From Urechis unicinctus (taxonomy: Eukaryota > Annelida > Polychaeta > Xenopneusta > Urechidae): DNA of 64,000 bases. The notes beneath the pieces are model-generated. The model ran no database searches. It had not been told where the DNA came from and was given only the letters and a program-made list of their open reading frames with translations. This document shows positions 1 to 64,000 of this stretch, in pieces (position 1 is the stretch's first letter; each line of letters begins with the position of its first letter). A program made the position numbers and the translations under genes. The stretch covers positions 23,125,475-23,189,474 of the forward strand of contig CM067348.1 in the NCBI GenBank assembly GCA_034190875.2, read 5' to 3'.

Positions 1-1949
1 TCGCGATTTGTTCGGAAGCGAACTATCGATGGCATTTATTGAAGAATAGTGTCGAGTGGTGGTAAGTTTTTTGGAGCGAAAGGTCTATTTTTTGTAAAGG
101 CTCTTGATATATGTTATTTTCTAGGTGCGAAATATAGCCCTTCAACCCAAACGAGAACACGCCGACTGTGTTTGACGAACTCTTCGTAACGGTATAAATT
201 CATGTTACCGTTACACCGGAGCTACCTCCAATTCTGCTTCAATCTCACTTCCTGTCACAAGATGCAGCGAATGCAAGAATAAATTGCCAACAGACATTAC
301 CTTAGAAATCATCGCAGTAAATATTGTAAATAACCGTGAATCATTGTTATGTGTTAGTTATCGCATGGTCACGTGGGTGATATGGGGAAGGAATACGAGG
401 ACGCGGAGTGTCCGAGTTTCTTTCCCCATATCACCCACGTGACTATGCGATAACATACTTATCGCGAGGGCACCTACACGCGATAATCAAGCACGACGCT
501 GTCTCCTAATAATGCTAATTAGCGTGAACCTATGTTATGTAAGGTATCTGCCTGGAACCTGTAAATATGAGAGGTGAATCTTAATCCTCCGTTCAGCCTC
601 AAGTGATCAATACTTTTGTTTCTATACTTGTTTGTTTATTTGATTAGCATATGCTTCGATAGTTTGTTTTGTGAGACTTCCCAACTCCGGCAATCAGAGC
701 TCCACCGACTTGGTGGTTGTTTGATACAGCAACACTGAAGCGTAGTAGACACGGCTCGTCAGGTGTTACAAGTCGCATCAGCATGATTCCAGGGAGATGG
801 GATAATACCGTGACTTCCCAGTGAACGATACGCAACCACATTAGCGGCTGGCAAGCAAATGAGACCTGAGAAAACCTTCGTTTTAAGTGTGCGTGGTATT
901 AAGAACCTCCATACTGTTGCCATGCTAGAGCAGTGGTGCTCAGTGAGGGCCCATCTCAACTAAAGTTGTTTCTTGGTGATATATCGACACGGTTGCAGTT
1001 ATCGCATCGCAAACTGTGCGTTTGAGGTGATATGGGAAAAAGACAGAGCCTTTTCTCGAGCTCTGATTCTGAAAACAGCCACGCTGGTCTGTATTTGACA
1101 GACCAGCAGCAATGGATCCATTGTTGATTGTGATGCATTATAATTGTTTTTGTATTATTTTATCTTTGAACTGAATAACGTACACAATCAGTCAACGATA
1201 ACATAACATTGTACAAGGTCGTGTGTAAAAATAGTGAACTTAACATCATTAACAATAAGTACCTGTTTATGCTGGAAATTAATCAAACAATTAGGCTGAT
1301 TGCAGCCTCGGTACTTGCCTGTACTGCATATAGTCATGCTTGGTGTCAATATCACAATGTGACGTATGATTGGCTACACTTTGGTCTACTAAGGTAGATC
1401 ATTGCTATAGTCTGTCACCCACAAGCGGGTATGGCGGCTGCATGAGAGCCTTATTCATACTCTGTTATCGCTAAGTACTCTGTTTATAGAAATTCATAGC
1501 AGTGCTTAAAGTTTTGGGAACAAAATTAAAGCATTAATGCCCCCATCACCACTCGGACTGATGAAACATATTACCCGGAACTACTTGTCATTAACATAGC
1601 CAAAAGTAAAGTAATATGCGTTAGCAGACATACGAAGCTATGTGAAGTGCATTTTATCCAGTTAAGCTACCTCATGAAACAATAATCTCCAATGAACCTC
1701 CAGAACGCCCATGGCAGAGAGTGGGCTGTGACATTGAGAACATGAGGATGATAAGGTCCTATCTGTAGATTCATTCATCAATCACAGAATATAGTTTTCT
1801 TCAAAAATGATGATTAATACTGTTACGCTAATGCACCCCTCTAACGTTCAACTGAATATTCTCTCAAGCTAAGTAGGCTACCATCAGTGATAAAAAAAAT
1901 GGGAGACCGTGATTTGTGATATCTGGAATCAACCTCTACCCATGATGAC
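1..1949. other. Non-coding stretch apart from one hairpin
   Basis: I see no convincing gene here. Open frames are short, show no family motif and do not sit next to clear splice sites. The only strong structure is the inverted repeat at 358-453. A weaker echo of its arm (GTTATCGCAT, then GTGATATGGG) appears around 990-1040, which suggests a dispersed repeat. Confidence 0.6.
358..453. repeat. Inverted repeat / hairpin with CACGTG in each arm
   Basis: The left arm (358-393) begins TTATCGCATGGTCACGTGGG. The right arm (about 418-453) is its reverse complement with about two mismatches, leaving a loop of roughly 24 bases. Each arm holds a CACGTG E-box. It could be a short palindromic MITE or a foldback repeat. 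No flanking target duplication was established. Confidence 0.8.
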
Positions 1950-2960
1950 AGACCCCCCATCAGTCTCATGATCGACAATGACGACGAACCTGTAGCCCAC
2001 CACACCCCGATCCCAGTCCCTCTTCACTGGCAAGACGACTCACGCCACCCGAGAAACCCATCATACGCAATACCCCATCCATCAGGTATGTGCCGTCCCA
2101 CATGGAAAATGGAAAACCGTCTTCGACGCCTGGAATGGATTCCACAGTGTTGCACTCCACCCTGACGACAGACACCTCACCGCATTCATCACACAATGGG
2201 GCTGCTACCGATACTGCACGGCACCCCAAGGCTACACAGATGCCACTCAACGAGCCATCCTGCAGTACCGGTACACCCCCGATCCAGGTACATCCAGACA
2301 CCAAACTGTCACCTGCTACGTGTGTCTTTGGCTGCTCCATCAAAGACTTCGTCCCCATCCTAGGGGACTCGTCGGAGTCCAAAACCAGTGTGGGCCGCAT
2401 CCCAACAAGTGGGACAAAACTGGGCGCGTGATTAAGGTAAGCAGATTGACCAGTACAAAATCAAGTCGACACTTCTGAATAGGAAATTTTCCTACGAAAA
2501 TAACACCCCGGTGGTTTTCCCTGCTGCTCGGCGCACAATCCTCGAGGATCTCACCCACCGACCACAACGTGATAGGCCGACCCCCACTCGCCCAGGGCTA
2601 GCCATCCCGGCGACTCTGACTCCTACCCAGACCACGTCAGTGACAGACACGTCAGTGACAGACACGCCAGTGAAGAGAGCTCATTCTCCCCGCCGCCTCC
2701 CTCCCCATCAGCTCAAGCAACGCCTCCCTCCAGGCACGCACCGGCGATTGCCGCTGACCCCATCCTGCCTGAGGTCCATGGGACGGAGACCAGCGCTACA
2801 CGGCCACCACAAGCAACCGAGACTTGTCATCCACGACCCCCATTCCCGAGACACATCCTGGCCATACCAGACCTGATGACTCCCAGATCGACAGGTAAGG
2901 GAGGGGCGCACTACTACCTTCCGCAGCGGCCGTGCTCTCAACCGCCCAGCCATGCACTGA
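1950..2960 (+). mobile_element. Ty3/gypsy-like LTR retrotransposon fossil (pol fragments)
   Basis: Around 1968-2060 a translated stretch reads PVAHHTPIPVPLHW, typical of the region just before the Ty3-type reverse transcriptase palm. Around 2100-2240 another frame reads FDAWNGFHSVAL followed by a CTAPQGY-like block, the reverse transcriptase palm. A Pro/Ser/Thr-rich stretch to about 2960 resembles the tail that follows integrase in such elements. The copy is broken with many breaks and looks old. No flanking LTRs were recognised. Confidence 0.6.
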
Positions 2961-5900
2961 ATCATAGGATGACCTGAGCTCTTAACTTATCAAGTCTTTA
3001 CCTTAAAGTGTAACTTCCAGGCCAAGACTTAGGGCGGTATGACCGGTTGGGTCATATGTTTGCATCGGGAAGTGATGAGGTACGAGAGACGATTATTCGT
3101 AGGTCGCCGACGTGATTGCAGGTAGCTGAGAGTTGAAGTCCTGCTAGATAATACCCGAGACTTAGTACGAATTTCTATTTTCTTTATTTGGTCGCGGCTG
3201 ACTGGCACGTTCGGGTTCTACTTCTGGGTCTTGTTGTGGGATGAATATGTCGAGTTGAGGAATCTGTTGCTGATAATTGTTTTGTGTGTCTGATGCTGTC
3301 GTATTTATAGTGAAGGTGCGGGTGGCTTGATGTGGTGAGCTGTGATTGGTTAATCCGGGGCTTGGGGTCATTCGGAGCTTTAATTGGAGATCAAACGGGT
3401 CTAAATTAATTGTTAAGGGAATTGACGGGACTTGGATGTTTTCATCAAAGGATTGGGTTTGGTTAAGGACTATATAATTTGGAAACTGACCCGTACGGAA
3501 CTTAAAAGGGATTCTAAAGGTTTATGTAAATTGGGCAACAATTAATCTGGTACGAGTGAAAAGGGATGAATTTCATTTGCTTAAATTGGTTTAGTGTTCA
3601 TGCCTCGAGTGGCCGAAAGGTTGTAAATCTAACTTTAACTTTTGGGGTGTGGCGGGGGGGGGGGTGGAAAGGTGGTGTGCGTATGTGTTCGCAAGTGCAT
3701 GCGTGCATGTATGCGTTTGTTGGGGGGTGAAAGGGCGGGATAGTGCATCATGACATGCGCAGTAAGGTGTCGCCCTCTGTTGGACGTTATTTTACTCTGT
3801 TATCATTGTAACCATGTGCTTAGTATAAATTAAATGCATAACATCGCCAAATGGAAGTTGTTCCTATTTAGTTACAGCATAGTTGTCCCGAGCGATCAGG
3901 TTTCATATGACCATAGTTTGTTGGATTTGAAATGCAGGTCAAACAATAATAACATCACAGTTACGAAACCAGTAATGACACAGATAAACAGAGTTTTAAC
4001 AGTAAGGCCATGGATAAACACTTTTAAAATCGCTTTTACTTTGTGTCAAAAGCTGTATCAGAATAAACTGGACATGCGTAACACTATGTCTATTAACTAT
4101 AAAGTGAGTAAAAAAGTCACTTGTCTGATAATTAAACATGTTTATTGACATTTCAAGCACAATTAAGAGTTTGTGGAGCAGCCATTAGGATTTTGTGCTG
4201 CTCAATACAACTTCCCATGATTATTGACATTTCAAGCATAATTGAGAGGTGGTACAAGGCCAATTTTGCTTTCAAACTTTTAAGTAGGTAACCTCCCATT
4301 GGCAGCAGTGACTTAAGAACTTCTTTCTTTCCTGAAACAATCAACATGTACACATATTAAGCAAATTGGTTAGGATAATGTGAGAAGTTGCATGCAATAA
4401 AGTCAAGATGTATTACTTGCCACCCGTAATCCAGAGATAACAGTTCTATCATTGAACCAAAACTGGAGGCAAGAGGTGTGTAGTTCCAATTGATGCATCA
4501 TCTCACATAATGTTAGGTAGTGTTATTTGCTGGAACAGCTCTCACTGTATCATGTGTCTGATTGAATGGTGTAGAACAACTCCAGGTGTCAGAGTGAGGC
4601 TGGGTGTGAGGGTGGTGTCATATGAATAGTGTCATGTGCATTCTGTATGAACTGGTGACCTGAAATGTTTTCACATACTGAATTGCTGTTGAACACAAGA
4701 TTTCGACACCTAAGCAGGTTTTAGACTGATAAGGACATCTTCTGGAAGATGCTCAGAATAATAAGTGAGATTATTTAAGTGCTACACAGATTGCACATTT
4801 AGTCAGTGTAGCTATAACTTTTGTAATACTCTACAGTCTACCGTGTAATGCCGAGAATAGAAGATATAACTTACTGATAAAGCATCAGATAAAGTTACTT
4901 AATCATGAAACATCACATGGCAGTGCATCCAATCTACAATTCATCCTGCACGACTATAGTGCAACAATTTCTCTTACTGAGTAGTCTTGTGCACTGATTT
5001 CTTTTTTCTTTAAGGAATCATTTACCTGCATATTGCATGTGGTGGAATGTATAATAAACTCTTGAAACTTAAAAGTACGAAGTGTTTTAATTGAACTATA
5101 AACAATTAACCCATTGGGGGTTCCACAGTCACCTATTCAATGAAAGGGACAAACATGAAAAGGGTGAAAAACAATTTTTTCTTCAACAGTATTCACGTGA
5201 AGGGTTATTATAGAATACATTATAAGGTACATGGTATAAAAAGACTACTACACATCACCTTTCATTGAGATTCATATAATATCACACCCTGAGTGGGATG
5301 GACTTAAAACATACACAGTCACACTTCACAAAAACTAAACTTCACCTTAGGCAGTTGTGGGACGATGCACTGCCGAAAGTTACATAACATATAACAAACA
5401 AAGATTATGTCAGAGGAAATTTGGACCTCACAGTGGATCATAGGTTCCACCAAGATTTTGGAGATTTTTCCCAATCATTTTATCCGCTCAATGTGCACCC
5501 TCTTGCTGGAGATCTTTTGGTCTCTCTGCACCTCTTTCCCTGTCAGCTGATTCTTCTTATTAAAAAAGGTTGGTATATTTACGGTAACATAATAGGGAGC
5601 AAATAAGTCCTGCATGACAAAGCCATTACCGAGTCACCCTGGTCACACATTTCTGGTAGTTTTCTCCTTTCCATCATCTTCCTGTCACTGGTTGCGCCGC
5701 CATAAGAGGGGGACACTTGGACACTACTATAGGCCTCCTGGTGTAGCACCCACCACCACCTTCATTGTGTTACGGTTCTTGTACATAGAAAAAGTGGCCT
5801 AGAAAACGATATACCTGGGTCTCTTTGATCTCGACTTGGCCAGTTGTCCGTCGCCGGTCGGCTCGTTTCACAGCATTTCGGAGATGCTCGTCCGCTACGC

Positions 5901-6849
5901 ACAGCGCATTGACAGCTTTACCCTATATTTCGTCAGCATCAAATATCTCATGACCGCGTGACGTAGAGACAGAAATTTTATTCGTCAAAATGAAGCAAAA
6001 TGGAAATGAATCTCTTGTATTTACGCGTAAACCGCGAAGTAAGCGCATAACCTGATAACTTCCGGTCGAGGTTGGGGCCGCATTGCTCTGTGCCGCCACC
6101 TCTCGGAGAAAACCGCAACGCGGTCTCCCATTGTATTTAATATATGACAACTATCATATAAGAGATACTGGGAATGATCTTTCTGTCCAATTTATCCTGA
6201 TTAATAGAACCTGGGAGTAGTTTCTTTGGACTAGGGAGCTGAATAAAACTTCTGAAGGAAAGTTGTAGAGCTTGGGTCTGTCTTGTATCCCACTAGAAGC
6301 AGCCTGCATGTGCATTCACATAATTGTTTCATATTTCGCTATTAGTTTCTAGTTATAGCAGCCTTCTAATGACTTTCATAATTTTAGCACAACTTGTTAT
6401 GGCCTATGCAGTTGGTAGTGCATATTATATGAAAATCACTTAACTAGAATTCATTTATAACATAAAGAAGCCTTTCTTTGGGTTATACATTGTCACAAGT
6501 TTACAGATCACAGAGGACTGAAAAATACTCACTTGTATTTTTGATGCATGTTCTGCTTGAGACATCCTGATCTGACTCTGAGTCACTAGAAATCAATTTT
6601 TTTTTATGGCATCTTTAAGGCTGGGGTTAACAGGGCTTGTTGTTCCAGGCTGACTTGTGGCATAGCTGGTACTTGCTTGGGCAGGTGGTTCAGTATCTAA
6701 CAAACAAAAGCACACACATTTTACATCATTCATTGTAAAATTAATATAGTCAACACCTAGCAGACTATACTATTAATTCAGAAGTAAACAATGAGGAACA
6801 ATACTCGTATCACTGCATATTTCTGCCATTGCTTCACACTCATGTATAC
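2961..6849. other. No gene recognised; minor repeats only
   Basis: The stretch has no coherent coding exon that I can support. It holds a G-rich run at about 3645-3680 and two diverged copies of a short block starting ATTGACATTTCAAGCA (4146 and 4222). Several short open frames are scattered through it without motifs. A host exon without recognisable homology cannot be excluded. Confidence 0.5.
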
Positions 6850-8970
6850 TCATAACCTTGCACTAGTTAACGAAACATCTACCACATATATGGAGAACAC
6901 ATGCACATCAACATTAGACCTGGAAACAACAACAACCAACAACAAAGCACACCTTATCAAGACAATAAAAACACAAACTGGCACGAATACAAACAACTCT
7001 CACTCATACACACAGACACTATCACTTAATACAATAATCTAGAAACAGCAATACATAGCATATTTAAAGACACCACACCAATAATCACTCCAAACGCAAA
7101 ACAAATAAGAAACCCATGGTGGACTAGCAACAAGAAATAAACAAAGCACAACATACTAAACTCCCACACGACTTCATCAACTACAGACACCAACAATCAA
7201 TAACTAAAAAAAATAATAAAACGAAGCAAAATAAACTTTTGGCAAAACACCTGCAACAAAATTAACACACCCAACCTTAAAATATTTTGGGAACCATTTC
7301 AAAACTCAAATGCACTAACACCAAACACACAATACCTTCATAAGTCAACACACACAACCAAATTATTACAGAGAACAAAGAAAAAGCTTATAGCATCGCA
7401 CATACAGAACACAAGAAACATCAACAACAATAACAATACATTTAACAATCACACGAACACATAAACTCACTCTTCAAAACCCACCTGAACACCAACCATT
7501 CCTACTAAACTTACCACTGACAATACAACAACTTAATTACGCACTAAAAAACTAAACAGATACAGGCCCAGGCCCAGACCACATCCGCTACTCCTGCATT
7601 AAAAATGTGTCACTCTCAGCCAAGGAAACAACACTACAAATACTCAACCAACTTTGGCAACATGGGAAACATGGCACTATCATCCCACTACTAAAACCAG
7701 AAAAGTACCCAAATCACCCCACCTCCTACAGACCTATAGCACTAACATCATGCATATGCAAAACATTCAAAACAATAATCAACAATAGACGGACAAACAC
7801 AATCGGTTTCAAACATAAAAGAAGTACAACAGACAACATTCTCAAACCTTCAGTCACCATCAACAAGTCTAAATTAGACACAAAAATAGTTTCTACAATA
7901 TGTCTCGACATCAAAAAAGCATACAACATGATCTGGACTAAAAGAATTCTGTACAAACTCACCCCAATTGGCATTTCAGGCAACACTTATCATTTCATAG
8001 AACTAATAACCAACAAAACCATTCAAAAAAAATTTCAAAAATAGTGTATCAGTAAATTATCACATAGACAACGGTGTACCACAAGGCAGCGTAATCAGTC
8101 CCACACTATTAAACATATCATCAATGACATACCCCAACCCAAAGAATCTTTTTGCAGATAATATAACACTATGGCAACCCACAACAAATCTAGACAAAAC
8201 AATGCAACAAAACTTTGACACCATACACCTGGACCAAACAATGGGGCTTGACATTTTCACCCAACAAAACAAAGGCCATAAAATTTGGCTACTCCTCCAA
8301 AACAGAACAACATCGGTACAACAACACACCACTAGAGAATGTAAACAGACACAAATTCTTGGGAATTACATTCGACAAACACCACGGCACATGGAATCAT
8401 CACATAGAATATATCATCCCAAAAGCTCGCTAATACATTAACCTCATTAAACGCATAACGGGAAAACACGGGGAGAACACAAACATACACAACTACTCAT
8501 ATATAATGCAAATATCAAGCAACTCTTCAATTACTCAGCCCCAGCTCTCATAACAGCAGATCAATACCAAATTCACAAACTCGACATCTTATAAAACACA
8601 GCACACTGAATCATTAATAAATCCATAATATATACAAACAAAAGCACAAGCCCACTCTATTCCGTCACAAACCAACTTCCAGGAAACATGGCACTCTCAC
8701 CAAACAAAACCTCACACCACAACAAAAGCAGCCCCAGGAGATCATAGAAAACCTACCACCCATGGATCAAAACAAAAAGAACTGACGGGAGGTGCATTTA
8801 CATACCCACAATTAAAACTCAAAAAAGCCTAACAACTACTCAACCTTTATGCAGAAGCACAAGCAATATCAGCAACATTACATCAGTACTCACATTCAGA
8901 AAACAAAAACATCCTCTCAGATTCATTGTCAGTTATCAAAGCAATAGAAAACAATGAAATGCCCATTAGG
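6850..8970 (+). mobile_element. Decayed LINE (RT plus RNase H relics), I/Nimb-like
   Basis: Plus-strand fragments follow the order of a LINE ORF2: a PWW-containing linker near 7110, then TGPGPDHI near 7560, then TSYRPIALTSCICK at about 7715-7760, then LDIKKAY near 7900, then a degenerate FADN box near 8150 where FADD is expected. An RNase H relic (YAEAQAIS, then LSDSLSVI) follows at about 8840-8945. Stops and frame changes are frequent, and the strand is strongly A-rich and G-poor, so the copy is old. It ends at about 8970 against another repeat (GGCATGGTGAACTTGGCGAA). The clade is inferred from the RNase H domain; the family was not matched to a consensus. Confidence 0.8.
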
Positions 8971-11750
8971 GCATGGTGAACTTGGCGAACAGTGTAAGAA
9001 CATTTTTAAAATTTTCAATATGCACCCAACATTGACCAAGTGATCATCATTATCATCATAAAAACAATATTCATTTTACTGGTCAAGCATATGATATAGT
9101 CCAGCATATTTTATTAAATAGTACCGCAGCCTGCCATACATGCCACGCCCTGCGAGGCGAGCGCGGAACAAAGGCGGACTTTGTGCAGCGCGTGAGGCCG
9201 GCTGTTGTTAACAATCCAGTGGAGGGCCAACAGAAGTGAATCCCTGATGTACTTCAAGTTTACTTTTTGAGAGAACCAACACATATTAAGAGCAGAAAAT
9301 TTAACACCTATGATAAGAATTGAATGGGCTTCCTTCGAGTGCAGACAAATTCACGATACGACCATTCACGACGGACGAACGACGCTATAACTTCCGACTT
9401 GAGTCCCTTTTTAACTTTGATTCGTTCGAAACCGGAAGTGACGAAACCTATATCAGTAACATTTGCGGATTAGATTCCCGCTTGCATTCGCCAAGTTATG
9501 TTGGTCAGTCGCGTTTGTCAACTTGGCGAATGCTTTCGCCGAGTTATGGCGATCACCCCGGTTTGTAAGTTTGGATGTTTGGATGTTTGCTAAAATTTTT
9601 TTGTTTCGCGAAAAGTGGTATCGGTTCAAATGGCAACATAAGTTTCAGGACTATGTTGAGCGCCTTTAAGGTATCTTTTTTTGTGATCCGCGATACAGGT
9701 AACAATTCTGCAAATTTTTTAATTTTTTTTCCGCCAAACGTTAGGCGGTAATGATGCGCAGAACCGAGAGGTTTTGTTTTGACCTTGACCCAAAATTAAG
9801 GTCAAGGTCATCGAAAAAGCGAAAAACTAGTACCTCGAATAACTCCGCTAATAATGGTCGGATCGTTAAATAATTTACAACATCGTGTAGCTCATTTCAA
9901 TTGCAAACTTTTTCTAATGACATATGTGGCCATCCAACCAACGGTTTTCCCAATCGCCTAAGGTCGAATAAACGTGGTATCGGTCCAAATGGCAACATAA
10001 GTTTCATGAATATTTTGAGCGCCTATAAAACCGTCAATACATGTCCGATAATGATAAAAATTGGGTCACATGTGCTCCATGACAGCTAAAGTCGGATGCC
10101 TAGATCTCATGGATGTCGATGACGTCACTTCCGGTAACGAGTAAAAACAACGTAATTCAGCAGTGGAATAAGAAGTGAACGCGTCGCTTCTTCGTCGTTA
10201 AGGGTCGTATTGGAAAAAATTTTTGCACCTGAACATAGCCCATGCACTTCCGAATTTGAAATTTATTCATTTAATTGTACATTTTCAATAGTTTTCTCAC
10301 AATCTGAGCTTAAAGTTCAAAAACGCCCCCCAAAATGCATTAACACGCGATATGTTTAATAATACTGGGTCGATTTTGAAAATTTAAACACGAATTTGTA
10401 GGTTACTATTCTAGTAGCATTTCGTATGCAGCATAACAGCAAGAATTATGCGTATTTTTTCTACGAATCGCCGGTAAAAGTTCGAAAAAGAGCTCAAATT
10501 GGCAAATTTTTTTTGATCGCTTATAAAATTGACAATGTTCCTTCGAGGGTCATAAAACGTAGGTCGAATGTTACCATGCAGAGCGTCAACCGAATGATGA
10601 TTCTTTTGGGGGTGTCACTGACGTCATTTCCGGTTACGAACGAATCCAAGTTAAAATTCGACTGAAATCTGAAGTTATCGCGTCGTATCTCCGTCGTGAA
10701 TGGTTGTATTGCAAATTGGTTTGCTCTCGAAGGAAGCCCATTCAATTCTGAACAAAGTGTATAATTTTCTTTTCTAAATACCCACCAGTTTTCTCACAAA
10801 GTAAGTTTAAAGTACAGTGGGTGTCAATTCTGCTGGCTCTTCACTGCAGCCGCCTTGTCGCGCAGAACAAAGGAATCCACAGCGGCCCAGCGCACGGCTT
10901 GAGAGAAGCGACTGCCAGCGGGAATCAGGTCAAATCACAGCGCCTCTCGCGCTGCATTACCAAGAGGCCCAAGGGTACATGGGGGATCTTTTACAACTGC
11001 ATCAGAAAAATTTCATTTTGGTCAATTAAGGCCCGATTCTATAATTGTTCCAATTAATTAGATGCAGTTCGCCAAGTTCCCCCATGTACCCATGGGCCTC
11101 TTGTTTAGATGCATTTCGCCAAGTTCCCCCATGTACCCATGGGCCTCTTGTTTGGATGTTTGGATGTATGTAACACTTTTTTTGTTTCGCGATACAGGTC
11201 GCAATTTTTGAAATTTTTCAGATTTTTGTTTAAACAGTTGGGACCAATGATGCGCAGAACCGAGAGGTTTCTTTTTGACCTTGACCTCATATTAAGGTCA
11301 AGGTCACGTTGCGAATTTTTCAATCCTTGATATCATCTTAACCTAAGGTGCGATTTTTAAAAAGTTTACAGTTCCTTGTAGCCTGATTTAGTCGCCAACT
11401 TTCCATATCAAATATCATGAAAGAATATGCATATTTCGCCCCGTAGCCCCCACTCGAAAATTTTGTGGTAGAATTTTACTCATTTTTCCATCGCTTATAA
11501 CTTCAACAATATTTGATGGATGGTCATAAAAATTGGGTCGAATGTTGTTAGAGGCACTCGCTATCGACAGATAAGTGTTTTTATGGATGTCGATGACGTC
11601 ACTTCCGGTTACGAGTAAAACAACGTTATTTAGCTGTGCAATTGGAATTTATCGGGTCATTTCTCCGTCGTTAATGGTCGTATCGTAAAAATGTTTGCAC
11701 CTGTGGTAACTAATTACCATGGATGAAATCCCCGCCGAAAAGAGATAAAA
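8971..11750. repeat. Cluster of diverged interspersed repeats
   Basis: Three relationships can be seen. An inverted pair lies at about 9318-9450 and 10610-10748 (arms begin GAATGGGCTTCCTTCGAG). A direct pair lies at about 9665-9815 and 11165-11310. A second direct pair lies at about 10110-10230 and 11585-11705, ending TTTGCACCTG. The block CCCCCATGTACCCATGGGCC occurs twice in direct orientation near 11076 and 11125, and inverted near 10965-10990. The pattern fits overlapping copies of one non-coding transposon family, perhaps a MITE with long inverted ends. No protein-coding capacity was recognised. Confidence 0.7.
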
Positions 11751-12117
11751 ATTGTCTGTGAACATAAATGCATTCTAATACTCAACCGCGTGGGTATGTG
11801 TTGTGTTTGGTAGTTATCTGAATCGATCTCAAAATGTTTGACATAGCGTCGTTTTCCGTAAGAGTAAGAGACGTCTTGTAGGTGGGGTGTCTGAGTCGCG
11901 CAGTAAATGATGAGTGAGATATTTTGTTCATTGGTTGCACTTGTGAATTAATGTACTTTTGTATTGATGTTTCCTGTGTAGGTGTATTGATGTTTCCTGT
12001 GTATATTGATGTTTCCTTGTGTTTATATAATGTATAACTTGTATAGTATTTTTATGTCTATGCATTTATTATGATGTTAACATTTCGCATTGATAACCGC
12101 GTGGTCACGTGACCTTG

Positions 12118-12126
12118 TATAAATAG
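12118..12126 (+). promoter_or_regulatory. TATA-box candidate TATAAATAG
   Basis: TATAAATAG follows a CACGTG box at about 12105 and precedes a candidate splice donor (TTGGTAAGT, near 12219-12227). This arrangement looks like a plus-strand core promoter with a short non-coding first exon. No downstream coding exon was matched to it, and it could equally be the promoter of an unrecognised repeat. Confidence 0.35.
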
Positions 12127-12424
12127 CTGTGGTATCTTCTGCAGACTGCAGATAGCATTTTCGCAGCTGAAATTAAGACAAGTAGTTTTGTCACGAAAGC
12201 CTTCTTAAAGTTTTATTGGTAAGTTCCATTAAGTTGAACCATATTGCGGGTATTCGAGTCAGTCAGAGGAGTTGTGGAGGTCCTGTAAAGCGGGACCTAT
12301 AAACGGCACCATATTCGACTGTCTGAATATTAGCACAAAGGGGCACCTAGTGTCTTTGATTTTGTGTCATTAGTTTCTATTGAGATGTTGGCTGTTAGAA
12401 TGACTGCATTCGGTGCAGCCTCAG

Positions 12425-12542
12425 CTACAATATCCCAGAGGGATTCTTCATCTCTTTAGGTTGCTTGTTACGCACATGCCGCTTCCCATACTGGGGCATT
12501 GAGAAGCCGATATTCTGCAGCTTCATGGGGACAAGATCTGTC
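12425..12542 (-). CDS. Candidate terminal exon of SWIM zinc-finger gene
   Basis: On the minus strand a pyrimidine-rich acceptor (CCCTTTAG) is followed by a frame reading VPMKLQNIGF and ending in TAG. This resembles the segment that follows SWIM fingers in YqaJ-type invertebrate proteins. The frame does not join cleanly in phase with the upstream exon at 12679-13031. Either the splice is different or the gene is a relic. Confidence 0.35.
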
Positions 12543-12678
12543 CTAAAGGGACAAACAACAAATGAATAACTATGAATCATAAAAGTAATTTATATATATA
12601 TATATTAATGACAGTCATTGGCATGATGTCCACGTCACACAAATGTGGTAACTATGTACTTTTTAACAATACACTTAC

Positions 12679-13031
12679 CTGAAGGCCTTTATTCCATTGG
12701 GCAGGAATATCTGTGCATGTGTCCGCTTTGTTGAGGCCAAGGTCATTCACAGCCAGCATCATGAACAACAAGGCGCCAACATGACTGCTTGCTTCCCCAA
12801 GCCCAGCCATGCAGCAGCACCTTGCTCCCTTGACCCATCCTTCTTGGTGAACGAGGGCCCACACATCATACGGGGCGATTGTGGTGTGCTGAGATGGACG
12901 GACAGCTGTTGCCACAAACACAAACTTGCTTGCCGTCATGTGAACACGAACCTGGTCTACCCAGCCACAGTAAGCATAGTTGTATGCATCCAAGGCCTTG
13001 AATGCACCCATAGAATCCTTGTTGTAAATGA
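12679..13031 (-). CDS. SWIM-type zinc-finger exon
   Basis: This minus-strand internal exon has a good acceptor (TTGCTTCAG before 13031) and a consensus donor (GTAAGT after 12679). The protein reads FVATAVRPSQ, then PYDVWALVHQEGW, then a CCCMAGLGEASSHVGALLF block. That is the layout of SWIM fingers found with YqaJ-like nuclease domains in marine invertebrates, where the motif is usually CxCxAGLGExCSH. Here the third cysteine position is serine, which may weaken zinc binding. It could be a host gene fragment or cargo of a mobile element. No YqaJ nuclease domain was found in the window. Confidence 0.6.
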
Positions 13032-13629
13032 CTGAAGCAATAATTCATTAGCAGTGTAAGTGAATTAAAGGGCCACTTCATACTACAGGTTAATAGTAAG
13101 TAGTGTTGAAATATGAACAAACATTTCTAAGCAAGTATGACTGATAAGAAATCAAAAGCAACTAAACAAAAAAATTACCTGGTGTGTCAATCAATTAGTT
13201 GTAGAGGTTCCCATACTGAAATTGTGGGACGACCAGTTTGTTACACTTGTGGATGGGGAAGTGAGGCTTCACCATCAAGCTGAAGAAGACAGTCCAGACG
13301 CTGTTTGGCAAGTTGCTGGGTTTCAATTTCTGGAACAAATGTGTCTTCAGGATAATACAATTTTTGAAAATAAATACATTGACCACAACAAAAATCAAGG
13401 GCAAGAGCAATACCAAATGTGACACAATATCCCAATTATTTGATTAATTTGGATAAATCACCACCGCCATTACACACCAATGTTTTGATTTTGTATAGAC
13501 CACCGATTTCCGGTGGGCCTTCGGCACCAGGTGTCATGGCCGACAAATCGCGTACTGGGTATGGAACCAATTATGGTTTAATTTGGCAGAAAATAACTGA
13601 TCCAATGTCAGCGGTAATATAGTGTGCCC
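13032..13629. other. No gene recognised
   Basis: Open frames on both strands are short and lack family motifs. Upstream exons of the minus-strand SWIM gene would be expected on this side, but none could be supported. Confidence 0.4.
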
Positions 13630-13889
13630 GTGATTTGATAGGGGATGACGTAAGTACCCTTCGGCCCTCGACGCGGAGGTGATTTTTTGTTGAGGGATTT
13701 TAGTGTGCAATATATTTTTGTGATGTCATTTTCGATGGGGCTATTTTTGGTTGGTGTTGTGCGCTATTTTTGGTTGGTGTCGTAAGTTGTTCACTGAAAA
13801 GGTTTACAAAGTGATGAAGATATGTAATGATGACTTTGTGAGGGGTCTTTGAAAGGAGTTTGCTAGTGGCTATTAAAAATTAATAAACG

Positions 13890-14034
13890 GTGGTGTTGTT
13901 GGTAGATTGGCGTGACATGGTGGTCTTGTTGGTAGAATGGCGTGACAAGGGGTGTTGTTAGATTGGCGTGACAAGGGGTGGTCTTGTTGTTAGATTGGCG
14001 TGACAAGGGGTGGTCTTGTAGGTAGATTGGCGTG
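13890..14034. repeat. Minisatellite, unit about 31 bp
   Basis: Four to five imperfect copies of a unit containing GGTAGATTGGCGTGACAAGG occur in tandem between the outer arm and the inner inverted repeat of the Polinton fossil. Confidence 0.85.
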
Positions 14035-14528
14035 AGTATTCACCTGTTACTATTAATATGAAGAGATATCTTTGAAGGGGTAAACAAGGTTGAGAATTGT
14101 GGAGGTCTTTATTGAACGGGGTTTGTAAGTGGCTAATAACTTCCTCTATCCCAGGTAGTGAGGTGATATATTCAAGCGTATATCAACTCTGGGTGATTTC
14201 ACAATCTCCTCAGATATTTCACCATCATTTGCTGACCTTAGCTAAGTTAAGTAATACCTCATGTCATGTGGCTCAAACGTTTTTAAAAAGCCTCCCCCTT
14301 TAAATATCAGCACGAGAGCCAGGGTTACATCACACCACTCGGTGGAGAAGGGTTTACTCAGATAGGAGCAATCCTTATAGCGTTGGCTCGCAAGCGTGCC
14401 CACCCTCCAAGTTTACCTGCCGTGTCACTTGGGGATTGTTTTAGCCTGGCCTATCATGTGGGCTGATCAAGGGTAACGGGAAAGCAAACCAGCTGACCGG
14501 TGACCCTTTATGACAGCACATGGGTCAG

Positions 14529-14682
14529 ACGGGGAGATCATCTAGTCGGGGACCAGATTCAGCCACGAGATTCCAGGGAGCTTCATTGTTGAAACTAAAT
14601 AAACGAAATAAATACTCTACTCCAGGACTGGTGTTATTTCTCTGGCTAGTCCCCACACAAGCAACTACAGGCAGTGAGTAAC
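14529..14682 (+). repeat. Inner inverted repeat, left arm
   Basis: The arm runs from GGGGAGATCATCTAG to GGCAGTGAGTAAC. Its reverse complement recurs at 17149-17308 with several small differences. The pair encloses the ATPase, small-ORF and integrase parts, so it may be the terminal repeat of an embedded or shortened Polinton. Confidence 0.75.
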
Positions 14683-14984
14683 TTAACTAAAACGAAGGAG
14701 CATCAAAACAAGCAAAGCCTAGAAAATAAAGTATAAGACATACATGAATGACAGCTTTTTGTAACTCGTGTGTGTTTCAGAGTTGACGGGAAACGGATAT
14801 ATTCTACACACCGCCATGGACGCTTATGAAATCGAACAGGCCAATACAGCGCTGGATTCTTTAAACAACGCTCAACACACCGCGACACAAACTGGAGCTG
14901 GCGCTGCGGTCGACAATGCCAAGGGTAGGTCTATTACAGGGTAGAATTGAGGAATGACGTAACGAAAAGCTTTATGACATTGGG

Positions 14985-15206
14985 GTGGTAACTGGTATTT
15001 ATATTGACAAATCATTGATGATTATGTTGACAGAAGCTGTGTTGGCTGCTAATGAAAGAGCTTTTCGGACTCGTACGCAATTTAGAAAGCTGCAAACTGT
15101 TTTCTACTATAATTTATCTGAAGATGTTCCCATCCTCAACCAGGATATATTTGAGGAATGCGATTCAGCTGAGCCCGGATTTGGAGGAGCAATGGGGTTG
15201 GAGTAA
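14985..15206 (+). pseudogene. Unidentified ORF inside Polinton fossil
   Basis: This 73-codon open frame lies upstream of the ATPase part and on the same strand. It contains LAANERAFRTRTQFRKLQ, a basic helical stretch, but matches no Polinton protein I know. It is probably a fossil piece of the element. Confidence 0.3.
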
Positions 15207-15386
15207 AGAAGTGTTTGACTAACTTTTCCCTTCCTTCGTAGGAGTAACTAGGGATCATCCCGGATAAGTCTCAGCTCACACCAAGTGGGTTAAAGTTAGA
15301 GGGGTGCCTCTTAACTGCTTACCCAGTACTGTGAGCAACGCGTCACTCGACTATTCACCAAAGGGAGTCACCATGGTAATCTTAGC

Positions 15387-15665
15387 GTGTTGTATTTAGT
15401 TCAAAATTTATTCGGAAAGAATAAAGAACATCGAACAGTTAGTTTGAATGCTCATTATTTAGTCCCTCGGGACGCTTCACAAATCATGCATTTAGCCAAA
15501 CAAATGTACCCGCGAAACATCAAGTATGTACAAGAAGCCTATTCGGATGCTACTTCACAACTCCACGGTTATTTGTTTATCGATTTGAAGCAAGCAACAC
15601 CAGGTCACTTATTGTTACGAACTGACATACTACGACCCAATCAAGTTGTATACCTACAGAAATAA
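15387..15665 (+). pseudogene. Polinton packaging ATPase part (fossil)
   Basis: The block NLFGKNKEHRTVSLNAHY followed by PRDASQIMHLAKQMYP is the segment that follows the Walker B region in the A32/FtsK-like genome-packaging ATPase of metazoan Polintons. In intact elements this enzyme drives DNA into capsids. The copy is a fossil. Confidence 0.65.
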
Positions 15666-15882
15666 TAAATACCATAGATCAATGGGCGACCGCCATTCTT
15701 ATCGTTAGACATAGAAAACGAGCTGATACATTACGAGAGATTGCTAAAGCCAAACCCTCTGTCAACAGGGCTTTGATTCACACGGCTGACAAAGAAGTGT
15801 CTATGTGAATGTACCCTCAATGTTTAAAAAGACTTAAGTTCAGAAGTGTAAATAAACCCGACACAAACAAGGTCGGCGCGTT

Positions 15883-16570
15883 TTGATCTCCCCTAAAACT
15901 AACGTGAATAAAAAAGAAAATAGTATTACAAACCGGTGGTTTTCTCCCGGTGTTATTAGGACCTATTTAAGGTATCGCTGGTCTGTTGTTAGGCAAACTG
16001 TTCGACTAATTATTGCTAAGAAAATGATGTTGGTTGATCCCCGGGTGCTGTCAAGTACACGTTATGATCAAGCTCCCACTGTCGACGTGTTATCCAACTT
16101 GGATGCTGAGATGAGGGATGTCCTGAATCGCAGTGATTTATCGGAGGAGGCTAAAGTAGAATCTTACTAACAGATTTTAACAAAACACCGCGAGTATTAC
16201 AGCCAGCACAGAACCCCGACACTCACATTGCCTAAGCTACTCCCCCCTTCCCTAACGCCCAAACAAGAAGATATGTCTATTGCGGAAGTTGAATAAACCA
16301 TCCTGATAAATTTCAGAAAAAAGGGCGTTTGTTATAAGAACACTTTGAAAAAACCCAGATGTGGGTTGGAATGAACGAGGGGAATTAACGATTAAAGGAC
16401 AAGTCGTTAGTGGAACTAACAATTAGTAATATGGTGTTGAGACGACGTTAACACTTTGAACCACAGGGTTCCCCAAGATTTAGCAGGTCACCCCGATAGA
16501 TGGAGCTATATCTGGCGGCGTGCGACGCCAATAGATAAATCCCTGGTGAGGATGCAGCCTTGACACATGG
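15883..16570 (+). pseudogene. Conserved small Polinton ORF (PX-like), fossil
   Basis: The stretch starting RYDQAPTVDVLSNLDAEM, and a later one reading GELTIKGQVVSGTN, match a protein of unknown function that accompanies integrase and capsid genes in invertebrate Polintons. The assignment rests on memory of these families. The copy is a fossil. Confidence 0.5.
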
Positions 16571-16592
16571 TTGGACCTCATGGAAAAGTTAA

Positions 16593-16988
16593 GTGTGTAT
16601 TTTGACCCCGATGCACCGGCCGCGTATGGAGGGTGCAGCCGTTGGTCGAACTACGAAACTCAAAACAAAGGCAGTCAGACAATGGTTGGGTGAACAAGAT
16701 GCGTATTCATTACATAAACCGATCCGTCGTCGATTTCGAAGTCAACGCGTCATAGTAGGGGGGATTGACCATCAATGGCCAGCGGATTTAGTGGACATAG
16801 CCCGCTTAGCCAAACAGAACCAAGACATGAAATTTCTCTTCACCTGTATCGATGTTGTCTCGAAATATGCGTGGGTGATACCACTAAAAAATAAAACGGG
16901 AGTCAGTTTGATTCGAGATTATATTAAAAAGGTTACACTTCCAATTGGAGCGAAGATTCAAGTGGTTTGGATACCCTGCCAGTTTTAA
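16593..16988 (+). pseudogene. Polinton integrase part (fossil)
   Basis: The block LHKPIRRRFRSQRVIVGGID, then QWPADLVDIARL, then FTCIDVVSKYAWVIPLKNKTG is typical of the Polinton DDE integrase around its first catalytic aspartates. It lies just inside the inner right arm at 17149-17308, as expected for a gene near an element end. The copy is a fossil. Confidence 0.75.
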
Positions 16989-17148
16989 TAGTTGGGCAGT
17001 GGTGTGGAGGTGTACAACAACAGAGATCGTGAACAAAAGCGTTATTAGGATGGAAGATCAGAGAATTTATCGGGTGTGGACCATATTTGGACCATAGCTA
17101 GTTTTACATTGGCTTTTCTTGCTTATGCACGCTCTTCGTTATAGTACT

Positions 17149-17308
17149 GTTACTCACTGCCTGTAGTTGCTGGAGTGGGGACTAGCCAGAGGAAAGTCAA
17201 CGCGAGTCCTGGAGTAGAGTTGCTTATTTTGTTTATTTAGATTTCAATAATGAAGCTCCCTGGAATCTCGCGGTCCGAATCGTTTCTCTGACTAGGTGAT
17301 CTCCCCGT
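17149..17308 (-). repeat. Inner inverted repeat, right arm
   Basis: This is the reverse complement of 14529-14682, from GTTACTCACTGCCTG to GATCTCCCCGT, with scattered differences and small indels. Confidence 0.75.
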
Positions 17309-17479
17309 ATTCATATGCGAGGGTTGGTTATATAGCCCTTCGGGAGTACGATTTCCCTCGGTATTGGCGTGTCGTGCTGCGCTGATAATTAAGATGGGAG
17401 GGAGGGGGTACTCTATAATTAAGGTGTGAGGGAGAGGGTACTCTTAACTAATACAGTATTATAACAGTTACACTCACTT

Positions 17480-18480
17480 TTTTCCCAAGTCGATGTCACT
17501 CTCAACGAGAAACTCGTTTCCTCGTCCACCAACACCTATTCGTATCGCGCTTAAATGGAAACGCTATTGAGTTATGGTTCGGAAGCCAAAAACTCTCGGT
17601 TAACAGCTAGTTTATGGTACAAAGACACCCCAAAACACATGGACGCGTGGGTGGTACTCACAACAAGGGGATGTTAGCTAGAAAGGAACGAGCTCAAGAA
17701 AGTCGTATTGTGGAATTGATAGGCAAATTACATTTAGATTTATTTTGTCAAGAGCGCTATTTATTAAACGGCGTGGATTTGAAGTTAAGATTAGTACGCA
17801 GCAGTGACACCTTTGCCCTTATGGCAAATACTACAGATGGGTTTGCCTCTAAAATAGTTCTGCAATCCGTGACCTAATTCGTACACACAAAAATAAAGCT
17901 GAACCCCACCATGCGACTAGCCCACATAAAGGCTTTAGAACGAAGCCCAGCTAAATACCCCATAAGACGCATAGAAACCAAAGAGTTTTCTGCATCTCAA
18001 GGAGCTATGACGATCAATCAAGAAAATTTATTTTTTGAAACAGTTACCCAAACGAATTGTAGTCGGAAGTGTTGATAATAGGGCGTTCAACGGTGGTTAC
18101 ACTCATAACCCCTTCTACTTTAAGGATAACAACCTCACATTTTTAGCTCTGTACGTGGACGGGCAACAAGTACCCGCTAAACCCTTACAACCCGATTTCA
18201 ATCACCATATATACACCCGCAGTTATGCAAATTTATTCATTAGCACTGGACAACTCTTTCAAGAGGAAAGGAACGACATAAGTTGGAGAGATTATCCCAA
18301 TGGCTATACACTATTCGCTTTTGATCTGACCCCCAACCTGGCTGATAGTGGCACTCATTTTAATTTGTTGAAACGTGCGTTTGGAAATGCGTTTTGGTAC
18401 GGCCCTAGAACGTACCATTAATGTCATTGTGTACGCCGAATTCGAAAATATGATTCAAATTGACCGAAACCATAACGTTC
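17480..18480 (+). pseudogene. Polinton major capsid protein part (fossil)
   Basis: Blocks in order are an SSTNTYSYRA-like segment near 17520, FCQERYLLNGVDLKLRLVRS near 17750, a VVGSVDNRAFNGGYTHNPF segment near 18060, YVDGQQVPAKPLQPDFNHH near 18160 and VYAEFENMIQIDRNHNV near 18430. They match the double jelly-roll major capsid protein of metazoan Polintons. The copy is a fossil with several breaks. Confidence 0.75.
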
Positions 18481-18599
18481 TGTTTGATTACGCTGCCTAT
18501 CAATGGATACCAGGCAATTACGCGAGCTTTTACAAAAAGACGCTTTCACTCGAGCTACTGTGCGCGGAGTGTGCGCGGAATAAATTACCCCGCAATGTA

Positions 18600-18850
18600 A
18601 ATTACCCCAGCGGGTTTGCTTGTAACACCGATCCCGCTTCCAAACAAGGTGAGCAATGGGTCGCTTAGGCAAGGCAACTCGCCCCTGGTGTATTGATGAT
18701 CTGATGCTACCACTACAGCTCGGATGTGAGAGATCGAAAGTTTCTTTGCCTATGGGTCGTTATTTTCATTGATCATAATGAAAGAGGCGAATATTTTGAT
18801 TCTTATGGACTGCCTCCTATACATAACGTATTTGCGAAGTACTTGGACAA
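18600..18850 (+). pseudogene. Polinton adenain-like protease part (fossil)
   Basis: A CNTDPASKQGEQWVA-like segment and then GEYFDSYGLPPIHNVF match the cysteine protease (adenovirus protease family) that matures Polinton capsids. It ends close to the outer inverted arm at 18893. The copy is a fossil. Confidence 0.65.
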
Positions 18851-18983
18851 GCATTGTGTGAGCTGGAAAATATCGCACACGGAATCCTCATCGAAAAATA
18901 TATTGCACACAGAAATCCCTCAGCAAAAAATCACCTCAGCGTCGAGGGTCGAAGGTTACCTACGTCATACTCTATCAAATCAG

Positions 18984-19732
18984 GGGGTCCGAAGGGGTAC
19001 ATAATATTACTTATAACGTCATTCAACCAAAACAATATGTGTGATTTCTATTATGCTGGCGATGGAGTTTATGCGACGTTTGTTGTTCTACTAACCAGAT
19101 ACCAGTCCGCGCTATCGTGGGCCACAGAGTTGTTTTCAGAATAAATACATAATACATATCCTTTTTGCGGTTACACCTCATTATGACCTTCTATCCATTT
19201 ATGGTTACACAAGTAAGGCCAATTGGGAAACATAATGTATTTACTTTCCATGATGATAGAGACTAATCAACACGCTAAAGGGCAGGACGCATGATCATAT
19301 GGTCGACAAAGTGGTCAACCCATAAACGTCGCCATTGTATTCTTGGTTTTGTTTTTGCGTTTGGTTTTTCCAAATCATTAGTCATAATTACTTTACTACC
19401 ACTCATTTCATGTTACATATCCAGACAACAGATAAATGCTTTACCAAGCATGGGGTATTTGAGTTCACGAAGTAGGTTTATATCTCCGCACCTATACCGG
19501 CGACAGTGACGCATGGTTCACAATCATGCGTAGATGTTATGAGATAGACAGAAAATGGGAGGAATGGTACATGCATGGGACAGGGAGTAAGTGCTTTAAA
19601 TAATATATAAACAATGCGGATTTATTTATTCGGGAACGCCGTTGAGTAACATGAGTAAAACTTGCTGATTAATTCCGCACCGACATTGATGTAGAAATCA
19701 TAACGCTCGCGGGCCACGCCAATATGCCCCGT
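18984..19732. other. Non-coding stretch upstream of exchanger gene
   Basis: No supported gene or recognisable repeat was seen. The stretch separates the Polinton fossil from the TATA box of the SLC9A-like gene and presumably includes its upstream regulatory DNA. Confidence 0.5.
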
Positions 19733-19740
19733 TATAAAAG
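19733..19740 (+). promoter_or_regulatory. TATA box of SLC9A6/7/9-like gene
   Basis: TATAAAAG lies 80 bp upstream of the likely start codon at 19820, which would place transcription start near 19765 and give a 5' leader of about 55 bases. The match is strong, but promoter use is inferred from position only. Confidence 0.55.
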
Positions 19741-19819
19741 ATCACATTATGATTGTGAATTAGTTGTGAGTTTCCTATGAAGATATCGTTCAATACTCCA
19801 CCACAACAGCAGCAGCGCA

Positions 19820-35183
<15,364 letters not shown>

Positions 35184-35599
35184 AAGCATGTGATGGCAAC
35201 TGTCGTAGGGTAGTCCGGCCATACAGTGTAAGATGTACCTCTAATTGCTGCTTATAGCAGATAAGTGAACAGCTTGGACTAATGTAGATAAGTGGACTGG
35301 TGTCTGGTTGGCTGACTGGGTCAAGGGCCGCATGGCACTAAGGGCAGGTGGCTTGCTGGTCCGGTGGAAAGGAGTGTCAGAGCGACAGTGGAGTGGGTGT
35401 GGTGTCGCTGAGCTGGTGTCAGGAAGGGTGTGGATGTGTATTTGGGGGTTGAAGTTATAGGTTTGGGTGTGTTAAAGTGTGGTGTGCCCTGTGGTGGTGT
35501 GGTTTGTTGTGGTGTGGTATGGTTCAGAGCTATTTATGTGTAGGGGTCAATGGGTTCCTTGCATGGGATGTGGTTGTCTGATGTGTATGTGGGTCTGTG

Positions 35600-36105
35600 T
35601 AAGACCTCACATGGGGTGAAGTGTGGTGCTGTGTATGTCTGTATGAGACCTCACATGGGGTGAAGTGTGGTGCTGTGTATGTCTGTATGAGACCTCACAT
35701 GGGGTGAAGTGTGGTGCTGTGTATGTCTGTATGAGACCTCACATGGGGTGAAGTGTGGTGCTGTGTATGTCTGTATGAGACCTCACATGGGGTGAAGTGT
35801 GGTGCTGTGTATGTCTGTATGAGAGACCTCACATGGGGTGAAGTGGTGCTGTGTATGTCTGTATGAGACCTCACATGGGGTGAAGTGTGGTGCTGTGTAT
35901 GTCTGTATGAGACCTCATATGGGGTGAAGTGTGGTGCTGTGTATGTCTGTATGAGACCTCACATGGGGTGAAGTGTGGTGCTGTGTATGTCTGTATTAGA
36001 CCTCACATGGGTGAAGTGTGGTGCTGTGTATGTCTGTATGAGGCTTGGCATGGGGTGAAGTGTGGTGCTGTGTATGTCTGTATGAGACTTGGCATGGGGT
36101 GTGGT
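35600..36105. repeat. Minisatellite, 44-bp unit, about 11 copies
   Basis: Highly regular copies of a unit containing GACCTCACATGGGGTGAAGT start about 415 bp after the exchanger stop codon. Copies are almost identical, so the array is young. Confidence 0.97.
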
Positions 36106-36599
36106 TCTGATATAGTTTCATTCGGTGTCAGCTCCAGTTATGGTGAGGGGTTTGAAGACTACCACATCCAGGTCTACGTGCGGCTTTATCTCAATGTGCG
36201 GCATCCCGTCGTATAAACCTTCTGCATTCTCTGTGCAAACAACTCCTCAATAATTGATTAGCAAGCAGGCATTAGAAACTTACCTCTATCCAGCAGAGAT
36301 TGCCGTGACAAATCTGAACTAATTACTGTCAAATCAGCTATATTCTTCCTACTTCTTTCTTAGCTCAGCTTACTGATACCTATCTGTATCCCATCCATCC
36401 TGGTGACTACAGACTGTTTAGATGACAGCTATGAACGCAAAGCTCTTCTGATGAGGCAACATGGTTGGCTGAAATTCCTCATGTGTCAACAACCGTCATC
36501 GTATCTTCAGTCTGTAGTCAAGATAATCAGACTTCAGAATTAATTATCTTTCCTGATTTATGTAGTATTTCTGTATAATTTGATAAAGTTACTCATACC

Positions 36600-36765
36600 C
36601 TGACCCTTATACATAACCCTGTATTGTTATATAATGACCATGTATGGTTATAGATAACCCTGTATGGTTATAATGACCCTGTATGGTTATAGATAACCCT
36701 GTATGGTTATATAATGACCTTGTTTGGTTATAGATAACAATGTATGGTTATATAATGACCCTGTA
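36600..36765. repeat. Minisatellite, unit about 20 bp
   Basis: Imperfect copies of ATAACCCTGTATGGTTAT lie in tandem. Confidence 0.9.
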
Positions 36766-37682
36766 TTTTACATTCTCATAAGCTAAGAGCCTCAACTAGC
36801 TGTTCCATTGTCTTTGATCTTGATACATCTTATGATTCATGCTGGCCTCATGGCCGCGTTGATCTGTCTTCTCTGGGATGATACCCTCTGGATTATAATG
36901 AAGCACTAACTTCTCTTGCTAATGAACTACCTGTCTTTGGTACAAAGAGCCACATCACTGCCACTTTATTACCGTGTATGGAGCAGTCTTCATTCGAAGC
37001 ATGGCTTCTAGGCTATCATCATTCAGTATGAGACATCGTGATAAGGCTGGGCATCACTGCATGTTGTGACTCTTGTTGTTACCTCTCTTCCTTTCATTTT
37101 ATCAACAACCTCAATATTTTTATTTTATAGTGCAATCAAATACCATGATTTACTTTCTCATTACTTTCCTTGGATTGCTTACTTACCTTATTACATATTT
37201 AAACAATAATTTATGTATAATTTCATTAGAGATGTTCGTATAGATTCGATGCATTGCTATGCAGCCTTGAGGATTGACTTAGAACGTTTAATTTGTGTTT
37301 GCATGTTGCCTTTATGTCATTGCTCGTGTTGACATTACGAGTGTCAATAACCCCCCTCTCTTCTTACAGCCACAGCCTGCCACAGATTTTGAATTGAACA
37401 TATGAGATGCAGCAGGTACTCCCATTGTTCTACCTCTTCTTCATCAGCTATATTTGCTGACTCAGCACACTATCCACCTTGCGTTCACAAGCTTTTTGTA
37501 TTCTGAATTTAGAGCTCCTTGGATTGCATGGTTGGCTGTGTAATTATTGTCTTAGTTGGTATTGCCTGATTTAGGGTGGTTATATGTGGGCACAGTTGCA
37601 CTTGACCTTGGCGTACACATTGAACCAACTCTCTCTCTCTCTTCTCTCCCCTAATCATTCGATATATCTCACCCTTATTATA

Positions 37683-38078
<396 letters not shown>

Positions 38079-39007
38079 TTGTGCCTTTCTCCCTCTCTCA
38101 TCAGTCAGCTCTCTGTCATCTCTCACTAATAAATGAGTGGTCACCTACTATATGGCTATCTCTCTGTCCTGATTCTGTCAGGGAATGTTGGATATTATGT
38201 TCTCATAGACATTGCCTCTCATGGCATTCGTTAATGGTGTCAGAGCCACCTGTTTGGTGACAGCATTTTCTCATGTGCTGCTTACCTTTGCTTGGCTGAC
38301 CACCTAATTACTGCTTATGCACCTTTTATGCGTCAGTCACAGAAACTGGCGACTTATCGATTTCACTTTCTTTGTTACGTTTTCAAATATTGGATTATGG
38401 GTATATTTTCTGCTAACATATGTGTGTATTATACGTATGATGGGTTGCTTGATGTCCAGGTTGCTGTGAATACAGAGGATGTTGCCATGGCTACTCGTGT
38501 GCGTGTGCCTGGCCTTCCTGGACATCCTGTGTGAAGTCTCTAGCTCACTGCATCACCATCGATTCCATAGAACCCGCTCATCTTCTGTTGATATGCTAGA
38601 CAGCAGCTCTAGTGCTCTGTGATTCATTGTACATATTTATAGGCAAGTCATTGTGGGAATCAGGCAATGGATAATTGTTAAAGAGCAGTTGTGAAAATGT
38701 TGCTGTGCTGGATATGTGCATTATAGTTGTGGCTGTCTGCTTTCCTCATTCTTAAGATGTCAAATATTGCATCATACCATATTTATGCATTCACATTGGG
38801 TCAACTCCTGTGTGTGTGTATGTGTGTGTTTGAAAGGAAATGACAGAGTGCTCTTGTGAAATGGCAATCTTTTTATTAGTAGTATTAAGCAGAAGATCTC
38901 TTATTAACTTGGCCAAGTTATAGGGTGTATGTTGTTTGTTTTGACCTGTGCCCAGCCACAAAGTTCAATGTCAGTTACTGACCTGTGATAAATGAATGTC
39001 AACTGCA

Positions 39008-39160
39008 CATCAAGGGGAAGGGAGATGTGCCACGTCTTCATCCTCTTTATAACCTTCCATCAAGGGGAAGGGAGATGAGCCACGTCTTCATCCTCTTTAT
39101 AACCTCCCATCAAGTGGAAGGGAGATGTGCCACGTCTCCATCCTCTTTATAACCTCCCAT
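39008..39160. repeat. Tandem repeat, 50-bp unit, 3 copies
   Basis: Copies begin CATCAAGGGGAAGGGAGATG at 39008, 39058 and 39108 with only a few differences. Confidence 0.95.
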
Positions 39161-40500
39161 TGCTGTGTCGTCTTCATTATTACGTATTCAGTATTCAAGC
39201 ATCCATTATCCTAGTACTGCAAAAAGTTCATTACTCTGTCAATATTTGGAGGATTTGTGGCACCATCTTTTGCATTTGTAAATTTCCACTTTTGTAGTAG
39301 TTGTGCCTTTTATTTCATTGGGAGGATTTAATATAACCTCCTAGTAGTCGTTTGCCTCCCGTGTTTCGCTGAAATGTCATTAAAATCAGAAATCAAGAGA
39401 CCTGAATTGTTCATTCACTACAGCAGTTAATGTTCCCATGTCATGAAACACTGAGTCATTGTATTACATGTGTCTTTCCATTTAAGGCATATATTGTAGT
39501 ATATAAGCATGTATTGTGGTTCAGCCATTGGGCAATATTCCCAATACAAATAGTGCAATATTCTGTTGATAGATATGCCAGCTTTCACAGTGGTTTTAAA
39601 ATTTACTAGCAATTTTCTGTTGCTGTAATTGGGAATGATGTTTATCACAAGCCTGAATTACCTTTGACAATATTTGTCAAATTAGTTGTTGCACATTAAC
39701 CTTGATTACTACATCTTATTCTTGAAGTTACATTTTGATACTTTTGGTAAACATTTCCAGCGACTGATTTTCAATGCTGTTCTATGACAGCAAGTGAGTT
39801 CTCTGCATGTTAAATTGCATTGTAAGTAGCCTCATCGGAGTAGTTGATGGGTAATTTAGCAGAGATGTGATTAAAAGCTGTTTCCTTGATCTATGGTGAA
39901 GTGTCATTCAATATTCCTTTGCTGGTGTTGTACAAACAATCGGAATGTGATTATCTAGGCCAGAAATTACTCTGTGTTGAATCCATGCTTCTCTAACTAT
40001 GCATGCTGTTGGTTATTTGAATGCATGCTGTTAGGTAGAGCTGTGCCATGCTGCCTTCAGCATCCTGATGGGGTTCGTTAGCTGTCCCATTCGCAATCAT
40101 AAACCAAAAACAACCACAGCTTCTCTTTATCAACCCCATACTTACCATTTTATTATTTTTTTTCTGACATCAGTCTGGCATTATCAATTCATTTTATCCA
40201 GCTATACCATTATATCTTTTATATGGATAAGATTGTAAATACTCCTTGATTTTGTGCAATGGTTAGTGTTATAGGGGTGCACAGGTTGCATGCTCATTCA
40301 ATAAGTTGTCTGATCATTCATTATTACTTGTTTTAGAGAACTACCCAGATACTGAGCCTGCTATATATAGTAATCACAATCAAAGGTGTATATACAGGCT
40401 TGAATGCTATGTCTTATTGCTAAATGTATTGTATGGAATAAAAATTGTAAACCAGTTTAATCTCAATAATTTATATTTATTTTTTGTTGCAAAGCTGGAA

Positions 40501-42895
40501 AAACATTAGGGTATATATTTAGGGAAACCACTCATAGTAAGTTTAGTGAAATGCTAGAAACCCTTTAGACATAAATACTGTGAATATCCAAATGATAAAC
40601 AGAACAACAGAAATGGCTGTGACAGAAAGAAAAGTGTGACTTGGTTAAGGTTGTGGTGCTATTACGCATGAATCTGAAGTCTATATAATTATTGTGGTCT
40701 GAAAAATTACCAGTCCAATGATTGATTTTTTATCAAATTCATTGTATCTCGTTGAAATTATCAAGAAGATAGGTATACCCATGAGGATTCTTAATAGGTA
40801 TGTTTCATTTTTTTCAATTAGTAAGTTATTGAGGTTTCAAATTCCATGGTATTGCTCGGTTTTGGGCCAGATTTCTACAGTAAGGGAAAACAGACACTTT
40901 CCATGTCTTATATTTAGATTACCATAGTGAAATTATACCAAAAGAAAAGTACAATGTACAGGATTCGAATAAGCTATGTTTCATTTTTTTAAATCAATTA
41001 GTAAAAAAGTTATTGAGGTTTCAAATTCCATGGTATTGCTTGGTTTTGTGCCAGATTTCTATGGTAAGGGATAACAGACACTTTTCATGTCTTATATTTT
41101 GAATATCATAGTGAAAATTATACCACAAGAAATGTATAATCTAGAGGATTCTAATAAGCTAGAAATTATATCACAAGAAATGTATAATCTAGAGGATTCT
41201 AATAAGCTATGTTTCATTTTTTTAAATCAATTAGTAAAAAAAAATTATTGAGGTTTCAAATTCTTTGAAATTGTCAGTTTTTGAGCCCAAATTGACAGGA
41301 TGACAGCCACTTTTCACTTTTCCAGATACCTGTCTGAAATTGCCAAACAATGCTTATAGTACTATTCCAACCAGACACCTGTATGAAATTGCCAAACAAG
41401 GCTTAAACTATTGCAACCAGACACCTGTGTGAAATTGCCAAACAATGCTTAAACTGTTGCAACCAGACACTTGTCTGAAATTGCCAAAAAAAGCTTAAAC
41501 TATTGCAACCAATGATGGTTTAAAGTCTGAGGTCACTCGCGTCTTAAAGCAAAAAAAATTGTCAGACAGAGATTCAAATGCGAATTATTTAACCGCAATG
41601 GTTATGAATATTTGTGTGCCATTACGCAGCTCATATAAGGCTGGGGCGAACTCATGATAAACTCGGCATGTACTCCGTGAACGAATCTGACACAAAACGT
41701 GGTTAACAGAATCTCTTTGATGTTTTAATTCTGGGTGGTGCCCTTGGCGACGAGCAGCTCGCGCAACCGTCGCAGTAACTGTCGGCAGCTCAACATCTAC
41801 TCCGTGAACCCTAACTGCCGAATTCCACGCGCCAACGCAAGCGGCATTTAGCCTTTGAAGTTACTGGCCTGTAACGAATAATTTTTTTGAATCTACAACC
41901 CCATATAAATAAATCAGGTACCATATTAAGTTCAAGAATCGAATGACATAATGCTGATAAGGCAAGCTATGTGCTCTCCCGGCACGGGCATGACAAAATC
42001 GAACATTTTAAAGTTTAAAATTGGACCAAAAATTTACAATCGATTCGAAATAAACTTGACCAAAGTGTTCCACCATACTTGAATTATCCCCGTATATAGA
42101 TGGATAATCGGGGACAGATTGATAAATGAACGAAAATCGACTTTGTTTGACAAGGCACGATCAGCGGTGGTTGCGAGCGTGTGTAGCCGTGTTGAGTCAA
42201 GGCATGGTTGACCCTGATACGGGCTCACGGGGCGAGCATGAGATGATTGGACGACATTTTGAAGTGCAAAATACGACAAAACACTGAAAATCTGAAAAAA
42301 CCCTCACCCATTTGTAACATCATACTTAAATTTGTCATAAGTGTGCACCTATGTCGCGGACCTCTGATAAAATTGGGTAAAAAATACATTTGTTTACACC
42401 GTAAAAATTCGTACGTAAATAATATTATTTTCCCTTTGGCCAATTTTTTTTTTAGATTTTATATGACCATGACCATTAGAATGTCATCTTGTCATTTAAC
42501 AAACAATAAAAACGATATGAGTAACGAACACGAACCGATTTAGAGAATTCAAAACGGAGTGAATCTTGAAAAGTCAAAAATGCTTGCCGAGAATTTTAAC
42601 GTATTGCTCCACAAACACACATTTTTTTATGGCTCAAACGGAGTAAAATGCGAAAAGTAAGGCAATATTATTGAAATTCAATACGTTAGCTCTCGTTTGG
42701 TGTATCATTCGTCCATGTATCTTAAAAATAATGCCAGTAATTAGAGCAAGTCGAAAAAAATTGGAAATAACATTGAGGCACAAACGCGGTCAGATAAAAA
42801 CCCAACTACCAGATATTTTCCGTTATGGGACCAAACAAAAATATGGCTTTTGGCCGATTTTTTAAACCCGCGCTCTATAACACAAGCGCACATAC
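40501..42895. other. Non-coding, AT-rich, with two tandem repeat families
   Basis: No gene was recognised. About 40775-41315 holds roughly three copies of a 177-bp unit containing GTTATTGAGGTTTCAAATTC. About 41320-41515 holds four copies of a 45-50-bp unit containing CTGAAATTGCCAAACAATGC. The rest (41.5-42.9 kb) has no structure I can name. Confidence 0.6.
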
Positions 42896-43262
42896 CCAGC
42901 CGGTTCCCGTGGCGTAGTTGTAATCTGCATCGCCTTTCGACCCACAGGTTGTGGGTTCGATACCAATGTGTAAAAACCTGACTGGCTCTCCCGTGACTTA
43001 GATGATCACGTTAAATGGCGGTCCAATCTCCGAAAGGGTATGCACCCGAGCCAGCAGCTCAGTACTACCGTGCTGGACCTTCGTCCATGCGGCGTGGGTT
43101 TCGCAGCCCGGTCTCGGCAAAGGGTGTGTGCCAAGTGGGCACTGCCACTAAAGGGGAGCTGTCCAAGTATCACAATCATCCTCATCCATCACCGTCGCGA
43201 TATCACCTCGTCATTAAAAGTGACGTTAAACCCCAATATTACCATTACCCACATACTCAATC
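42896..43262 (+). mobile_element. tRNA-derived SINE
   Basis: The head carries RNA polymerase III boxes: an A box (TGGCGTAGTTG, 42910-42920) and a B box (GGTTCGATACC, 42954-42964) about 33 bases apart, as in tRNA genes. A body of about 250 bp follows, ending GTGACGTTAAACCCCAATAT. That 3' end resembles molluscan and other invertebrate SINE tails. Open frames over it are not genes. Confidence 0.8.
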
Positions 43263-43417
43263 CCTCGGAACGGCCACTAACTGACTAAGCCGCCTCAAAT
43301 GTGGGGAGCCAACAATCTGATTTTTACTTCAACTACTAAAAAAATAAAAACTCACCTCTAATCTCTGATTGCTAATACCTCTTGCTACCCACTTTTTGAT
43401 ATAGAACCGATTTAATT

Positions 43418-44046
43418 TTGTCATCCCTTACGTCTCTCGATCACCACACGAACGACCCAATGCGCCTGCGCCAACTTGGCCACACTGGATATGGGATTCC
43501 GCAGCCGTTCACTTTCCATCGTGCGCTTGAACGGGAAGGGTGTTGTTGTCACTTCCAGTTTAGTTTCTGTTTTGATATTGCTTGTCACAGAAATTTGTTA
43601 GTACTTGTGTGTTGCTGTCTAACTGTCGGGCTACGACATTATTATACAAGGGCAAGAGAGAGCTCGTTGTGGATATTTTGTCGCCAGTTCAGTAGTTGGG
43701 ACATGAGTTTGTGTCGCAAGACGAAATATTCAGGATTCTTGACAGAAAGACACGTTTCGGGGTTTTGTCTCCAGAGGGGTCTCCTGCGGTGCTTCTACGA
43801 CAAGTGAGTAGCTTGTCCATTTCTGCTTCCACCTCGTCTTCTGACGACTTCCCCGCACGTCATCATAACATGAGCGCTCGTTGGGGGTCACGCATTTCGT
43901 CTCCTGTGTTACGAGCTACCGTTTTGCAAACCGGGGTCGGTAGTTTTGAGCGAACTGGCTATCCGGGGACGGATAAAAAACAGCAAGAGAGCAGGTGTGT
44001 AGAAGAAGACACATCGAAGACTCTCGACGATTTGACGCAGAGATGA
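43418..44046 (+). other. Overlapping open frames of unknown nature
   Basis: Two overlapping frames (43418-43807 and 43696-44046) precede the LINE insertion. The second reads QDEIFRILDRKTRFGVLSPE and ends Lys/Asp-rich. It could be the start of the DIRS-like element recognised from 47.74 kb, or chance open frames. I do not recognise the protein. Confidence 0.25.
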
Positions 44047-44429
44047 CAACGATATTCGATATCTGCAGTATTTTTTCGCGCATTATCGGTGTTTCTCTTT
44101 AATTTATTCAATTCTTCTTGGTTCATTAGTTAGTGTTTAAGTTGTAGCGCAACTATTCCGGCATAGTCGCCATTGGCTGGACGGCCACCCTCCTGCGGCC
44201 TGCTTGAGCCAAAATGTTAATTTCAGAGATTTAAGACTTGTGACAGATTCAACACAACGAGAAGGCGTCCATTAAAGCACATGGCCACAGCTTTATTCTG
44301 ATTGGCTTACAAGCACCATGTGACAAGTATCCAACTACGAATAAACATTTAGGTGCCGCGGCGATTCCCGCCAAAACATCGTAATCATAATGTATCTAAA
44401 GTCATTCTGTAACAAGACTCATTTGAAGA

Positions 44430-47400
44430 TTCCTCGTCAAATTCATCTGTCAGCTCATATCATGAAACTCCAGTCACAAAATGACGTCGGTCACCTTCCG
44501 TATCCCCAAACCAAACCATTATCCCTGAAGTTGTCCAAATAAACATCTTTTGTCCTCGATTGAACATTGCTAAGTTCAACCCAATCGCAATCCACAATGA
44601 AATCTCCCTCATTGGTCCATCTTTCAAAATACCCCAAACCGGTTCTTCAATTACACACTATGTTTCAAAAGCTCAAGCTCCGCTCCTCAAATCTATCCAA
44701 AAGCTCTGCAATTTTTCTATCAACACAAAAGTCATCTCATCCAAAGCTAAAGAAACTAAAGGTATCATCCATGGTGTATCAAAAGATATTTCAGATAGTC
44801 AAATACTTGATGTCCTCAAACATCACAACGTCATAGTAGGATTTACTTTGCCTAGTCTGCAGATGACTGAGTCAATTGAACTCTCCTTCTCCACATCTCA
44901 GATGCCCTTCAAAGTTCAGTAGGATATTCATTCCATAATGTCACAATTTACATCCCCTCCAATAAGATGTTTCAACTGCAATCAGCTTGGTCATACAGTA
45001 ACCTACTGTCCAAACAACCTCTTGCCCCAGTTGCGAGAAACCTCATCAATTTTCAGAATGTTCAACATTAATCAAAAAGTGTTCCAATTGTGGCGAATCT
45101 CATAGTGCTGCCTTCAAAGGCTGCAAAGCATATGCCAAGGCCAAAACTATCACTGATATCAAAACAACTAAGCAAATAACATATGCACAGGCTGTCTCTC
45201 TAGTCCCACCCTCCCCTCCTCTCTAACCCCTTGCCCATACATCTCTTCCTACTAAGCCTGCCCCCAAGGCTCAACCTCTTGCTCAACCCCTTTCTCCAGT
45301 CACTCCGCTTACCTCGCCATCCACCTCAACCTCGGACCTGTCTCCAATCTCATCCTCTCTTCATCACTCTACCCCCTCTTTATCTCCCCCTTCAGCTAAG
45401 ATTGCTTCAACACAACAAAAATCTAAACAATTACTCTCAGATTTCATCTACTTGCCAACAGCCATCTTATCTTCTCCCCTATCTGCTGAAACAAAATCTA
45501 AAACTCTTGCCATTATTGCTTTTGAACTCCTTAAAGCCAACATTGCCTCTCACACAATTGCTTATGCCATAAATCATCACGCTCAAGTCACCAGTCAATT
45601 ACAAGGAATCATCGAACATTCCTCTTCTCAGTAGATCGAATTCACTTCTTATCGTACTTTTACCAATCTGAATCTTTTCCCATTCACCGTTAACATTTCT
45701 ATTCTTACAACCCTAATCCTAGCCTCCATGGTCAGTTCCCCCAATCTTTCGCTATTAACCCAATTCGCTATTAGTCCCTTATTTCAGACCCAGTTATCAA
45801 TCATCACTTATCCATATGGACATGGAATTGCAGAGGTATCCGCTTTCAATTAAACGAATTCGCTAATTTTCTTATTAAAACAAATCCCAAACCTAATTTT
45901 ATTTTACTACAAGAAACTTTTCTTAAGCATAATTCTTACTTTAACCTTCCCAATTATTTTTCCATTAGAAATGATCGTCTCTCTTACCGATCATGGAGGC
46001 CTAGCTATGCTTATCCATAAAGATATCCTTTTTTCCATTATTAATCTACCATCAGTCCTTGAACATCAAACCATTAAAATCAACATTGCTAACCAAACAT
46101 ATCACATCTCCAATATTTATGACAGCAATCCAACTATTGATCCCAACCAATACAATCCTAGTTTTGACTTCCCTCATTCTATAATAACGGGAGACTTCAA
46201 TGCCCATCATTCCTTCTGGCACCACGCTTCCTCTAATTGCAAAGGTAACTCTTTTCAAAATCATTCAGGATAGCAACCTAACCCTCCATAATAATAACAC
46301 TCTCCACTCCCTTTCATAAATATGGTACAAATATTTTAGATTTATTACTCTCGTCTAATGATATTTCTCACAAATTTTCTTTCCTTAATTACCTCAACAC
46401 AATGGGGAGTGATCACTCTATAATCTCAATGTCAAATAACACCCCTATTCAATCCACCATTCCTTCTCCTCAACCAAGATGTAATATCCTAAAATCTTTA
46501 ATCAGTTGTAGATCTCATCAAAAAACTCCTCCTATCTGGAACACCTCCATCATTATTCCCATTCTTAATTCTGGCCAAAATCCCCAACTTTCTTCTTCAT
46601 ACCTCCCTTACTTCTGTTACTTCTAAAAACTTTGAAAACATCCCTAATAACAGAATTCTTGGCACTTGCATCACAATAATCTTTTTAATCCCAAGCAATC
46701 TGCTTATCGTCCTCACCTTAGTACTTTTGATGACATCCTTCTCATCTCTGACTCCATCAACAAAGGTTTGATATCTAACAAAAACACACATGCTATATTT
46801 CTTGACATCTCCAACGCATTTGATATGGCAAACAGAGCCTCTATAGAAATCAAAGCCCAACAGTTAGGTATATCATGTTTAGCACTGAACTGGATCCACA
46901 ACCTTTACAAAAGTTACAGCTAATAATATTTTATCGAATCCTCGCAGTACAGAAAATGGAGTACCTCAAGGGAGTGCGTTGGCTCCTACTTTGTTCAACA
47001 CCTTTACCAATGATATTCCCATTCCCTCTTCTTCTACTCTATATGCTGATGATATTACCATCTGGGTACTGGCAAATTATCCTCTAAATTAACCAAATCC
47101 CTACAACACGTCTAAATAGCATTGACAAATGGGCCTCTAAATGGGGAGTCAATTTTCTCCCTCAAAATCTAAAGTTGGTACAAATAAAGCTCACAATACT
47201 CCCACTTTCTTCATTGATAATAAAAGGTCTTACCTGGAGGGAACACACGCAGCACACAGTTACAAAATGTCAGAAGGTCGCCAACCTCTCAGGTACATAA
47301 ACGGCTCCTCCTGGGGTACAAACAAGCAGACATCCTGCAAAATACTCGCAACCCATTCTTTGCAACATATGGTTAATGGGGCCCCAGCCATAATCACTGC

Positions 47401-47720
47401 ATCTAAGACAACCCTCCTCAAATTAGCGAAAGCACAATTGGCCACGCCCCGAGCCATTACAAGAACCCACCGATCTACATCTATAAATTCCCTTCAGGTA
47501 TCCACTGGTTTTCAACCCATTCTCCTCCAAATTCTCAAAGCCACCCTTAGATACTGAGCTAGAGCTGTCACATACAATCTCCCCCATCCAAATCATTTAT
47601 AAAGAAACCTGGTATTCTTACACTTCTAGTCAACGTAAAACTATCAGTCATCTCACCATCCTTTTCTCACAACATCTTCCTATCATATCCTCTGCTCTTA
47701 CATCACAAAAATAACCCTTC
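44430..47720 (+). mobile_element. Decayed LINE (CCHC ORF1, endonuclease, RT), I/Nimb-like
   Basis: ORF1 relics (44560-45200) include a CFNCNQLGHTVTYC zinc knuckle and a CSNCGESHSAAFKGC knuckle. Endonuclease begins near 45815 (WTWNCRGIRFQL, then LLQETFLKH) with the GDFNAHHSFW block near 46190. Reverse transcriptase blocks include FLDISNAFD near 46800, NGVPQGSALAPTLFN near 46960 and LYADDITIW near 47040. Many stops and frame changes break every domain. The copy is old, AT-rich and not closely related to the LINE at 58 kb. Exact ends were not established. Confidence 0.85.
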
Positions 47721-47739
47721 AAAATGTTCAACTTTGTTA

Positions 47740-49600
47740 TTTGTCCTGTGTTAATCAGAACTATTCCACGGCTGTACATGGCCAAAAGAATCCGACCAGC
47801 GTTATATTTGGAATCAACAACAACAACATCATGTTAAAAAAAGAATTAAGGCTTTCGCGCAAAGACAAGAAAAATTCAGATGCAATGTCAGCTCTCAGCA
47901 GGAAGTCTCTAGCTTTCAAACATTCATCTACTGTTTCGGCAAAACCTCACCCTTCACAGCTCTTTCGTAGCCAAAAAGGCTTACAACAAGCCAAGACAAC
48001 AACGAGGCAATAAAGGCCGCGGAGGATGGAAGGAGCGACAAAGAGGCAGAGAGGCAGCCACAGCAGGAGCCGTTTCTAGAGGAGCTGGAGGTGTCTCAAG
48101 ACGGGGGAAACGGCATCTCCTTGCCCAAAGGTTGGGGATAGACTTGTTCCTTTTTGGAAAACTTGGAGGGACATTGGTCTCAACCCTTGTGTGACCAGCG
48201 TGATCCGAGAAGGGTACAAACTGGAAGTTCAACAGCAGGTCAGGCTACGGCGAGAGAGACTTTGGCTGTTCACGGTTGTCCGCTAGCTCCAGATTGTGAT
48301 TCGTGCTCGTCATACTCCAGGCAAGCTCAATGTGATTACCGACCAACTTTCAAGGCAGGGTCAATTTCTGCCAACAGAATGGTCGCTTCGCCCAGATGTG
48401 GTTGATTTTTCACCACTTCGGGTCTTCAATTCTGGACTTTTTGCCACTAAGTTCAACAAACAAACAGTGTTTTGTGTCATCAGTCTCCGATTCGCTGACC
48501 CTAGCAACTGATGCCTTATTCTGAGTTGGAACGGATTATGGACATAAACTCCTCACCAAATTTTTACATCAGAATATCAAGGACCACCCATGCATAGTGA
48601 TTCTGGTCCACTGTATCCTTCTGCATGTCATAAGAGGCGACTAATAGGGGGCAACCCGTTGACCGTGGGTTTGCGACTCGTGTCGGTGGACAATGGTATC
48701 CTGGTGGTTAAGTGGAGGGGTCTTTGCTAGGGCCATATCTGCAAAACACCACTATGGCCCGGATTTCACCTAGACGAGAGGCAGGAATGGCCTGGTTTTA
48801 GTCAATCGGCTTGTGACGACTTGCCCTAGGATAATCGTTTGGATTTTTATAGTTTTATCGACATTCAAGTGTCTTTTTTTCCCATTTATCATAGAAGGCG
48901 GGTGCTTAATCAGTTCAAACTTATCTATTTACCTTTTGAGGCGCCAAATAACACAAAAGTGTTGGTGTGCCGTCAAACCATATACTCACTCACCAAAGAG
49001 GCAGCAGAATAGTTGCTCCTCATAGAGCATCTACAATAGCAAATGGAAAGGCTTTTGGGAATGGTGTACAGGAAAAGCCAACGATTGAGCATCGCTAGTT
49101 TCGTTTACAAAGGTGGCAATTTTTTTCCTGTTTCTCTTTAAAGAGAAAGAATTACAACCAGGTACGATTGAAGGTTACCGTTCGGCTATTGCAGGTGCGC
49201 CATGTTTTTCCTCAGCGGTTGATTTTGGGTTGGATGCTTCTTTGACAACATTGAAGTTAACTATTTACCACAGTGGGATTTGCTTTTGGTTAATGATGGC
49301 TTTGACCAATTCTTTTTTTTTTTGAGTTGCTGGCATTCGCTCATCCGAGATTTTTGTCTTGGAAGACATTTTTCCTGACCTTGCTGGCCTTGGGAGCACG
49401 CAGGGGTGAAATACATGGTCTGATGAGGCATGATCCTCTTGTGTCTATCCTGTTGATTACTTCATCGTCTATTTTTAACTCAAGATTACTTAAATTTCAG
49501 TTCTTATTGTGTCTTCTTATCACCATTAAACTTGTTTTCCTCGTGTTTAATTTGAGGCCATTTGTTACTAGCCATGGTTAAGTTGTTAACTGCAAGTTGG
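47740..49600 (+). mobile_element. DIRS-like tyrosine-recombinase retrotransposon fossil
   Basis: Parts in order are a basic, Arg/Gly-rich gag tail (about 47.95-48.1 kb), the start of the RT region (an LFLFGKLGGTLVSTL-like block), the end of RNase H (RARHTPGKLNVITDQLSRQG, then PTEWSLRPDVVDF), and a tyrosine recombinase part (ELQPGTIEGYRSAI, then FLSWKTFFLTLLALGARRGE). The copy is broken with several breaks and is interrupted by the short LINE-derived element at 48.59-48.99 kb. The 44.4-47.7 kb LINE may have split it from its own 5' part. Confidence 0.7.
48590..48994 (+). mobile_element. Short LINE-derived non-autonomous element
   Basis: The first about 230 bp match the 5' leader of the 58-kb LINE (compare 58.06-58.29 kb: CATAAGAGGCGACTAATAGG and following). 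The last about 55 bp match its 3' end (GTGTTGGTGTGCCGTCAAAC). The coding middle is absent, so this is a roughly 400-bp element with both LINE ends, inserted into the DIRS-like fossil. Confidence 0.8.
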
Positions 49601-49609
49601 CCTTTTGAA

Positions 49610-51260
49610 CGGCTGTTTCGATATTTGAGGATGAAATGAGTAGTGTTGTGTCATCAGCAAAAGAAAGAACCGCTTCATTACAGGCATTGCAAATGTCATT
49701 GACGTAAAGTAAAAACAATAGAGGCCCTAAAATGGAACCCTGAAGGACTCAGGCTACATACTATACATACTATAGCATACTATAGCTACATCGAATACAG
49801 GTGATTTAATGTTTTCTATTTGTGTATATTGTTTACCAAGTCGTGAATAGCTTGAAAACCATTTATGTGCGAGACCTCTTATACCAAGCGAATATATTTT
49901 AGTTAGAAGTTTTTCATGGTTTATTATATCAAAGGCTTTAGATAGGTCGCAAAATATTGCGAGTACATATTCGTTGGTTGATTTATTGTTAGCATCTGCG
50001 CAGTAATTGAGCAAATGCAATATTGGGTGAATGGTTTTGTTGGGCTTTTTTCTGAATCCATATTGGTGCTTATACAGTAGTGTAAATATAATCGGGAAGG
50101 ACATGGTTCTATATTTTTTTCAATTACTTTTGAGAAACTTGGTAGCAAACTAATAGGTCTATAGTTATTAAAGACACAGTCGTCACCGGATTTATATACG
50201 GGCATAATTTTGATATTTTTAGTTGGTCAGGGAATATATCTGTTTTCAATAATACATTACATATATGTGAGCGAGGAGTCAATATTGATGGCAGGGTTGC
50301 GTTTATAGTTGTAGTACTGATTTCGTCGTGGCCATAACTTGTTTTTGGTTTAAGGTTATTTACTACAGCTGCAATTTCATTTTCAGTTATCTATTGACCT
50401 TTTTTGTCACCATATAACACATGAGTGTTGGTGTGCCGTTAAACCCTACACTTGCCTTACCTTACCTTTCTTCTAGGTAGTTGACTTAGAAAATAGAAAG
50501 TGAAGTGTCCATTAGGTAAGGGTAAGCTTTCCTATATTTTTTGTCATTTTTGAACTCGTTGGCAATTATACTCTTATCTGATATTTGTTCGCCATCAAAC
50601 TCAAAACTATTGGGCAGCTTTTGTTTGCGATGTGCATTGTTTGGCTTAGTACTGACCACAAAGACTTAGTGTTCGTTTAGTATTTTTCAATCATTTCCGA
50701 AACGTAATTACACTTGAGCTTACGCTTAACCTTGTTGAGGAGGCTATTGTATGTTTTGTACTTCGGCGTATTACATTGTGACGGGTTTTGCTTGTATTTC
50801 CTATATAATTTTAAATTGGTTTTAGTTGATGCTATCAGACCAGGAGTCATCCATGGTTGATGCATAATACTTTTTCTTTTGTCCGAAAATTGGAAAAGCT
50901 TGATCGAATGCACATTTATTATTGAACACATCATACGGCTGATTAGGACATTCATGCTCTGAGACATCCGAAAAAATCCGTTATTTCTAAATAATTTATG
51001 AAATTATTAAATTTTTTTGGGGGGGAGGTTGCGTCTTAGCGTAAGATCTTCACATGTGGTGTCAGTTTGTTCTGTATGTGTCATGAAGAATGTGGCGAAG
51101 TGGTCTGAAATGTCAGTGATGGTAATGCCAGATGTAGCTTGTGTTAGGTCATTGGTAAATATGTGGTCAATGAGTGTGGCTGATGTTGGTATCACCCTTG
51201 TGGAACAAACCCATTTACAAAAAAATTCTCAAGATAATTGTCAGATTTCACAAGCATTTT
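49610..51260 (-). mobile_element. LINE fragment, minus strand (CR1/Jockey-like)
   Basis: Read on the minus strand, parts are endonuclease end (ATLIDHIFTND, then TDISDHFATF; 51007-51195), linker (HQPWMTPGLIASTK; 50677-50967), RT start (PVYKSGDDCVFNNYRPISLL; 50205 downward), QYGFRKK and CDLSKAFDIINHEKLL, and an FADDTTLL catalytic box near 49650. It lacks the 5' half and the 3' end. There are few clear lesions in the RT part, so it is younger than the LINEs at 7 and 45 kb. The 3'-tail relic at 50408-50467 lies inside it. Confidence 0.85.
50408..50467 (+). mobile_element. Isolated LINE 3' tail
   Basis: CACCATATAACACATGAG, then GTGTTGGTGTGCCGTTAAAC and a CCTTACC tail match the 3' end of the 58-kb LINE. 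It is inserted in the minus-strand LINE fragment. Confidence 0.88.
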
Positions 51261-51504
51261 GAACTTAAAAAATTCGCGATTCATATCTACCATTCTCTAA
51301 ATAATTGTCAGTTTTCACAAGCATTTTGAACTTAAAAAGATCGAGATTCATATCTCCCATTATGCAACACTTTTTTTCTTTCGCTGTTTATCTTGTATAG
51401 TATTTCTAAGACAGTGGTTGACAATATCGGAACCAGTAGTATAGATGGTAGCGGTACTGGCACACCTATCTCATATGATTATGGCACACCTATCTCATAC
51501 GGGT

Positions 51505-51626
51505 GCAACCCAGAAAACACACATATACAGGGTGACTCACATGAGCCAGCGAACCGCTCGCACCTCCCCCCCACCATATGGTACCATATGAGCCCAGCCC
51601 TTCCAGCCCCTATGGTATAGGCCCAC
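51505..51626 (+). repeat. Terminal inverted repeat, left
   Basis: Starts GCAACCCAGAAAACACACA and ends GGTATAGGCCCAC. It includes the self-complementary CATATGGTACCATATG block. Its inverse is at 63864-63989, differing mainly in G-run length. No target-site duplication could be confirmed. Confidence 0.9.
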
Positions 51627-51660
51627 TAAAGAGGGCGACAGCAATGTCAACCATCTACAA

Positions 51661-51840
51661 CAGGACCCTGAGGAATAAGCTCTTCTAAACGACTCACGCG
51701 CTCCAAAAGGTCCTCATACTTCGATTCCAATTCCCTCACCTTCTCCTCTACACCAGGACCCTGAGGAATAAGCTCTTCAAACGACTCACGTGCTCCAAAA
51801 GGTCCTCATACTTTGATTCCAAATCCCTCACCTCAATCTC
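51661..51840. repeat. Tandem duplication, about 91-bp unit
   Basis: Two copies starting AGGACCCTGAGGAATAAGCT lie in tandem. The unit encodes part of a coiled coil on the minus strand, so the duplication lies in or beside a small gene. Confidence 0.9.
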
Positions 51841-51918
51841 AAGGTCCACCTTCTTCTCCCATATATGTTCCACATCTGCTTGCAGCTCGGCCACCCCAAT
51901 ATGTTTATCGGTGCTCAT
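51748..51918 (-). CDS. Small coiled-coil peptide of the Polinton-like element
   Basis: A 56-codon minus-strand frame starts MSTDKHIGVAELQADVEHIW and continues with heptad-like ESKYEDLLEHVSRLK. The second repeat copy just beyond could encode a similar helix (ESKYEDLLERVSRLEEL). The function is unknown; a coiled-coil oligomerisation role is only a guess. Confidence 0.4.
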   Translation of the reverse strand: MSTDKHIGVAELQADVEHIWEKKVDLEIEVRDLESKYEDLLEHVSRLKSLFLRVLV

Positions 51919-51991
51919 TCTATACCTCAGCTCTCATATGTTCAACATATCGACGCGTGCCCATAGGCCAGAGTGTCTACACCACCTGGAG

Positions 51992-54533
51992 CTATCCACC
52001 TCTTTGAGTCAAAGGGGGAGAGAGACACCTTGTTAACGTGAACCCATATATTTTATGGCAGTCACTCCTGAGCATGTTCATTCCGTGGCGAAACTGCTTT
52101 TGGGCGAACAGTGACTCCACGTACTGAGCGTGTCGTAGATGCTTCTTCACCACCACCTTCTTCACACCCTTAGCTCTTTTTATCTCGCCCTCATCAGACA
52201 TCAGGATAGAGTACATTTTAGGGCGCAAACCAACGTACTCCTTGATGGGCACACCAGCGCACTCATCCTTCATCTTACCCAGAACCTTTTTGTTTTTGTC
52301 ACTGTGCAGGGCATGAGAAGGGTCAAAGTTACTAGTGTCAAAGAGATGCCCATCCTCCCTCATATCAGCATAGACGTCAGTGGTACGGATCTCAAGCAGC
52401 AGCGAGTCTGTGTCTGTGTAAAGCAGGTTAATATTACTGTCATATCTAGCCTTCATGGTATTGTAGTAAAAGTCATACATCAAGTGCTTGGAGAGGTCCA
52501 GAATGCACATGCCACCGTAGACCGGACGGTTCAGCACTAAGCGAGTCTTGTGCATATGCAGGGCAGCTAGATCATCGTCAAACACTTTTTGTCGAGCATA
52601 GGCGGGGCTGGCCACAAGCCTACGTATTTTTTCTTTTTCCGATGAGCGCACAATCTTGACGTCGACTCGCCTCCGGAGATTCTCCATCCATTAACCAAAG
52701 ACGGAGTTATTCATAGGTTTATAGAGATCCTTCTCAAAGTCGCTGTTGGCGGCCTTGCGCAGATCTGTATTCATCCTTATGTAAGGCTCCATCCATGGAC
52801 TCTGGTCAAAGACAAGCGCACGATGAATCTTGGTGAGTCTCAACCCCAAAGACAGATATAGCTTGAGGTTCCTGTAGTGTACCACATACTTCTCCTTGTT
52901 CCGCAGGTTGGGCACCAGCTTTTCAACTCCATTTCCGGTGCTTCCCAATGCACCTAGGAGATCTTTCTGGTAGTCTGACAACCACTCATTTTGCACAAGA
53001 AGCCGCTCCGGCGCTAGGGGGTAATCGTTGTGTTCGTCATGAAGCGCAGCAGGATACTCCAAGTCAACCTCAAGAATATACCCTGTTTCAGCATCATCGG
53101 GATGGTCCTGGATCTCTAGGTTCTCAGGCCGTTCCACCCACTCAATACCCGAAGTAGGTAGGGCTTGGCTCATCGCCCACCCATACAGGTTGTTGGCATC
53201 GAGGTACTGGATATAGCTCGCTGGCTTATCGGCATAGATAAGATAGGGGACGGCAAGCTGTTTCTGCCAGTTCTGGAAGGATAATATGTTCTTCCCTTCC
53301 TCAGGCATGTCAACTCGCACAGCAGTCTGCCCGATACCCATGCACTCAAGTTTGTGCGCCAGGAGCAGTTTCTCAGTGGTGTATCCATGCAAGCATCGCT
53401 CGCAGAAGAACTTGCGGTGCTCGTACTTACTCTGGTCATACAGCAGGCGGTTCAGGTCTTCGATCTGCGTGTAATGAAACCTACCCTCCTCCTCAATCAG
53501 CATGAGGTTTATACATGGACCAGGCTGTCTGTTGATACGGTGAACGATGGTGGCCTTTCCATCCCAGCCAAAGACATTCAAGCCGCCTACTTTAGCATGT
53601 TGTTCTATCTTCTCAATCTGCGAGATAGGTGTTGGATAGTCCACGCCTTTTCCTTCTAAGAGTCTTAAGAGCGGCTTAATGTTATATTTCGACGACGACG
53701 TCGCTGCGGGTTCTTGGCAACCGGGTGCAGAGCCGCTTCAATGGAATATAGAACGCAGTGTGGGTCGTTTGTGTTTTTTTAACGTTTCTAATTGCCTTCT
53801 TTACCGCCAGCTTTCTCGGCAGTTTCAGGTAGGAGCCACCTTTCAATGGCTGGTAGTTGGCAATATCAATCCACAGAGTTGTGACCGCCTGAAACTCCCA
53901 GCCAGAACCTTGGTTGGTCCACTTCTCCAACTGCTCTTGGATATTAGCATTGCACTGGTCCAGCTCATCGTTAATATCTTCTAGGGAGAGAACCACCTGT
54001 TGCTTATTATGCAATACAGGCTCAAAATACTCAGTGCTGTCATCATCGGCGTGCTTGGAGAGTCTTACCTTAAGGGCAAACTGACACTTGATTCCACCTA
54101 GCTCTTCCAGCTCACCAGTCAAAACTTTATGCATCTTCCGACGCATGCCCTTAAAGAACATCATAAGGTCCGAGCTAAGGGGGTGAGACTCAGGAACGTT
54201 CATCACCAATCCACGCAAATAGTTTTTAACAGCCCACTTAGTCTTCTTGAAGGCAAGACGCGCTCTGGGGACTGGGGACTGGGTTGTGGGGATGCGTGGG
54301 GCAGGGACAGGTCTGCGTGGGGCAGGGACTGGTCTGCGTGGAGCAGAAGTGGGGACAGGGGTGCGTGCCACCCCAGCCTTTAATCTAGCCAACATCTCAT
54401 TGTATGTACGGTCATATTCATTACGCACTTGGAGTGCTTTGAGTGCAGCCTTAGAGCGTGGATAAGGAGGCTGAAAACCGTGAATTGAAACATAATCGTT
54501 TTGGGCTTCACGTGCTCGCTGATTATGAGTCAT
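51992..54533 (-). pseudogene. Protein-primed type B DNA polymerase (fossil)
   Basis: Parts in order on the minus strand are a basic N-terminal region with ANYQPLKGGSYLKLPRKLA, a zinc-ribbon-like segment (FFCERCLHGYTTEKLLLAHK), the palm block LDANNLYGWAMSQ, MNNSVFGKTMENL, and the catalytic YTDTDS motif. This is the Polinton-type family B polymerase that copies the element. The gene is a fossil with about two breaks. Confidence 0.85.
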
Positions 54534-54819
54534 GTTTACTATACAGTTCCATTAGTCTAAAAGGGAATTCGTTGATACACAAAAGGCAACAACAATACAG
54601 CGAGCGGACTTTGACCTATGCAGTAAACACCCGTCTCTGACAAGGTGCCAAGCTTCGTCGCACATAGGCGCCGCCAAACCATGTTGTTGACAGCGCCACA
54701 AGATTTCTATTTTTATTCAGTGGGGAATCCCCGTTCAGTGGCGCCGACTGGCGTGTCCCCAGCTATAGGCCGTTGTGAAACAATTTTTTGGGGCAAGACG
54801 AAGACAACTGTGGTTGACT
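54534..54819. other. Gap between PolB and Cys-rich ORF
   Basis: No gene was recognised in this stretch, which probably includes the promoter region for PolB. Confidence 0.4.
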
Positions 54820-54999
54820 TTATCCTACCTTATTATTTTTTATAGCCTTCTGACAACCCGTACAAAGACGATTAATCACACCATGTTTTATCTTATATCT
54901 GTGTAATCCACAAAACTCTTGCTCTTGCGTACAGGGCCTGTTACAGGGGACTTTCTTTCCGAGCAATATCCATGGGCACTTATTGTCAAATACTACCAT
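54820..54999 (-). CDS. Cys-rich zinc-binding-like protein, 59 aa
   Basis: A complete small frame runs from ATG at 54999 to TAA at 54820. It begins MVVFDNKCPWILLGKKVPC and continues NRPCTQEQEFCGLH. Metal-ligand candidates are C8, C19, C23, C30, H33, C46 and C49 (a final CTGC pair), enough for one or two zinc sites. It sits between PolB and integrase. Small Cys-rich proteins with a GKxVPCxxPC-like motif occur in related viral elements, but I cannot name a function. Confidence 0.5.
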   Translation of the reverse strand: MVVFDNKCPWILLGKKVPCNRPCTQEQEFCGLHRYKIKHGVINRLCTGCQKAIKNNKVG

Positions 55000-55025
55000 T
55001 GTTATATATATAGATATCTATTAGT

Positions 55026-56021
55026 CTAATTGATAATACCGTCTAGCGGCAACTGGGTATCGGACGGCACCACAAACAACTCCTCGTTTACAAAACCACG
55101 GAGAGGTCCATCCAGCAAATAGTATAGTACAGGCTCACCAGATTTAGTGACAGAGCTTCCAATCCGGTAAACATTGAGTGACCACACAGGGTCAGTGGCC
55201 CGCCGCCGGTGGTCTTGCTCTGCCTCACCAGGCTGGTAGAGGTAGCAAACGCCAACATCAGAGGGAAGCTTTTGCTCTTTGACTCCCAGAGGGCGCCCTG
55301 GTACGACTGCAGAGGGTTTTTGTGCAACTCGTTTTGCCTTTATAGCATCTTTAGGTTTTTTCCCAGTCAAGCGGGTCACCTCATTATTTATCGCAGAGAC
55401 TACAGCCTGCAGTCGAGAAACCCACTCAGTCGATCGTTTTCCAGTATCCCTTAACTCTACGGCATACTGGTGACCAAAGAGTCGTTCAGCAAGGGTTCGG
55501 TTAAAGCGTTCTACTATACCCTGGTCTCGATGGATATTCACACGGCCACGCCTGACTGATACTCCATGTTTTACTAACAGCTGATTCGCTGCACCCATAA
55601 ACTCCCGTCCGGGGTCCACCTGAAGTAGTTTAGGCCAATGCAGCGGTCCTCGTTTGTATATCCTCTCAAGCGCACCTGCGACCTCCTTAGCCTCTTTTGT
55701 AGTCAATGGCTCAGCCGCTTTGTAGCGCGAGGCCACATCAACCAATGTTAGGGCATACTTATAAGTGCGGCGCTTCACAACGTCATGAGGAAGGAATAAG
55801 AGATCGGCTTGGTGAACCTCATTAGGGACAGGGACATCAAACTTTGGCCTGGGAATGTGTTTTGGCACCGGCAGGTAGATTTGCCATATAGCTTGCTTTG
55901 TTAGCCACCCCCTGGCAACTTCCTCAGAAACCCTCGCTTCTGTTGCAAGCTTCTTGATAGCTGTAATGCCTTTCCAGTATCCCTTAGGACTATAGTAGAT
56001 CTTTTGCATGCGACGATCCAT
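55026..56021 (-). CDS. Polinton-like DDE integrase, 331 aa
   Basis: The frame looks whole. An N-terminal helical region (SEEVARGWLTKQAIWQIYLP) precedes the catalytic core with HQADLLFL (first Asp), LLQVDPGREF (second Asp) and DQGIVERFNRTLAERL (Glu), the last pair about 34 residues apart as in retroviral-type integrases. A C-terminal region (VWSLNVYRIG, then LRGFVNEELFVVP) resembles the SH3-like or chromo-like tail. It would cut the element ends and join them to host DNA. It is part of an element that is broken overall. Confidence 0.85.
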   Translation of the reverse strand: MDRRMQKIYYSPKGYWKGITAIKKLATEARVSEEVARGWLTKQAIWQIYLPVPKHIPRPKFDVPVPNEVHQADLLFLPHDVVKRRTYKYALTLVDVASRYKAAEPLTTKEAKEVAGALERIYKRGPLHWPKLLQVDPGREFMGAANQLLVKHGVSVRRGRVNIHRDQGIVERFNRTLAERLFGHQYAVELRDTGKRSTEWVSRLQAVVSAINNEVTRLTGKKPKDAIKAKRVAQKPSAVVPGRPLGVKEQKLPSDVGVCYLYQPGEAEQDHRRRATDPVWSLNVYRIGSSVTKSGEPVLYYLLDGPLRGFVNEELFVVPSDTQLPLDGIIN

Positions 56022-56051
56022 ATACAGAAAACGTTCGAGTCTCCAAATGAC

Positions 56052-56474
56052 CTACTTAGCAAGCCTGTATGCAACCAGCCCAGTCGCAGCCATACCCAGT
56101 ATAATGAACGCCACCTCACGCCCCCTCTGTTCATCTGAGGGCTCGTAGCAGTCTGAAAGTTGCGGCTCAGAGCCCAACGGGTCGACGGTTTTATTCGTAG
56201 TCAGGGAGTACTCACGCATAGCCTCGTCCGCATCCTTAAAAGTATGCTCGGCGTGCCCCTGGCGGCGTAGTTGCTCATTGATGAAGTCTAAGCGCTCAGT
56301 TCTCTTCTTGGCCCATGCTGCCTGAGCAGATTGAAGCTGCTCGATTGCCATATCATGGCGTTTACGTTCCGCGTCCACTTGGCTGCCTCGTAATTTAGAG
56401 AATAAAAAGTTGCTCCCAGAGAATGCAAGGTCATTAACAAAAGCTCCCCCAACAAGTAGCGCGAGTGTGGCCAT
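56052..56474 (-). CDS. Small membrane protein, 140 aa (unknown)
   Basis: The N-terminus is hydrophobic (MATLALLVGGAFVNDLAF), the middle is a charged, probably coiled-coil helix (EQLQSAQAAWAKKRTERLDF), and the C-terminus is a membrane segment (FIILGMAATGLVAYRLAK). Its ATG overlaps the stop of the next gene upstream (TAATG at 56474), which suggests coupled expression. I recall similar proteins beside integrase in cnidarian and molluscan elements, with no known function. Confidence 0.55.
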   Translation of the reverse strand: MATLALLVGGAFVNDLAFSGSNFLFSKLRGSQVDAERKRHDMAIEQLQSAQAAWAKKRTERLDFINEQLRRQGHAEHTFKDADEAMREYSLTTNKTVDPLGSEPQLSDCYEPSDEQRGREVAFIILGMAATGLVAYRLAK

Positions 56475-56713
56475 TACTTCAGTATATCAACTGGTAAGAT
56501 TCCTTGTTTAATTAGCATATCCTTTGTGGCCATAGCTAGTGATACATCAGAAACAGCCATAGCCAGGTCCCGTGGGGTGAAATCAAGACGTGGCACCCCG
56601 CCACCCAGAGCCATCTTAGCAAGCTTGGCATAACCTATTGAAATACCGGAAACAACTACACTGTGGTACAGAGCGTTGACGAGCATTTTTCCATCAGTAA
56701 TTGGTGTTGTCAT
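56474..56713 (-). CDS. Small hydrophobic protein, 79 aa (unknown)
   Basis: The frame runs MTTPITDGKMLVNALYHSVV to KDMLIKQGILPVDILK. Its middle contains hydrophobic helices (SGISIGYAKLAKMAL, MAVSDVSLAMATKDML). The pattern ALYHS...AMATKD.LIKQGI..DI recurs, from memory, in many cnidarian and molluscan hypothetical proteins, so it is probably a conserved element protein. It overlaps its downstream neighbour by one base. Confidence 0.55.
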   Translation of the reverse strand: MTTPITDGKMLVNALYHSVVVSGISIGYAKLAKMALGGGVPRLDFTPRDLAMAVSDVSLAMATKDMLIKQGILPVDILK

Positions 56714-56714
56714 C

Positions 56715-57003
56715 TTATTCCATATAAAACGGATCCTTTAAATGAGCGTCTGGAGGCTTTTGTACCACAACCTGTTTAGGGTGTGAGGCTACCATCTGGT
56801 GCCTGTAGCAATACAATGCAAACACGCCAACACCGCCGACAACCAAAGGCACAGCCCATGTTGGCCACGTCCACCTTTCCAGAGGTTTGCTCGTTGATAT
56901 TGGCTCGACAGCTTCGTCTCTACCATCTGTAAGCGCTGCCTTAGCCTCTCGGAGCTCTCTCAGAAGCTTATTTTGATTGGCTTTTCGAGCTGCAGCACCC
57001 TTT
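56715..57003 (-). CDS. Short single-pass membrane protein frame
   Basis: An open frame of about 95 codons ends two bases before the ATG of the 79-aa gene. It has a charged helix (NKLLRELREAKAAL), a membrane segment (WAVPLVVGGVGVFALYCY) and a short tail ending DPFYME. A start codon is not clear; the 22-bp tandem repeat at 57007-57083 lies where one would be expected. Confidence 0.4.
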
Positions 57004-57006
57004 CGT

Positions 57007-57083
57007 CATGCTATAGCGGAGTTAAGCACATGCTATAGCGGAGTTAAGCACATGCTATATCAGAGTTAAACACATACTATAGC
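57007..57083. repeat. 22-bp tandem repeat, 3-4 copies
   Basis: Copies of CATGCTATAGCGGAGTTAAG with diverging later copies span the junction between two element genes, covering the 3' end of the 223-aa frame. Confidence 0.9.
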
Positions 57084-57748
57084 GCCGAAGTGATGTCTTC
57101 CTCTCCACCGGCCCCTGTTGTTTCGGTGCTTGTTTTTCCAAATTGACAGTGCTTAACTGTTGTTAAAGCCGCAGTTAAGGGAGCTAAAAACATACCATAG
57201 CGATGATAAAGCTCACAAGTGGCAGTGCTTAGCGCGTGTCCAACAAACGGATCCGTCTTGAGGTCTGTAATTAGCCTTGGCTGGTGTTCTGGTGGGATTG
57301 GTAGAAACATACAAGCAATACCTGAGTACAGCTGTAGCAGTGTCTGACCTAGAGTGCGCGTCATGCTAGCGCCTAGCCGAGACTCGTATCTCACATACAG
57401 CTTTATGATCTCTTCATCAGACATTGATTGAACCTGGTCAATTGTAAGGTGCTTCAAACCAAGGTACTGACGGGCCTGACCACCGGCTATGACGGCAGCA
57501 AGCCTATCTCTCTTAGAAGACATATCTACACTAGGGATGCAACTAGGTTCCGCTCCCCCAGACTTTGTCTCCACTAAGCTAGTCGAGTCCTGTTCAAGGA
57601 GTTTATCAATAATGGTATCAGGATCCATGAATATACGTATACGCCTTCGAGCTTCAAAATACTGCACCGCTACCCAGATGAAGAAACCTAAATTGATTAC
57701 TGAGGCAGCGGCTGCTATCAAGGCCAATATCACTTCAATCGACGGCAT
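57077..57748 (-). CDS. Membrane-anchored protein, 223 aa (unknown)
   Basis: An N-terminal membrane helix (IEVILALIAAAASVINLGFF) is followed by a basic segment and a soluble domain containing MSDEEIIKLYVRYESRLGAS and a GQTLLQLYSGIACMFLPI segment. Its start overlaps the ATPase-like frame by about 14 bases, as in compact viral gene blocks. I recall similar proteins in cnidarian and molluscan elements. A structural role (minor capsid or membrane protein) is a guess. Confidence 0.55.
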   Translation of the reverse strand: MPSIEVILALIAAAASVINLGFFIWVAVQYFEARRRIRIFMDPDTIIDKLLEQDSTSLVETKSGGAEPSCIPSVDMSSKRDRLAAVIAGGQARQYLGLKHLTIDQVQSMSDEEIIKLYVRYESRLGASMTRTLGQTLLQLYSGIACMFLPIPPEHQPRLITDLKTDPFVGHALSTATCELYHRYGMFLAPLTAALTTVKHCQFGKTSTETTGAGGEEDITSAL

Positions 57749-58014
57749 ATGCAGTAGGCTGATCAGTCTTCAGCAGCAGTTTTGCGTGCTTGGTCTTTGC
57801 TAGTAGTTGGCGTACTGTGGCACGTTCCTCCTTTGTTGGAATTACATCATTTTCACGTAAGGCGTCTTCAAACGAGTCACGGTCCGTGGTGTGAAAGAGC
57901 ACCATCCAGCGAGTCTGCTCACGTAAGTCCTTCAGCACAGAGTTTTACTTTTGGGTGAGGACCCAGACACTTTGCTGCGCACGGCGGCCGCTAAAGGCCA
58001 GTTCGGATAACATG
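57735..58014 (-). pseudogene. Packaging-ATPase-like part (fossil)
   Basis: The residues ELAFSGRRAQQSVWVLTQ, then LKDLREQTRWMVLFHT, then RDSFEDALRENDVIP and LAKTKHAKLLLKTDQP match, from memory, the segment after Walker B in A32/FtsK-like packaging ATPases of cnidarian and molluscan Polinton-like elements. The Walker motifs are not seen in the window. A LINE lies immediately beyond it. The part is a fossil. Confidence 0.5.
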
Positions 58015-58568
58015 TCTTTCTTCTTGGTTAGGGACCCCCAGTGGGTGCGGGGGTAGAATAGGCCTACTGTATCCTCCTGCATGTCGTAAGAGGCGACTAA
58101 TAGGGGGCAACCTGTTGGCCGTGGGTTGCGACTCGTGTCGGTGGAAGATGGAATCCTGGTGGTTGAGTGGAGCGGTCCTTGCGAGGGCTATATCTGCAAC
58201 ACACCACTTTGGCCCGGATTTCACCTAGACGAGAGGCTGGAATGGCCTGGTCCAGTCAATCGGCTTGTGGTGACATGCCATGGGATATTTGTTTTCATTA
58301 CTTACTGCTTTTTCATTCCACTTCTTGTCATTCATTCTTATCCACATGGTTTTTTCCCTTTTCTTTTTCATTTATCCCTGGCGGCTGCTTAACAGGTCAA
58401 TTGAGTTGATGTGTGAACAGCTCTTTGAGCTTTTTACTATTAATTTGAGTATTACACTGGTGTATCCCTGGCGTCATGTGTGCTGGTTGAGCCGCACACC
58501 GCTGACGCCCCCATGTTTGGCTCCATGGTGGGTGGGGAGCACCAGTGAAGAAATTTTATCATAATATC

Positions 58569-59806
58569 ATGGCTCATAAACAAACTCAAGAAAGATTATC
58601 TTCTAAACGGACTAGACCCAATGAAACGGACTCTGACTCGGACAAAGATCTTTGCTCCTCATGGCCAAGATTCTTGGTTTTAACTTCTTCTAATCCAGAG
58701 AGACCCTTGACATCTCTAAGTCCTTTTGCAATTAGTAAAGGGATTGAGGGGTTGGCTGGTGTCGCCAAAAACATTAGGAAAATACAGTCTGGCAGCTTGC
58801 TTGTTGAAGTTGATCGACCCAGCCACGCGAGTTGCCTACTGAAATCAGTACTTCTCGCGGGCATTCCAATGCAAGTCACCCCTCACCGAACCCTCAACAC
58901 CAAAAGAGGAGTAATTCGATGTTTTGATTTGAAAGAATGCGAGGTCTCTGAAATTATTAACGAGTTAAAACCACAAAGGGTAATCGATGCCAAAAAAATC
59001 ACCGCAATGGGACTCGACAAGCCACGGGGACGGTTATCCTGACCTTTGACAGCTCTGAATTGCCTAAAGCTGTCAAGGTCGGATACTTGAATGTCTCCGT
59101 GGACCCCTACATCCCAAACCCCTTGCGCTGCTTCAAGTGCCAACGTTACGGACATGGTAATTCAACCTGCAAAAGAACTGCAGCATGTGCGAAGTGTGGA
59201 CAGGAGGACCATAAGGAAGATGACTGCCTGCAGACCACCAAATGTATCAATTGCTCAGGGGACCACCCAGCATTCTCTAGGTTGTGTCCTACATGGATCA
59301 AGGAAAAACAAATCCAAACGATCCGACACACCAGAGACATCTCGTTCCCTGAGGCACGAAAGATAGTGGAGGCACATCAGGGCACCAAACCCTGTTATGC
59401 TAGCGCTGTCAAAAAGGCCACAGTGTCAGTCGACACCCAGACCGACTACACGTGGCCAAATGGCAGCGCCCAGCCAAAAATGGTGACCATTGATGTGCCA
59501 AAACCTGCTACTACTACCAAGAAGGCAAAAGATATGTCAACGCAGTGCAGTCCTCCTGTCCATCCTACTGTTTACAAAAAACCCGATGAGACTAGTAAAA
59601 AAACTGAAACAGTAATAACTAAAGTAAAAACTCATAATCATAGACCTCCTAAGGGATCCAAGGATCCCATAAAATTGCATAATAAATACGGCAGCCTAGA
59701 GGAGATGGACATTGACAGTGTCCGTCTTCCCTCTAAACCCACATCTGCCCCTAACAGCCCAAGGCGGAAGCCTCGGGCTTCAACCAATCTCCCCAATGTC
59801 ACCTAG
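58569..59806 (+). pseudogene. LINE ORF1 (zinc-knuckle RNA-binding protein)
   Basis: The frame from ATG 58569 (or 58545) encodes an RRM-like region (NIRKIQSGSLLVEVDR), then shifts by one base near a G-run at about 59025. The downstream frame carries three zinc knuckles: CFKCQRYGHGNSTC, CAKCGQEDHKEDDC and CINCSGDHPAFSRLC. A Lys/Thr-rich tail ends at TAG 59804-59806. This protein binds the LINE RNA to form the retrotransposition particle. Confidence 0.85.
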
Positions 59807-62800
59807 CATCATCCAATGGAACTGTCGAGGATTTCGGTCCAACTATGACGAACTCAAATCTCTTTTGTATGACCATCAACCTATTGCTGTTAGCCTTCAG
59901 GAAACTTTCTTGAAGGAGACTGATCAAATGTCAATGAGAGGGTATACCATGTATAATAAAACAACTTTATCACAAAGAGACGGAAGAGCTGTGGGAGGGG
60001 CATCTGTGCTTGTTAAAGACGGTGTCCCCCATGAACCCATTTCTCTTGACACGCCTCTTCAGGCTATAGCCATTAGAATTACCCTCCACAAAACCATCAC
60101 TTTGTGCTCTCTGTACCTACCACCAAGCTACAAGATTTTACAGAGAGACATTGATCATTTGATCAGTCAACTTCCATCCCCACTTTTGCTGCTTGGCGAT
60201 TTCAATGCCCACAGCGATTTATGGGGATGTGAGGACACCAACGACAGTGGTCATAAGATGGAGAATTTCATCATACAAAATGATCTTGCTATATTAAATA
60301 ATAAATCTAAAACTTATCTCCATCCTGGAACCGGATCTTTCTCTGCCATAGACCTTAGCCTCTGCTCTCCATCTCTTTTGATGGAATTTGATTGGGAAGT
60401 TGGTCAGGACCAGTGTGGAAGTGACCACTTTCCAATATTTTTAAATATCAATAGGCCTATGCCCGCTGAGCGGGTATCCAAATGGAAACTCCATAAGGTC
60501 AACTGGCCGAATTTTACTTCTATGTGCAGAGACATTATCAACAAAGATACTTTAGAAAATATTGATGAAGATCCGGTATCCTTTTTTACAGAATCAATAA
60601 TTAATATAGCCACACAAAATGTACCGAAATCCTCGACGGATTCTAAACGGATATATAAACCACGGTTTTCTGATGCATGCCGTGACGCTGTCAAAGAGCG
60701 CAAACGGGCACTGTACAGGTTCAAAATGCGGCCCACTGAGGCCAACAAAAACCTGTACAAAGTAGCCCGAGCCAAAGCTCGACGCGTCATCAAAAGCAGC
60801 AAGCGTGAGTCTTGGCACGATTTTGTTTCGAAATTAAACAGCAAGACTTCCACGGAAATGGCATGGGACATGGTTCGTAGGATTAGGGGAAAGCAAAATG
60901 ACAACACTCTCTCACATCTGGTTAAACCAGATGGTTCCAAAGCCTCCAATTTGAAGGACATTGTCAATACTCTAGGCGATGCCTTCCAAAAGAATTCCTC
61001 TGCCAATAATTATAGTACCAAATTTCAAAAATTTAAACATCATCGGGAATGAAACATTCCTAATTTTAATTCAAATAACCATGAAAATTACAACTCTCTT
61101 TTTACACTAAAGGAGTTGGAGGATTCGATACATAAATCGAATGACACAGCTAGTGGACCCGATGACGTACACTATCAATTTTTAAAACACCTTCCAGAGG
61201 AATCACTTGAAGTACTTTTAGACATTTTTAATGGAATCTGGGAATCTGGAACATTCCCAGATGGTTGGAGAGAGGCTATAGTTATCCCGATACCCAAGCC
61301 AGGGAAGGATAACACCATTCCTACGAACTATCGTCCCATTGCCTTAACGAGCTGCATCTGTAAAACGATGGAGAAAATGATAAACAGCCGCCTGGTATGG
61401 TTTCTTGAAAGAAACCAACTAATTTCCAGGTACCAGAGCGGTTTCCGTCACACACGTAGCACGACGGATCACCTGGTCCGTCTTGAAAGTTTTATACGTG
61501 ACGGTTTTGTGAGGGGGGAACATGTGGTGTCGGTCTTCTTCGATATGGAGAAGGCCTATGACACCACATGGAAACATGGAATCCTGTCGGATTTGAGCAA
61601 TATGGGCCTTAAAGGCCGCATGCCTGTTTTTATCAAAAATTTTCTTGAGAACCGAATTTTTAAAGTCCGTGCTGGCACCACCCTTTCTGATACTTGTGAT
61701 CAGGAGATGGGGGTCCCACAGGGAAGTATTTTATCCGTTACACTTTTTAATATCAAAATTAATAGTATAGTTAATGTCATCAAGCCAGGTGTGGATTGTT
61801 CACTCTACGTGGATGATTTTTTGATTTATTTTAAATCGAAAAAAATATGAGCACAATTGAGAGGCAGCTTCAACTTAGCCTCAATAACATCCAAAAATGG
61901 GCGGATGAAAACGGATTTAAATTCTCGAAATCAAAAACTGTCTGTATGCATTTTTGCAACAAAAGAAATATCCATCCAGACACAGTTCTCACCCTTGATG
62001 GCAATGTTATTCCTGTGGTAGAAGAAACCAAGTTTCTTGGAATAATTTTTGACAGGAAGCTCAATTTTAAAGCTCACATTTCTTACCTGCGTAAGAAATG
62101 TTTTAGAGCAATCAATCTTTTAAAGATGTTGTCCAATACTGATTGGGGCGCGGACCGGAAAGTCCTTTTACGGCTTTACCGGTCACTAGTGCGCTCCAAG
62201 TTGGACTATGGCTCTTTTATATATGGTGCTGCCCGTCGCTCATATCTAAGAAAATTGGATACTGTCCAAAACCAAGCTCTGAGGCTTTGCCTCGGGGCTT
62301 TCAGAACCTCTCCCATTCCCAGTCTACATGTGGAAACCAACGAGGCACCACTTGGGGTTCGAAGGAAGCAGCTTGCCATTCAGTATGCCTTACGCATAAG
62401 GTCCAACCCCAAGAATCCAGCATTTGATGCTGTTTTTAATCCTGATAATATCCATTTTTATGAGAGTAGGCCGAATGCTATCCCTTCGTTTGGTCTGCGT
62501 ATCAGAGAATCGCTGTATGGGTCATGCTCTAACTTGAATGCAGTGGCGGTTGAGACTGTGCCAGTGTCTCCCCCATGGCAATTGAAAACCCCAACAGTGG
62601 ATAAATCGCTGACAACCAACACGAAGGGATCTCACGAGCCTGATTTTTTCCTTCACCAATTTAGAGAGATAAAGGATAAATATTCGGACCGTTCTGCCCT
62701 TTACACAGACGGTTCGAAAGAAGACAATAAAATTGGAGCTGCAGCCATTATGGGGAAATGTGTTTTTAACATGAGCCTACCACCTCCACTGTCAATTTTC

Positions 62801-63493
62801 CACGCTGAGCTTAAAGCTCTTTCCATTGCACTTGGACTTATTGCCAAATCCAGTAAAAAGCGTTTCGTTGTATTTTCCGACTCACTGTCTGCCCTGGAGG
62901 CAATCACAGGGAGTAATTTACGTAATGGTTTTATTTTAAATGTTGTGCTTTTATATTCTCAATTGACAGATCGTGGCAAGGATATTTTGTTTGTATGGGT
63001 ACCAAGCCATGTTGGTATCCCTGGTAATGAAAGGGCAGACAGAGCTGCCAAGGAAGCCCTCAACATGAATGTGACTGAGGTTAAAGTCCCCTTTACAGAC
63101 TTTAAACCTCAAGTCGTCCAATTTTTTAAACAGAAATGGCAGGACCAGTGGGATGAATCCATCCCAAACAAACTTCACGAAATTCAGCCCTTACTTGGGG
63201 AGTGGCCACAGAGCTGCAGAGAGAGCAGAAGAGAGGAGGTTATTCTTGCTCGCGCTCGTATAGGACACACCTATACAACTCATGCCTTTCTACTAAGGGA
63301 TGAGCCCATCCCTGAATGCATTCCTTGTCAATGTACCTACACCGTCAAGCACATTCTCATCGAATGTGCTGATTTGATTTTGATCCGAAATCGCTTCTTC
63401 CGGGTTCAAACCCTTTCAGAATTGTTTGAAAGGGTGAATCCATCCAAGATACTTGGATTCATAAGAGAAATTGGACTTTTCTATAGATTTTAG
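59796..63493 (+). pseudogene. LINE ORF2: endonuclease, reverse transcriptase, RNase H
   Basis: ORF2 starts at ATG 59796, inside the last codons of ORF1. The APE-type endonuclease has WNCRGFRSN, LQETFLKE, LLLGDFNAHSDLWG and GSDHFPI. The RT has IPIPKPGKDNTIPTNYRPIA, FFDMEKAYDTTWKHGIL, MGVPQGSILS and catalytic YVDD near 61806. RNase H has YTDGSKED (62703), HAELKALSIAL, FSDSLSALEA and WVPSHVGIPGNERADRAA, keeping the D-E-D-D set. A CxxC...HxxxxC finger lies near the end (CIPCQC, then HILIEC). A TGA at 61050-61052 and a frame offset near 61845 break it; otherwise it is intact. Confidence 0.92.
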
Positions 63494-63629
63494 ACCATAC
63501 AATTCTCAAATTATTATATATAATTCAATTAATATAATTCAATTAATACTAATGGGTTTAATTTTTAGTTAGTTTTAACCCTTGATTCCTTCTTATCCTT
63601 TCGTACTCGTATTTACCCCTCCTTAAGTA

Positions 63630-63694
63630 GGCACCATATAACACACTAGCGTTGGTGTGCCGTTAAACCCTATACTTACCTTACTTACCTTACC
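63630..63694 (+). repeat. LINE 3' terminus with stem-loop and CTTACC tail
   Basis: CACAC and GTGTG can pair around a short loop, followed by GCCGTTAAACCCTA and ACTTACCTT repeats. The same terminus occurs at 33077-33133, 48940-48994 and 50408-50467, so it is probably the signal the reverse transcriptase recognises. Confidence 0.8.
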
Positions 63695-63702
63695 TCTTTA
63701 CG

Positions 63703-63855
63703 ATGAGATTGATAACCGCTCGTCCCGATCCCGACTTTAACGAGAAGAACGACGCTAAGGTTGCCCAGTTTATACAGGACCTCAACCGCGTGAAAAATGG
63801 AACTTACAGCGACGGTCGCAGATATTTAACACTCAATGACCTCTATGGTGACTAA
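63703..63855 (+). CDS. Small ORF next to right terminal repeat, 50 aa
   Basis: An ATG at 63703 opens a frame reading MRLITARPDPDFNEKNDAKV, then AQFIQDLNRVKNGTYSDGRR, ending TAA at 63855. It is the only plus-strand gene of the Polinton-like element and sits 9 bp from the inverted repeat. It is charged and soluble. I do not recognise it. Confidence 0.4.
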   Translation: MRLITARPDPDFNEKNDAKVAQFIQDLNRVKNGTYSDGRRYLTLNDLYGD

Positions 63856-63863
63856 CTACTGGT

Positions 63864-63989
63864 GTGGGCCTATACCATAGGGGCTGGGGGGGCTGGGCTC
63901 ATATGGTACCATATGGTGGGGGGAGGGGGGGTGCGAGCGGTTCGCTGGCTCATGTGAGTCAGCCTGTGTGTGTGTGTTTTCTGGGTTGC
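63864..63989 (-). repeat. Terminal inverted repeat, right
   Basis: This is the reverse complement of 51505-51626, from GTGGGCCTATACCATAG to TTTTCTGGGTTGC, with longer G runs and a TG-rich patch. The element ends about 11 bases before the window does. Confidence 0.9.
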
Positions 63990-64000
63990 TGTATTAGATT

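What the first reader, a model, noticed from the sequence alone, without database searches (positions are those of the whole stretch)
51505..63989. Compact Polinton-like element with PolB and integrase but no recognised capsid or protease
Both ends are present as about 125-bp inverted repeats. Apart from the LINE inserted in it, the element is only about 6.8 kb, against the usual 15-20 kb of Polintons. It carries PolB, integrase, an ATPase-like part and at least five small unknown proteins. Its proteins look unlike those of the Polinton at 13.6-19.0 kb, so it is a separate lineage. The capsid may be unrecognised, lost, or never present.
Basis: partly seen in the sequence, partly recalled or inferred. 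Interest (0 to 1): 0.85.

Follow-up and report, generated by a model that had tools for sequence, protein, structure and literature searches.

The report
Broken hybrid copy of capsid-bearing Polinton
The apparently compact, capsid-less mobile element is a decayed and rearranged copy of an ordinary virus-like Polinton; longer copies in the same genome still carry a capsid gene, so this is not a new kind of element.

Summary
The inverted repeats, PolB, integrase, ATPase piece and small proteins are real, but this is not a compact or capsid-less lineage. The same assembly holds many copies of the family. Right halves of two longer copies match the window on both sides of the LINE and contain about 6.5 kb that it lacks: the rest of the packaging ATPase, a capsid gene (Pfam Capsid_N, just under its cut-off), a fibre-like ORF and a YqaJ exonuclease frame. 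Capsid-gene sequence lies beside the ATPase in 16 of 16 sampled copies. The window copy also has a private PolB deletion of about 1.12 kb (only the window, among 40 scored matches, spans the junction), frameshifts and stops. Its two terminal repeats are of different subtypes and no target-site duplication flanks it; five of five other copies with both ends in hand have matching subtypes and a 5-bp duplication. It is best read as a hybrid of two Polinton copies meeting at a LINE. No adenain-like protease was recognised in what I scanned. The finding is ordinary; the size and freshness of the family are the more notable point.

The parts
51435..51626 (.). Left terminal inverted repeat, subtype A, beginning AGTAGT; flanking bases before it GGAACC
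51650..51933 (-). Broken coiled-coil-like ORF with a 93-bp duplication and a frameshift
   Evidence: direct repeats D2, D3; translations
51957..54533 (-). PolB pseudogene in several pieces and frames; stop codon at 52691-52693; internal deletion of about 1.12 kb at about 53233
   Evidence: tblastn against the PolB pieces of L001; comparison with L040, L042, L044, L045; private junction
54823..54999 (-). Small cysteine-rich ORF beside PolB; weak similarity to an ORF beside PolB in L001
55026..56021 (-). Integrase (rve), 331 aa, frame open, residues D73, D136, E171 present
   Evidence: Pfam 2.3e-8; 4379 homologues; alignment columns
56052..56474 (-). 140-aa ORF, predicted all-helical
   Evidence: single-sequence model, mean pLDDT 71
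56474..56713 (-). 79-aa ORF, no family
56718..57005 (-). ORF without an upstream ATG in frame, probably truncated; a hydrophobic stretch
57077..57748 (-). 223-aa ORF, conserved in relatives, predicted all-helical
   Evidence: 272 homologues; model mean pLDDT 78
57735..58034 (-). C-terminal remnant of the packaging ATPase, TAA at 57945-57947; the part with Walker A and B is absent
58034..63693 (+). LINE (endonuclease, RT, RNase H) standing where other copies hold about 6.5 kb with the capsid genes
63694..63863 (+). Tail (ORF 63703-63855) of a longer frame that in other copies lies downstream of a YqaJ exonuclease frame
63864..64000 (.). Right terminal inverted repeat, subtype B; continues 32 bp beyond the window to ACTACT, then AAGGGG

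Best explanation
A dead, rearranged remnant of a standard capsid-encoding Polinton/Maverick family that is abundant in this genome. Longer copies reach 14.6-15.0 kb. One half carries PolB, integrase, small membrane-like proteins and the packaging ATPase; the other carries the capsid gene, other virion-like genes and an exonuclease. They presumably copy themselves by protein-primed PolB, package with the ATPase and insert through the integrase (established Polinton biology, not tested here). The window copy has lost the capsid half, an internal piece of PolB and several reading frames (shown). Its ends belong to two different subtypes and are not flanked by a duplication (shown). The simplest history is that two Polinton copies were joined across a LINE, for instance by recombination between LINE copies, or by a LINE-associated deletion plus exchange of one end (inferred).
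For: Right halves of two longer copies flank the LINE collinearly and contain 6.5-6.6 kb that the window lacks. ATPase: full gene 216 aa with Pox_A32 at 1.4e-10 and 3.1e-11, above the cut-off. Capsid gene beside it in 16 of 16 sampled copies, full-length ORF in 5 of the 14 taken for that purpose. PolB junction spanned by 1 of 40 scored matches, the window itself, with about 1.12 kb present there in 4 of 6 other copies. End subtypes A/B and no duplication in the window, against matching subtypes and a 5-bp repeat in 5 of 5 pairs. Left remnant 98.4-98.5%, right remnant 92.5-93.9% identical to the same two copies.
Against: Capsid_N stays just under its curated cut-off (21.1-23.0 against 24 bits); the 330-aa and 230-aa C-terminal capsid pieces of L025 and L024 match no Pfam family, and no solved capsid was matched convincingly. 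The sampled copies were chosen for an open ATPase frame, so they cannot show how many copies lack the capsid half. The LINE junctions were not searched for in the genome because the tool was busy. The window ATPase remnant on its own does not match Pox_A32.
Confidence: 0.93

Rival explanations
1. A genuine compact, capsid-less Polinton lineage (the finding's title) that moves with PolB and integrase only.
For: Integrase frame and three other frames (140, 79 and 223 aa) are open; capsid-less Polintons exist, 9 of 72 in PMC4028283 (section 4 read).
Against: PolB broken; an ATPase remnant remains; the PolB junction is found in no other scored match; capsid sequence in 16 of 16 sampled copies; mismatched ends and no duplication.
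Confidence: 0.02
2. A single Polinton insertion that lost its capsid half by a LINE-associated deletion, without a second copy being involved.
For: The LINE stands exactly at the deletion and no LINE target-site duplication was found near its ends.
Against: The two ends are of different subtypes and unequal divergence and lack the 5-bp duplication. Gene conversion of one end could imitate the first point but not the missing duplication.
Confidence: 0.2
3. An assembly error joining two copies.
For: The family is highly repeated, and the ends do not match.
Against: The PolB deletion and point lesions are not of that kind, and they lie away from the LINE. Reads were not available.
Confidence: 0.08
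4. The small proteins are an unrecognised capsid.
For: The 223-aa protein is conserved (272 homologues) and shares contig lengths over 5 kb with integrase (8) and with the ATPase (6) relatives.
Against: The 223-aa and 140-aa models are all-helical; no fold match at E 0.001 or better for the 223-aa model; a separate capsid gene exists in other copies. The 79-aa and 96-aa ORFs were not modelled.
Confidence: 0.02

Closest known systems
Polintons / Mavericks of vertebrates (PMC8097293; passages and sections 6 and 7 read)
   Same: rve integrase, PolB, packaging ATPase, capsid gene, (AGT)2 end motif, size 12.7-24.6 kb for intact elements, most copies degraded (96%)
   Different: The target-site duplication reads as 5 bp here against 6 bp there; gene order differs (integrase beside PolB and ATPase on one strand); no protease recognised; the window copy is broken and lacks the capsid half
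Capsid-less Polintons (9 of 72 in PMC4028283; section 4 read)
   Same: The window copy has no capsid gene, protease or complete ATPase
   Different: There the loss is described for Repbase consensus elements; here it is a rearrangement of one copy, and an ATPase remnant remains. That study set aside elements under 10 kb as incomplete
Mavirus PolB without exonuclease domain (PMC11071308; passages read)
   Same: The window PolB also lacks the exonuclease region
   Different: A lineage trait in mavirus; private to one broken copy here

Membership tests
Polinton/Maverick | retrovirus-like (rve) integrase | tested here: met
   Pfam rve 2.3e-8; D, D, E present
[quoted passage not shown]
   Homology to PolB pieces of L001; no Pfam match for the pieces; gene broken in this copy. 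Protein priming itself was not tested
Polinton/Maverick | terminal inverted repeats with a short end motif | tested here: met
   AGTAGT...ACTACT; the (AGT)2 motif is that of PMC8097293 section 7
Polinton/Maverick | target-site duplication (6 bp in PMC8097293) | tested here: not met
   Window copy: none. Family: 5 bp in 5 of 5 pairs, read from the flanks printed; the script's exact 6-bp test failed in 4 of 4; the left end of a sixth copy (L021) was not found in the piece fetched (L050)
Polinton/Maverick | packaging ATPase | tested here: met
   Full gene in L024 and L025, Pox_A32 1.4e-10 and 3.1e-11; remnant in the window
[quoted passage not shown]
   Absent from the window copy (tblastn of six right-half proteins finds only the exonuclease-side tail). 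In other copies a 427-431 aa ORF, Capsid_N 6.6e-5 to 2.5e-4, just below the cut-off; fold not predicted
Polinton/Maverick | minor (penton) capsid protein | tested here: inconclusive
   227-229 aa ORF at L024:4261 and L025:4342 called penton-like from recall and position; no Pfam match
Polinton/Maverick | adenain-like protease | tested here: inconclusive
   No peptidase family in the ORFs scanned; left halves of longer copies were not scanned
Capsid-less Polinton (PMC4028283) | capsid, protease and ATPase genes all missing from the element | tested here: not met
   An ATPase remnant remains, and sampled copies of the family carry ATPase and capsid sequence
Compact capsid-less lineage (the finding) | the short form occurs as repeated copies | tested here: not met
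   PolB junction found only in the window among 40 scored of 2306 candidates; LINE junctions not tested because the tool was busy

The most novel reading that the evidence does not exclude
The family behind this remnant is a very recently amplified, perhaps still active virus-like Polinton, with hundreds or more near-identical copies and open ATPase and capsid frames, that works without a recognisable adenain-like protease.
Probability: 0.3. Interest if true: 0.5.

Novelty: new member of a known kind. Interest (0 to 1): 0.13.

Why it matters
It shows how a LINE, deletion and exchange between copies can mimic a new capsid-less mobile element: a short Polinton with both ends present should be checked for matching end subtypes, a target-site duplication and junctions shared between copies before it is called a lineage. 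The genome also offers a large, fresh Polinton family for studying how endogenous virus-like elements expand in animals.

Tried and rejected
Compact capsid-less lineage: rejected. Exonuclease-less PolB as a lineage trait, as in mavirus: rejected. Unrecognised capsid among the small proteins: the two modelled ones are all-helical and the 223-aa model has no fold match at E 0.001. The 67-aa ORF as a whole small gene: it is the ATPase tail. My first reading that the LINE begins at about 57945 was wrong; the ATPase continues to 58034 past a stop codon. The 50-aa plus-strand ORF as a gene of its own: it is the tail of a longer frame. A 6-bp target-site duplication: the script's exact test failed for 4 of 4 pairs; read by eye, 5 of 5 pairs share 5 bp.

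Searches that led nowhere: seven viral-contig scans with integrase, the 223-aa protein, PolB, the ATPase alignment and the capsid fragment of the other Polinton gave no relative. Genome contigs gave two contigs in prokaryote bins, L001 and L002. PDB searches by sequence gave no convincing match. Searches failed on input errors. The number of capsid copies and the uniqueness of the LINE junctions remain unmeasured.
Full report
What is in the sequence. They are longer than stated. Comparison with other copies shows that the element begins at 51435 with AGTAGTATAGATGG, and bases fetched beyond the window show the right end 32 bp past it, at ...ACTACT. Between the ends lie, on the minus strand: a broken coiled-coil-like ORF, PolB in pieces, a small cysteine-rich ORF, an open 331-aa integrase frame (Pfam rve 2.3e-8; D73, D136 and E171 present), three small ORFs, a 223-aa ORF and an ATPase remnant. 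Then come a plus-strand LINE (endonuclease, RT, RNase H) and a short plus-strand tail before the right repeat.

PolB is a pseudogene. Against the PolB pieces of L001, a contig from a prokaryote bin, the window shows matching pieces in different frames, a stop at 52691-52693, and a jump from the start of the exonuclease region to the first polymerase motif. Of six PolB pieces fetched from other copies, four (L040, L042, L044, L045) hold about 1.12 kb at that point; one (L043) was cut by its edge and one (L041) gave no match. A 120-base probe across the junction gave 40 scored matches of 2306 candidates: the window itself matches along its whole length and the other 39 stop at base 71. As far as scored, the deletion is private.

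The ATPase. The ORF that looked like a 67-aa gene has 140 homologues, whose longer members extend further to the N-terminus. Pfam Pox_A32 is found in 11 of 20 members of the alignment at E up to 0.05 (best 4.2e-4, below the curated cut-off; the window remnant itself is not among them), and PHROG 2666 (head and packaging) in 7 of 7 members scanned, 1.1e-5 to 9.4e-4. tblastn with five of these fragments runs from 57741 to 58034 through one TAA. The full gene in L024 and L025 is 216 aa with Pox_A32 at 1.4e-10 and 3.1e-11, above the cut-off. The three lists of relatives (best 120 each) share exact contig lengths over 5 kb: 8 between integrase and the 223-aa protein, 6 between the 223-aa protein and the ATPase, 1 between integrase and the ATPase, against 11, 3 and 1 pairs lying 1-50 bases apart. 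These genes therefore travel together.

The missing half. The terminal repeat has 40 scored matches (1247 candidates) at 98-100% and the ATPase 150 scored matches (3704 candidates); I saw an internal stop in one of those rows. I fetched only the right halves of two copies. Both align with the window up to 58033 and again from 63694; the 6495 bp (L024) or 6626 bp (L025) between are absent from the window, and the LINE stands in their place. That segment holds, from the ATPase onward, a capsid-like gene, a 197-231 aa ORF, a 439-aa ORF (split in L024), a 227-229 aa ORF that I call penton-like from recall and position, a fibre-like ORF (PHROG tail fibre 1.5e-6 over a short stretch), a 99-184 aa ORF and, in L024, a YqaJ exonuclease frame (3.1e-6); L024 has a further 227-aa ORF beside the capsid gene. 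In 14 further copies chosen for an open ATPase frame, 5 have a full-length capsid ORF of 427-431 aa, and all 14 have capsid sequence covering at least 293 of 431 residues; with L024 and L025 that is 16 of 16. Pfam Capsid_N is the best match of the five full-length ORFs (E 6.6e-5 to 2.5e-4; 21.1-23.0 bits against a cut-off of 24). The C-terminal capsid pieces alone match no Pfam family, and no solved capsid is matched convincingly. I call it the major capsid protein with good but not final confidence. No adenain-like protease was recognised in the ORFs scanned.

A hybrid. In five copies with both ends in hand (C166, C16, C15, C17; and C4 by L024 plus L049) both ends have the same repeat subtype (A in four, B in one) and are flanked by the same 5 bases (read from the printed flanks). 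For a sixth (L021) the left end was not found in the piece fetched. The window copy has subtype A at the left, subtype B at the right, and flanks GGAACC and AAGGGG. Its left remnant is 98.4-98.5% identical to L024/L025, its right remnant 92.5-93.9%. No duplication flanking the LINE was found. Recombination between LINE copies sitting in two different Polintons would explain all of this in one step; that step is inference, and an assembly join has not been excluded.

How the family works. From established knowledge of Polintons (PMC8097293, passages and sections 6 and 7 read; PMC4028283, passages and section 4 read; PMC11071308, passages read), linear DNA is copied by protein-primed PolB, packaged by the ATPase into a capsid and inserted by the integrase. 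Nothing of this was tested here beyond the presence of genes. The window copy has no intact PolB, ATPase or capsid gene; its integrase frame is open.

Relation to what is known. Capsid-less Polintons exist (9 of 72 lack MCP, protease and ATPase together; PMC4028283), and that study set aside elements under 10 kb as incomplete. In vertebrates 96% of Maverick loci are degraded and intact ones measure 12.7-24.6 kb (PMC8097293). The present copy belongs with the degraded ones. PMC11071296 and PMC6431247 were read in passages only and changed nothing. Whether this particular family is already described was not searched for beyond the listings.

Host. The genome has 1.19 Gb, and the contigs C1-C13 and C15-C17 seen here measure 50-91 Mb. 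Together with a relative of the integrase in a sea slug record (Elysia marginata) and others in bins named Candidatus Thiodiazotropha (from memory, symbionts of lucinid clams), this suggests a mollusc; this is inference.

Noticed in passing
whole assembly G000: The Polinton family is very abundant (lower bounds: 40 repeat matches, 150 ATPase matches scored; 1247-3704 candidates) and fresh (repeats 98-100% alike), with open ATPase frames in nearly all rows seen and full-length capsid ORFs in 5 of 14 sampled copies.
   Followed up: partly
L024, L025 and the window copy: No adenain-like protease was recognised, although a capsid gene and packaging ATPase are present; it may be hidden in an unassigned ORF such as the 439-aa one.
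   Followed up: partly
window 15300-19000: A second, much decayed Polinton-like element with integrase fragments (16593-16985) and frames at 18011-18665 that look, from recall, like a capsid C-terminus; no Pfam support for the latter.
   Followed up: partly
window 57006-57080: Three head-to-tail copies of a roughly 24-bp unit just upstream of an ORF without a start codon (56718-57005), perhaps another small disabling change.
   Followed up: no
L001 and L002: Contigs with Polinton-type integrase and PolB sit in bacterial and archaeal metagenome bins, as do many integrase relatives named Candidatus Thiodiazotropha: probably eukaryote DNA binned with prokaryotes.
   Followed up: no
window 20446-38200: Long arrays of tandem repeats with units of 8 to 44 bp and more, including large AT-rich palindromic stretches around 37.7-38.1 kb.
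   Followed up: no
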